Source of the DNA: Roseivirga sp.
GTDB taxonomy: Bacteria > Bacteroidota > Bacteroidia > Cytophagales > Cyclobacteriaceae
NCBI GenBank assembly: GCA_029262895.1
Contig: JAJCYM010000021.1
Span: 1-46,568, forward strand
Direction of reading: 5' to 3'
Length of the DNA stretch: 46,568 nt
Both the position numbers and the translations under genes were made by a program. Every line of letters begins with the position of its first letter. Within the stretch, counting starts at the first letter, position 1. Shown here piece by piece: positions 1-46,568 of the stretch. The notes below the pieces were generated by a model. The model did not search any database, had not been told where the DNA came from, and saw only the letters and a program-made list of their open reading frames with translations.

Positions 1-731
1 CCAATAGGGTCGTTGCCACCAAAGTACTTTTCTGCCATGGATTCAGAGATGACCACTGAGTTCATATCCGACAAGACCGCCTGCCGGTCTCCGCGCACCA
101 TCTTAAAATCGAACATGGAAAGGATATCCGGGTCCGCCATAAAGAATTGGTCTTCGGAGAAGATGTTGTTACCGTATTCCACCGTCACTTTGGGGTCTCT
201 TGTGAAGTTGGTCAGACGAGTAAAGGCCTCAACCTCGGGCAATCTGGTTTGGATGTTCGGAGGCATTGGTGCTGAAACTTTCACCCATCCATTGCCAGTG
301 TCCACATCACCAGTTACCAGGCGATAGACGTCATCAACTCTTGGATTAGCCCGGTCGTAGCTAAGCTCATATTGGATATGTAAATAGCATAGCAAACAAG
401 CGGCTATACCAATGGAAAGCCCTGTTACATTGAGGGTGAAAAAGAATTTGTTCTTTAACAAACTGCGAATTGATGTTTTAAAGTAATTTCTAAGCATGGC
501 AACGTGATTTGATGAATATCTGAGTTCTTTTCTTCTTAAAATGCTCATTCGCAAAAACCTGACGGTGTTATACAAGAATAGCCAGTCCGTGGCGAATTTG
601 CTTTTATGGCTTCGGTTGATTTCATATTGTTCCAATAAATCCCCGACAATGCCTTCCTGCAATTGTTCAGGGCAGAATGATCTTAAAAACTTCAAGATCC
701 ACTTGGGCGGTGAAGGCGCATTGGTATTCAT
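1..731 (-). CDS. FtsX/MacB-like ABC transporter permease, N-terminal part (cut by window edge)
   Basis: Reading the minus strand from an ATG at 731 gives one open frame to the window edge, about 243 residues. The first 70 or so residues are a soluble prefix with the motif GDLLEQYE. This resembles the prefix domain that precedes many Bacteroidetes FtsX-like permeases. A second methionine begins MLRNYFKTSIRSLLKNKFF, followed by a transmembrane helix (LNVTGLSIGIAACLLCYLHI) and the start of a MacB periplasmic domain (YELSYDRAN, VYRLVTG). The start at 731 overlaps the PadR stop codon by one base (TAATG), so the two are probably translationally coupled. Family members export peptides, lipoproteins or antibiotics, or act in envelope signalling. 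The substrate here is unknown, and the ATPase and C-terminal helices lie outside the window. Confidence 0.85.
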   Translation of the reverse strand, partial: MNTNAPSPPKWILKFLRSFCPEQLQEGIVGDLLEQYEINRSHKSKFATDWLFLYNTVRFLRMSILRRKELRYSSNHVAMLRNYFKTSIRSLLKNKFFFTLNVTGLSIGIAACLLCYLHIQYELSYDRANPRVDDVYRLVTGDVDTGNGWVKVSAPMPPNIQTRLPEVEAFTRLTNFTRDPKVTVEYGNNIFSEDQFFMADPDILSMFDFKMVRGDRQAVLSDMNSVVISESMAEKYFGGNDPI

Positions 732-1057
732 TACAAGGGCTTGAGTTCAGGGATTAAATTCAACAGGCTTTGGCGTTTTTCGTTAGTCTCCCTAAGGATT
801 CTGAATCCCAAAGAGGTCAATTGAAAAATGCGCTTTCTGCGACCTCCTCTTTGCGCTGTGGCCCCTCTCATCTCAGAACTCACCAGCCCCTTGTCTTCCA
901 GTCTGTACAAGGTGACATGTACCGCGCTGAGGTTTACAGCTCGATCCATTCTTGATTTGATTTCCTGAACAATGTTGATGCCGTAGGCCTCCTCCTTTAG
1001 CAAAGCGCAGGTGAGCATTAAAAGCTCTTCGAATTCCCCTAGATAGTCGCCCTTCAT
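731..1057 (-). CDS. PadR family transcriptional regulator
   Basis: This is a 108-residue winged-helix protein starting MKGDYLGEFEELLML, a typical PadR N-terminus, with LSAVHVTLYRLEDKGLV as recognition helix and wing and a short C-terminal helix. PadR proteins bind palindromic promoter DNA as dimers and usually repress a neighbouring transporter. An in-frame ATG 48 bases upstream (1105) would add 16 residues, but this extension covers the palindrome at 1084-1095 and is not typical of the family, so 1057 is preferred. The stop codon overlaps the permease start, so the regulator is first gene of an operon with the transporter. The N-terminal half and upstream region recur at 7180-7399 as a broken copy. 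Confidence 0.9.
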   Translation of the reverse strand: MKGDYLGEFEELLMLTCALLKEEAYGINIVQEIKSRMDRAVNLSAVHVTLYRLEDKGLVSSEMRGATAQRGGRRKRIFQLTSLGFRILRETNEKRQSLLNLIPELKPL

Positions 1058-1083
1058 AACTATAACTTTTGTCAGACTAATAT

Positions 1084-1095
1084 AAGTATATACTT
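1084..1095. promoter_or_regulatory. Perfect 12-bp palindrome upstream of padR, probable operator
   Basis: AAGTATATACTT is a perfect palindrome 27 bases upstream of the padR start, with TTTGACAAA and TCTGACAAA on its two sides on the minus strand. PadR proteins commonly autoregulate through such sites. The same block is kept unchanged upstream of the truncated copy (7378-7389), which supports a function. The regulator binding it is inferred. Confidence 0.5.
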
Positions 1096-1203
1096 TGTCA
1101 AACATATGAAAGACCCAAGAATTCGGAAAGAATTGTATGGGAGAGTTTTAAGAAAGCTGGGAATGGATTGAAATAGAATATTTTGGTGGAAGAGTCAACT
1201 TAA

Positions 1204-2427
1204 CTACTTGGCTTGTTCCTCTCCCTCGGCAAAGTACTCTATGAGTTCTTCTTTGGTCCTATCAAGGTGGGCTAGTTTCTTTGTAGCATGCCTGGAGGCT
1301 AAAAATGCCATATCACTTTCCGTCTTGGTCTTATTGAAAGCATCATTGTTCAATGAGACATCTTCCTTGGTTTTTGGGCGGATGATGCTGTCCCTCATTT
1401 TTTCAAAGTAATCTTCCAGCTCTTTACTTTTCTCTTCCGATTCTTTTTGCAATCTATCTGCAATAATTGGAAGCTTGTCCAGAGCATTCGGCCTTGAAAT
1501 TTCCTGGCATTTGGGAATAAGTTGCCCCAGTTGAGACTTGTAGGTTTCAATCATTTTCAGGCCGGTCTTGCCGGTATTAAGAAACAGTAGGTCAGGATAG
1601 AAAGAACCACTTTTGTCAATTCGATCATATTCAGAAGCGAGGACGCTCTCCGACATGATAAAGCTATAAGCCCTGATTGGCTTGTTGGACACGTATAGCT
1701 TGAAATTCTTGAAATTCAATACCCGATAGAGGTATTCGTAATGAGCAATTATATTGGGATAAAGTTGTTTCAAAACGAACTCCTTGGATTCCATCCACTC
1801 ATCGGAACCCTTCTGATTAAGATGTAGAGGAATCTGACAGATTCGGGTATACTTGAATTCAACTCCTTTTGATATCTGCTCTTCGATCTTTTTGTTGATT
1901 TCAGCCATATATTTTTTGTACAAACTATGGAAGGTATCATAAATCTCCTGTCGTTCTTGGTTGTCCTTGGCATAAGGCAGTTTTTGAAAAAGCTGGAAAT
2001 TATTGGCTAAATAATCAAGGATAACAAGCTCTTCCTCTGCGCTTCTCACTATATAAATGAGTACATCAAAATACTCTTTCAGGAAATGCAGGTAGTTACC
2101 ATTCTCGCCAAAGTCGGTTTGATAGGATAATAGACTGGTGAATTTGATCCCTTCTTTCTTTACCCCTTTGTTTTCTTCCCCAGAAAAGATCAAGTCATCA
2201 TCGTCCAAACCAAAAAAACTTGGTGATAAGTTGAGGGCGTAAGCGAACATGGCCGCGTAAGGCTTTGAGATTTCATCAGCGTCAAGAAGACTGTACAAGG
2301 TGCTTCTGGAGACATGGTATTTCTTGAATAAATGGGTGATGGTAATTTTCCGATCCCTCATGATCCGAAGAATTTTTCTCGTGTTGAACTGAATTTTATC
2401 CTCTTTTTTTTCTTCCTGCTCGGCCAT
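1204..2427 (-). CDS. Helix-turn-helix (XRE-like) regulator with large C-terminal sensor-like domain
   Basis: From the ATG at 2427 the protein has 407 residues. Residues about 17-70 form an XRE-like helix-turn-helix (ITITHLFKKYHVSRSTLYSLL followed by AYALNLSPSFF). The rest is a soluble alpha/beta region with segments EEELVILDYLANN, GVEFKYTRICQIPL and FKLYVSNKPIRAYSF. These faintly recall the PLD-like sensor folds attached to some regulators, but no HKD catalytic motif is visible. The last 90 residues are charged and probably helical or coiled-coil. An upstream in-frame ATG at 2487 is less likely because a good -33/-7 promoter lies between the two. The gene is divergent from the DUF4407 operon and probably controls it. 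The sensor domain is not assigned to a family with confidence. Confidence 0.75.
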   Translation of the reverse strand: MAEQEEKKEDKIQFNTRKILRIMRDRKITITHLFKKYHVSRSTLYSLLDADEISKPYAAMFAYALNLSPSFFGLDDDDLIFSGEENKGVKKEGIKFTSLLSYQTDFGENGNYLHFLKEYFDVLIYIVRSAEEELVILDYLANNFQLFQKLPYAKDNQERQEIYDTFHSLYKKYMAEINKKIEEQISKGVEFKYTRICQIPLHLNQKGSDEWMESKEFVLKQLYPNIIAHYEYLYRVLNFKNFKLYVSNKPIRAYSFIMSESVLASEYDRIDKSGSFYPDLLFLNTGKTGLKMIETYKSQLGQLIPKCQEISRPNALDKLPIIADRLQKESEEKSKELEDYFEKMRDSIIRPKTKEDVSLNNDAFNKTKTESDMAFLASRHATKKLAHLDRTKEELIEYFAEGEEQAK

Positions 2428-2445
2428 GATTGTATGAATATTGAA

Positions 2446-2476
2446 CAAATGTAGTATAAACGCACTTTTCCTCCAA
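2446..2476 (-). promoter_or_regulatory. Bacteroidetes-type promoter of the HTH regulator gene
   Basis: On the minus strand a TTG (2476-2474) is followed after 20 bases by TACATTTG (2453-2446), which fits the Bacteroidetes -33 TTG / -7 TAnnTTTG pattern. The start codon used (2427) lies 18 bases after the box. The 11-mer ACAAATGTAGT here recurs in opposite orientation at 2538-2548 in the promoter of the divergent operon. Confidence 0.6.
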
Positions 2477-2537
2477 TCAGTGGGCACCTGTTTTTATTTG
2501 GAAATTATCTTTTTTCAGAATATATATGTTGTGTAAA

Positions 2538-2551
2538 ACTACATTTGTAGT
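2538..2551 (+). promoter_or_regulatory. -7 box inside a perfect inverted repeat, promoter/operator of the DUF4407 operon
   Basis: ACTACA-TT-TGTAGT is a perfect 6+6 inverted repeat and contains TACATTTG (2540-2547), a TAnnTTTG -7 box on the plus strand, 77 bases before the DUF4407 start. A T-rich stretch at 2508-2516 stands where a -33 element would be. A protein bound to the palindrome would block the -7 box. The regulator at 1204-2427 is the natural candidate. Confidence 0.5.
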
Positions 2552-2624
2552 ATAATCATAAGTTATGAACAACTTTTCAAAATATTCTCCGTTACAAGTA
2601 CAAGATCAACTTAAAAACTAAACT

Positions 2625-4262
2625 ATGCAAACCAAAAACCTTAATTGGCTGCAGAGAGTGCTTTGCAGAATTGGTGGAGCTGAGCTCGAGATACTCGAGC
2701 AATGCCCCGCTGAGAAAAATAAGTTTATCGCCATAGGTATTGGCGTAATTAATACCGCCATGCTATCAGTGTTCACCATGGGCTACGCCATGCTCTCGGT
2801 GATGGGCGGAGAGATTCAAACCAATAATCAGCTGGTAGCGATTATTGCCTTCTCTCTTTTTTGGGGCTTTATCATCTTCGGTATAGACTGGGGCCTGATC
2901 ACAACCATGCGCAAAAAAGCGAAGTACGGATTAGGTTCCGGGCTACAGCTCTTTTTCACTACCCTCTTTCGTTTAGTAGTAGCAGCGGTGATATCCTTTA
3001 CAGTATCCCTGCCGCTAGAGACCCTTGTATTCAAGGACTACCTCCCCTCTGCTAAAAACGAAATGAGGCTCGAATACGAAGCCAAGAATAACCTTGCGCC
3101 CAGTAGCACCATCAATGAGCTTGATGCACAGCACAACCAAGCTGAGGACGAATACCGTACTTGGTTGGCTCAGTCTCAGGAAGCATACGGCAATGATCCG
3201 TTCTTACCTCAGCTGAGCGAAACGTTCGATAAGCATAATGCAGATTATGAGAAGCAAGCCGCGGCTTACAAGCGCAGTGACAATGTGTCGTACGGAAAGA
3301 TCAGGAGAGCTCAGGCTTCTATAGATGGGCTGAAGAAGCAGATCACGGTGATCAGAGATTCAAGCAAAGTTATCGATGAGTACGAACAAGGCGTAATCAA
3401 CAAACTGGAGCAGGAGCAGACACCTTACAGACAAACCACCTCTAAAGAGCGTGGTGCGATTAACTATAGGGCCAAAGAGCTCAAGAAGGTGAAAAATGTG
3501 CGTGATAGAGCCTTGTATGCTCGTAATAATCGCATCTCCGAGATAGATTCTGTAAACCAGTCCATCAATGCCGGATATCAAAGTACCTTGATCCGTATAG
3601 CACAGAAAAATGACTCAACGGTGGAAGGTTCTGCGCGATATGAGGCCCAGAAAGTTATTGGTGAGAACAAGGTTGCAGCGTCCTCAATTGAGAAGAATAA
3701 TCTCATCAATGATATTATTGCTGTCCAGTATCTCAAACGCTGGAGAAACGACCCTGAGGCTAGCTTCGGGCAGTTGGAGATTTCCAAAAAGGCATACTAT
3801 ACCAGTCTCCTGTTAATGATTCTTATACTGGTAATAGACACCGCACCCATTGTGATCAAATTGCTCGTGAAGCGAGGTGAGTACGATGAGTTGCGCGAAA
3901 CCAGCATTTACGTATCTCGAGTGGTAGAAGAAGGTAAGCGCGTCAGAGCATTCATTGTGGAAGAGGCGATGAGGATTGCCCATGAAATCCATCAGGAGGC
4001 GTTTGCCATCAATGTGTTACGGATTGAAATGAGTAAAGAGGCCATCACTCGTATGCAAGACCTCTACACCTTTCATACAAGCTCGGTGGATATGCTGAAG
4101 GAAGAATATGCCCTTGAGATGGGTCGCTTGGAAGGACTGCTTGAGAATGAGGCTAACCCCCTGAAAAGATCTTTGCTTTCTGAGTTGAAGGAAAAGCTTA
4201 CTGACAAGTTCAGAATGGCGATGACTAGCATGAATGAGGCTTACAGAGCTGCTGTCTCTTAA
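2625..4262 (+). CDS. DUF4407 family membrane protein with long coiled-coil loop
   Basis: 545 residues. Three hydrophobic helices lie near the N-terminus (about 34-60, 70-92, 108-131), followed by a long charged region of about 250 residues rich in E, K, Q and R, a fourth helix (about 391-415, SLLLMILILVIDTAPIVIKL) and a further charged helical tail of about 120 residues. This matches DUF4407: paired helices at both ends around a large coiled-coil loop, with the FGIDWGLI motif in helix 2 and the conserved SLPLETLVF segment at the end of helix 3. The function of DUF4407 is unknown. It is first gene of a probable three-gene operon (13-base gap to the next gene) and divergent from the HTH regulator. 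Confidence 0.8.
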   Translation: MQTKNLNWLQRVLCRIGGAELEILEQCPAEKNKFIAIGIGVINTAMLSVFTMGYAMLSVMGGEIQTNNQLVAIIAFSLFWGFIIFGIDWGLITTMRKKAKYGLGSGLQLFFTTLFRLVVAAVISFTVSLPLETLVFKDYLPSAKNEMRLEYEAKNNLAPSSTINELDAQHNQAEDEYRTWLAQSQEAYGNDPFLPQLSETFDKHNADYEKQAAAYKRSDNVSYGKIRRAQASIDGLKKQITVIRDSSKVIDEYEQGVINKLEQEQTPYRQTTSKERGAINYRAKELKKVKNVRDRALYARNNRISEIDSVNQSINAGYQSTLIRIAQKNDSTVEGSARYEAQKVIGENKVAASSIEKNNLINDIIAVQYLKRWRNDPEASFGQLEISKKAYYTSLLLMILILVIDTAPIVIKLLVKRGEYDELRETSIYVSRVVEEGKRVRAFIVEEAMRIAHEIHQEAFAINVLRIEMSKEAITRMQDLYTFHTSSVDMLKEEYALEMGRLEGLLENEANPLKRSLLSELKEKLTDKFRMAMTSMNEAYRAAVS

Positions 4263-4274
4263 AATTGCAATACC

Positions 4275-5876
4275 ATGAGATCTGAAGGAAATATAGAGCA
4301 ATATGCAAAGGAGGTCATCGACCAGTATAGGGTCGATGATCTTCAGGTCAGGCAAGAGAGTCTGAAGCGTGAACAAGACACCAAAGATCAGGTGTTGGAG
4401 TTATTGTCTGGGGCAAAACCACCAGAGGAGGAGACGGGTCGCTTCTCAATCCGCGTGTTCTGGATCATTCTGCTGGTCTTTGGCTTGCTTACAGCTGGGA
4501 TCATCTTCTTGATCTATCCCAAGCATGTGGAGATTACAATTACGAATTTGGAGCCCTATCCAGTGCGTACGGCCCTCAGCTATCCAATTGGAAATGGTCA
4601 GTATGAAAATTTGGGCTGGTACGACTTGGCACCAGGTGAGTCGAGAACGGTGGAACTGACCATTCCTCGACTCACCTTTGAGGAATCCATCCTTCTTTAC
4701 GCAGAATCGAACGACCCTGACATTCTGATGATGCTACATGATGGTGAATTCAATACAGTTACCTTTCAGGCAGGGGAGAGTACCTCCCTAAGGCCTGTCC
4801 ATCTGGAGCAGAATTTTATCACCTCCTCTTTCAATCAGGGTGCACGCTTTGTAGATACCACACCGGTTGTTGAAGATACCATTCCACATGACCCTACCTG
4901 GATGCCGTTCTCCTATGTTCAATTGGAACGGAAGTCGTTTCTTAGCCTCAACTATTCAGCGCAGGAGAAAATCATCGGCCCGGATTATATCTTCCTTTTT
5001 GACGACAATGAGGAGGAGCGAAGGATATGGGCTTCGCAGTTCTACGCTTCCCTCCAGCGGAACTACAGGTTCACGCAGCAGTATGCCAGCTTGGATGATT
5101 ATCCCTTCTCTCCGGGCTTCAGCTATTCCGACAGTGTTGATTACCTCGCTGGAGTGACGGTGGAGGAAGTCGCTGAGATCGATCTTTTCGGAAATCGATT
5201 CGGACTTGCACCAGGTGATGAGATCATTGCCATGAATGGTGCCACCGTATTCAATATGGGCGATGTGTTTTACAAGTTGGCTCAATTTGGCCAGACCAGG
5301 GGCATCACTGGAAGGATACTGTATACAGTAATAAGAGAAGGGCAGGAACTCTATGTGAGTTCGTCTTACTTTTTCAATGAAGATTATTGGAGGCCAGGGC
5401 CAAAAGAGCAAGGTCAGGCATTCAGACTAGGGGCACTGGGTGCAGCCCTGTTTAACAACCGCACCGCAATGCGTGTGGCGAACAATATCGCCCGCGGTAT
5501 AAGAAATTTGTTTTCAATACATAAAGTGGAAATCGAGACTCAATTTGCATTTGATCAACGATTATTCAGATTACGCCAGTTTTTTCCAGAGAGCTTTGAC
5601 AATGGTCAGACCTTGGGAATGTTTTTACCTACCCCACTGGCCATTTTGAATCCACTTAAAGTCCTGCGCTGGACTAAAGGTGCCAGCAGGCTTAAACACA
5701 GTAAATTTTTCAAGTTGACCTCTTTTACCGTAGTCTCTGCCTTGGAGGACGCCATATTCATCGCCAATTCGGGCTCACTTCTGAGACCGAAGGATGAGTT
5801 GATGGAGCATTTGCCCAAGGAAGTAGCCTTTGGTGCTGGGATCAACATTTTAATCGGAAGTTTAACCTTTAGATAA
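4275..5876 (+). CDS. Membrane-anchored protein with DUF1036-like and PDZ-like domains
   Basis: 533 residues. A charged cytoplasmic head of about 55 residues is followed by one transmembrane helix (about 59-80) and an outside region. Residues about 86-150 (ITNLEPYPVRTALSYPIG, then NLGWYDLAPGESRTVEL) have the pattern of a DUF1036 domain: conserved GW, PGE and an alternating strand layout. Residues about 293-350 (VTVEEVAEIDLFGNRFGL, APGDEIIAMNGATV) look like a PDZ domain with its carboxylate-binding loop degenerate. No protease catalytic residues are seen, so this is more likely a binding or adaptor protein than a DegP/S2P enzyme. The C-terminal 120 residues are unassigned and end in a weakly hydrophobic stretch. 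It lies between the DUF4407 gene and a small secreted protein, all in one direction. Confidence 0.65.
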   Translation: MRSEGNIEQYAKEVIDQYRVDDLQVRQESLKREQDTKDQVLELLSGAKPPEEETGRFSIRVFWIILLVFGLLTAGIIFLIYPKHVEITITNLEPYPVRTALSYPIGNGQYENLGWYDLAPGESRTVELTIPRLTFEESILLYAESNDPDILMMLHDGEFNTVTFQAGESTSLRPVHLEQNFITSSFNQGARFVDTTPVVEDTIPHDPTWMPFSYVQLERKSFLSLNYSAQEKIIGPDYIFLFDDNEEERRIWASQFYASLQRNYRFTQQYASLDDYPFSPGFSYSDSVDYLAGVTVEEVAEIDLFGNRFGLAPGDEIIAMNGATVFNMGDVFYKLAQFGQTRGITGRILYTVIREGQELYVSSSYFFNEDYWRPGPKEQGQAFRLGALGAALFNNRTAMRVANNIARGIRNLFSIHKVEIETQFAFDQRLFRLRQFFPESFDNGQTLGMFLPTPLAILNPLKVLRWTKGASRLKHSKFFKLTSFTVVSALEDAIFIANSGSLLRPKDELMEHLPKEVAFGAGINILIGSLTFR

Positions 5877-5879
5877 AAC

Positions 5880-6404
5880 ATGCTTATGAGAAATCTGAGA
5901 ATAACTATTTTATGGGTAGCGCTTCTGGGCCTTATTTCAGTAGAAATATCTGCTCAGGGACGCCTCACCAGAGCGTTTACGAGGGCTAGTGATAGCCATC
6001 ATATCCCAACGGGATATAAGTCGATTTATAAGGCGCCTTCGACACCTCCTAAAACTACGAGTGTGTCAAAGAAGAGTGATTTTATAAATGACCACGCAAC
6101 CAAGCACGCCTATAACCCTTCCACCGTTTCGACTCCAAAGAGGACACAATATGGCAGGAACATAGACGTGAAACGCGTCCGAGAACAGACGCTTAGGAAC
6201 CCGGATCGAAAAACCGAACATGTTGGGAAGTCGAGTCCTACTCATCCATACAGAACCTATGGTGTGAAGTACGAGAAAAGGTATAATTCAAACCTTAGCA
6301 CTAAGGAGACGCCTGCAAAGACGTCCGTAGTTAGGGTCAACTATACCCATCCGCACAGGTCGACCCAGTTTCCTAAGGTTGATAAGGGCCCTAAGAAAAA
6401 GTAG
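5880..6404 (+). CDS. Small basic secreted protein, unknown family
   Basis: 174 residues, or 172 if the second ATG at 5886 is used. A signal peptide is clear (LRITILWVALLGLISVEISAQG). The mature part has low hydrophobicity and is rich in K, R, T, S, P, Y and H, with no cysteine, so it is probably extended or disordered. Pairs such as THPYRTYG and THPHRSTQ recur near the end. It starts 3 bases after the DUF1036/PDZ gene stops and is the last gene of that operon, followed by a terminator-like hairpin. I do not recognise the family. Confidence 0.65.
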   Translation: MLMRNLRITILWVALLGLISVEISAQGRLTRAFTRASDSHHIPTGYKSIYKAPSTPPKTTSVSKKSDFINDHATKHAYNPSTVSTPKRTQYGRNIDVKRVREQTLRNPDRKTEHVGKSSPTHPYRTYGVKYEKRYNSNLSTKETPAKTSVVRVNYTHPHRSTQFPKVDKGPKKK

Positions 6405-6426
6405 GACTTGGATAATCCTTAGTCAA

Positions 6427-6480
6427 GCCTGTATCACAATCTTGCGTCCTCAATGCTTATGATTGTGGTCAGGCTCTTTT
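6427..6480 (+). terminator. Terminator-like hairpin after the DUF4407 operon
   Basis: GCCTG-tat-CACAATC pairs with GATTGTG-gt-CAGGC around a 19-base loop, followed by TCTTTT. It stands 23 bases after the last stop codon of the operon. The loop is long for an intrinsic terminator, hence moderate confidence. Confidence 0.5.
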
Positions 6481-6750
6481 ACTAAAACGTTTAAACTAAC
6501 CACAACACATTTGGCACTGCCCGTGTACCAAATTAAAGGAAACAGGATTTTTTCACTTAATGCTATTACGTGTGTTTATCTAGTGGATTATGTAAAAAAA
6601 TCGCATTATGGTCTATAGAACACTGATTGCGGCTTCTTCAAAGCCGTTGATTCTTTCCTATAGTAAAAGCTCGGATATCAAATAATCAAAAATGTAGAAA
6701 GCCTTTCTCAAGGCGAGCTAGCCTGGACCCATGCCATGCTTTATCCTGTT

Positions 6751-7074
6751 TTGCATTGGATGGAGAAAATTTGATCTATTGGCAGGCATCACTGCGTTTA
6801 CCGTTGGGCTTGTTGCCTTCAGGGGAACAAAATAAATAGGCCACTATTACAGGCTTAGAACATATTTTCCTTAGTGCTACTGATCAATGTTTTAATCCAT
6901 GCCAGTTTATCCGTTCCTACTATGATGCAACAGTTTGGTTTCGAACAGCCCAATACTGCTGTGCTAAAATTTCCATTTCTCCTGTTGCCGGGTATCATCC
7001 CTACTTTGGTATATGTAGCTAATCTTGCGGGCTTTGTGATTTTGAATAGGCAACGCAAAACGCTGCAGAAATAG
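6751..7074 (+). pseudogene. Decayed copy A of a small multi-span membrane protein gene
   Basis: The DNA and broken reading frames match 11964-12280. The segment KFDLLAGITAF is in one frame, stops at a TAA after FRGTK, and the coding sense then continues in another frame as LLINVLIHASLSVPTMMQQ to a proper C-terminus (VILNRQRKTLQK). This copy therefore has a frameshift in its N-terminal half but keeps an intact 3' end, the reverse of copy B. The family appears to be a four-helix membrane protein of about 200 residues with unknown function. Confidence 0.65.
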
Positions 7075-7163
7075 ATGAGGTCAAATTATGAAGCCTAAAG
7101 AGGTTTTGTGATTTGATTTTTTCTGATCAAACCCAAATATCTCAACACCTCCTTTAACCTCCC
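6781..7163. repeat. Left copy of a direct repeat flanking the AT-rich block
   Basis: From GGCAGGCATCACTGC to CCTCCCAT this stretch matches 11982-12376 in the same orientation at most positions, with small insertions or deletions. It spans most of the membrane-protein pseudogene, the shared intergenic stretch (AATTATGAAGCCT) and the last codons of a lytTR gene. The two copies are about 5.2 kb apart. Confidence 0.75.
7137..7163 (-). pseudogene. 3' remnant of a LytTR response regulator gene
   Basis: On the minus strand this reads GRLKEVLRY, the same C-terminal residues as the intact regulator at 12346-13092, but the stop codon is lost and nothing of the gene remains upstream. It is fused to the truncated PadR copy, so a deletion or recombination joint lies between about 7164 and 7180. 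Confidence 0.6.
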
Positions 7164-7351
7164 ATTACTAAGGTCTCCAATCCTTTGTCTTCCAACCTAT
7201 ATAAGGTGACGTGTACCGCGCTGAGGTTTACCGCCCGATCCATACGGGCCTTGATTTCCTGAACAATGTTGATGCCGTAGGCCTCTTCTTTTAACAAAGC
7301 ACAGGTGAGCATTAACAGCTCTTCGAATTCCCCTAAATAGTCGCCCTTCAT
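7154..7351 (-). pseudogene. Truncated copy of the PadR regulator gene
   Basis: Residues 1-58 nearly equal those of the PadR protein at 731-1057 (one visible change, KSRMD to KARMD). The frame then leaves homology after RLEDKGL and ends with ETLVMGG, read through foreign sequence that includes the 3' end of a lytTR gene. The C-terminal dimerisation helix is lost, so the product is unlikely to work as a normal PadR, though the winged helix is nearly complete. The upstream palindrome is intact, so it may still be transcribed. Confidence 0.75.
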
Positions 7352-7377
7352 AACTATAACTTTTGTCAGACTAATAT

Positions 7378-7389
7378 AAGTATATACTT
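7378..7389. promoter_or_regulatory. Second copy of the PadR-type palindrome
   Basis: AAGTATATACTT with the same flanks as at 1084-1095, upstream of the truncated padR copy. Confidence 0.45.
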
Positions 7390-7399
7390 TGTCAAACAT

Positions 7400-7713
7400 A
7401 TAAGAGATGGGGCTTTCTCCTGAAAGTTGCGTTACTCGATTTGTAATGTGCAGTTGTAGGGAGCTTTCTACGCGGCTATTTAGAATGTAGCAATCTCCAA
7501 CCGATCAGGTCTATCTGGGGATATAGAGGTCTTATAATTCTATGTAAAGGCTTGTTATTCGAATATTTAGACTATTCAATAAATGAAAAGTAGAGTAGAC
7601 AAAAGACGTCAATACTTCAGGGGGCTAGGGTAAACACAGTTGGCATGCAGTTTACCCTGAGGCTTTAAAACAGCTAGATAAGGGTTCAGCACACCTATTC
7701 GAATGTTTTTAAA
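7400..7713. other. Gene-free stretch with one strong hairpin
   Basis: No plausible gene. A 9-bp stem (AGGGTAAAC with GTTTACCCT, 7627-7658, 14-base loop) lies between the end of the minus-strand barrel-like gene (7714) and the padR remnant. It has no T-run on the minus-strand side, so it is at best a weak terminator. The rest is AT-rich without visible structure. Confidence 0.4.
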
Positions 7714-8364
7714 TCAATATGGACAACCGCAATTGGTTGCCGGCCCTTTTCGTTTTTTACAACGGTCCTGTCTATTGGGGGTTCCATCTCGATCTGAATC
7801 CAATTTGGTGAATGGAGAAAATTTGGAGCCGAAGGCCAACTTTCTTGAATTAATAGCTCCATTAAGCCTGTATGAACCTAGAGCAAAGAAACTAAAAGAA
7901 TCATTCAAGGTGTATTCTAAAGTACCTCTTAATGCTACGATCGAAAAATTTCCATTTTCTGAAGGAATGTTACTTTCTATTAACCTGATTATGCCTAGAT
8001 CAAAACCTGCATATGCTTTTAAATTTGGCAAAATCTGGATTCTACGAAAAAGTGGGTGATCAACCTTAATAAAGAATTCTGAGTATTGGGCTCTTACTTT
8101 ACTTAAATCTGTAATGGAACCTGAGGAGAAATATGCTCCAATGCGAAATTCCTTAAACACCCTTCTTTCAACCCCTATATCAAATGAAATATTGTTGAAC
8201 TTCAGCAAACCTTCAAAGGGTATTCTGGCCGGTGAGCCATATCTGAGATTGTTCCCCGAAATACTAAATGTCCAATCTCCTGAAAGTTGATTAGAGCAAC
8301 CCTGAGATCTAGCTGGTGAACAACTAAAGAAAAAACTTGATATCAAAATTAATCTTATCAACAT
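7714..8364 (-). CDS. Secreted or outer-membrane barrel-like protein with C-terminal TSP3-type calcium motif
   Basis: 216 residues. The N-terminus (MLIRLILISSFFFSCSPARSQG) is a signal peptide, and FFSC could even be a lipobox. The body has alternating strands rich in aromatics (FDIGVERRVFKEFRIGAYFSS, LKAYAGFDLGI, LEYTLNDSFSFFALGSYRLNG), as in small outer-membrane barrels. The last 30 residues carry DSDRDGTPNRQDRC and the ending NCGCPY, a thrombospondin type 3 calcium-binding repeat that in Bacteroidetes often leads into an OmpA domain, but here the protein ends there. It is divergent from the three-gene set at 8444-11323, and its OmpA-type partner may be the protein at 9818-11323. Function unknown. 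Confidence 0.6.
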   Translation of the reverse strand: MLIRLILISSFFFSCSPARSQGCSNQLSGDWTFSISGNNLRYGSPARIPFEGLLKFNNISFDIGVERRVFKEFRIGAYFSSGSITDLSKVRAQYSEFFIKVDHPLFRRIQILPNLKAYAGFDLGIIRLIESNIPSENGNFSIVALRGTLEYTLNDSFSFFALGSYRLNGAINSRKLAFGSKFSPFTKLDSDRDGTPNRQDRCKKRKGPATNCGCPY

Positions 8365-8443
8365 TCTTCAAATTATTTTTTTAATTAAAACATAATTAAT
8401 GTAATTATACAAATGATAGCTGTATTAAATACCTAAATTCTTA

Positions 8444-8887
8444 ATGAAGTTGAGCCTACTGGAAAAAATATACGCCTGGTTCGAGGTGCCTAATGAGGTA
8501 GAATCCAATAACCAATCTGACGGATCCACAAGATCTAATACGCGAAGGGTTCGAACCTCTATAATTATAAGTGCTGTGATAATTTTTGTGACCTTACTCC
8601 TTTTGAGAAAGCAAATATTTCCACCAGATTCTATTTGGTCCGCTGAAGTAGAGGAGAGGTTTGATGCTGAATTGGATTCACTACAATCCAAATATTTGAT
8701 AGCACTGGACAACAGAAATAAACCGGCAGAACAAGACCTTGAGGCTATTATTTTTTCGTTTAGGTTCATCTTGGGAAAAATTGAAGAAACGTTAAAAAAC
8801 CCTCCCAAGAATAGAGCTGATGTAGTGTATATGCACAGGCACCTACTCGATAGTTTAGTTGGCAAAGGTAAATCTATTCGGCCATGA
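8444..8887 (+). CDS. Single-span membrane protein, unknown family
   Basis: 147 residues. A 40-residue charged N-terminus is followed by one helix (SIIISAVIIFVTLLLL, about 39-54) and a 90-residue charged, mostly helical outside part (VEERFDAELDSLQSKYLIAL). No cysteine and no known motif. Its last four bases overlap the start of the coiled-coil protein (ATGA, 8884-8887), so the two are translationally coupled. I do not recognise the family. Confidence 0.6.
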   Translation: MKLSLLEKIYAWFEVPNEVESNNQSDGSTRSNTRRVRTSIIISAVIIFVTLLLLRKQIFPPDSIWSAEVEERFDAELDSLQSKYLIALDNRNKPAEQDLEAIIFSFRFILGKIEETLKNPPKNRADVVYMHRHLLDSLVGKGKSIRP

Positions 8888-9816
8888 AATTAGCATTCAC
8901 TTCTCTATGGATAATCACACAACTGGTCATTGGTCCCAGTATTTCGGCACAAACTGATCCTAGTATCATTTTTAAACGTGAACCCTTGACTGCCAAAGAG
9001 TTACTTTTTTTTGTAAAAAGGAAATTAGAGTTAGAAGATAGGGCCGACTCCTTAAATGAAGAAGCTAGAAAGCTTGAGGAGAGGGTGGTGGTACTGAAGG
9101 CAATGGTAGCAGTCAGAGATTCTATTTTGTTGACGAATCAGATATTAATAGATGAGTTGAGGGGGGACAAGAGAGAGCTTTGGCAAAGACTTGATTACAC
9201 ACAAAGTGAGTTAAAGAATTATCGTGCTGAATTAAGACTGAAGGACGTAATGATGGACAGTATCGGCAGTGTCAATCTGAGGCTCAATCAAAGAATAGAT
9301 CGACTTGAAAGGAATCTAGTCGAAGAAAAACTTACTACAAAATTATTAGACAGTTTGTTGACCTTACGCATGGGTCAGGTCGTTGATCTAATCTACAGAA
9401 ATGTGGAGCGAAGTACTCATGTGGCAGTAAAACTGAAACCAGGGGTTGGTTCAAGAAGGTCCTTGGCAGAGATTCCGCTCGATTTTGAAAACCTAAACCT
9501 TGTAAAAAGGAACTGGATTAGTGAGATGTTCCTGAAGTTTGATTCTGGTGCTCCCGGTTTCGATGTTCTTCCTAGCTATTATTATTATTTGGGATATTTG
9601 GGCAAAGACCCCAATAATCTGGAGCCTGAATGGATATTTGGCACGCCCAAAATACCGAAATCAATTTCAGAAGTGAATGGAAAAGCCAAGGAACCCATTC
9701 GTTTCAATTTTCGAAATCATCGGGGGTATTTTGTGTTGGTTCTTTTTTATCAAGAGCTGTTGAATGGTCAAACTGTAGATCAATCAGTTAAGAGGATTGT
9801 TTTCAAGATAGATTAG
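8884..9816 (+). CDS. Secreted coiled-coil protein, unknown family
   Basis: 310 residues. Signal peptide (LAFTSLWIITQLVIGPSISAQ), then about 130 residues of heptad-like helix rich in E, L, R, K and D (KRKLELEDRADSLNEEARKL through LVEEKLTTKLLDSLLTLR). A globular C-terminal part with strands follows (IPLDFENLNLVKRNWIS, YYYYLGYLG, GYFVLVLFYQELL). No catalytic motif is seen. The architecture suggests a periplasmic adaptor or spacer. One base separates its stop from the OmpA-family gene, so the three genes 8444-11323 form one operon. Confidence 0.6.
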   Translation: MKLAFTSLWIITQLVIGPSISAQTDPSIIFKREPLTAKELLFFVKRKLELEDRADSLNEEARKLEERVVVLKAMVAVRDSILLTNQILIDELRGDKRELWQRLDYTQSELKNYRAELRLKDVMMDSIGSVNLRLNQRIDRLERNLVEEKLTTKLLDSLLTLRMGQVVDLIYRNVERSTHVAVKLKPGVGSRRSLAEIPLDFENLNLVKRNWISEMFLKFDSGAPGFDVLPSYYYYLGYLGKDPNNLEPEWIFGTPKIPKSISEVNGKAKEPIRFNFRNHRGYFVLVLFYQELLNGQTVDQSVKRIVFKID

Positions 9817-9817
9817 G

Positions 9818-11323
9818 ATGAGGTATCGCATAATTGTAATAATTATTCTATGTACTTCGGTCTCGGTGTTTGGTCAGTTGAAAAGGTATCCTGATACCTC
9901 AGTGCTTCAAGAAGAACAAAGGGACCACAAGTTTATCAAAGGAATTTCATTCTTTGATGGTCAACTACTGGCAATTACCAACAGAGGACGGTTATTAACT
10001 CTGGACACAGAATTGAATTTTATTAAAAGTCAGAAATCAACAGAATTTGGATTATCAAATTATATCAACCAAATATTCACTGGGAAGCCCGGTAGGTTTT
10101 GGCTTTCCACGGTAGAAGGTTTTGTCTTTGATCCATTGGCCAAAAGCAGAGCATATTACGATTTCAAAAGCAAAATATTAAATGTTAGTTCGGTAGGTGA
10201 GAACACGTTTGTGGCAGTAGAGAATGACCAGATTTGGGCCTTCAACGATTTTCGAGGGACAACTATTGGGGATAAAAGTCAAATTAGGATCAAAAAGAAT
10301 CGTGGAGTTCAGGGAGAGGGTTTAAAGAATGTTGCCGCTTTTGTTGGTTTAGAAATTACTCAAGGCGGGGATAAAAGGAAGGTTGTCTTTTTTGGAGGCA
10401 ATCAGGGATTAATGGCGATTTCACAATCTGGACAGGGAAGTGGTGAAGCCATTCCTCAATCTTACCAAAGAGAGATAAAGTCGATCGTGCCATATAAGAA
10501 AGGGTTTTATTTCTCATCTCAAAACAACGATTCAATACATTACTTTTCGAACAGCCCCCAGATTGAATTCGGAGCAATCGAATTACCTGAGAAAGTAGCA
10601 GGGACAGGATCCATTGAAGCAATGTTGATTGATCCATGGAACAATTTATGGGTAGTTTTCAATAACAAGATTTTCCTCACTAACATCGAAGATAGCTCTT
10701 TGAAGGTAACACTTGACAAGTCTCATTTTCTCAAATTCAACAGCTTGGTGGCCAATTCAATTACCAGCTCCGAGCAACACGTTTATGTTGCAACAGACGG
10801 TGTTGGAATCTTCCGGTTTGATATTCCACAAGTTACACAGAATGATTATGACAACACTTGCTGGTCAAAAATAGAGGAGGAGTATTATCGAGGAATTATC
10901 AAAAATGATACTGTAGTGATCTTACCATATACCGAGGCTCAATTACCCCCTGACACATTGGTTCTAGATACTGAAAAAGTGTTGACTCAAGTTAAGTTTG
11001 ATGAAAGTAGTGCAAAGCTTAAAATAGAGGCTAAGGATGTGCTTAAATCTTTGGCAATTCAACTTCGGATTGCTCAGGAGCTAGCAAGTTTTCGAATAGT
11101 TGTAAATGGCCATACTTCTAAGGAACGTAACACAAGGGAACGTACTGCAAAGCAGTTGTCCCAGAATAGAGCCAATGTTGTGCGCAACTATTTGCTGGAA
11201 TATGGACTCGAACCAGAGAATATAGAATCGTTTGGGTTGGGAGATACGGTCCCAGTTGATACTGTTGATCTGTTCAGCCCAAAAAATAGAAGGGTTACTT
11301 TAAAAATTGTCAGGGATGGATAG
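9818..11323 (+). CDS. OmpA-family protein with N-terminal propeller-like domain
   Basis: 501 residues. Signal peptide (IIVIIILCTSVSVFGQ), then about 330 residues with repeating blade-like segments (LAITNRGRLLTLD, GRFWLSTVEGFVFD, NNLWVVFNNKIFLTN, HVYVATDGVGIFRFD) like the reg_prop beta-propellers of Bacteroidetes sensors. The last 120 residues are an OmpA C-terminal domain (VKFDESSAKLKIEAKDVL, LSQNRANVVRNYLLE, NRRVTLKI). The usual GHTD has become GHTS, so one of the two residues that normally hold diaminopimelate in peptidoglycan is changed, while the arginine in NRA is kept. It is the last gene of the three-gene operon and most likely sits in the periplasm or outer membrane. Confidence 0.75.
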   Translation: MRYRIIVIIILCTSVSVFGQLKRYPDTSVLQEEQRDHKFIKGISFFDGQLLAITNRGRLLTLDTELNFIKSQKSTEFGLSNYINQIFTGKPGRFWLSTVEGFVFDPLAKSRAYYDFKSKILNVSSVGENTFVAVENDQIWAFNDFRGTTIGDKSQIRIKKNRGVQGEGLKNVAAFVGLEITQGGDKRKVVFFGGNQGLMAISQSGQGSGEAIPQSYQREIKSIVPYKKGFYFSSQNNDSIHYFSNSPQIEFGAIELPEKVAGTGSIEAMLIDPWNNLWVVFNNKIFLTNIEDSSLKVTLDKSHFLKFNSLVANSITSSEQHVYVATDGVGIFRFDIPQVTQNDYDNTCWSKIEEEYYRGIIKNDTVVILPYTEAQLPPDTLVLDTEKVLTQVKFDESSAKLKIEAKDVLKSLAIQLRIAQELASFRIVVNGHTSKERNTRERTAKQLSQNRANVVRNYLLEYGLEPENIESFGLGDTVPVDTVDLFSPKNRRVTLKIVRDG

Positions 11324-11328
11324 GTTCG

Positions 11329-11754
11329 TTACTCAAGTTCGTTTTTTCCTGCTGCCAAGGTATTTGAAATAAAGTGGACAAAGCAAGACACAGCAAATAG
11401 GACGATTTGTGCATAAACAACGATCTTCGAAGGGTTATTGTCATTAATCGTATTCTCAAGCAAAATAATGCTTGGTGCAAAACCGAAGACCAGTATTGCT
11501 GCAACGAACAAGGCAACTCTATCGGTAGATATGATTCGTGACTCTGAGTTTCTTTTTTGGACGTAGTAAAGCCTAGTTACAGATTGTCCAAACATGACAG
11601 ATGCGGCAAATGACCACTCAGGTTGATATATAATCTGATGTACTTCATCATTAATAGCAAAAATTATCAACATCAAAACAAAAGGGGAAAGGCTGAAAAG
11701 AATCTCCCCTAATGCATAATCGGAGTATTGATTCTTGCTTGTTTGCTTATTCAT
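11329..11754 (-). CDS. Small multi-span membrane protein, unknown family
   Basis: 141 residues with four hydrophobic segments (about 17-35, 46-62, 80-99, 112-132). The loops are short, and no conserved catalytic residue is visible. It converges on the OmpA-family gene with only five bases between the stops. The AT-rich composition matches the block at 7400-11950. Function unknown; the ending GKNELE is cytoplasmic if the N-terminus is. Confidence 0.55.
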   Translation of the reverse strand: MNKQTSKNQYSDYALGEILFSLSPFVLMLIIFAINDEVHQIIYQPEWSFAASVMFGQSVTRLYYVQKRNSESRIISTDRVALFVAAILVFGFAPSIILLENTINDNNPSKIVVYAQIVLFAVSCFVHFISNTLAAGKNELE

Positions 11755-11904
11755 CTATTCAAATGACAGTAAAATTTAAAATTAGAAAGTACAAAAATCA
11801 ATTTATAATAAATAAAAATAAAACTAATCAATAACTGAAAAAGTATAGTTATGTTCAAAACATATTGTTGAGGCAGCCTGTTATTAAAGGCTGTTAAACC
11901 TGTA

Positions 11905-12252
11905 ATTATTTACCAACGGCTTTTTACTTCTGGCTATGCTCCGGAGATAATGACCTTTGAAGGACGCAACTTTGATGTGTTGGCAGGCATCACTGCACTT
12001 ATTGTGGCCCTTGTTGCTTTCAAGAGGAACAAAATAAACGGGCCACTACTATGGGTTTGGAATGTATTTTCCTTGGTGCTTCTGATCAACGTTTTGATTC
12101 ATGCCAGTTTATCTGTTCCTACTATGATGCAACAGTTTGGTTTTGAACAACCCAATACGGCTGTGCTCAAATTTCCATTTCTCCTGTTGCTAGGCATCAT
12201 CGTTACTTTGGTGTATGTAGCTAATCTTGCGGGGTTTTGTGATTTTAAATAG
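11905..12252 (+). pseudogene. Decayed copy B of the small multi-span membrane protein gene
   Basis: From an ATG at 11950 it reads TFEGRNFDVLAGITALIV and on to VANLAGF, then a one-base insertion relative to copy A (GGGGTTTTGTG against GGGCTTTGTG) shifts the frame and ends it at CDFK. Coding sense continues upstream of the ATG (LFTSGYAPEI), so the ATG is not a true start and the N-terminal part is missing. It converges on the lytTR gene, with about 90 bases between stops. A short expressed protein cannot be excluded. Confidence 0.6.
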
Positions 12253-12376
12253 GCAACGTAAAACGCTTTAGAAATTGATTAAGTCAAATTATGAAGCCTT
12301 AAGAGGTATTGTGATTTGATTTTTTCTGATCCTAACTCCAACACCTCAATACCTCAACACTTCTTTCAACCTCCCA
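11982..12376. repeat. Right copy of the direct repeat flanking the AT-rich block
   Basis: Same orientation and content as 6781-7163, including the last codons of the intact lytTR gene (12346-12376). Homologous recombination between the two copies would remove the five envelope genes between them. Confidence 0.75.
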
Positions 12377-13092
12377 TGCCCGCTTCTGCTCACCGGCAAC
12401 TGCTTGCCATTTTTAAGAGAGAGTAAGTAAGAATCCTTCTCATAGAGCTCGAGTTTTTCGATGGCCGAGGTGGCTACTATATGCGAGCGATGGATACGGA
12501 TAAACTCACCATTAGGCAGGTTTTCTTCCAGGTGCTTCATACGGATTTGCTTAAGGAATTTACCTTGTTCGGCATGAACGGCTACGTAGTCGTCCTGTGC
12601 TTCAAAATGGTGAATGTCGGCCAGGGCTAGAATATGAATTTTATTGCCGGTTTTAACCACAATGCGATCGATGGTCTCCCCCATGGACTCCCGGCTTTCA
12701 TTTAAAGAGTCAATTTCTCCCTTGACCGGGGCCTGAGATTCGATCTTTTCAATCGCTTTTTTGACCGCCTCAGCAAAGCGGGTATCTGTATAAGGCTTAA
12801 GTAGATAATCGGTAGCGTTAAGCTCGAAGGCTTTCAATGCATATTCGTCAAAGGCGGTACTGAAGATTACTACAGGAGGTTCTTCAATCAGCTCCAACAT
12901 TTCAAAACCGGTGATCTTCGGCATTTGAATGTCAAGGAAAATTAAATCAGGCTTGATTTCCTGAACAGCCTTCAACCCTTGAAAGCCATCACTGCATTGC
13001 TGAACGACTTCAATATTCTCAAAGGGTTTTAAGAAGGCTAGAATTATATCTCTGGCCAGTTGTTCGTCATCAATAATAATGGCTTTGATCAT
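12346..13092 (-). CDS. LytTR family response regulator
   Basis: 248 residues. The receiver domain (1-120) has acidic residues D8 and D9, phospho-acceptor D54 (LIFLDIQMPK), the conserved threonine in FSTAFDEYAL and lysine in LLKPY. The C-terminal LytTR DNA-binding domain (about 145-248) carries the typical RIHRSHIV and LPVSRSG motifs. The start overlaps the stop of the kinase gene by four bases (ATGA). LytTR proteins bind two 9-base direct repeats two helical turns apart, and such a pair is seen upstream of this operon at 15049-15081, so autoregulation is likely. Most similar in layout to LytR/YpdB-type two-component systems. Confidence 0.95.
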   Translation of the reverse strand: MIKAIIIDDEQLARDIILAFLKPFENIEVVQQCSDGFQGLKAVQEIKPDLIFLDIQMPKITGFEMLELIEEPPVVIFSTAFDEYALKAFELNATDYLLKPYTDTRFAEAVKKAIEKIESQAPVKGEIDSLNESRESMGETIDRIVVKTGNKIHILALADIHHFEAQDDYVAVHAEQGKFLKQIRMKHLEENLPNGEFIRIHRSHIVATSAIEKLELYEKDSYLLSLKNGKQLPVSRSGHGRLKEVLRY

Positions 13093-14147
13093 ACTTCGGG
13101 ATTGATTTGAGGGATGTCCAACCTTACCGTGAATAAGTTATCAGTCTTGGAGATGAAAAGCAATTGTGGTACTCCATAGATCAACTCCAGTCGCTGACTT
13201 ACATTTTTTAATCCGATGCCTTTGCCCTTTTTGCTGACAGCCTTAGGGTCGTATTCATTAGAAATGAAAATTCTTAAGACATCTTTTTCAACCAAAGTTT
13301 TGAGTTGGATGGTGATCTTTTCCAGGCTCTCATAAATGCCATGTTTGATAGCGTTTTCCAGCAATGGCTGTAAAATCAGGTTGGGTAATTGTAACTGCAT
13401 AGAATCAGGATGTAGCTCCTTTTCAATATTGAGTCGGTCACCAAAACGTACCTTTTCGATGTCCAGATAGAGCAAGACATTATTCAATTCCTCCTCGACT
13501 GTGTTGAGTTGGTTGTTTTCTTTACCGAGAGAATAGCGCAAAAATTCAGACAGCTTCACCACCATGTTTCGTGCCCTTTCCGGTGCGGTAATGGTCAACG
13601 AGGAGATTGAGTTGAGGCTATTAAATATAAAATGAGGGTTGATTTGAGATTTCAACATCTCCAATTCAGATTCCCTCAGCATGGTTTCCAATTGCGACTG
13701 ACTTTGCACCTTGGCTCGGAGGTCATCATAATACCTTATAAGATGATAGACCAGAATAATGATTGAATAGTACATCAGGCCAAGGCCAGCTCTCCAGGCA
13801 ACTGAGGTTTGCAGAAAGAAGAGGTATTCTTCGTCTGTAGGGAAAGCCCTTTGGAGCAGCATCAAACTGAGAAAGATAACTCCGGCAATGGATAATGCTG
13901 CAGCGGCCAAATGACTGGCAATCAAATTGATTAATTGATCTGTATCAAAGCTGTTGTAACGCACGATAAACCAAAAGGCCAGGCCAAGTACAGCGAACAT
14001 ACCATTGAAAACCAGGCTATCAAGCAGCGCTTCATTGATCGGGTACTCATAGGAATAGAATAAGACCAGCGCGTAAAGCCCACTTATAAACAGCCAGATA
14101 ACTGAATAGTAGATCGCATTCTGATTTGATAAAAAAGGATGACGCAT
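13089..14147 (-). CDS. LytS/YehU-type sensor histidine kinase
   Basis: 352 residues. Four hydrophobic helices fill the first 140 residues, with no sizeable outside domain, so the signal is probably membrane-borne. A short coiled coil leads to the His_kinase motif QINPHFIFNSLNSIS with phospho-acceptor H172. The ATPase part follows (PLLENAIKHG as N-box, GKGIGLKNVSQRL as G-box). It pairs with the LytTR regulator that overlaps its end. The start codon directly follows the T-run of an intrinsic terminator, so its expression is likely set by read-through from the upstream LiaF-like gene. Confidence 0.93.
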   Translation of the reverse strand: MRHPFLSNQNAIYYSVIWLFISGLYALVLFYSYEYPINEALLDSLVFNGMFAVLGLAFWFIVRYNSFDTDQLINLIASHLAAAALSIAGVIFLSLMLLQRAFPTDEEYLFFLQTSVAWRAGLGLMYYSIIILVYHLIRYYDDLRAKVQSQSQLETMLRESELEMLKSQINPHFIFNSLNSISSLTITAPERARNMVVKLSEFLRYSLGKENNQLNTVEEELNNVLLYLDIEKVRFGDRLNIEKELHPDSMQLQLPNLILQPLLENAIKHGIYESLEKITIQLKTLVEKDVLRIFISNEYDPKAVSKKGKGIGLKNVSQRLELIYGVPQLLFISKTDNLFTVRLDIPQINPEV

Positions 14148-14170
14148 AAAAAAACCGCCTGTTCAGGCGG
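14148..14170 (-). terminator. Intrinsic terminator between the LiaF-like gene and the kinase gene
   Basis: On the minus strand CCGCCTG-AA-CAGGCGG forms a perfect 7-bp GC-rich stem followed by seven T, and the kinase ATG comes immediately after the last T. The hairpin would also occlude any ribosome landing site for the kinase. It probably lowers kinase and regulator levels relative to the LiaF-like protein. Confidence 0.85.
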
Positions 14171-14211
14171 AATTTAGTGAATTATAAAGTATCATTCTTG
14201 AGGAAGGAGGC

Positions 14212-14931
14212 TTATTTAACCTCACCTCCACCAAACAATACAAGACCTTGAATGACCAGTTCCTTACCTTGATTGTTTTCATTTTCTGCAATCATCTTGC
14301 GTTCATCGCTGAACCCTCCGAAGATAGCTGTTACCTTAACTTTGACATTCATGTCTGAAGGAACTCTAATTTCCGTACCTCCAAACAAAACAAATACATC
14401 CAAAATATTTGTGCCCTGTGCTAATTCTGCATTTAGCAGATCCAATTCGGTTCCGCCAAATATTGAAGTGAGTTTTCCGCCTTTGAATTCTTTAGAGGAG
14501 ATCACTTTTTTGGCTCCGCTGAAAACGCCTAGTTCGTCCGCGTAGTCTGATGAGTCTCCGTCAGTCCTTTTTTTTTCGCGATAGCCATCACTCGATCGTC
14601 CTCCTCGCTTGAGTATCAATGAGATTCCGATTATGATAAAGACCAGAGGCCAAAGATTGGCAAAATCCCAGAAGTCGAAGTCCCAATCCAATTCATAGGC
14701 AATATCATTCAACATGAATAAGCCACCTATGATTAACATGGTGAGACCAAGCCCCGTTTTTTCTCTTACCGTGATAAAGAAAATACCCATCAGGATAAGA
14801 ATAGAGTGCCAGGAAAAGATGTAATAAGGAAGCCTGAAGTTGAAAATTTCCAGGTTGTCCATAAAGAGAAGCGCACCTACGGCTAGAAAAATCCCTCCTG
14901 TTAATACGCGTTTGTTAGATGACTGTGACAT
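14212..14931 (-). CDS. LiaF-like membrane protein (LiaI/LiaF transmembrane plus C-terminal domain)
   Basis: 239 residues. Four hydrophobic segments lie in the first 110 residues (TGGIFLAVGALLFMDNL, YIFSWHSILILMGIFFI, GLTMLIIGGLFMLNDI, LWPLVFIIIGISLIL), an acidic DWDFDFWDF stretch between them, and a C-terminal beta-strand domain with repeats of the form FGG (TSIFGGTELDL, VLFGGTEIRVPSD, TAIFGGFSDER, VLFGGGEVK). This fits the LiaF family. In Firmicutes LiaF restrains the LiaS kinase until cell-envelope stress. By analogy this protein may modulate the LytS-type kinase downstream, or be its main output. First gene of the operon, with an identified promoter and LytTR-box pair upstream. Confidence 0.85.
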   Translation of the reverse strand: MSQSSNKRVLTGGIFLAVGALLFMDNLEIFNFRLPYYIFSWHSILILMGIFFITVREKTGLGLTMLIIGGLFMLNDIAYELDWDFDFWDFANLWPLVFIIIGISLILKRGGRSSDGYREKKRTDGDSSDYADELGVFSGAKKVISSKEFKGGKLTSIFGGTELDLLNAELAQGTNILDVFVLFGGTEIRVPSDMNVKVKVTAIFGGFSDERKMIAENENNQGKELVIQGLVLFGGGEVK

Positions 14932-15011
14932 AATTTTAATTTAAAAATTGTGGGTGGAGTTATCCCCACCCACATGACCGATTATTTTGAGTTTTTGAGT
15001 GTTTTGATATT

Positions 15012-15046
15012 CAAATGTACGCGCTTGACTCAGATGTCATAGCCAA
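15012..15046 (-). promoter_or_regulatory. Promoter of the LiaF-like/LytS/LytTR operon
   Basis: On the minus strand TTG (15046-15044) and TACATTTG (15019-15012) stand 24 bases apart, fitting the Bacteroidetes -33/-7 pattern with a slightly long spacer. The LiaF-like start (14931) is 80 bases downstream, and the LytTR boxes lie directly upstream. Confidence 0.6.
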
Positions 15047-15048
15047 AA

Positions 15049-15081
15049 ATCGGTAAACGTACGCTGAACATCGGTGAACGT
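15049..15081 (-). promoter_or_regulatory. Pair of LytTR-type direct repeats, probable operator
   Basis: On the minus strand ACGTTCACCGAT (15081-15070) and ACGTTTACCGAT (15060-15049) are direct repeats 21 bases apart, start to start. Their core ACGTTnAC is close to the general LytTR box, whose two 9-mers are likewise spaced by about 12 bases. They sit just upstream of the -33 element, the place of an activator. The regulator encoded three genes downstream is the obvious binder. Confidence 0.65.
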
Positions 15082-15094
15082 CCGAATGGACATT

Positions 15095-15130
15095 GTCATT
15101 CTGAGCCTGAGGCACGATGGCGAAGAATCT
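15095..15130. repeat. Short intergenic repeat of the GTCATTCTGAGC ... GAAGAATCT type
   Basis: The left end GTCATTCTGAGCC and the right end GCGAAGAATCT match an imperfect palindromic element found scattered in many Bacteroidetes genomes (established knowledge recalled, not searched). Only one copy is recognised in the window. Confidence 0.45.
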
Positions 15131-15223
15131 GTTGTCATGTTCCCCTTTGGCCTGTGCATGACGCTTAGCCCTGATAATATATAAGCTTATGAAATTTATA
15201 TTTTCATCTTGAGTGCGAATGGC

Positions 15224-15231
15224 TAATTTTG
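15224..15231 (+). promoter_or_regulatory. -7 box upstream of fumC
   Basis: TAATTTTG fits TAnnTTTG and lies 26 bases before the chosen fumC start. No convincing -33 TTG is seen at the right distance. Confidence 0.4.
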
Positions 15232-15257
15232 AGCCCTCCTACTAATTGCCGTCAATA

Positions 15258-16658
15258 ATGGATTATAGAATAGAAAAAGATACCATGGGCGAAGTGCAAG
15301 TTCCAGCAGAGAAATACTGGGGCGCACAAACCCAACGCTCAAGAAACAATTTTAAAATAGGACCAGAAGCCAGCATGCCATTAGAAGTGGTATATGGCTT
15401 TGCTTATCTCAAAAAGGCCGCTGCTCATACCAACTGTGAGCTGGGTGTTTTGTCTGAAGAGAAGAGAGACCTGATTTCCCAGGTCTGCGATGAAATACTG
15501 GCAGGTAAACTGGATGATCAGTTTCCATTGGTCATTTGGCAAACGGGTTCTGGTACACAATCCAACATGAATGTGAATGAGGTGGTTGCCAATCGCGCAC
15601 ATGTCATTGCAGGAAATAAATTGGGAGAAGGGGTGACCTTTGTGCATCCCAATGACGATGTGAACAAATCCCAATCGTCAAATGATACCTATCCAACCGG
15701 CATGCACATTGCTGCCTATAAAATGGTATTGGAAACCACCATTCCTGGTATTGAGAAGCTAAGGGATATGTTAAGGCACAAATCAGAGGCCTTTATGGAT
15801 GTGGTGAAAATCGGTCGTACACATTTGATGGATGCTACCCCACTTACGCTAGGTCAGGAATTTTCCGGATACGTTTCGCAATTGGACCATGGCTTAAAAG
15901 CGATCAAAAATACGTTGGCACACCTTTCTGAGCTGGCCCTTGGAGGCACGGCTGTAGGAACGGGTATTAACACTCCTGCAGGCTATGCTGATTTGGTGGC
16001 CAGGAAAATTGCTGAATTTACTGATCTACCTTTTATCTCGGCCGAGAATAAGTTTGAAGCTTTGGCTGCTCATGATGCGATGGTGGAGACCCATGGCGCA
16101 TTAAAGCAAATGGCTGTGTCACTCAACAAAATTGCCAATGACATTCGGATGCTTGCTTCTGGCCCACGTTCGGGCATTGGAGAGATAATCATTCCATCAA
16201 ATGAACCTGGCTCTTCCATTATGCCGGGAAAAGTAAATCCAACCCAATGCGAGGCCATGACCATGGTTTGTACACAAGTTATGGGCAACGATGTCGCTGT
16301 GACATTTGGTGGTGCTCAAGGCCATTATGAATTAAATGTATTCAAACCGGTGATGGCAGCCAATCTTTTGCAATCAGCCAGACTAATCGGTGATGTCTGT
16401 GTTTCATTTACTGATAATTGCGCAGTAGGAATTGAACCCAATCTTAAGAGCATTAAGGAGCATGTAGACAATTCCCTAATGCTTGTAACCGCTTTGAATA
16501 CTAAGATTGGTTATGAAAAAGCTGCTAAAATTGCGAAAACCGCTCACGAGAACGGAACTACCTTGAAAGAAGAGGCCATTAATCTCGGTTATGTTACTGC
16601 CGAGCAGTTCGATGAATGGGTAAGGCCAGAAGACATGATTGGTGGCCTCAAAGGGTAG
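15258..16658 (+). CDS. fumC: Class II fumarate hydratase
   Basis: 466 residues from the ATG at 15258 ([24 protein letters not shown], the usual family start); the ATG four codons upstream is less likely. FumC interconverts fumarate and malate in the citric acid cycle, as an iron-free homotetramer in the cytoplasm. The superfamily signature [15 protein letters not shown] is present around residue 316, with [18 protein letters not shown] and [12 protein letters not shown] forming the other active-site regions. Length is normal. It starts a run of plus-strand core genes, with its own -7 box upstream. Confidence 0.97.
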
Positions 16659-16702
16659 ATTACTATTAATTTTTGTACTTTAGTACGGTCTATTTAAAAA
16701 CG

Positions 16703-17371
16703 ATGATGATGACAAAATCCAGAATAGTGCTTACTCTTTTTGTTGGCATTCTAACTGCCAGCCTTGCTTTTGGTCAAATGACCAAGGCTGAGAAAAAGGC
16801 TTACAAGAAGGAGATGAAGGAATGGAAGAAGCGGAAAAAGTCCACTTCTCTTGAAGATTTTAAAGCATTGATCGAAGACCAGATTCAGCTAAAAGCTTCT
16901 AATGCAGCAGCGGTCAGCGATATTGAATCACTCGAAGGTCAAGTTGCGGGAAAGGATGGTCAAATTGGAGATTTGCAAAAGCAAGTGACCAGAATGCAGG
17001 CCGCTTATCAGGCCGCACAGCGAGAATTGGATAACCTCAAGGCTAATCCACCTCAGCAGCAGCCAGCCTATAATCCCGAGCTTGTAAATGGTGAGGATTT
17101 CAGCGTGGGCGTAGTCTTTAAAGTACAGGTAGGAGCTTTCCGAAAAATGGATTTAGAGAAATATGCTAAATCCTCTAAGGACTTCTCTCAAGAAGATGGA
17201 GAGGAGCTACGCAAGTATGTTATTGGTAACTTTAGAAACTATGAAGACGCCAATGTGCTAAAAAGATACTTAAGGGAGATGGGGGTAGATGACGCCTGGA
17301 TTGTTCCTTATAGAGACGGACGAAGAGTTCCTTTAAAGGATGTCGTCTCCGATATCAAGAAAACTAACTAA
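16703..17371 (+). CDS. Periplasmic protein with coiled coil and SPOR-like C-terminal domain
   Basis: 222 residues from the ATG at 16703; the two further ATG codons right after it are equally possible. A signal peptide (RIVLTLFVGILTASLAFGQ) is followed by a very basic stretch (KAEKKAYKKEMKEWKKRKK), a coiled coil (about 55-110), a QQQP linker and a domain of about 85 residues (VFKVQVGAFRKMD, YVIGNFRNYEDANVLKRYL, DDAWIVPYRDG). The pattern FKVQVGAF ... NYEDAN ... DAWIVPY is that of SPOR peptidoglycan-binding domains. It may act in cell division or wall remodelling. A terminator follows, so it is transcribed separately from recJ. Confidence 0.75.
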   Translation: MMMTKSRIVLTLFVGILTASLAFGQMTKAEKKAYKKEMKEWKKRKKSTSLEDFKALIEDQIQLKASNAAAVSDIESLEGQVAGKDGQIGDLQKQVTRMQAAYQAAQRELDNLKANPPQQQPAYNPELVNGEDFSVGVVFKVQVGAFRKMDLEKYAKSSKDFSQEDGEELRKYVIGNFRNYEDANVLKRYLREMGVDDAWIVPYRDGRRVPLKDVVSDIKKTN

Positions 17372-17392
17372 CTATACTATAATAAGTGGAAG

Positions 17393-17421
17393 AAGCAGCG
17401 CTCCTGGAGTGCTGCTTTTTT
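17393..17421 (+). terminator. Intrinsic terminator after the SPOR-like gene
   Basis: AGCAGCGCTC and GAGTGCTGCT form a 10-bp stem with one G-T pair and a 3-base loop, followed by a run of T. It lies about 20 bases after the stop codon. Confidence 0.85.
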
Positions 17422-17464
17422 GTTTATATCTAGCCAAAGAACATTTCTTTGTTAATTTTATATT

Positions 17465-19165
17465 ATGCAAAAACGATGGCTTTTTAAGGAGCCTCCGAGC
17501 ACTTCGGAAGTTCTGAATCTACAGGAATCCCTGCAGGTGACCGAGACCATCGCTACGCTATTGGCCCAGCGTGGAATCCAGTCCTATGATGAGGCGCATC
17601 GGTTTTTCAAGCCCACCCTGGACATGCTTCATGACCCTTTTTTGATGCAGGACATGGGCATTGCTGTGGAACGACTCAATCAGGCTATTGAGCAAAATCA
17701 AAAAATACTGGTCTATGGCGATTATGATGTAGATGGCACTACATCTGTAGCGACATTTTATGGCTTTCTTATCGCCTTTTATGAGAATGTAGAGTTCTAT
17801 ATTCCAGACCGATATGCAGAAGGCTACGGGGTATCAAAAAAGGGGATTGAGTATGCAGCCGAGAACGGCATGGCCCTGATTATAACATTGGATTGTGGCA
17901 TCAAAGCTTGCGATCGTGTAAAAGAAGCGAATACTTTTGGCATAGATGTGATCATTTGTGATCACCATACTCCTGGTGATGAACTGCCGGAAGCTTTAGC
18001 GGTACTTGACCCCAAGAGGCCGGACTGTAGCTATCCATACAAAGACCTTTCGGGCTGTGGCGTAGGATTCAAATTATTGCACGCTTTTAGTCTCGACAAT
18101 GAAATCTCGCTGGGCAAGCTTTACGATTACATGGACTTACTGGCTGTCAGCATTGCCGCTGATATTGTACCCATTACCGGGGAAAACAGAGTGCTCGCTT
18201 ATTTTGGACTTAAAAAGATAAATCACAGTCCGAGACCTGGCTTGCAGGCACTCATGGATTTTAACAAATCAAAAAAAGACCTGACCACCTCGGGCATTGT
18301 TTTCGGAATAGGGCCAAGAATTAATGCGGCCGGACGTATGGACCATGCCGGGGCTGCTGTCCGGCTTTTGCTCGCTTCTAATAAAGAGGAAGCAAAGAAG
18401 TTTGCCGACCAGGTGGATACCAAAAATGACGCAAGAAGAAATTTTGATTCCGCGATTACCGAAGAAGCCTTTCACATGATAGCCTCAAGTGATAAAATGC
18501 TGAGTGCGAAATCTACCGTCCTATTCAAAGAAGATTGGCATAAAGGCGTAATAGGTATTGTAGCCTCTCGCTGCGTTGATAAATATTATCGACCTACCGT
18601 AATTCTGACTGAATCAAACGACCAGGTTACTGGTTCAGCACGGTCAGTTCAGGGCTTTGATGTTTACGAAGCCATTACCCAATGCTCCGATCTGCTGGAT
18701 CAATATGGCGGGCATATGTATGCGGCAGGGGTGACTATGGATATCGACAAGGTGGAGGAATTCAAGGTCAGATTTGAATCTGTGGTAGCCGCGAAGATTA
18801 CCGATGAGCAGCTTATTCCCTCTGTGGAAATAGACACGGTAATTTTCCTTGATGAGATAGATGCCAAGTTTCATAAAATCGTAACGCAAATGGGCCCCTT
18901 TGGTCCTCAAAATATGATTCCACTTTTTCTAAGTGAAAATGTGCATGCATTCAACGCTCAACTTTTAAAAGGAGAACATTTAAAATTCATGGTGAAACAA
19001 GATGGCACTGATGTTGCTTTTGAAGCCATTGGTTTTGGTCTCGGGCAGTACTACGATATGGTGAACAGTGGAATGAAGTTTCACTTAGCTTACAATATTG
19101 AGGAAAATGAGTTCCGCGGCCATAAATCCCTTCAGCTTTTCGTGAAGGACATCAAGTTTGAGTGA
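17465..19165 (+). CDS. recJ: Single-stranded-DNA-specific exonuclease RecJ
   Basis: 566 residues, the normal length. RecJ degrades single-stranded DNA 5' to 3' in recombination and mismatch repair. The DHH phosphoesterase motifs are visible: GDYDVDGTTS (D86, D88, D90), TLDCGI (near 143), CDHHTPGD (D166, H167, H168), followed by FGIGPRINAAGRMDHA and the DHHA1 motif TGSARSVQGFDVYEAI. The ATG at 17465 gives the usual MQKRW start. The gene is preceded by a terminator and followed after 31 bases by lptB, whose -7 box lies just beyond the recJ stop. Confidence 0.96.
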   Translation: MQKRWLFKEPPSTSEVLNLQESLQVTETIATLLAQRGIQSYDEAHRFFKPTLDMLHDPFLMQDMGIAVERLNQAIEQNQKILVYGDYDVDGTTSVATFYGFLIAFYENVEFYIPDRYAEGYGVSKKGIEYAAENGMALIITLDCGIKACDRVKEANTFGIDVIICDHHTPGDELPEALAVLDPKRPDCSYPYKDLSGCGVGFKLLHAFSLDNEISLGKLYDYMDLLAVSIAADIVPITGENRVLAYFGLKKINHSPRPGLQALMDFNKSKKDLTTSGIVFGIGPRINAAGRMDHAGAAVRLLLASNKEEAKKFADQVDTKNDARRNFDSAITEEAFHMIASSDKMLSAKSTVLFKEDWHKGVIGIVASRCVDKYYRPTVILTESNDQVTGSARSVQGFDVYEAITQCSDLLDQYGGHMYAAGVTMDIDKVEEFKVRFESVVAAKITDEQLIPSVEIDTVIFLDEIDAKFHKIVTQMGPFGPQNMIPLFLSENVHAFNAQLLKGEHLKFMVKQDGTDVAFEAIGFGLGQYYDMVNSGMKFHLAYNIEENEFRGHKSLQLFVKDIKFE

Positions 19166-19182
19166 TTATCCGGGTTAAAGTA

Positions 19183-19190
19183 TATTTTTG
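19183..19190 (+). promoter_or_regulatory. -7 box of a probably leaderless lptB transcript
   Basis: TATTTTTG fits TAnnTTTG and ends six bases before the lptB ATG at 19197. A TTG at 19158-19160, in the last codons of recJ, is a possible -33 element. With transcription starting a few bases after the box there would be almost no 5' leader. Confidence 0.5.
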
Positions 19191-19196
19191 TGCAGC

Positions 19197-19928
19197 ATGG
19201 TTTTAAAGGCAGAACACCTCATTAAGATTTATAAGAAACGCAAAGTGGTCAATGATATCTCCGTTGAGGTCAATCAAGGAGAGATTGTTGGTCTTTTAGG
19301 CCCTAATGGGGCAGGAAAAACCACGAGCTTTTACATGATTGTCGGCTTGATCAAACCGAACGAAGGTAGTATTCATTTGAATGACGAGGATATCACTCAC
19401 TTGCCCATGTTTAAGCGGGCTAAGCTGGGGATCGGTTATTTGGCCCAGGAACCCAGCGTATTCAGAAAGTTGAGTGTGGAGGAGAATATTATGGCGGTGC
19501 TGGAGATGACCAAACTGCCGAAGAAGGAGCAGAAGGAAAAAATGGAATCGTTGCTTGAAGAATTCAGCCTGACTCATGTGAGAAAGAACAAAGGCATGTT
19601 GCTTTCAGGAGGTGAAAGACGAAGAACTGAAATTGCCAGAGCACTCTCAGTAGATCCTAAGTTTGTTTTGCTCGATGAGCCCTTTGCCGGAGTTGACCCG
19701 ATTGCCGTAGAAGAAATTCAGGGTATTGTCGCCAAGCTTAAAGACAGAAATATTGGTATATTAATTACCGATCATAACGTTAATGAAACACTGTCAATCA
19801 CTGACAGGGCTTATTTAATGTTTGAGGGTAAACTATTAAAGGCCGGAACAGCCGAGGAACTTGCCTCTGATGAGCAGGTTCGAAAAGTCTATCTAGGTCA
19901 GAATTTTGAATTGAAAAGGAAAATATAG
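19197..19928 (+). CDS. lptB: LPS export ABC transporter ATP-binding protein LptB
   Basis: 243 residues starting [15 protein letters not shown]. Walker A is GPNGAGKTT (about 35-43), the signature [15 protein letters not shown] and Walker [20 protein letters not shown] are intact, and the D-loop and H-loop ([10 protein letters not shown]) are typical of LptB. With LptF/LptG (not in the window) it powers extraction of lipopolysaccharide from the inner membrane. A TTG nine bases upstream could be an alternative start but the ATG at 19197 fits the family. Two bases separate its stop from the GH3-family gene, so the two are co-transcribed. Confidence 0.95.
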
Positions 19929-19930
19929 AA

Positions 19931-21457
19931 GTGGCCATTCTAAACTCCATAATAACCTGGGTCATGAAAAAGCGCATGCATCAGATTGAGCTTTTTATGA
20001 AGTACCCTTTGGAAGTGCAGGATGAATTATTCAAGCGCCTGATCACCACGGCCCGGAACACCGAGTTCGGCCGCACCCATGGCTTTGCAGATATTCATAC
20101 ACAAGAGCAGTACCGCAAGATGATTCCTACCTTCTCTTATGAAGACATCTCCCCATATATAGAGCGAAATATGAAGGGAGAGCAAAATCTGCTTTGGCCT
20201 TCCGATGTGAAGTGGTTTGCCAAATCATCCGGCACCACCAATGCCAGGAGCAAATTTATCCCTGTCTCTTATGAAGCCTTGGAAGAATGCCATTTTAATG
20301 GAGGGAAAGATATGCTATCGCTGTATTGCAACAGTTTTCCGAATACGAAGCTATTTAAAGGAAAGGGTCTGACCATTGGAGGGAGCCAGCAAGCCAATCA
20401 ATTTGATACTACCCATGAGTCATTCTACGGGGATGTTTCAGCCGTGATCATGTCTAATTTACCATATTGGACCAAGTTTGTGCGCACTCCAACCCTTGAC
20501 ATTGCTTTAATGGACGAGTGGGAAGAAAAGATTGAGTTGATGGCCAAGGCTACCTGCGAGGAAAATGTCACCAGTATTTCTGGAGTACCTACCTGGACCA
20601 TCTTACTGCTTCAGAGAATAATGGAAATGAAAGGGGCTAAGCATATCAACGAGGTATGGCCAAATCTCGAAGTATTTTTTCATGGTGCTGTGGCTTTCGG
20701 CCCTTATCGTGAAATTTTCAAAAAGCTTATTCCATCTCCATCCATGAATTACATGGAGACCTATAATGCCTCAGAGGGCTTTTTCGGGATTCAAGATCAG
20801 AAAAACAGTGATGAAATGTTGCTGATGCTGGATTACGGCATTTTCTATGAATTCATGCCTTTTTCAGAAATCCAAAACGAATCTCCTAAAGTTGTTGGGC
20901 TGGGAGATGTTCAACTTGGTGAAAACTATGCCATGTTGATCTCAACCAATGCAGGACTTTGGCGATATATGATTGGGGATACAGTTCAGTTTACTTCAAA
21001 AGATCCCTACCGCATCAAAATATCAGGTAGGACCAAGCACTTTATTAATGCTTTTGGAGAAGAGGTGGTCGTGGAAAATGCCGAGAGGGCAATTACTAAA
21101 GCGGCCAAGCGAACAGGTGCATTGATCAGCAATTTCACTGCCGCACCACGCTATTTTGGAGAAAGTGAAAAGGCAGCTCATGAATGGATAGTGGAGTTTG
21201 AAAGAGAACCGGATGACTTTGAGAAGTTCGAGAAAATTTTGGACAAGACGCTTAGGGAGATCAACTCGGATTATGATGCTAAGCGATATCGCAATATGGC
21301 CTTGACCGCACCGATTATTCATAAGGCTGAGCCAGGTACTTTTTATAACTGGATGAAGAGCAGGAATAAGCTTGGAGGGCAGTTCAAAGTCCCGCGTTTG
21401 GCAAACAACAGAGAGTATCTGGACGATATTTTAAAGATAATGACCGTGTCGGTCTAG
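19931..21457 (+). CDS. GH3 auxin-responsive promoter family protein (acyl-adenylating enzyme-like)
   Basis: 508 residues with a GTG start at 19931 (MAILNSIITWVMKKRMHQIELFMK, the usual start in Bacteroidetes; the next ATG would cut off this conserved segment). GH3 proteins are related to adenylate-forming enzymes, and the plant members join amino acids to hormones such as jasmonate. The ATP-binding motif SSGTTNARSKFIPV and later motifs YNASEGFFGIQ and YMIGDTVQFTS are present, with a C-terminal domain containing SGRTKHFINAFGEEV. The bacterial substrate is unknown. Likely translated from the lptB transcript. Confidence 0.9.
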   Translation: MAILNSIITWVMKKRMHQIELFMKYPLEVQDELFKRLITTARNTEFGRTHGFADIHTQEQYRKMIPTFSYEDISPYIERNMKGEQNLLWPSDVKWFAKSSGTTNARSKFIPVSYEALEECHFNGGKDMLSLYCNSFPNTKLFKGKGLTIGGSQQANQFDTTHESFYGDVSAVIMSNLPYWTKFVRTPTLDIALMDEWEEKIELMAKATCEENVTSISGVPTWTILLLQRIMEMKGAKHINEVWPNLEVFFHGAVAFGPYREIFKKLIPSPSMNYMETYNASEGFFGIQDQKNSDEMLLMLDYGIFYEFMPFSEIQNESPKVVGLGDVQLGENYAMLISTNAGLWRYMIGDTVQFTSKDPYRIKISGRTKHFINAFGEEVVVENAERAITKAAKRTGALISNFTAAPRYFGESEKAAHEWIVEFEREPDDFEKFEKILDKTLREINSDYDAKRYRNMALTAPIIHKAEPGTFYNWMKSRNKLGGQFKVPRLANNREYLDDILKIMTVSV

Positions 21458-21888
21458 AAAAAACCCTTCGTTTCCACACTACATTGAAATCATCATAATC
21501 TCCGTGGCTCACTTGAGTAGGTCATTAAAATACTGAGAGGATAATGTCGGTCATCAGCGCTATCCTGTCTTTGATCAGCGAATATCTGGCTTTTATACAA
21601 ATTGTATTATTCTAATAAATTGTAAATTTAAGAGTAAGACGGTCAATTGGGTGTGACCGAAATTTGATCCTATCCTATGGTGAGGCAAAATTGTGCTTAA
21701 TTTTGCCTGAACGCAATCTTAACTTGGTTCAGCTTTTTAAAGAAATAAGTGAAGGTCAATTCCAACTGATCAAAACACAATTCTTGTTGTGGTCACAGGC
21801 TCAAAAAACGAACTATTATTCTGGGCTCTTCTCTTTTTGTTCGACAGTAAATTTAGACAAAAAATAGATTTTGTAAAGTCAAGAGGTT
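21458..21888. other. Gene-free stretch with two hairpins, left part of the candidate origin region
   Basis: No convincing gene. CGGTCA/TGACCG (21640-21659) and GGCAAAATT/AATTTTGCC (21684-21707) are short hairpins. A 67-codon open frame at 21664-21867 runs through the second hairpin and has no recognisable features. The stretch leads into the DnaA-box cluster at 21889-21995. Confidence 0.4.
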
Positions 21889-21995
21889 TTTTCCACATTT
21901 TGCAAAACTTATCCACAGGACTTCTAATTTTGAATATATACTACTGATATACAGAATGTTATGAGTAAAACGTGAAGAATAAATTTTGTTGATAA
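21889..21995. other. Candidate chromosomal replication origin (DnaA-box cluster)
   Basis: Three DnaA-box-like 9-mers lie within 107 bases: TTTTCCACA (21889-21897), the exact consensus TTATCCACA (21909-21917), and TGTTGATAA, that is TTATCAACA on the minus strand (21987-21995). Between them is an AT-rich stretch (TGAATATATACTACTGATA) suited to unwinding. The gene-free gap of 637 bases is among the longest in the window. Against it: genes left of the site run toward it, and no replication gene is adjacent. GC skew of the whole chromosome would decide. Confidence 0.45.
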
Positions 21996-22094
21996 CTAAA
22001 ACAAAAATGAAAACACCCTCGAAATCAGCTATTTATTGGCGTGGCAAACACTAACTCGGTGAATTACTGTGAATTAGCTTTTTGAGTACTGGCA

Positions 22095-23870
22095 TTACTC
22101 TTTGTGCTGTCTTTTGAGCTTTGTTCTGTAGGCATTAAAAATACGAGATTTAGACACAAATCCAAGGTATTTTCCATGTTCAATAACAGGTAGATTCCAA
22201 GCCGCGGTTTTCTCGAATTTGGCCATTACATCAAGCATTTTATCTGTAGGACCTACAGTGTCGGGTGGTCTATGCATCAATGTTTCAACAATTACACTTT
22301 TTTGATACTCCTTGTCAAACATGATTTCGCGGATATCGTCCAATGTAATAATGCCTAAAAGGACTTCCTGTTCGTTTACGACTGGGAAAATATTTCGCTT
22401 TGACTTCCTGACCAATTCCACAAGATCTCCTAATGTGCATTCCGGGGCAATCTTCAGCAGGTCCTTTTCTATCATCTTGTCAATTCGAATCAAGCTCAAT
22501 ACCTGTTTGTCTTTGTCGTATGGTATTAGATCGCCCGCCTTGATCAATTTGCCTGTGTAGAAAGAGTAGCTCTCAAATTTGTAATTGGTGCTAAGGGCAA
22601 TGGCCGATACGAGCATCAGCGGAAGAAATAATGTATAGCCGCTCGTGATTTCTGCGATAAGGAAGATGGCTGTTAGCGGTGCATGAAGTACACCACTCAT
22701 AACTCCGCACATGCCTACTAAAGTAAAATTGCTTACAGAAAGGGACTTGGAGAAATTAAGCATGTTGAAGCCTTGGGAGAAAAGAAAGCCAGTCATACCG
22801 CCTACAAAAAGAGAAGGTGCAAAAATCCCTCCGTTGCCCCCCGCACCAATGGTTAGTCCTGTTGCTATAGGCTTGATAAGAAGCACAGCCAAACCAAAGA
22901 GAACTAAATAGGTGGTGTTATCTACGTTTGGTAAAAACAGACTGTTATTAAGTAAATTCTCCGAATCGCCATTCAGAATATCTTTGATAGTTTCGTACCC
23001 TTCACCGTAGATGGGGTGGAAAAGAAAAATAATGATGCCCAGCGCCAAACCGCCAACAATGGCTCGGCTCATCTTATTCCGAATTCGGTGGGCCAATGAT
23101 TCGGCATACAATGTCGCTCTGGTGAAATAGACGCTAACTAAACCACAGATCAGCCCAAGAATTAAATAGAATGGAACGTCTGACGCCAGAAACGGGTCTT
23201 TCAGATCAAAACTGAACAGCACGTCTTCACCCAGAAATAACATTGAGACCAGAGACCCGACCACCGAAGCGATGAGCAAAGGAATAAATGCAGCGATGGT
23301 AACTTCGGTAAGTATCACCTCAATAGTGAAAATCACGCCAGCAACAGGGGAGTTAAATATGCCGGAAATGGCAGCAGCAGCTCCGCAGCCTATAAGCAAA
23401 GTCCTTTGCTTATAATTTAGGTGCATCAGTTGCCCGATGTTGGAACCAATGGCAGAACCCGTAACCACAATAGGTGACTCCAAACCAACCGAACCTCCAA
23501 AGCCAACGGTTACCGCGGAGGTGATCATTTGACTGTACATTTTCACTCTTGGGATGATGCTGGATTTTTTTGAAATCCCGTAAAGGATTCCGGTGATACC
23601 GTGTCCCAGCCTCTCCTTAAGTATTTTACGAGCTATCCAGGCGGTAATGACTATGCCTAGCAAGGGGAAAATTACGTAGAGATACTGCGTCCAATTGCTC
23701 TGTAAGTCTTGCAGAAAAATCTGAATCCAGTGAACCAATGTCTTTAGCGTCACTGCAGCCACACCTCCGATAATCCCCACAATGCCACTAAGAATCATCA
23801 CAAAGTTCTTGCTACTTAAGTGACGAATTCTCCAGATGAGAAATTTAGAAAGCCAGACGGGTCTTTTCAT
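22095..23870 (-). CDS. ClC family chloride channel/transporter with CBS domains
   Basis: 591 residues. About 430 residues of membrane helices are followed by two CBS domains (about 445-580). The selectivity motifs are GFGGSVGLESP (gating glutamate likely E131; the usual GREGP is GLESP here), SGIFNSPVAGVIF and GIFAPSLFVGG. ClC proteins conduct chloride or exchange it for protons, and a kept gating glutamate favours exchange. The CBS pair may bind nucleotides and gate the channel. The gene stands alone, minus strand, between the candidate origin and a divergent secreted hydrolase. Confidence 0.93.
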   Translation of the reverse strand: MKRPVWLSKFLIWRIRHLSSKNFVMILSGIVGIIGGVAAVTLKTLVHWIQIFLQDLQSNWTQYLYVIFPLLGIVITAWIARKILKERLGHGITGILYGISKKSSIIPRVKMYSQMITSAVTVGFGGSVGLESPIVVTGSAIGSNIGQLMHLNYKQRTLLIGCGAAAAISGIFNSPVAGVIFTIEVILTEVTIAAFIPLLIASVVGSLVSMLFLGEDVLFSFDLKDPFLASDVPFYLILGLICGLVSVYFTRATLYAESLAHRIRNKMSRAIVGGLALGIIIFLFHPIYGEGYETIKDILNGDSENLLNNSLFLPNVDNTTYLVLFGLAVLLIKPIATGLTIGAGGNGGIFAPSLFVGGMTGFLFSQGFNMLNFSKSLSVSNFTLVGMCGVMSGVLHAPLTAIFLIAEITSGYTLFLPLMLVSAIALSTNYKFESYSFYTGKLIKAGDLIPYDKDKQVLSLIRIDKMIEKDLLKIAPECTLGDLVELVRKSKRNIFPVVNEQEVLLGIITLDDIREIMFDKEYQKSVIVETLMHRPPDTVGPTDKMLDVMAKFEKTAAWNLPVIEHGKYLGFVSKSRIFNAYRTKLKRQHKE

Positions 23871-24055
23871 GGTGCTGTATGCAAAGCAAAAGTAGCACTA
23901 TCTAAAATGTAAATGAATTGCACTGTGCGGGATCGACAAAATATTCCAGGCCATAAGCCTAAGCCCGAAATCATACGGACAGTTTAAGGATAAAAACAGG
24001 ACATTTTTTGGGTAACGACTTATGGCTCCATAGGTATACCGGGCAAAAATGAATT

Positions 24056-25378
24056 ATGAAAAAAACAGTTTTAACATTTATCGTACTTCTGGGGCTATTC
24101 GGAGCAGAAATAACTTATTCACAAACAAATCAGAAAGCCCTTGTCGGTTTTTGGAATGGAGAGATAACCAATGGGAGAAAGGAAAGACAAGTTGAATTAG
24201 AATTTTCTCTGGACAAGAATGGCGAGCTTCAATGCCATTGGAGCATACCCGAAACCGGCATTATTAAATCGCAGCTCTCTGGAGTGCTTTTCAATGAAGC
24301 GACAGGAGAGCTTGATTTGAATAAGAAATTCATAACTGGGCGTCTTTCATCTGGTACACTCACGGCCACGCTAAATGCGCATGGTTTTGTCGGGAATCTG
24401 GAGTTGAAAAAATCTGTCAATTCTGTGTTAGAGCCTGTGAATCAAAGGGAGCTAATGTTTAAAAATGGTGACGTGAGCCTTTCAGGCAGCCTGATATTAC
24501 CTGAAGGAAGTGGACCATTCCCGGCAATCATATTTGTACATGGTTCCGGGCCGGGAGTAAAAGCCGATTGGCGCTATGCGGCTAGAAGACTATCCAGACT
24601 TGGTTTTGCATGCCTTATTTATGACAAACGTGGTAGCGGAGACTCTCAGGGCAACTGGGTTACCTCCTCGCTTGAAGATTTGGCACAAGACGTTTCTGTG
24701 GCAATTTCAACCTTACAAACTTTACCGGAGATCAAGGCCGATGAAATTGGGCTTTGGGGTCACAGCCAGGGCGGATGGGTAGGGCCATTGACCAGTTCCT
24801 TGAGTGGAAAGGTAGCTTTTCAGGTCATGGTTTCGGGAGGAGGCACCAAACCTCGAGATACTGAGAAATTTGATTACCTACAAAACCTTGAGTATGGTGA
24901 TTTTGATGATCAGGTACGTACTGATGTATTAACATTGCTCAATCAATACTTCGATTTTCTGTCAACGGGAAAAAATAGAACTGAACTTGTACAGACTATA
25001 GAAGAGGCCAAAAAGAAGCCTTGGTATGATTACATCAATATTCATCGCGTGCTTGTATCGGAAAGCAATCAGAAGAACTGGAAATGGGTGGCAGATTATG
25101 ATCCTCTTGATGATATTTCAAAGCTAAAGGAACCCATTTTGGTGATTTTTGGTGGAGAAGATATTATTCAAGAGGAAGGGATGCCAATAGGCCGATGGTT
25201 AAAGGGGTTAAAAGCAGCAGGTAATGAAAACTATGAATTGGCGATCTTTCCCAAGGGAAATCACGGTATTCGACTGGGGAACCATGACTCCGGACCTATT
25301 TTTTGGCAAGACTTTGTGGAAGGCTATTGGGAAAGCGCAGAAAGCTGGTTGATCAAAAATGTAATAGCCAACGAGTAA
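24056..25378 (+). CDS. Secreted alpha/beta hydrolase
   Basis: 440 residues with a signal peptide (TVLTFIVLLGLFGAEITYSQ). The first 130 residues form a beta-rich N-terminal domain (GFWNGEITNGRKERQVELEF), as in other Bacteroidetes secreted hydrolases of this type. The hydrolase domain then shows the oxyanion motif FVHGSGPG, the RGSGDS segment, the nucleophile elbow GHSQGG (S237), and acid and histidine likely in IFGGEDIIQ and FPKGNHGI. The substrate, probably an ester or peptide, cannot be told. It is divergent from the ClC gene and stands alone. Confidence 0.88.
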   Translation: MKKTVLTFIVLLGLFGAEITYSQTNQKALVGFWNGEITNGRKERQVELEFSLDKNGELQCHWSIPETGIIKSQLSGVLFNEATGELDLNKKFITGRLSSGTLTATLNAHGFVGNLELKKSVNSVLEPVNQRELMFKNGDVSLSGSLILPEGSGPFPAIIFVHGSGPGVKADWRYAARRLSRLGFACLIYDKRGSGDSQGNWVTSSLEDLAQDVSVAISTLQTLPEIKADEIGLWGHSQGGWVGPLTSSLSGKVAFQVMVSGGGTKPRDTEKFDYLQNLEYGDFDDQVRTDVLTLLNQYFDFLSTGKNRTELVQTIEEAKKKPWYDYINIHRVLVSESNQKNWKWVADYDPLDDISKLKEPILVIFGGEDIIQEEGMPIGRWLKGLKAAGNENYELAIFPKGNHGIRLGNHDSGPIFWQDFVEGYWESAESWLIKNVIANE

Positions 25379-25421
25379 TAAAATGTGAGTTTGGTGTGGG
25401 TGCGTCTAAGCTCGCTAGACC

Positions 25422-25550
25422 GTCATTCCGGAATTTTTCTTCCAACATTTCAAAAAGGAAGAAAAATACCTGCCTTTGCCGAAGCGGCTACGTGCAGGCA
25501 GGTCCGGAATCTCACCAATTCGAAGCTTTGAGATACCAGCATTACGGCCC
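25422..25550. repeat. Dispersed inverted-repeat element, copy 1 (interrupted)
   Basis: The order GTCATTCCGGAATTTTTC, AAAAAGGAAGAAAAAT, CCGGAATCTCACC, TTCGAAGCTTTGAGAT matches the element at 29648-29780 in the same orientation. Stems GAATTTTTCTTCC/GGAAGAAAAAT and GGAATCTC/GAGAT form two hairpins. This copy carries a 36-base insert at 25468-25503 and has lost the right terminal GGAATGACG. Confidence 0.7.
25468..25503. repeat. Nested 36-base palindromic insert (ACCTGCCT ... AGGCAGGT)
   Basis: ACCTGCCT and AGGCAGGT are perfect 8-base inverted ends around TTGCCGAAGCGGCTACGTGC. The uninterrupted copy at 29648-29780 has only AT at this place, so the insert is a discrete event. Similar CCTGCC ... 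GGCAGG units are common in Cytophagales intergenic DNA (recalled, not searched). GC-rich against its surroundings. Confidence 0.65.
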
Positions 25551-25579
25551 TCTAATGTCGAACTGGGGTTATTTAAGGG

Positions 25580-26389
25580 TTAGAGCTTTTTAGCCCTTTC
25601 CCAATACTCATCCATTTCAGCCAGGGACATATCCGCAATGTTCTTGCCGTCCTTGGCTGATTCGGTTTCCAGGTACTGAAAGCGTTTGATAAACTTGAGG
25701 TTAGTTCGTTCCAAAGCCTCTTCCGGATCTAAGTCAATAAATCGGGAGTAGTTTACAAGGGAGAACAGGAGGTCTCCGAATTCGCCCTTTACTTTTTCCT
25801 GATCGGTTTGTTTGCCATTGGTGAGGTCAAACTCAGCTTTGAACTCGTTCATTTCTTCCTCAACCTTTTCCCATACCTGCTCTTTCTTTTCCCAATCGAA
25901 GCCTACCCCACGGGCCTTATCCTGGATACGCATGGCTTTGACCAAAGCCGGTAGCGTTTTTGGTACACCACCAAGAACAGATTTGTTGCCTTTTTCCTTA
26001 AGCTTTATCTTCTCCCAATTGGCTTTCACCGCTTCTTCATCCGAGGCATCTACGTCACCATAAACATGCGGGTGTCTATGAACCAGCTTATCACTAATGC
26101 TATTTAACGCATCAGCAATATCAAATGCATCGCTCTCCGAGGCGATTTTTGCATAAAAGACCATGTGTAGCATCAAGTCACCAATCTCCTTTTTCACCTC
26201 GTCCAAATCATTGCTCAATATGGCATCGGAAAGCTCATACGTTTCCTCAATGGTGAGGTGTCTGATGCTTTCTATAGTCTGCTTTTTATCCCAGGGGCAA
26301 TTCAACCTTAACTCATCCATAATGGTCAGTAGTCGGTCAAAGGCCTCAAGTTTTTGCTTCCTATTGCTGTCTTTTTGGGGTTGAATCAT
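25580..26389 (-). CDS. mazG: Nucleoside triphosphate pyrophosphohydrolase MazG
   Basis: 269 residues from the ATG at 26389 (MIQPQKDSNRKQKLEAFDRL). The family motif CPWDKKQT (31-38), the metal-binding EExxE helix LTIEETYELSDAI and EIGDLMLHMVFYAKIA are present, and a second MazG repeat follows in the C-terminal half (GVGFDWEKKEQVWEKVEEE, GEFGDLLFSLVNYSRF). MazG hydrolyses NTPs and dNTPs to monophosphates, cleaning damaged nucleotides and influencing ppGpp levels. A longer frame from 26464 would pass over a -7 box at 26423-26430 and is not used. Confidence 0.95.
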   Translation of the reverse strand: MIQPQKDSNRKQKLEAFDRLLTIMDELRLNCPWDKKQTIESIRHLTIEETYELSDAILSNDLDEVKKEIGDLMLHMVFYAKIASESDAFDIADALNSISDKLVHRHPHVYGDVDASDEEAVKANWEKIKLKEKGNKSVLGGVPKTLPALVKAMRIQDKARGVGFDWEKKEQVWEKVEEEMNEFKAEFDLTNGKQTDQEKVKGEFGDLLFSLVNYSRFIDLDPEEALERTNLKFIKRFQYLETESAKDGKNIADMSLAEMDEYWERAKKL

Positions 26390-26422
26390 TTCAGAATGAT
26401 TGATGTATAGAAACTTCTCATG

Positions 26423-26459
26423 CAAATGTAGCGTTATGCCGCTAACTGTTTTAAATTTG
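26423..26459. promoter_or_regulatory. Divergent promoters of mazG and the small membrane protein
   Basis: On the minus strand TACATTTG (26430-26423) lies 33 bases before the mazG start; on the plus strand TAAATTTG (26452-26459) lies 17 bases before the ATG at 26477. The two -7 boxes face away from each other 21 bases apart, so the two polymerases may interfere. Confidence 0.55.
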
Positions 26460-26476
26460 CCCAAAATTAGGCGTTC

Positions 26477-26707
26477 ATGACTACATTATTTTTAACCATC
26501 GGATTGATAGCCATCTTCTTTGTTTTTATGGGGGTGCGCCTTATCCTATTGAAGAATGGAGAGTTTAAGGGAACCTGCGCCTCTCAGAGTCCTTTCCTAA
26601 ACAAAGAGGGTGCTCGCTGCGGTTATTGTGGCAAGGACGTTGGAGCTGGTGAAGCTTGTGGTAACCCGGATAATGAAGTTGATAAAGTAATGAGTCGTTT
26701 CAAATAG
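26477..26707 (+). CDS. Small membrane protein with C-terminal cysteine motif
   Basis: 76 residues. One N-terminal helix (LFLTIGLIAIFFVFMGVRLIL) is followed by KNGEFKGTCASQSPFLNKEG and a cysteine pair CGYCGK, with further cysteines at the end (GEACGN). Proteins of this layout are annotated in many Bacteroidetes as membrane or secreted protein, with no known function. The CxxC pair and four cysteines suggest a small zinc knuckle or redox site. It stands between mazG (divergent) and glmM. Confidence 0.75.
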   Translation: MTTLFLTIGLIAIFFVFMGVRLILLKNGEFKGTCASQSPFLNKEGARCGYCGKDVGAGEACGNPDNEVDKVMSRFK

Positions 26708-26769
26708 GCATTCAATTTTACCTACCCCATAAGAGTTCAAATTCTTCATGCCCATCAATTGCTTTTTGC

Positions 26770-26777
26770 TAATTTTG
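26770..26777 (+). promoter_or_regulatory. -7 box upstream of glmM
   Basis: TAATTTTG followed by C fits TAnnTTTG and lies 25 bases before the TTG start of glmM. Confidence 0.5.
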
Positions 26778-26802
26778 CACGACCATAAACCAAAATTGAG
26801 TA

Positions 26803-28215
26803 TTGACACTTATTAAGTCCATTTCAGGAATCAGAGGCACCATTGGTGGTACCGTTGGAGATTCATTAACCCCCGTTGATGCCGTGAAATTTGCCGCGGC
26901 CTTTGGCACATGGGTAATTCAAAACTCAGGCATTCCAAAAATTGTAATTGGTCGTGATGCCAGACCGTCCGGTGAAATGATTTCATCTCTGGTCTCATCG
27001 ACCCTGATGGGCTTGGGCATTGAGGTTGTTGACCTGGGTTTATCGACCACACCAACCGTAGAAATTGCCGTACCACTGGAGAAAGCCGGGGGAGGTATAA
27101 TTTTAACTGCCAGCCATAATCCTGTGCAATGGAATGCTTTAAAACTCCTTAACCAAAAGGGGGAATTTATAAGTGGTGCTGAAGGTGCAAAAGTCCTTGA
27201 ACTAGCTGAAACGGATGCATTTGATTTTGCCGAAGTCAAATCTCTTGGTAAGTACAGTACTGATGACTCTTATATTAAAAAACATATTGAAGCTGTTTTG
27301 GCATTGCCTCTGGTAGATGTTGAAGCCATCAGGCAAGCAGATTTCAAAGTGGTCATAGATTGTGTGAATTCAACGGGAGGTATCTCACTTCCGCCATTAT
27401 TGAAGGCGCTTGGAGTTAATGAAATTCACAAATTATATTGTGAACCTAATGGACAGTTTCCTCACAACCCCGAACCTCTTCCGGAGCATCTGGGTCAGAT
27501 TTCGAGTGTGCTTGAAAACGGAAATTACGATCTAGGTATAGTGGTTGACCCGGATGTGGATCGATTGGCATTTCTGTCGGAAGACGGCACTCCATTTGGG
27601 GAGGAATATACATTGGTAGCCGTGGCGGACTACATAGTGGGTGAAATTGGGGGTAACACTGTTTCCAACTTGTCTTCTACAGGGGCCTTGAGGGATGTTA
27701 CTGAAAAACACAATGGTAGCTATGAAGCTTCAGCGGTTGGCGAGGTGAACGTGGTAGAGAAAATGAAGGCAACGAATGCTGTGATTGGTGGTGAAGGCAA
27801 TGGAGGAATCATTTATCCCGAGTTACACTATGGCCGTGATGCCTTGGTGGGGATTGCATTGTTTTTAACACATTTGGCCAAAAAGGACATCAGAATGTCA
27901 ATGCTTCGGGCGAGCTACCCGAGCTACCACATTTCAAAAAATAAGATTGATCTTTCACCTGAAATTGATGTTGACAAGGTGCTTGAAGGAATCAAAAAGA
28001 AATATGCAAAACAGCCTATTAATGCAATCGATGGTGTAAAAATCGAATTTGACAAAGAATGGGTACATTTGCGAAAGTCCAATACCGAACCAATTATTCG
28101 GATTTATTCTGAGTCTGGGTCGCTGGCCACAGCAGATCATTTGGCTCAGAAAATAATGTCAGACATCCGGGAAATTGTTTCGAACAAAGAGGAAACACAT
28201 GAAGGTATATTTTGA
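26803..28215 (+). CDS. glmM: Phosphoglucosamine mutase
   Basis: 470 residues. GlmM converts glucosamine-6-phosphate to glucosamine-1-phosphate for peptidoglycan and LPS. The phosphoserine loop TASHNP has the active serine S104, the metal loop is DPDVDRLAF (about 248-256), the sugar loop GGEGNGG (about 330) and the phosphate loop RKSNTEPIIRIY. The start must be TTG at 26803: an in-frame TGA stands at 26797 and the only codon between is not a start. The family start MTLIKSISGIRGT agrees. The 3' end overlaps the cysteine desulfurase gene by 17 bases. Confidence 0.95.
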   Translation: MTLIKSISGIRGTIGGTVGDSLTPVDAVKFAAAFGTWVIQNSGIPKIVIGRDARPSGEMISSLVSSTLMGLGIEVVDLGLSTTPTVEIAVPLEKAGGGIILTASHNPVQWNALKLLNQKGEFISGAEGAKVLELAETDAFDFAEVKSLGKYSTDDSYIKKHIEAVLALPLVDVEAIRQADFKVVIDCVNSTGGISLPPLLKALGVNEIHKLYCEPNGQFPHNPEPLPEHLGQISSVLENGNYDLGIVVDPDVDRLAFLSEDGTPFGEEYTLVAVADYIVGEIGGNTVSNLSSTGALRDVTEKHNGSYEASAVGEVNVVEKMKATNAVIGGEGNGGIIYPELHYGRDALVGIALFLTHLAKKDIRMSMLRASYPSYHISKNKIDLSPEIDVDKVLEGIKKKYAKQPINAIDGVKIEFDKEWVHLRKSNTEPIIRIYSESGSLATADHLAQKIMSDIREIVSNKEETHEGIF

Positions 28216-29341
28216 CAATGCTGCAACTACTCCACTAGACGAGGAAGTATTTGAAACAATGAAGCCTATTATGCTTCAGACTTTCGGCAACCCTTCTTCT
28301 ACCCATGCTCATGGCAGAGAAGCCAGGGCCAAAGTTGAATATGCAAGGCGAACCGTAGCAGAATTGCTAAATACCACTCCTTCAGAGATATTCTTTACCT
28401 CTGGTGGCACCGAGGCTGATAATACTGCCATCAACTGCAGTGTGGAATCCTACGACTTAAAGCATATCATCACCACCGAAATTGAACATAAAGCCGTTTT
28501 AGAGACTTCCAGAAGACTCGAGGCAATGGGTAAAGTGAAAGTGAGCTATGTTGAATTGGATCATGAAGGTCATATGAACATGGATCACCTCAATCAATTG
28601 TTACATGGGCATAATGGTCGTTCTTTGGTTTCCATCATGCATGCGAACAATGAGATTGGTACCTTAAATGATATCGGTGCAGTTGCTGGACTCTGTGAAA
28701 ACTATGATGCCATTTTCCATTCTGACACCGTACAGACGATGGGCCATTTTGCTCATGATACTAAAAACTTGAATTGTCATTTTCTGGTTGGGGCTGCACA
28801 TAAATTTCACGGACCGAAAGGCGTAGGTTTTTTAAGAGTCTGCAAGACAAAGAAAATAGGTCGATTTGTCTTGGGTGGTGGTCAGGAACGAAATCATAGA
28901 GGAGGAACAGAATATGTTTACGGTATCGTTGGTTTAGCCAAGGCCCTGGAAATTGCGTACAGAGACATGCATGACCATGAACGTTATATCAGGAGCTTGA
29001 AGGATCGTATGATTGACGGTTTGAAAGATAGGATTCCTGGAGTTGCGTTTAATGGTGACATTCGTGACGGACACAGTTTATATACAGTCCTGAACGTGAG
29101 TTTCCCACCTTCGGAAGACAACGATATGTTGCTTTTCAATCTGGATATTAATGGAATTTCCGCATCTGGTGGTAGTGCTTGCAATAGTGGAGCCGTTGCT
29201 GGGTCTCATGTGCTCAACGGAATTAAGGCAGACATTAACAGACAGGGCATTCGCTTTTCGTTCTGCAAGTACAGTAAGCCTGAAGAAGTAGATTACGTGC
29301 TGGAAAAGCTGGTTGAAATCATGCAACCGGTTACCGTCTGA
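28199..29341 (+). CDS. Cysteine desulfurase (NifS/IscS family)
   Basis: 380 residues from the ATG at 28199 (MKVYFDNAATTPLDEEVFE, the family start), inside the end of glmM. The enzyme takes sulfur from cysteine for Fe-S clusters or thio-modification. The PLP lysine is K202 (GAAHKFHGPKGVGFL), H98 (TEIEHKAV) stacks on PLP, and the catalytic cysteine is C328 in GGSACNSGAV. The rather short loop around this cysteine is as in group II-like or IscS-type paralogues; no IscU or SufE gene is adjacent, so its pathway is open. Translational coupling to glmM is likely from the 17-base overlap. Confidence 0.92.
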   Translation: MKVYFDNAATTPLDEEVFETMKPIMLQTFGNPSSTHAHGREARAKVEYARRTVAELLNTTPSEIFFTSGGTEADNTAINCSVESYDLKHIITTEIEHKAVLETSRRLEAMGKVKVSYVELDHEGHMNMDHLNQLLHGHNGRSLVSIMHANNEIGTLNDIGAVAGLCENYDAIFHSDTVQTMGHFAHDTKNLNCHFLVGAAHKFHGPKGVGFLRVCKTKKIGRFVLGGGQERNHRGGTEYVYGIVGLAKALEIAYRDMHDHERYIRSLKDRMIDGLKDRIPGVAFNGDIRDGHSLYTVLNVSFPPSEDNDMLLFNLDINGISASGGSACNSGAVAGSHVLNGIKADINRQGIRFSFCKYSKPEEVDYVLEKLVEIMQPVTV

Positions 29342-29423
29342 TAGAAAAATCGGACTACAACTTCTGGGTTTAAAGCAAGCTTTTCGATCGAGGTTATCAT
29401 GGTAATGATAATTTTCTGTCTTG

Positions 29424-29590
29424 AACCCGGTTTATGCAATAGAGTTCGTAATGAGGGAGTAAATCGCAATGAATCGGGAAGTTTGGCTTTGAAAGCATAG
29501 CACCGCTATGGTGAAAAGACAAACGAAGCGCAGCGGCTGATTCGAAGCGAGTTACGTCCGTAATAGAAAGTTTATTGCATTATCCGGGTT
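29424..29590. repeat. 167-base element with 18-base terminal inverted repeats
   Basis: The left end AACCCGGTTTATGCAATA and the reverse complement of the right end (AACCCGGATAATGCAATA) agree at 16 of 18 positions. Beyond the ends, complementarity continues loosely (GTAATGAGG against TAATAGAAAG region). Inside, AGCATAGC-acc-GCTATG gives a central hairpin. The whole could fold as one long stem in RNA. A lone end of the same type occurs at 31586-31604. No reading frame is carried, so it is MITE-like or a structured intergenic repeat. Confidence 0.6.
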
Positions 29591-29647
29591 GTATATGCAA
29601 CCAAGCTCATGAAACAAAATCATTGAGTTGCGTTTAATTAACTTGAA

Positions 29648-29780
29648 CGTCATTCCAGAATTTTTCTTCCAATATTTTAAAAAGGAAGAAAAATATCCGG
29701 AATCTCACGGGATTGAAGCTTCGAGATTCCGGATAAAATAGGCCATATGGAAAATTATGGACTGTTTTTTCGGAATGACG
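29648..29780. repeat. Dispersed inverted-repeat element, copy 2 (complete)
   Basis: The ends are CGTCATTCC and GGAATGACG, a perfect 9-base terminal inverted repeat. Inside are two hairpins: GAATTTTTCTTCC/GGAAGAAAAAT and the ten-base stem ATCCGGAATCTC/GAGATTCCGGAT. It lacks the 36-base insert seen in copy 1 (25422-25550). Confidence 0.7.
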
Positions 29781-29831
29781 ACTTTCTTAAATTGAACTCA
29801 CGTTAGTTAGATACTCAAGATCACTCCAATT

Positions 29832-30146
29832 ATGAAAAAGTACCTTTTGGTTTTGCTCATTCTTTCTGTCACAGCGGTGGCCTGTACCACCGATGATGTG
29901 ATAGTTGAAGAGGTGACAGGACGGATATTTGAAGATAGAGGTGTTATGGGTGTTAGTCTATGTGGTTGGCTTGTAGAAATTAATGGAGAAATTTATCAGC
30001 CTAGCTATCTCAACAGTCAGTATAGGCAAGAGGACTTTCAGGTATTTATGAGCGTTGAATTTCTTCAGGAAGCAGCCGATTGTGGTATTGCGCAACACGC
30101 TCTTCGTAAGGTCAGAATAGAACAAATCAGACCTGCGGGCAATTAG
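29832..30146 (+). CDS. Small lipoprotein, unknown family
   Basis: 104 residues. The signal MKKYLLVLLILSVTAVAC has a lipobox ending at C18. The mature part of 86 residues begins TTDDVIVEEVTGRI and contains two more cysteines (SLCGW, AADCG) that could form a disulfide. Strands around LCGWLVEINGEIYQPSYL suggest a small beta domain. The stop overlaps that of the convergent hemH gene by four bases. No function can be given. Confidence 0.75.
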   Translation: MKKYLLVLLILSVTAVACTTDDVIVEEVTGRIFEDRGVMGVSLCGWLVEINGEIYQPSYLNSQYRQEDFQVFMSVEFLQEAADCGIAQHALRKVRIEQIRPAGN

Positions 30147-31162
30147 GCGCCCTTAATGAGCTGTTTTAGGCAATCAATCCAAATTTCAGAATCATTGAGG
30201 CTTGGCACAAGATCCCAGGTTTCTCCACCGGCTTCCAGAAATTCTTCTTTAAACTGCTGTCCTACCTCTATGGTTGTTTCCAGGCAATCTGCCACGAAAG
30301 CCGGAGAAAAAGCCATCACCTTTTTTATTCCTTTGGCCGGCAATTCCTGTAGCACCTCATCAGTGTAGGGCTTGATCCATGGGGTTTTTCCTAGCCTGGA
30401 TTGGAAAGTGGTTGTATGCTGATCATCAGAAAGACCCAGAGCTGCTGCCAGCAGTCTTGAAGTGTAAAAGCATTGAGCCCGATAACAATAGCGATTTTTA
30501 TCGGTGAAGGTATCACAACATGTACCAAACTGGCACGTATTCTCCACAGAACCTTTGGTGATTTGCCTTTCGGGAAGCCCATGATAGCTAAAGATGATGT
30601 GATCATATTCCTCTTTGTCCATCAGCGCCTGGCCTCTTGCCCTCACAGCCTCGATAAACTTAGGATGATCCATAAATTGATTGACGTGGCTTATGCTCGG
30701 TATCACCTGCCATTTGCTCACAATCTCATTTACTTTCTGAGAAACGGAGCCTGTGCTGGCAGAGGCATATTGTGGAAACATTGGAATTACGATGATTCGA
30801 CCCACATTGTGCTTTCTTAGTTCATTAAGGGATGACTCTAGGCTGGGATTTTGATAGCGCATGCCCAACTCAACCACATAATCATCTCCGAGTGCATTTT
30901 GAAGCAAATCCTTGACATCGTAACCATGGTATTTCAGAGAAGAGCCTCGTTCATTCCATAGTTTTTGGTATTCCTTGGCAGACTTTGGAGATCGGAAATT
31001 GGTAATGATCAGGTTGATCAGTAACCATCGTTTTATATAGGGTATATCAATGACCCTTTCATCCATCAAAAATTCGCGTAAATATTTTCTTACGTCAGGT
31101 ACAGAAGGGCTATCCGGGGTACCCAGATTCACGATTAAAACCCCTGTCTTTGTTTTTTGCAT
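30143..31162 (-). CDS. hemH: Ferrochelatase
   Basis: 339 residues, normal length. It inserts iron into protoporphyrin IX (or coproporphyrin III) as the last step of haem synthesis. Visible motifs: GVLIVNLGTPDSPSVPDV at the start, VIPMFPQYASASTGS, the catalytic histidine H194 in SYHGLPERQ, and the acidic helix ETTIEVGQQFKEEFLEAGG near the end. Cysteines at about 209-217 (CQFGTCCDTF) recall the Fe-S-binding cysteines of some ferrochelatases, though these are normally C-terminal. The gene has its own -7 box and no haem-pathway neighbours. Confidence 0.95.
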   Translation of the reverse strand: MQKTKTGVLIVNLGTPDSPSVPDVRKYLREFLMDERVIDIPYIKRWLLINLIITNFRSPKSAKEYQKLWNERGSSLKYHGYDVKDLLQNALGDDYVVELGMRYQNPSLESSLNELRKHNVGRIIVIPMFPQYASASTGSVSQKVNEIVSKWQVIPSISHVNQFMDHPKFIEAVRARGQALMDKEEYDHIIFSYHGLPERQITKGSVENTCQFGTCCDTFTDKNRYCYRAQCFYTSRLLAAALGLSDDQHTTTFQSRLGKTPWIKPYTDEVLQELPAKGIKKVMAFSPAFVADCLETTIEVGQQFKEEFLEAGGETWDLVPSLNDSEIWIDCLKQLIKGA

Positions 31163-31187
31163 ATGACTCCCAGTAGAAATCCGGCTG

Positions 31188-31195
31188 CAAAGATA
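31188..31195 (-). promoter_or_regulatory. -7 box of hemH
   Basis: On the minus strand TATCTTTG followed by C fits TAnnTTTG exactly and lies 25 bases before the hemH ATG. Confidence 0.55.
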
Positions 31196-31225
31196 TTTGT
31201 TTGAATGGCCTCAACAAATTCCTGA

Positions 31226-31419
31226 GAGGCTGTATCAAAAAGAAATTGAGGCTGGTCATCACCAAATTATATTCGCTGAATGTTTCAGTCTGTGAATGTT
31301 TCAAGTCTGTGACTTGGAACCATGCAGATTACAAACTTGAGTGATTAATTTTGAGACACTAAAATGGACCGAATATAGTTGTGTAGAAAAGTTGAGAGGC
31401 TGCCTTTTGAGACAGCCTC
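31226..31419. repeat. 194-base element with 15-base inverted ends
   Basis: The left end GAGGCTGTATCAAAA and the reverse complement of the right end (GAGGCTGTCTCAAAA) agree at 14 of 15 positions. Inside lie the hairpin CAAGTC-tgt-GACTTG (31302-31316) and, at the right end, GAGGCTG/CAGCCTC (31396-31419). The right part recurs at 40942-41006. It carries no gene. Confidence 0.6.
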
Positions 31420-31585
31420 CATTGATCTATATATAATCACTCGTACTTCCTGAGAGTTTATGCGTCCGGTATTTCCTCCTCATTAACCGAGACAACAATC
31501 AGTCGTCATTGAGCGGTTTAAATTATAGGCAGATCATATTAATGACATTCAGAGGGTATCTTACCCTTATCCACCTCAAAATTTT

Positions 31586-31604
31586 AACCCGCTTTATGCA
31601 ATAG
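31586..31604. repeat. Lone end of the 167-base element family
   Basis: AACCCGCTTTATGCAATAG matches the left terminal repeat of the element at 29424-29590 with one change. No partner end is seen nearby. Confidence 0.5.
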
Positions 31605-31655
31605 GGGGAGTAGCCTGTTTTGCCGAGTTCTAAGAATTTAGACTGTTGAAAATGG

Positions 31656-31748
31656 TTGAAACCATTGGTTTCAAATGACAGCATCAATAACCCAGGGTTT
31701 AAACCCTGGGTTCACCAGTCTAGGCTCACAAAATCGTTTCAACGATTT
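31656..31748. repeat. Cluster of three palindromes including a perfect 24-base one
   Basis: TTGAAACC-att-GGTTTCAA (31656-31674), AACCCAGGGTTT followed at once by its reverse complement (31689-31712, 24 bases, no mismatch), and AAATCGTT-tc-AACGATTT (31731-31748). The regular spacing of about 15-18 bases suggests one structured element, like the REP elements linked to RAYT transposases. No transposase gene is in the window. Confidence 0.65.
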
Positions 31749-31828
31749 ATAAATAGAGTGGAGTTTTGGGGATTGAGCCATAGAATTATTTTCGGGTTCA
31801 ATCTGGCCGTATAATGGATCAACGCTGA

Positions 31829-32251
31829 CTAGCAATTCACTAGCTTTTGCAAGTCTTGCGAGAGATTAGCGATCGTTGTTTTTTCGAAACTTGGTTTCAT
31901 GCTTGTTTCAGCTTCTCCAAAATGTTCTTCAACCAGATATTTCATGTTGCTGCTTACCTCGCAGTTTGGATTTGGCTTTGGGCGTTTGAAAAAAGCACCC
32001 TCCCTTGTTGCCAAATACAGGTCCCAAAGTGTGATTTCCTCTGGCGATTTTTTGAGAAAAAAACCTCCGGAAGGGCCACTCTGGCTGTGCACCAGTCCGG
32101 CTTTTTTTAGAGCAGCCAGTTGCCTTCTAATCACAACCGGGTTAGTTTTAACACTTTCAGCAAGCTCATTGGAGGAATAACGATCCTTTCCTTTGAATGC
32201 CATGTAAATGCACATTTGAATAGCTATACTGAAGGTTTTGTTGGCTTGCAT
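31829..32251 (-). CDS. Rrf2 family transcriptional regulator
   Basis: 140 residues. Winged helix-turn-helix with SSNELAESVKTNPVVIRRQL (recognition helix) and AGLVHSQSGPSGGFFLKKSP (wing), typical of Rrf2. The three-cysteine Fe-S site of IscR, NsrR and RsrR is absent: the only cysteines are C14, C97 and C140. It is therefore not a classic Fe-S sensor, though C97 or the C-terminal C140 could respond to oxidants or nitrosation. It is divergent from the NrtS and hydrolase-OsmC genes, which it probably controls. Confidence 0.9.
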   Translation of the reverse strand: MQANKTFSIAIQMCIYMAFKGKDRYSSNELAESVKTNPVVIRRQLAALKKAGLVHSQSGPSGGFFLKKSPEEITLWDLYLATREGAFFKRPKPNPNCEVSSNMKYLVEEHFGEAETSMKPSFEKTTIANLSQDLQKLVNC

Positions 32252-32355
32252 CGATGTTTGTCGTCCAAAATAAGCGAATTATAAACTAAATGATAGTTGG
32301 CGGACACGGATTGTCAGCCTAAGAGGGGAATTTTGCGTAATATTCAGAACCAAAA

Positions 32356-32595
32356 ATGGTGTCTTTTAAGAGAAATAGGATCCTCAGCGTTATGCTCGAC
32401 CGCTCCAATGTGATCATCGCATTGAAGATGAGTCTTATTGTTGGCACTATTTTGAACTGTATCAACCAGCCCGAATGCATCTTTAATCTTGATATTGAGA
32501 AGCTTCAGGTGGGTAAGTTCTTTATTACTTACACGGTTCCTTTCTTCGTATCTCTCTATACCAGCACAATCATTAAATTGAGAGCTGATAATTAG
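32356..32595 (+). CDS. nrtS: NrtS-like small nitrate/nitrite transporter
   Basis: 79 residues with two hydrophobic helices (ALKMSLIVGTILNCINQPE and ITYTVPFFVSLYTSTII). The motif VGTILNxINQ in helix 1 and the VPFxVSLYT pattern in helix 2 are those of the NrtS family, small proteins reported to export or exchange nitrate/nitrite. It lies 17 bases upstream of the hydrolase-OsmC gene and opposite the Rrf2 regulator. No nitrate or nitrite reductase gene is in the window, so the substrate rests on family membership only. Confidence 0.75.
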   Translation: MVSFKRNRILSVMLDRSNVIIALKMSLIVGTILNCINQPECIFNLDIEKLQVGKFFITYTVPFFVSLYTSTIIKLRADN

Positions 32596-32612
32596 CACAC
32601 AATTCCAATTTT

Positions 32613-33824
32613 ATGAAAACCATCAAACTGCAATTCACCAATGCGGAGGGTCTTTTGCTATCGGCAAGGTTAGAGCAACCTGTTGATAAACTGCCTTCGG
32701 CTTATGCCATTTTTGCCCATTGCTTCACCTGTACGAAAAACCTATTGGCAGTAACCAATATTAGCAGAGCACTTACCGCAAAGGGCATTGCGGTCCTCCG
32801 CTTTGACTTTACCGGCTTGGGAGAAAGCGAGGGAGAATTTGCCGACACTAACTTTTCATCAAATGTTGAAGACCTGGTGGAGGCGGCTAACTATCTGCGA
32901 GAAAATTATGAAGTTCCACAAATTATAATCGGCCATTCTTTGGGTGGTGCAGCTGTGCTTATGGCCGCCTCAAAAATTGCTGAGATTAAATCAATAGCGA
33001 CCATTGGTGCTCCGGCTGATCCTCCTCATGTGAAACACCTTTTCCAAAGTTCTTTGGAAGAGATTGAATCTAATGGGAAAGCTGAGGTGTCTCTTGGGGG
33101 AAGACCATTTACAATCAAAAAGCAATTTATTGACGACCTGGAGAAAAATGATTTGGCTTCTATAGTGAAGACACTTAAAAAACCCCTGCTCATTCTTCAT
33201 TCTCCTCAGGATGACACAGTCGACATTTCTAATGCAGCCAAAATCTATAATGCTGCCATGCATCCCAAAAGCTATATCTCGCTTGATGGTGCTGACCACC
33301 TTTTATCCAGAAAAGAGGACTCCCTCTATGCAGGTGAAATGATTGCTGCATGGACATCGAGGTATATAGAAATGGCAAAGCCGGATGAGTTGGAGACCGA
33401 TATGCAAGCTGTGGTCCGCAATGAGAGGGAAAACGGCTTATTAACGGAAATTAAGGCATCGGGGCATTATTTGATTGCCGATGAACCCAAAAGTGTAGGG
33501 GGAACCGACTTGGGAGGCACCCCTTATGATCTCTTGGTTTCAGCTCTGGGAGCCTGCACGGCCATGACCATTCGTCTATATGCCAATCATAAGGGAATTG
33601 ATCTGGACGAGGTAAAGGTTCACCTGACAAGGGAAAAGAGGTATGATCATGATGCCCGGAACCCTGAAGATCGGAAGAGCAAAATGGAATTTATAGATAG
33701 TGAAATTGAGCTGACTGGGAATCTTACAACAGAACAAAGAGCCAGGATCATTGAAATTGCCAATCGCTGTCCCGTACACAAGACACTCACTCATGGTATT
33801 ACAATCAATACCAAAGAAAAATAG
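32613..33824 (+). CDS. Bifunctional alpha/beta hydrolase / OsmC family protein
   Basis: 403 residues, a natural fusion known in several phyla. Residues 1-255 are an alpha/beta hydrolase: nucleophile S109 in GHSLGG, acid near D200 (HSPQDDTVD), histidine H229 (DGADHLLSR), preceded by an unusual HCFTCTKN segment in the oxyanion region. Residues about 262-403 are an OsmC/Ohr domain with the two reactive cysteines C315 (SALGACTAMTIR) and C386 (NRCPVHKTL). OsmC proteins reduce organic hydroperoxides, so one idea is that the hydrolase releases peroxidised acyl chains for the OsmC part. Likely co-transcribed with NrtS. Confidence 0.93.
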   Translation: MKTIKLQFTNAEGLLLSARLEQPVDKLPSAYAIFAHCFTCTKNLLAVTNISRALTAKGIAVLRFDFTGLGESEGEFADTNFSSNVEDLVEAANYLRENYEVPQIIIGHSLGGAAVLMAASKIAEIKSIATIGAPADPPHVKHLFQSSLEEIESNGKAEVSLGGRPFTIKKQFIDDLEKNDLASIVKTLKKPLLILHSPQDDTVDISNAAKIYNAAMHPKSYISLDGADHLLSRKEDSLYAGEMIAAWTSRYIEMAKPDELETDMQAVVRNERENGLLTEIKASGHYLIADEPKSVGGTDLGGTPYDLLVSALGACTAMTIRLYANHKGIDLDEVKVHLTREKRYDHDARNPEDRKSKMEFIDSEIELTGNLTTEQRARIIEIANRCPVHKTLTHGITINTKEK

Positions 33825-33926
33825 CCAATCTTTTGACTGCCAAGTGAGGTAGTCAGAAGGCAATTTACTATTTTCAAAGCTTAACCTATTTTGATTTTGG
33901 TGTTGAAAAGACACTAACTCAACCTT

Positions 33927-35852
33927 ATGACCGAACTACAGGAGACCTTGCTGTTATTAGGAGGATTTGCAATTGTGGCAGTTGCTGCCAAACAAATTGC
34001 AGGCTTCTTTCAAAAGGCAAAACTGCCCTTTATTACTGGCCTTTTGGTGATTGGACTGTTTTCCGGACCTTTCATTTTTAAGCTTCTTCCCGAAGGCTCG
34101 GGTACTGGACTTCAATTCATTAATGATATTTCTCTGGCCTTTATTGCTTTTGCAGCAGCTGCAGAGCTCTATTTAAAGGAACTAAGAAGTCGATTCAAGA
34201 GCATCAAATGGATGACTTTTGGACAGCTTGTAGTCACTTTTGTGGTAAGCTCGATTGCCATCTTCTTTTTGGCCGATCAGATCGCCTTTATGCGCGACAT
34301 GAACACTGCTGGTAAGGTGGCTGTGGCCATTCTCATGGGCACAATATTCGTGGCCCGATCTCCGGCTTCGGCTATCGCAGTTATCAATGAAATGAGGGCC
34401 AAGGGCCCGTTTGTTCAAACAGCCATGGGAGTTACCGTGGTGAAGGACTTTCTGGTCATCTTGCTTTTTGCGGTGTGTCTTTCGGTCTCAAAGGCATTAG
34501 TTGGAGGGGATGAATTCAGCATAATGTTTCTGGTGATTCTTATCGCAGAATTGGCTGCATCATTTGGCCTGGGATATCTCGTGGGTAAGATTCTTACACT
34601 CATTCTAAGCCTTAGAATGAATAAGCTTATTAAAACAGCATTAACCCTGGCAACGGGATACGGTGTTTATGCCCTTTATTATCTATTTAAGCATGAAAGC
34701 GAGGCACTGATCGGATTCGAGTTTCATATCGAACCGCTGTTAATATGTATAATCGGGAGCTTCCTTGTTACGAACTATAGCCGTTTCAGGTACGAGTTCA
34801 TCAAGATTTTAGAGGAGGTAGGGCCGCTTGTCTATATCGCCTTCTTTACCCTTACAGGGGCCAGTGTTTCCCTGGACATTCTACCGAAAGTAATTGGAGT
34901 TGCCCTCTTGCTATTCGGGCTGAGACTGGTAACCATGATTATTGGTTCTTATGTCGGTGGAATCCTGGCTAAAGAAAGTCCTTTGTTTCTACGAATAGGT
35001 TGGATGCCTTATGTAACTCAAGCTGGTGTAGGACTAGGCCTGGCCACCATTGTTGCCAATACATTTCCAGCCTGGGGAAATGAATTTGCCACTATCGTTA
35101 TTGCAGTGATTGTGCTTAATCAATTTGTAGGGCCACCATTGTTCAAGTGGTCGATTAACTTGGTGGGTGAAGGCCACACGAAGGCGAATGCACCTCATTT
35201 TGACGGTGTCAGGGATGCTATAATTATTGGCTTCGAGCCTCAGTCTGTGGCTTTGGCCAGACAGCTGATGGAGCATGGTTGGGATGCAGAGATTTTAACC
35301 AAAAGGAAGGAATTGGACTTTGACGACTTCCCGGATGTAAAAATCATCTATACGCCAGAATTGGAGCTGAAGAACTTGGTTGAATCAGATATTGAAAAAG
35401 CTGAGGCCGTAGTGCTGATGTTGACAGATGAAGAGAATTTGAAGGTAGCCGAAATCATTTATGAGCATGTAGGTACGAAAGATGTGGTGGTCAGGCTCAA
35501 TCACCGATATAATTTTGAGAAATTTCATAAACTGGATTGCCTGATTGTAGATCCTACGACCGCCATTGTCAGTTTGATGGACCATTTCGTGCGTTCGCCA
35601 CAAGCCGCATCTTTGTTATTGGGTATGCAGGAAAATCAGGATACCATGGATGTGGAGGTGATGAACAAGGACCTTCGTGGACTGCCGCTTCGCGACTTGC
35701 GCCTGCCTTCAGACATTATTATTCTTTCCGTGAAGCGGGGTGGTCAAATGTTGATTACGCATGGCTACACACGCTTGCGCATTGGAGATACACTCACCAT
35801 GGTAGGCTCCAATGAGAGCCTCGAACAAGTTTCATTGAAATTTGAGTCATAG
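33927..35852 (+). CDS. CPA2-type cation:proton antiporter with TrkA-like domains
   Basis: 641 residues. About 12 membrane helices (1-410) with KxxAxxxIxGxxG-like start KAKLPFITGLLVIGLFSGPF, FARSPASAIAVINE and a central polar helix. It is followed by a soluble RCK_N region (RDAIIIGFEPQSVALARQLM; the usual GxGxxG is degenerate, GFEPQS, so nucleotide binding may be lost) and a C-terminal RCK_C region (about 560-641, RGLPLRDLRLPSDIIILSVK). Family members exchange K+ or Na+ for protons. The gene stands alone between two unrelated genes. Confidence 0.88.
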   Translation: MTELQETLLLLGGFAIVAVAAKQIAGFFQKAKLPFITGLLVIGLFSGPFIFKLLPEGSGTGLQFINDISLAFIAFAAAAELYLKELRSRFKSIKWMTFGQLVVTFVVSSIAIFFLADQIAFMRDMNTAGKVAVAILMGTIFVARSPASAIAVINEMRAKGPFVQTAMGVTVVKDFLVILLFAVCLSVSKALVGGDEFSIMFLVILIAELAASFGLGYLVGKILTLILSLRMNKLIKTALTLATGYGVYALYYLFKHESEALIGFEFHIEPLLICIIGSFLVTNYSRFRYEFIKILEEVGPLVYIAFFTLTGASVSLDILPKVIGVALLLFGLRLVTMIIGSYVGGILAKESPLFLRIGWMPYVTQAGVGLGLATIVANTFPAWGNEFATIVIAVIVLNQFVGPPLFKWSINLVGEGHTKANAPHFDGVRDAIIIGFEPQSVALARQLMEHGWDAEILTKRKELDFDDFPDVKIIYTPELELKNLVESDIEKAEAVVLMLTDEENLKVAEIIYEHVGTKDVVVRLNHRYNFEKFHKLDCLIVDPTTAIVSLMDHFVRSPQAASLLLGMQENQDTMDVEVMNKDLRGLPLRDLRLPSDIIILSVKRGGQMLITHGYTRLRIGDTLTMVGSNESLEQVSLKFES

Positions 35853-35896
35853 TCTTCTATATTGAAGTCGGGTTCAAACTCGTTAAAACCTTTGTT

Positions 35897-37261
35897 ATGA
35901 GATCAAATATTTTCAGACCCTTTTTCTGGGCGGTATTCCTTCTGGTATCTATCCATGGGTTTTCACAGGACCTCTACATAACCGGAGGGCATTATTTCGA
36001 CACCGAGACTGGGCAAATGGTAGCCAATCGGGGAATCATCATCAAAAGCGGAAAATTTGTTAGCGTGAATTCGAACCTGAGAAATGCACGAGGTTTCGAG
36101 AGAATCAGGCTCTCAAATAATCAGTATATCCTGCCGGGTATATTTGATCTCCATGCTCATTACAGAGTTACGTTTAATAAGGTTCGAAAGGATGAGGTAG
36201 AAGCCAATCCACTTATATTTTTGGCCAATGGGGTAACCTCAACTTTTCCCGGAGGAGAAATTGAACCCGAAGTAATGCTCGAAGCCCGAAGAGCCATTAA
36301 CAGGGGGGAGAAGATTGGCCCTAGAATTCACAGCTCCGGACCCTATTTCGGCACGGCACTGCCGGGCTGGGACCCTAATACTACCGTGCAAGACGTCTAC
36401 AAGGCTGTCGATAAATGGGCAGAACTTGGCGTAGCCGGATTTAAAGCAAAAGGCATTACACCTGAATTATTAAAGGCCTTGATTGAAAGAGCTCATAAAC
36501 ACGGACTTACTGTAACAGGGCACCTAGGCTCGGGATTTAGAAACACAGTAAATCCAAGAGACGCTATCGAAATGGGTATCGATCGCATTGAACACTTTCT
36601 GGGAGGTGACGCCTTAACGAATGACAAAAGCGCCTATGCCAGTCTGCAAAATCTTGATCCGGATGATCCGAGAGTGGACAAGCAAATTGATTTGTTCATA
36701 AATAACAATGTATATCTGGATGCTACGCTTACCGCCTATGGTTACTACGGTCATAGGGAGGAGTTTTATGATTATTGGCACAATGAGCGAAAGTACCTCA
36801 CCGATTATTCAGAAGAACTCACGACCAATACCAGACAGAAGCTGGACATGTTTCAGAAGATATTTGACGTGAAAAAGAAAACGGTTAAGAAGTACTTTGA
36901 TAAAGGGGGCAAAATCAGTCTTGGCACTGACCACCCATCTGTCGGTGAATACATTGCCGGGTTCAGTTCGCACAGGGAGATGGAAGCTTTAAATAGCATA
37001 GGCATTCCAAACGCAGATGTGATTCGCATTGCCACTATCAATGGTGCTCAGGCACTCAGAATGGGAGATAAATTGGGCAGCATTGCCGTTGGCAAACTGG
37101 CTGATGTATTTATAGTCAATGGAAACCCTTTAGACGATATTAAGAACACTCGAAATGTGGTGAAAGTGGTTAAGGGCGGTGAAGCATTCGACTCGAAGAC
37201 CCTGCTGAAATCTGCTGAGAAGAAAATGGGCCCTAAAAATGAAACGGACTGGAAAGAGTAA
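35897..37261 (+). CDS. Secreted amidohydrolase family protein
   Basis: 454 residues with a signal peptide (FRPFFWAVFLLVSIHGFSQ). The metal site motifs are present: HxH in FDLHAHYR (H86, H88), a possible carboxylated lysine in GVAGFKAKG, histidines in TGHLGSG and RIEHFLGG, and the aspartate in LGTDHPSVG. The end (NGAQALRMGDKLGSIAVGKL) is the usual beta-sandwich return. Family members hydrolyse amides, imidazolones or dipeptides. This one works in the periplasm, with unknown substrate. It starts 44 bases after the antiporter gene. Confidence 0.87.
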   Translation: MRSNIFRPFFWAVFLLVSIHGFSQDLYITGGHYFDTETGQMVANRGIIIKSGKFVSVNSNLRNARGFERIRLSNNQYILPGIFDLHAHYRVTFNKVRKDEVEANPLIFLANGVTSTFPGGEIEPEVMLEARRAINRGEKIGPRIHSSGPYFGTALPGWDPNTTVQDVYKAVDKWAELGVAGFKAKGITPELLKALIERAHKHGLTVTGHLGSGFRNTVNPRDAIEMGIDRIEHFLGGDALTNDKSAYASLQNLDPDDPRVDKQIDLFINNNVYLDATLTAYGYYGHREEFYDYWHNERKYLTDYSEELTTNTRQKLDMFQKIFDVKKKTVKKYFDKGGKISLGTDHPSVGEYIAGFSSHREMEALNSIGIPNADVIRIATINGAQALRMGDKLGSIAVGKLADVFIVNGNPLDDIKNTRNVVKVVKGGEAFDSKTLLKSAEKKMGPKNETDWKE

Positions 37262-37315
37262 GGCGCTGCGAACAGGAAAGTTCACAACGCCTTTTGATAA
37301 GCTTGTTGTCTTGAT

Positions 37316-38584
37316 TTAATTGTTAATAATCAACTCTTCAACTTTGTCCAAAGTGGTTCTGAGTGATATGATCTTTCCATTTGGATCTACGAGTGTATAA
37401 GAGGGAAAGCCCTCCACTTTTAATTGTTCCATTAGCTCTTTGGAAAGGACCGCATTTGGCCAGCTTACATTCTTGTTTTTAATAAAATCCATTGCCATCT
37501 CGGGAGTATCGCCATAATTGAGCCCAAGCACTATTAAGTTGTCTTTATGTTTTTCAGCCAGGTCTTTAAGTTTAGGCAGATTGATAGTACAAGCCTTGCA
37601 CCAACTTCCCCAAAAGTCCAGGAGCACATATTTTTTCTTTGAGGCTAATACAGCCGTCAAGGGTACGGTATAGCTCGGATTACCCAGAAATTTCACCATA
37701 GTATCAGGTAAAGGATCACCATCTGAAATCCCAGCCGAAAATTCTCTATTGCTCTCACTCAGTTTTATAAAGTCACCGGTTGGGCTTATTTCAGTTACTT
37801 CATAGATTTTGCCGGCAAGAGGTATCAGCATTAGAGGTTGGTAGATGTGTGCACCTTCAGGCTTTCTTTGAGAAATAAAACCTTTTTCATAATCACCAAC
37901 CATTACACGATCCTCATCCATATCGTTGAATAGTCCATTGCCATTGTAATCATTCAATCCAAGCTTGACCATCTGGTTGTTTATTTCAACATCAATGATT
38001 TTGCTGTTTTTGTCCTCATCACTGTACCAATAATCAATGCTTGTTGCTTCTACCTTATCTAAGTGAATACCCTTTGGCTGAAGCATTCCTTCAAGTTGAT
38101 TCTTCTGATCCCCATCGTCTAAGTCAAGGCGTTTCAACTTGATTTGTGCTACCGCATTTTTGACAGAAGGGTTAGGTATAGCGGCCATTGCTATAGAATC
38201 CGAACCAAACTTTATCGAAGCGTCATTGTCATCTCCAAAGTCCAGGTTGTTATTGTAGTCAAAATAGATGTTGGGGAAGTATGATTTGTAGTCGTCTACA
38301 AGAAATAGAATATAGTTCTCCAAGGCATTTTCCGTTTTGCCGGTAAAGCGCAGAAATCCATAAGCTGGATTTTTTGCCTTGAAGTTCCTAGGAAGAGTAA
38401 TGTCATAGTTGGCAGTGTCTTGTTTGAAATAAATGTTATTGCCTTCCAACTTGTATAGCACTCTGAAGCCTCTGGCCCGAACATTTGTATATTGGGTTTC
38501 TGCATCGAAATTTATTGTGATATCTTCCTGTCCCAATGCTTGAAAACAGGAAAAGAGGCAGATGATTAATATTGTCTTTTTCAT
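37316..38584 (-). CDS. TlpA-like thioredoxin-fold protein with EF-hand-like loops
   Basis: 422 residues from the ATG at 38584 (MKKTILIICLFSCFQALGQ, signal peptide). The C-terminal 130 residues are a TlpA/AlkhpC-type thioredoxin domain with WGSWCKAC (C329, C332) and later VEGFPSYTLVDPNG. The N-terminal 280 residues are unassigned but contain two acidic loops like calcium-binding EF-hands (DYNNNLDFGDDND and DYNGNGLFNDMDED). The protein probably reduces or oxidises disulfides in the periplasm. A longer start at 38614 would only add residues ahead of the signal. It is divergent from the sensor kinase gene. Confidence 0.85.
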   Translation of the reverse strand: MKKTILIICLFSCFQALGQEDITINFDAETQYTNVRARGFRVLYKLEGNNIYFKQDTANYDITLPRNFKAKNPAYGFLRFTGKTENALENYILFLVDDYKSYFPNIYFDYNNNLDFGDDNDASIKFGSDSIAMAAIPNPSVKNAVAQIKLKRLDLDDGDQKNQLEGMLQPKGIHLDKVEATSIDYWYSDEDKNSKIIDVEINNQMVKLGLNDYNGNGLFNDMDEDRVMVGDYEKGFISQRKPEGAHIYQPLMLIPLAGKIYEVTEISPTGDFIKLSESNREFSAGISDGDPLPDTMVKFLGNPSYTVPLTAVLASKKKYVLLDFWGSWCKACTINLPKLKDLAEKHKDNLIVLGLNYGDTPEMAMDFIKNKNVSWPNAVLSKELMEQLKVEGFPSYTLVDPNGKIISLRTTLDKVEELIINN

Positions 38585-38717
38585 AATTGAACTGGTTTTG
38601 AATGTGTTGTACAAACCTAGAGAGTGGCCAGAATGGATCTTGTTAAGGACTCCTTAAACCTTGTTAAGGAAATGTTAAAGTTCTGAGCGAGGGCCAGTTA
38701 ATTAATATTTTTACAGC

Positions 38718-40211
38718 GTGAGAGGGAAACTAATCAGGAACATCGTGATAGCCATGAGCATGGCGCTTATTGGGTTGATAGTGCTGCAACTGCATTGGAT
38801 TCAGAGTGCGTTGAAGATTACCGAGACCCAGTTTGATCAACAAGTCTATGATGTAATCACCGATGCTTCAAAAAGCCTTGAGCGAATTGAAACAAACCGA
38901 TTGATCCAGGAAATTGTGGCTAATGAGGGTAGAATCTCCTTCACCACCGGTGCCTCTGAGAATGCATCTTCCTCAAATAATCAGAAAGGTAATCTAAGGG
39001 TAGAGTCACTGGAAGTGAACGATGCCGATTCCTCCTCAGAAAATGCCATGAGTGCAGATTTGTTTGGCCAAATGACAGCCCAGATGAATGGCAATACAGT
39101 GGATATATCTGACAGTGGCTCAAATGTCAGCGTTCAAATCAATAATTCACCTTATATACTCTCTGAACAAATTCCCAAAATGCCGCTGGACTCATTACTC
39201 AAAAGTGCTTTTGAGAACAGAGGAATTACTTTGCCGTTCGAATTGGGTGTTAGAGATAGAGAAACTTCCAATCTGATTTATAAGAGCCAGGACTTTGATG
39301 GCTCATTGCCAATCGAAAAGGCATATATCACTAATTTATTTCCTAAAAATGACCTGGGCTATGAAGATGCTGACCTGGTACTTTCGTTTTCCGGAAAGCG
39401 CTTCTATTTGTTGAGATCTTCAAGCACGGTTATAATCCTGGCGCTGATCTTCATGATAATTATAGTTGTGGCATTTACTGTTGTTGTTCAGGCCTTTATC
39501 AGACAAAAAAACCTTTCGGAGATAAAAAATGACTTTATCAACAACATGACTCATGAGTTTAAGACACCCATTGCCACAATCAATCTGGCTGCTGATTCCA
39601 TCAACAATCCTGCTGTTTTGGAAGACAGGGATCAATTGATGGTCTACTCAAAGATCATTAAAGAGGAAAGTCTGAGAATGAATGATCATGTAGAAGCTGT
39701 TCTGCAGACTTCGCTCTTGGATAAGGAGCAGCTTGAACTGAAGATGACCATCATTGATTTGAACGAGGTTATTCGTAACTGCCAGAAATCCGCGGAGCTT
39801 TCTCTGGAGGCAAAAAGGGGACAGTTGGAATTCAACCTGTTTGAGGAGAAGCTAGAAATTCTGGGTGATGCCACGCATTTGACCAATGTCATTTTGAACA
39901 TTTTGGACAATTCAGTCAAATACTCAAGCAAACGACCAAAAATTCTTATTTCCACAGCACGAGAGGAGACTGAGGTGGTGGTTTCAATTGAGGACAATGG
40001 AATAGGAATGGGCAAAGAATTTCAACAAAAGGTGTTTGAGAAATTTTATCGAATACCGACCGGAAACATCCATACTGTGAAGGGCTTTGGTTTGGGCCTG
40101 AGTTACGTTAAGTCCATTATAGAATTGCACAGGGGTCATGTAAAGTTGAAGAGCGAGGCTGGCAATGGGACTAAATTCACCTTGTTTATCCCCATAGCGC
40201 ATGAAAGCTAA
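38718..40211 (+). CDS. Two-component sensor histidine kinase
   Basis: 497 residues with a GTG start at 38718 (MRGKLIRNIVIAMSMALIG). Two transmembrane helices (about 8-28 and 234-256) enclose a periplasmic sensor of about 200 residues without a known fold. HisKA follows with phospho-acceptor H279 (NNMTHEFKTPIATI), then the ATPase with N-box NILDNSVKYSS, G1 DNGIGMG, F-box QKVFEKFYR and G2 KGFGLGLSYV. Its end overlaps the response regulator by 11 bases, so the pair is translated together. The signal is unknown. The divergent TlpA-like gene may be a target. Confidence 0.93.
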   Translation: MRGKLIRNIVIAMSMALIGLIVLQLHWIQSALKITETQFDQQVYDVITDASKSLERIETNRLIQEIVANEGRISFTTGASENASSSNNQKGNLRVESLEVNDADSSSENAMSADLFGQMTAQMNGNTVDISDSGSNVSVQINNSPYILSEQIPKMPLDSLLKSAFENRGITLPFELGVRDRETSNLIYKSQDFDGSLPIEKAYITNLFPKNDLGYEDADLVLSFSGKRFYLLRSSSTVIILALIFMIIIVVAFTVVVQAFIRQKNLSEIKNDFINNMTHEFKTPIATINLAADSINNPAVLEDRDQLMVYSKIIKEESLRMNDHVEAVLQTSLLDKEQLELKMTIIDLNEVIRNCQKSAELSLEAKRGQLEFNLFEEKLEILGDATHLTNVILNILDNSVKYSSKRPKILISTAREETEVVVSIEDNGIGMGKEFQQKVFEKFYRIPTGNIHTVKGFGLGLSYVKSIIELHRGHVKLKSEAGNGTKFTLFIPIAHES

Positions 40212-40914
40212 AAAGGAGCGCATATTGCTGGTTGAAGACGATGTCAATTTTGGATTGGTGTTGAAGAACTATTTAGAGCTTGACGGGTTTCAGGTAGTAC
40301 TCAGCCCTGATGGTTCTTCAGGCTGGCGTGACTTTAATCATAAAGGTCCATTTAGCTTGTGCATTCTTGATATCATGATGCCATATAAGGATGGCTTTAC
40401 GCTTGGTCGCGAGATTAAGAACGCTGATAAAGATATCCCGCTTATCTTTCTTACCGCCAAGGCTCTGAAGGAGGATCAACTCATCGGGTATAGAATAGGA
40501 GCGGATGATTACGTGATTAAGCCTTTTGATTCAGAATTATTACTGCATAAAATCAAGGCCATTTTAAAGAGGAATGACAATTCGGGTCAAAGGAGTGAGC
40601 CTGATAAATATAAAATTGGTCTTCTGGATTTCAACTATGACCTGAGGGAGATCTCTCATAATGGCCATGTGGCTGTGCTTTCCCCTAAGGAGGCACAACT
40701 GCTTAAATTGCTATGTGAGCATATCAATGGCGTGACTCCCAGAGATGAGGCTCTTTTGAAAATATGGAAGGAGGATAATTATTTTACAGGCAGAAGCATG
40801 GATGTTTATATCACCAAGTTGCGGAAATACCTCTTACTTGACCCTGCAGTGAAAATAACAAATGTCCACGGCAGCGGATTTTGTCTTTCGGTTGAAGAGA
40901 ATAAAGAGATTTAG
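40201..40914 (+). CDS. OmpR/PhoB-type response regulator
   Basis: 237 residues. Receiver domain with E12, D13, D14, phospho-acceptor D57 (LCILDIMMPYKDG), T-region FLTAKAL and lysine in VIKPF. The winged-helix effector follows (about 135-232): LSPKEAQLLKLLCEHINGV and SMDVYITKLRKYL are the OmpR-type recognition region. The start lies inside the end of the kinase gene. A hairpin-bearing repeat at 40942-41006 follows and may end the transcript. Confidence 0.93.
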   Translation: MKAKKERILLVEDDVNFGLVLKNYLELDGFQVVLSPDGSSGWRDFNHKGPFSLCILDIMMPYKDGFTLGREIKNADKDIPLIFLTAKALKEDQLIGYRIGADDYVIKPFDSELLLHKIKAILKRNDNSGQRSEPDKYKIGLLDFNYDLREISHNGHVAVLSPKEAQLLKLLCEHINGVTPRDEALLKIWKEDNYFTGRSMDVYITKLRKYLLLDPAVKITNVHGSGFCLSVEENKEI

Positions 40915-40941
40915 GCTGGTTATAAGTTATATTCAATAGGT

Positions 40942-41006
40942 GGTTCAAGTCTGTGACTTGGACCAAGATAGAAAAATTGAGGGGCCGCCTTTTGAGACAG
41001 CCCCTC
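40942..41006. repeat. Right half of the 194-base element family, possible terminator
   Basis: The stretch TTCAAGTCTGTGACTTGGA and a hairpin AGGGGC/GCCCCT around CCTTTTGAGA match the right half of the element at 31226-31419. The stem bases differ between the copies yet both still pair (GAGGCTG/CAGCCTC there). It lies 27 bases after the response regulator stop but has no long T-run. Confidence 0.55.
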
Positions 41007-41042
41007 GCTGTAAACTACCTATAACTACAGCTAACAAACAAA

Positions 41043-41639
41043 CTAATTTCCGTCTCCTCCTTTTTCCTTCTTCTCTTGCTCTTGTTTCATAAACTCTTGG
41101 AATCTCTTTCTCATTTCCTGCCTTTGCTGCGGGTCTGGTGAAAACCCGCTGAACTGATTGCCCCTTTGCAAAGCCCTTCCTTGGAATTGCCCCTGTCCTC
41201 TGGATCGTAGTTGACCTCTGAATTGCCCCCGCCCCTGGCCTTGACGGTTTCCTTGTTGTCCTCTAAACTGACGTCTACCAGGGTTATCACCTCGCTGGCC
41301 TCTTTGGGCTCTCATTTTTTTGGCACTTACCTTTTTTAATTCTTGCCATTTGGCCAATTGTTCCGGAGTCAAAATTGACTTCATCTTAGCCTCACGTTCT
41401 TGTCGTTTCACGAAGGCATCGCGTTTCATCTCCTCCTGAAATGCTTTTATTTTTACCTGCATCGCCTCTTTTTCTGCCTTTGCCTCCTTAAGTTGCTTAT
41501 CCAAATCTGTTTTTTGCTTGGCACTCAATTCTAGTTGCTTTGCCAACACCTCAGTTTCCAGCAAAGTCTTTTGTTGTGCTTGTGCAGTAACTCCAACCAC
41601 GAAGAGCATAAGCAGTACTATATATTTTAATGACCTCAT
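41043..41639 (-). CDS. Periplasmic LTXXQ/Spy-like protein with RGQ-rich tail
   Basis: 198 residues. Signal peptide (LKYIVLLMLFVVGVTAQA), then about 90 residues of helix with two motifs that fit the LTXXQ pattern of CpxP/Spy proteins (LELSAKQKTDLDKQL and SILTPEQLAKWQELK). From about residue 110 to 175 the sequence is low in complexity, rich in R, G and Q (GQQGNRQGQGRGQFRGQ). The end is a charged helix (QEMRKRFQEFMKQEQEKKEK). Spy-like proteins are chaperones or envelope stress modulators. The arginine-glycine-rich part could bind nucleic acid or anionic polymers; this is only an inference from composition. Confidence 0.75.
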   Translation of the reverse strand: MRSLKYIVLLMLFVVGVTAQAQQKTLLETEVLAKQLELSAKQKTDLDKQLKEAKAEKEAMQVKIKAFQEEMKRDAFVKRQEREAKMKSILTPEQLAKWQELKKVSAKKMRAQRGQRGDNPGRRQFRGQQGNRQGQGRGQFRGQLRSRGQGQFQGRALQRGNQFSGFSPDPQQRQEMRKRFQEFMKQEQEKKEKGGDGN

Positions 41640-41755
41640 ATTCCTATAAATTTTGTTTGCTGTTTGGATAGAAACCTTGGAAAAAGGTTTAGCGACTAGT
41701 CAAAAAAATTTGACAGAGGAGCTACTTCCCCTTAGGGGAAAATATCTGGAATATG

Positions 41756-42295
41756 TCAGAGTACATTGAAGTAGACGGCAACCTTCACACGATCCCAGGC
41801 GAAGATCATGGTGGGGATACCATCTTCCTCAGAAAAATCAATGATGAATTGTTCCACCTCTTGCGGCAGGGTTTCCACAAATGCCGTCACCCGAAGTTCA
41901 TCGTCCTTTGGAAAGTAAAAAGTGCCCCAATCGGGAATTCTGTTATTGAAAACGATGGTCCAGGAATCTGCTTCAGGAATAGTTACCACGGAATAAAGAC
42001 CTGCTTTAAGTACAGAACCGGAAAAGGAGATATCTCTTGAAAGCTCAATTTGTGTTGGCTCATTGGCTCCGGTGCGCCACCATCGGCCATAGGGTACCAA
42101 ATCTCCAAAAATCACCCTGCCTGCTTTGTGAGGCCTCGAATAGTCTACTTCAATATAAATTTGAGCCGTTTCATAAATGGCTTTAGCAGCCGGGCTGAAT
42201 TGCTTGGTCTTGAAAAGCTGGTACTGATCCCAACCAATTTTAAGACCAACACCCAAAATGACCACTAAAATGAAGATCTTGATTTTCCGGCTCAT
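41756..42295 (-). CDS. DUF2911 family membrane-anchored protein
   Basis: 179 residues. One N-terminal helix (IFILVVILGVGLKIGW) is followed by a beta-rich domain with the DUF2911 signature VIFGDLVPYGRWWRTGANEPT and later AGLYSVVTIPEADSWTIVFN and DWGTFYF. The domain is common in Bacteroidetes and its function is unknown. The gene is divergent from glyQS and lies upstream of the LTXXQ gene on the same strand. A short hairpin at 41726-41740 (TTCCCC-tta-GGGGAA) stands between them. Confidence 0.88.
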   Translation of the reverse strand: MSRKIKIFILVVILGVGLKIGWDQYQLFKTKQFSPAAKAIYETAQIYIEVDYSRPHKAGRVIFGDLVPYGRWWRTGANEPTQIELSRDISFSGSVLKAGLYSVVTIPEADSWTIVFNNRIPDWGTFYFPKDDELRVTAFVETLPQEVEQFIIDFSEEDGIPTMIFAWDRVKVAVYFNVL

Positions 42296-42418
42296 TGGTT
42301 AGTAAAGATAAGAAGCATTTAATTAGACACCCTTGTGCGTTATTGGTTTATTAATAATAACTCCAAAACCATCATTTCATTTTTAATAAGAGTTTTTAGT
42401 TGCTGAAGGTCTTTTACA

Positions 42419-42426
42419 TATCTTTG
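42419..42426 (+). promoter_or_regulatory. -7 box of a probably leaderless glyQS transcript
   Basis: TATCTTTG followed by C is a full TAnnTTTGY match and ends four bases before the glyQS ATG at 42431. A TTG at 42400-42402 is a possible -33 element, 16 bases upstream. Confidence 0.55.
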
Positions 42427-42430
42427 CGGC

Positions 42431-43981
42431 ATGGCACAGAATGACGATAATCAACTCAAGAAAATAGCAAGTCATGCGAAAGAATATGGCTTCATATTTC
42501 CTTCCAGCGAAATCTATGACGGATTAGGCGCGGCTTATGATTATGGTCAGAATGGGTCGGAACTAAAAAATAACATCAAGCAATATTGGTGGAAAGCCAT
42601 GGTGCAAATGCATGAAAACATTGTGGGCATTGATGCCTCCATTTTTATGCACCCCACTACCTGGAAAGCGTCCGGTCATGTAGATGCTTTTAATGATCCT
42701 TTGATAGACAATAAAGATTCCAAAAAACGCTATCGTGCTGATGTTTTAGTAGAAGACTATATAGCTAAAATCGAAGCTAAAATCGATAAGGAGGTCGCTA
42801 AAGGAGTAAAACGTTTTGGTGATGATTTCGATCAAGAACAATTCTTGGCCACTAACCCAAATGTGCTCAGGAACAAGGCAAAGATTGATGAGATTAACAA
42901 TCGCCTGGGTAAGGGATTGGAGACGGGAGATTTAGATGACGTTAAGGCTTTAATTGAAGAGCTGGGTATTGCAGATCCTGTTTCAGGTTCTAAGAATTGG
43001 ACAGATGTTCGCCAGTTCAACCTGATGTTTTCCACAGAGATGGGTTCAACTGCCGATGGTGCCAGTACAATCTACCTCAGACCAGAAACGGCTCAGGGTA
43101 TTTTCGTCAACTTCCTGAACGTTCAAAAGACCGGCCGAATGAAGATCCCGTTTGGGATTGCCCAGATTGGTAAAGCCTTCAGAAATGAGATTATTGCGCG
43201 CCAGTTTATTTTCAGAATGCGGGAGTTTGAGCAGATGGAAATGCAGTTTTTTGTCAAGCCCGGTGAAGAAATGGAGTGGTATGAAAGCTGGAAGGCTAAG
43301 CGTATGGCCTGGCACAATGCATTAGGCTTAGGGGAGGAAAACTATCGCTTTCACGACCATATCAATTTGGCACACTACGCTAATGCTGCGGCCGATATTC
43401 AGTTTAATTTTCCAATGGGTTTCAAGGAATTGGAAGGTATACATTCAAGGACAGACTTTGACCTTAAGGCGCATGAGGAACATTCAGGAAAGAAATTACA
43501 GTTCTTCGATCCGGTAGAGAATAAAAATTATGTGCCTTATGTTGTAGAGACGTCTATCGGACTGGACAGAATGTTTTTAGCGATTCTTTCTACAAGCTAT
43601 ACTGAAGAAATATTGGAAGATGGCAGCGAAAGGACAGTGCTCAAAATTCCGGCAGCTCTTGCGCCATACAAAGTGGCAATTTTGCCTCTATTGAAAAAGG
43701 AAGATTCAGGCTTACCACAAAAAGCACGAGAAATTTTACGTCTGTTACAGCTTGATTTCAACTGCCAGTATGATGAAAAAGATGCCATTGGCAAGCGATA
43801 CCGAAGACAAGACGCTATTGGCACACCGTACTGCGTCACTGTTGATCATCAGACCTTGGAAGACAACACGGTGACCATTCGGGATAGGGATGACCTGAGT
43901 CAGATTCGTGTGCCTATTGGTGAGATAAGGAGTAAACTCATAGAGACAACTTCAATGCAGGAGTTGCTAAAAAAGATTTAA
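42431..43981 (+). CDS. glyQS: Glycine--tRNA ligase (dimeric, single-chain type)
   Basis: 516 residues. Class II synthetase that charges tRNA-Gly. Motif 2 is AQIGKAFRNEIIARQFIFRM, motif 3 ETSIGLDRMFLAIL, and the glycine-binding segment RPETAQGIFVNF and the anticodon-binding domain (YKVAILPLLKK, YRRQDAIGTPYCVTVD) are all present. The length fits the alpha2 type. The ATG is immediately behind a -7 box, so the transcript may have no leader. Its stop overlaps that of the convergent TPR-CHAT gene by four bases. Confidence 0.97.
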   Translation: MAQNDDNQLKKIASHAKEYGFIFPSSEIYDGLGAAYDYGQNGSELKNNIKQYWWKAMVQMHENIVGIDASIFMHPTTWKASGHVDAFNDPLIDNKDSKKRYRADVLVEDYIAKIEAKIDKEVAKGVKRFGDDFDQEQFLATNPNVLRNKAKIDEINNRLGKGLETGDLDDVKALIEELGIADPVSGSKNWTDVRQFNLMFSTEMGSTADGASTIYLRPETAQGIFVNFLNVQKTGRMKIPFGIAQIGKAFRNEIIARQFIFRMREFEQMEMQFFVKPGEEMEWYESWKAKRMAWHNALGLGEENYRFHDHINLAHYANAAADIQFNFPMGFKELEGIHSRTDFDLKAHEEHSGKKLQFFDPVENKNYVPYVVETSIGLDRMFLAILSTSYTEEILEDGSERTVLKIPAALAPYKVAILPLLKKEDSGLPQKAREILRLLQLDFNCQYDEKDAIGKRYRRQDAIGTPYCVTVDHQTLEDNTVTIRDRDDLSQIRVPIGEIRSKLIETTSMQELLKKI

Positions 43982-46568
43982 ACAACTGTCTTTTTTCTTC
44001 TTGATTGAACTCCTATGGTGAGGATCAAAGCTCCAACGATTAACAAGTAAATCCATATTTTGCTTTTAGCAACAATCGGTTCGTTGTTGCCATTGGCCAG
44101 AAAGTGGGCCCAATAATAGGGATGCGACCTCAGCGCATCGGCTTCTTCGAGATAGGATAACTTTGCGTTTCTGAGAGCAACGGATTTAGCATTTCCATTA
44201 GATAGGTTTTTATAAAAATCATCCATGATGCTTGCCGTGCTTTGATCATTGGCAGTCCATAAGGTCATGACCAAACTTCGTGCTCCGGCATAAAAGAACC
44301 CACTAGCCAGACTTAAAACACCTTCACCTGAAATGACATTACCAGAGCCAGTATTGCAGGCACTCAGTACAACCATTTTTGCGGGAATTTTCATATTAAA
44401 AACCTCTTGAGTATTGAGGTAACCATCGTTGATGGAGTCTGTATTATTTGGCGAAAATACCAGCTTGGAGTACATAGGATCATCCTGATTCAAAAGCCCA
44501 TGACTTGCCACATGAACAACGGAATAATCAGAGCTCAATTCTCGAAACTTTTTTTCTGTAGCATCAATGCCTAGAAGTGACCTTGTCGTAAAGTGGTTAC
44601 CAATATTTGTAACCTCATTTTCAGTCCAGGCGAGCGTACCCAATCCACCCCGAATAGAGTCTATTTGGATGTTGGATGCCAACAATCCGGCTTGTTCGAA
44701 ATTAGGGGCAAATGCCAGGATTTCATTATTTCGGAATGCGCTGTTTGTTTCGGTCTGTCTCCATAGGAGAGTTGCCGAGTTCGCATAGCTTACCTGATGA
44801 CTTTTTATGAGGTAATCAAAATCCCTAAAGTTCCTGGGGTCCTTATTCCCTGTAAGTATAAGTGATTCAAATGGCAGTAAGCCTAGAACATTATCAGGTA
44901 TAATAATGAGGTTGTCAAATGCATCTAAGGTTGTCTGATTGGGCAATAGGATATTCCGTAAATATAGACTCAGTGCTGCGAACTGTTTAGCTTGTTGGGG
45001 ATCATTCGAAGGATTGTGCAGGGCCTTAATATATTCATCGATTTTGTTGATGAAAGAGGTTTCCAGCGGGACTCGTTTGAGTGTGACGTTGTTCCTGTCA
45101 ATTTCGAAAGTGAATAGGAGTGTATCATCGAGATCAATCTGATAGCTGAGCATCAAATCATTATCACTTAAGAGATTGTCCTGTATTTGTTGAATATTGA
45201 CGTATTCCTTGTTGTATTTAGCATCAAAATAATTTCTGTGCTCTTTTTCCATCTTTGCCAGAAGAACTTGATACTCCTGTCGCGATTCGAACAGGTTGGC
45301 TTTATAATCGCTCAGTTTTAGCGCATTCTGTTCTTCTAAATCCTTAAGTTCTTCTCTGTAGATTTCGGACTCAATATAAGCGATATTGGCTTCCAAGGTT
45401 TCAACTCTGGTGAGTAAGGCCTTGGGCATACCGGGGGTATTCAGGGCCTGATTGGCTTGTAATCTCTCCAATAGAAGATTGGATTTGTTTCTTTCCTGAA
45501 AATAAAGGGCCTTATTGATATAGTCCTCGGAAGCTTCCTTTTGATACAATGCATGTGCCATTCTAATTCCTGACTCGTTGACTCTTGAGATTTCAGTTTG
45601 AAAGCTGGATAGGTCATCAAAATAAGTATTAATGCCTCTCACTCTGTCGGCAATGCTATCGGCTGTCAGGATTGTTTGATATGCTATTTTAAGACTTGCT
45701 GGATCATTCTCTGTGATGGCCTTTGCTTCAAAAGAAAGCCCTTTATCTACCAAGGAGTGCAATAATGCCGGAGGATTATCATGAATTTTGAAGGATGGGT
45801 TTTTCTTTGGATCGGGATTTTTGAAGCTCCTGGAGAAGGCCATTATTCCACGGTGAAAGTAATGTATAGCAGAATCAAACTTTTGTTTTCTGAACATGCG
45901 ATTGCCGTAGTCCTGATAGTTTGCATAGATAGAACTACCATATCCTCCGTCAACCAAATTCAGGATGCTCAAGGCTTTTTGCATATTTTGCCTGCCTTCT
46001 GTCTCATCACCCAAGTCGAACTGTGTTTTGCCATAATCAAAAAGTGCGTTGGCATAACCCTGACTCTGGGGATTAAGCTTGCCATGAATTGCTAGTGCTT
46101 CTGCAAAATTTTTAAATGCTAAGTCGTAATTTTTACGTTTCATATAGTGCTTACCCAGTCCGTAATAAGCCCAGCCTGTATGCACAAAATTCTTTCCAAA
46201 TAGCCTTAGGCTCAAATCCAGGCCCTCTTGTAGCATGATTACAGATTTTGACCATTCTTCACTCTTTATATATTGATTTCCTAAGGCTATCATGGTATAG
46301 ATACTGGCAGGATTGTCTGGATTCGCTTTTTTCATCAGTGCCAGCGCCTGAAGGTCATATGAAATGGCTTTTTCCACATAGTTTTGGGCATCGTAGATTG
46401 TGGCAATTAAATGATAGGTCTCGCCTAGCATAGGCTCGGGATTTGGAGAAGTTGCGTTGATGACTTCAATTGCTTTTTCCGCATGTTCTAGGGCATCTCT
46501 GAATGCCCCCATTGATGATAGAAGCCATGCCAGATTGTTGTAAGAACCTCTCAGGTTGATCATCATAG
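43978..46568 (-). CDS. TPR repeat protein with C-terminal CHAT protease-like domain (start outside window)
   Basis: At least 862 residues. The frame is open at the right edge, so the start is likely outside the window. The first 250 residues are tetratricopeptide repeats (ALEHAEKAIEVINATSP, AISYDLQALALMKK, ALKNFAEALAIHGKL-like units), then a coiled coil (about 390-440) and a CHAT domain. The caspase-like histidine is in VVHVASHGLL (about 689 of the visible part) and the cysteine in VVLSACNTGSG (about 737), both intact. A transmembrane helix ends the protein (IYLLIVGALILTIGVQSRRKK), so it is a C-terminally anchored membrane protein with the bulk on one side. CHAT proteases act in toxin and gasdermin-like systems, but no such partner is visible here. 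Confidence 0.88.
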   Translation of the reverse strand, partial: MMINLRGSYNNLAWLLSSMGAFRDALEHAEKAIEVINATSPNPEPMLGETYHLIATIYDAQNYVEKAISYDLQALALMKKANPDNPASIYTMIALGNQYIKSEEWSKSVIMLQEGLDLSLRLFGKNFVHTGWAYYGLGKHYMKRKNYDLAFKNFAEALAIHGKLNPQSQGYANALFDYGKTQFDLGDETEGRQNMQKALSILNLVDGGYGSSIYANYQDYGNRMFRKQKFDSAIHYFHRGIMAFSRSFKNPDPKKNPSFKIHDNPPALLHSLVDKGLSFEAKAITENDPASLKIAYQTILTADSIADRVRGINTYFDDLSSFQTEISRVNESGIRMAHALYQKEASEDYINKALYFQERNKSNLLLERLQANQALNTPGMPKALLTRVETLEANIAYIESEIYREELKDLEEQNALKLSDYKANLFESRQEYQVLLAKMEKEHRNYFDAKYNKEYVNIQQIQDNLLSDNDLMLSYQIDLDDTLLFTFEIDRNNVTLKRVPLETSFINKIDEYIKALHNPSNDPQQAKQFAALSLYLRNILLPNQTTLDAFDNLIIIPDNVLGLLPFESLILTGNKDPRNFRDFDYLIKSHQVSYANSATLLWRQTETNSAFRNNEILAFAPNFEQAGLLASNIQIDSIRGGLGTLAWTENEVTNIGNHFTTRSLLGIDATEKKFRELSSDYSVVHVASHGLLNQDDPMYSKLVFSPNNTDSINDGYLNTQEVFNMKIPAKMVVLSACNTGSGNVISGEGVLSLASGFFYAGARSLVMTLWTANDQSTASIMDDFYKNLSNGNAKSVALRNAKLSYLEEADALRSHPYYWAHFLANGNNEPIVAKSKIWIYLLIVGALILTIGVQSRRKKTVV

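Follow-up and report, generated by a model that had tools for sequence, protein, structure and literature searches.

A regulator facing a three-gene envelope operon with a long, divergent DUF4407 protein in Roseivirga sp.

We identified a regulator gene that lies opposite a three-gene envelope operon in a contig of Roseivirga sp.; the window, by which we mean the whole stretch of DNA that was analysed, comprises 46,568 nucleotides. As anatomy, a single regulator opposite a single operon has good support, because the divergent promoters carry a common 11-base element and the operon is closed by a strong terminator after its third gene. The finding is modest overall, the set is rare, and its function is uncertain. 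Our best reading, which we hold tentatively, is an autoregulated envelope-adaptation cassette, and the function of the cassette is a guess. Features of the locus are listed below.

1204..2427, minus strand: HTH regulator (P0001), 407 aa, a weak Cro/C1-type HTH followed by a C-terminal domain
2446..2476, minus strand: Bacteroidetes-type promoter of the regulator, TTG-N20-TACATTTG
2538..2550, plus strand: ACTACATTTGTAG, the operon -7 box inside the palindrome CTACA-TT-TGTAG, a possible operator
2625..4262, plus strand: long divergent DUF4407 protein (P0002), 545 aa, four hydrophobic spans
4275..5876, plus strand: one-span envelope protein (P0003), 533 aa, pI 5.0, span at residues 62-80
5880..6404, plus strand: small basic protein (P0004), 174 aa, pI 10.5, with a signal-like N-terminus
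6426..6480, plus strand: intrinsic terminator ending the operon, a long hairpin followed by CTTTT

All four genes proposed in an earlier sequence-only reading of this DNA are intact open reading frames, and its picture of a single regulator opposite one envelope operon is supported, as anatomy, by the divergent intergenic region of 197 bases, the shared 11-mer, the tight gene spacing and the terminator. The three genes on the plus strand look like one operon, judging by their spacing and the strong terminator. The second gap is 3 bases, as had been stated; however, the first is 12 bases rather than 13. Behind the gene for the basic protein, the fold at 6415-6490 has a z score of -6.83, and none of 200 shuffled sequences folded as well. 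A scan of positions 1-12500 with Rfam gave no match.

The intergenic region holds two -7 boxes that share the 11-mer. Promoters were compared with the Bacteroidetes consensus as quoted in a passage of PMC7366714. The operon -7 box, TACATTTG at 2540-2547, lies within ACTACATTTGTAG, and no -33 TTG is present 17-23 bases from it. The first 11 bases of ACTACATTTGTAG reappear inverted at 2445-2455, in the promoter of the regulator. A direct or inverted 11-mer repeat arose by chance in 3.9% of 3000 simulated regions, and the significance of the shared element is marginal. The 5.79-Mb genome holds ACTACATTTGTAG at a single site, and a backward control pattern likewise at one; five copies of TACATTTG occur on the two strands of the 46.6-kb window, two of them inside the gap between regulator and operon. 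The regulator most likely starts at the ATG at 2427; an alternative upstream start, a GTG at 2487, lies outside the good promoter at 2476-2446.

P0001 consists of the 407-aa regulator and one leading residue. Its HTH (PF13443, residues 19-70) scores 19.8 bits against a cut-off of 22. The protein had been described as carrying a large, unassigned sensor-like domain; "unassigned" holds, as the C-terminal domain reaches the cut-off of no described family in a Pfam profile search, and the HTH itself falls short of its own. A PLD-like sensor fold was considered for this domain, but no PLD family was matched in Pfam at E <= 1, and no PLD-like HTH regulators were found in the open-access literature searched. 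A PDB sequence search with the regulator profile gave no match at E <= 1, and the single-sequence structure model of P0001 (mean pLDDT 38.3) is too poor for use.

The assignment of P0002 to DUF4407 is firm, with PF14362 scoring 100.3 bits in two stretches against a cut-off of 31.3. The protein resembles other members of the family in this match, well over the cut-off, and in its three N-terminal spans, but differs in its longer loop and tail. Hydropathy places the spans at residues 34-52, 69-87, 109-127 and 397-415, so that about 270 residues separate the third from the fourth and a C-terminal tail of about 130 residues follows. At 545 aa it exceeds the usual 350-450 aa or so; among the matches listed, the DUF4407 open frames of other genomes reach at most 463 aa in the family and 440 aa in the phylum, with the exception of one of 611 aa in genome G085. 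We nevertheless file P0002 as a divergent member, because the family size is typical and not strictly defining. In a tree of 31 DUF4407 rows its end branch is 9.25, compared with a median of 0.2. A PDB sequence search gave no match for this protein.

The second operon product, P0003, had been described as a one-span protein with DUF1036-like and PDZ-like domains. The span is present, whereas searches with the whole protein (E <= 1) and with residues 80-192 (E <= 10) both failed to return DUF1036, a null that carries a limit of HMMER, whose filters remove most matches with E above about 0.1. A PDZ-like domain at about residues 281-358 is probable but lies below the Pfam cut-off: PF00595 scores 18.0 bits with the whole protein and 20.8 bits with the piece, compared with the 23.2 required, and PDZ_6 and PDZ_2 likewise match weakly. 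The C-terminal region matched no known family. The single-sequence model of P0003 is likewise poor (mean pLDDT 38.8), and we place no weight on a fold search with it, which gave no match at E <= 0.001; a PDB sequence search returned three matches, all with E >= 0.19. The third product, P0004, is predicted from its signal-like N-terminus and its pI to be a small basic exported protein, as had been proposed. The net charge is about -18 for the PDZ-like protein and +23 for the basic protein.

In the tentative cassette reading, the HTH protein would bind the 11-base element at both promoters, keeping its own gene and the operon repressed until an intracellular signal reaches its C-terminal domain. 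The membrane orientation, which is taken from hydropathy alone, would place the DUF4407 protein in the inner membrane, its large loop, probably a coiled coil, facing the periplasm and its tail the cytoplasm; P0003 would be held by its one span and expose its PDZ-like domain to the periplasm. The basic protein would be exported and may be bound by charge to the acidic PDZ-like protein or to components of the outer envelope. The joint role of the three products would be to strengthen or reshape the envelope when the regulator senses a stress.

A possible but doubtful alternative is that the genes have their transcription in common and not their job, a rare orphan regulator lying beside a lineage-specific operon in which the DUF4407 protein acts as it does elsewhere. 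DUF4407 is indeed widespread: 83 of 148 family genomes have a match, as do 87 of 296 phylum genomes at E <= 1e-10. For the PDZ-like protein, the genomes sampled yielded no credible relative. At 20 other DUF4407 neighbourhoods, blastp detected nothing related to the regulator, the PDZ-like protein or the basic protein; this too favours the alternative. The sequence-only reading was to be refuted if the genes were not neighbours in related genomes or if the DUF1036 and PDZ assignments failed in profile searches; within our sample the genes are not found as neighbours, and the DUF1036 assignment did fail. Against the alternative stand the short gaps and the strong terminator that closes the operon, the very long branch of P0002 and a length far beyond the usual form, as if its job had changed, and the similar layout at a relative of the regulator described below.

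Recurrence of the same four genes in distant genomes, also expected by the sequence-only reading, was not found in the genomes sampled. The whole set is in no other genome searched because the PDZ-like protein was found nowhere else, and with no second copy of the set the case for a system is weak. Only the window's own genome has the PDZ-like protein among 59 genomes of relatives. At E <= 0.01 it was matched in four of 395 phylum genomes, namely its own and three with weak matches; the best of these (G385, E 3e-4) is a 249-aa ORF that is methyltransferase-like by eye and was attributed to chance, and the other two (G203 and G260) are weaker. A planctomycete match (L038, residues 290-346) was likewise set aside, since it lies in a long ORF that appears by eye to encode a repeat-containing surface protein. 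The regulator is present in two of 390 family genomes. In the phylum its profile matched a 236-aa ORF of G462 (E 6.9e-4), rejected as resembling a sulfate-assimilation reductase by eye. A profile of the sensor core found 18 of 79 genomes at E <= 0.1; two are those already known, and the other 16 gave weak fragments (E 0.003-0.094), several of them interrupted by stops. Searches of plasmids with P0001, P0002 and P0003, of phages with P0001, and of viral contigs by pattern-based scans returned nothing. P0004 was compared with family libraries, which gave no match, and with the ORFs of the loci retrieved from other genomes.

The relative of the regulator, P0005, is encoded in another genus (G065, L040:8944-10110) and shares 26% identity with it. 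The local alignment score is 193, compared with a shuffle mean of 41.6 and no score as high in 500 shuffles, and the BLAST similarity spans residues 61-307. The start of P0005 looks like an HTH by eye, and a profile search gave no HTH match at E <= 0.1. The locus (L040:6057-10110) is also divergent, with a one-span envelope protein followed by P0007, a small basic protein whose start looks signal-like, and a hairpin lies behind the operon (z -3.67). However, the envelope protein has MORN and TPR repeats in place of DUF4407 and PDZ, and the family genome search gave no DUF4407 match in G065. No relationship was detected between the two large envelope proteins (59% of 500 shuffles scored as high), and the two basic proteins show marginal similarity (3% of shuffles). 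The 310-base intergenic region of this locus has no 10-mer in common with that of the window and lacks the operator-like element; its single -7 box lies on the operon strand, with no -33 TTG at 17-23 bases. From these two loci alone, the arrangement suggests a plan in which the membrane parts can be exchanged.

The only other long DUF4407 protein found, P0008 of G085 (606 aa), bears on a quite unlikely reading in which the set is a conflict module, anti-phage or stress-responsive, whose HTH protein silences a long DUF4407 protein that acts as a transducer or effector in the membrane. P0008 follows genes for vWA, PP2C and kinase proteins in one run (L039:7953-12821), within a defence island that includes PtuA, PtuB, PDC-M22A and B, and a type I specificity subunit. 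TerY-P triads of vWA, PP2C and kinase are linked with restriction systems in PMC11090510, which also connects similar modules with defence against phages, and the set in the window is sporadic, as this reading would have it. At each locus a small operon has a long DUF4407 protein for its membrane component, and P0002 and P0008 each have a fourth span with a common TAPxVIKLLxKRGxYDE stretch. However, they are not grouped in the tree, where both have long branches and their placement is unsure. The scan of 20 window proteins, which covered 731 to 26464 apart from a few small genes, found no vWA, PP2C or Ser/Thr kinase, and none of these proteins suggests defence; the neighbours include PadR, OmpA, a LytTR two-component system, LiaF, fumarase and RecJ. 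PADLOC-DB 2.0.0 has no family matching any of the four cassette proteins at E <= 1, and none matching P0008 or the G085 vWA protein at E <= 0.01; of the other two G085 proteins, the kinase matches mad6 (E 1.9e-11) and the PP2C protein has one weak match (E 0.003). At the G085 locus, blastp revealed nothing related to the regulator or to the PDZ-like protein. We regard its context as a lead toward a possible conflict role for long DUF4407 proteins.

An export or competition device, in which the basic protein would be antibacterial or surface-binding and the DUF4407 and PDZ-like proteins would protect the maker or aid export, is improbable: the basic protein is small, strongly basic, signal-like at its N-terminus and encoded by the final gene in both operons, but neither P0004 nor, in Pfam, P0007 matches a family, and the cassette genes include no ABC exporter.

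A further reading, which we consider unlikely, is an undescribed class of modular envelope cassettes. In it a new family of HTH sensors would face operons that each end in a small basic exported protein, with the membrane-anchored parts swapped between lineages (DUF4407 and PDZ-like in the window, MORN and TPR in G065); the long DUF4407 protein would serve as a membrane transducer both here and in the vWA-PP2C-kinase operons of defence islands.

DUF4407 is common in the phylum, yet in the available passages of the open-access literature it is little more than named among other genes or domains. The C-terminal domain of the regulator may represent an undescribed sensor family, and the two long DUF4407 forms, each in an operon with interpretable partners, give two concrete places to test the role of this protein.

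The window spans contig C21 of a 5.79-Mb draft genome from end to end, and ORF reading confirmed the positions that the sequence-only reading had assigned to the four cassette genes. Promoters and gene families point to a member of the Bacteroidota. The most likely start of the regulator is the ATG at 2427, which we prefer because a GTG at 2487 sits upstream of a good promoter. The two operon gaps had been put at 13 and 3 bases; the second is correct and the first measures 12. Downstream of the fourth gene, a long hairpin (-25.7 kcal/mol) precedes CTTTT; none of 200 shuffled sequences folds as well (z -6.83). This anatomy supports a regulated envelope operon. Features of the cassette and its flanks are as follows.

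3–731: permease-like ORF, recognized by eye, adjoining the PadR gene and cut by the contig end
731–1105: PadR gene, on one flank of the cassette (profile match)
1204–2427, minus strand: regulator (gene one)
2476–2446, minus strand: regulator promoter TTG-N20-TACATTTG
2540–2547, plus strand: operon -7 box TACATTTG
2625–4262, plus strand: DUF4407 protein (gene two)
4275–5876, plus strand: PDZ-like protein (gene three)
5880–6404, plus strand: basic protein (gene four)
About 6756–7407: decayed mosaic, on the other flank (sequence comparison)

The assignment of gene two to DUF4407 is certain (profile search, 100.3 bits against a cut-off of 31.3); its protein has four hydrophobic spans, the third and fourth of them about 270 residues apart, followed by a tail of about 130 residues. 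The gene three protein is acidic (pI 5.0) and carries a single strong span near its N-terminus (residues 62–80). Its PDZ-like stretch reaches 18.0 bits when the full-length protein is scanned and 20.8 bits when only the piece is, against a cut-off of 23.2, and the DUF1036 domain once ascribed to it was reported in neither the whole-protein nor the piece scan. With a pI of 10.5, the gene four protein is basic; its N-terminus is signal-like, and family libraries returned no match to it. The Cro/C1-type HTH of the regulator falls below threshold (19.8 bits against 22); beyond it no family exceeds its cut-off, the best being DUF7004 (16.4 bits against 27).

The divergent starts of regulator and operon are separated by 197 bases. 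PMC7366714 gives the Bacteroides promoter consensus as TAnnTTTG at -7 with TTTG near -33; the operon promoter has no TTG 17–23 bases from its -7 box. Both -7 boxes are enclosed by an inverted 11-mer, ACTACATTTGT, which is only suggestive of a regulatory element common to the two promoters because an 11-base repeat, direct or inverted, arises in 3.9% of 3000 simulated regions. The extended palindrome ACTACATTTGTAG has one genomic site, as does a backward-read control pattern, and its rarity therefore proves nothing.

The prediction that the four genes recur together as a system was not borne out in the genomes and neighbourhoods sampled. All genome counts include the window's own genome wherever it was drawn, and at most four candidates per genome were scored in large draws, so that weak relatives could escape. 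DUF4407 is present in 83 of 148 family genomes; at phylum level, a two-row profile matched 87 of 296 genomes (E <= 1e-10). A DUF4407 frame longer than 463 aa was seen, besides the window's own, in genome G085 alone. The PDZ-like protein was matched in one of 59 relatives (E <= 0.001) and in 4 of 395 phylum genomes (E <= 0.01), where the three besides its own are all weak and the best was rejected on inspection. A scan for this protein by pattern, a method limited to close relatives, gave a single, chance-like locus in the species genome collection. The regulator was found in 2 of 148 family genomes, and in 2 of 390 in a larger draw; its profile matched 2 of 395 phylum genomes, the second of which was rejected on inspection.

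Neighbours were compared by blastp (E <= 0.01; ORFs kept from 80 aa upward) in 12-kb stretches around DUF4407 genes from 20 of the 83 matching genomes, and likewise at the loci of G085 and G065. By blastp, none of these ORFs is related to the PDZ-like protein or to the basic one, a comparison that an unrelated PDZ gene could escape. A regulator relative appeared in G065 only, and in neither the 20 DUF4407 neighbourhoods nor the G085 locus. Every neighbour cluster of short DUF4407 genes is confined to at most 6 of the 23 sources compared. An operon whose genes have no common job, lying beside a rare regulator, ranks second among our readings and is somewhat unlikely. The window's genome also has an ordinary short DUF4407 gene (G000:C64:108271-108606), whose neighbourhood is common to a genus mate (L062, L063).

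In G085, a single run of vWA, PP2C, and kinase genes ends with the long DUF4407 gene, and the kinase matches mad6 (E 1.9e-11). This run lies inside a defence island.

L039 1264–17941: PtuA, PtuB, PDC-M22A, PDC-M22B, PDC-S31, and a type I specificity subunit

TerY-P triads, composed of vWA, PP2C, and kinase modules, are tied to restriction and defence in PMC11090510, and the G085 run may be a TerY-P-like system that includes a membrane component. Known triads carry a zinc ribbon or OB fold in the kinase. Among 31 DUF4407 rows placed in a tree, the window's protein does not group with that of G085; its branch is very long (9.25), and the placement of long rows is unsure. No PADLOC family matched any of the cassette proteins, and a conflict module, third in rank, appears improbable.

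The regulator's relative in G065, P0005, shares 26% identity with it (local score 193 against 41.6 +/- 6.5 for shuffles, 0 of 500 as high), and BLAST similarity spans residues 61–307. HTH profiles did not match P0005, although by eye its first 70 residues look HTH-like. Among 79 relatives of G065 only G065 itself has P0005, and a second species of the genus lacks it. In a layout like that of the window, the regulator relative faces a gene for a one-span protein, then one for a basic protein (183 aa) with a signal-like start, and a hairpin (z -3.67) lies behind the operon. The one-span protein, unlike the window's, has 665 aa with MORN and TPR repeats. The two loci appear similar only in plan because the large envelope proteins have no detectable kinship (59% of 500 shuffles as high), the basic proteins are marginally similar (3% of shuffles as high), and the family genome search gave no DUF4407 match in G065.

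The mosaic combines a truncated PadR copy, a small membrane protein copy, and a LytTR regulator gene represented by its 3' end. It matches 11968–12377 at 84% and the PadR region 880–1113 at 90%, both in direct orientation; the PadR part has one further genomic relative (72%, on C56). Repeat stretches around the cassette lie at 864–1113, 6740–7420, and 11957–12377, and recombination between such direct repeats could lose or duplicate the cassette. Just downstream, a further run of three genes (8444–11323) encodes a small protein that probably spans the membrane once, a coiled-coil protein that looks exported, and a third protein with an OmpA domain, the sole domain above cut-off. Consecutive genes for a LytTR response regulator, a histidine kinase, and a LiaF-like protein (12346–14931) form a trio that resembles a cell-envelope stress system.

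Our searches do not support outside sensing, a DUF4407/PDZ complex, or a recurring system. An export or competition device, ranked fourth, is the most doubtful reading of an operon that ends in a basic protein with a signal-like start. We tentatively prefer to read the locus as an autoregulated cassette that may serve envelope adaptation.
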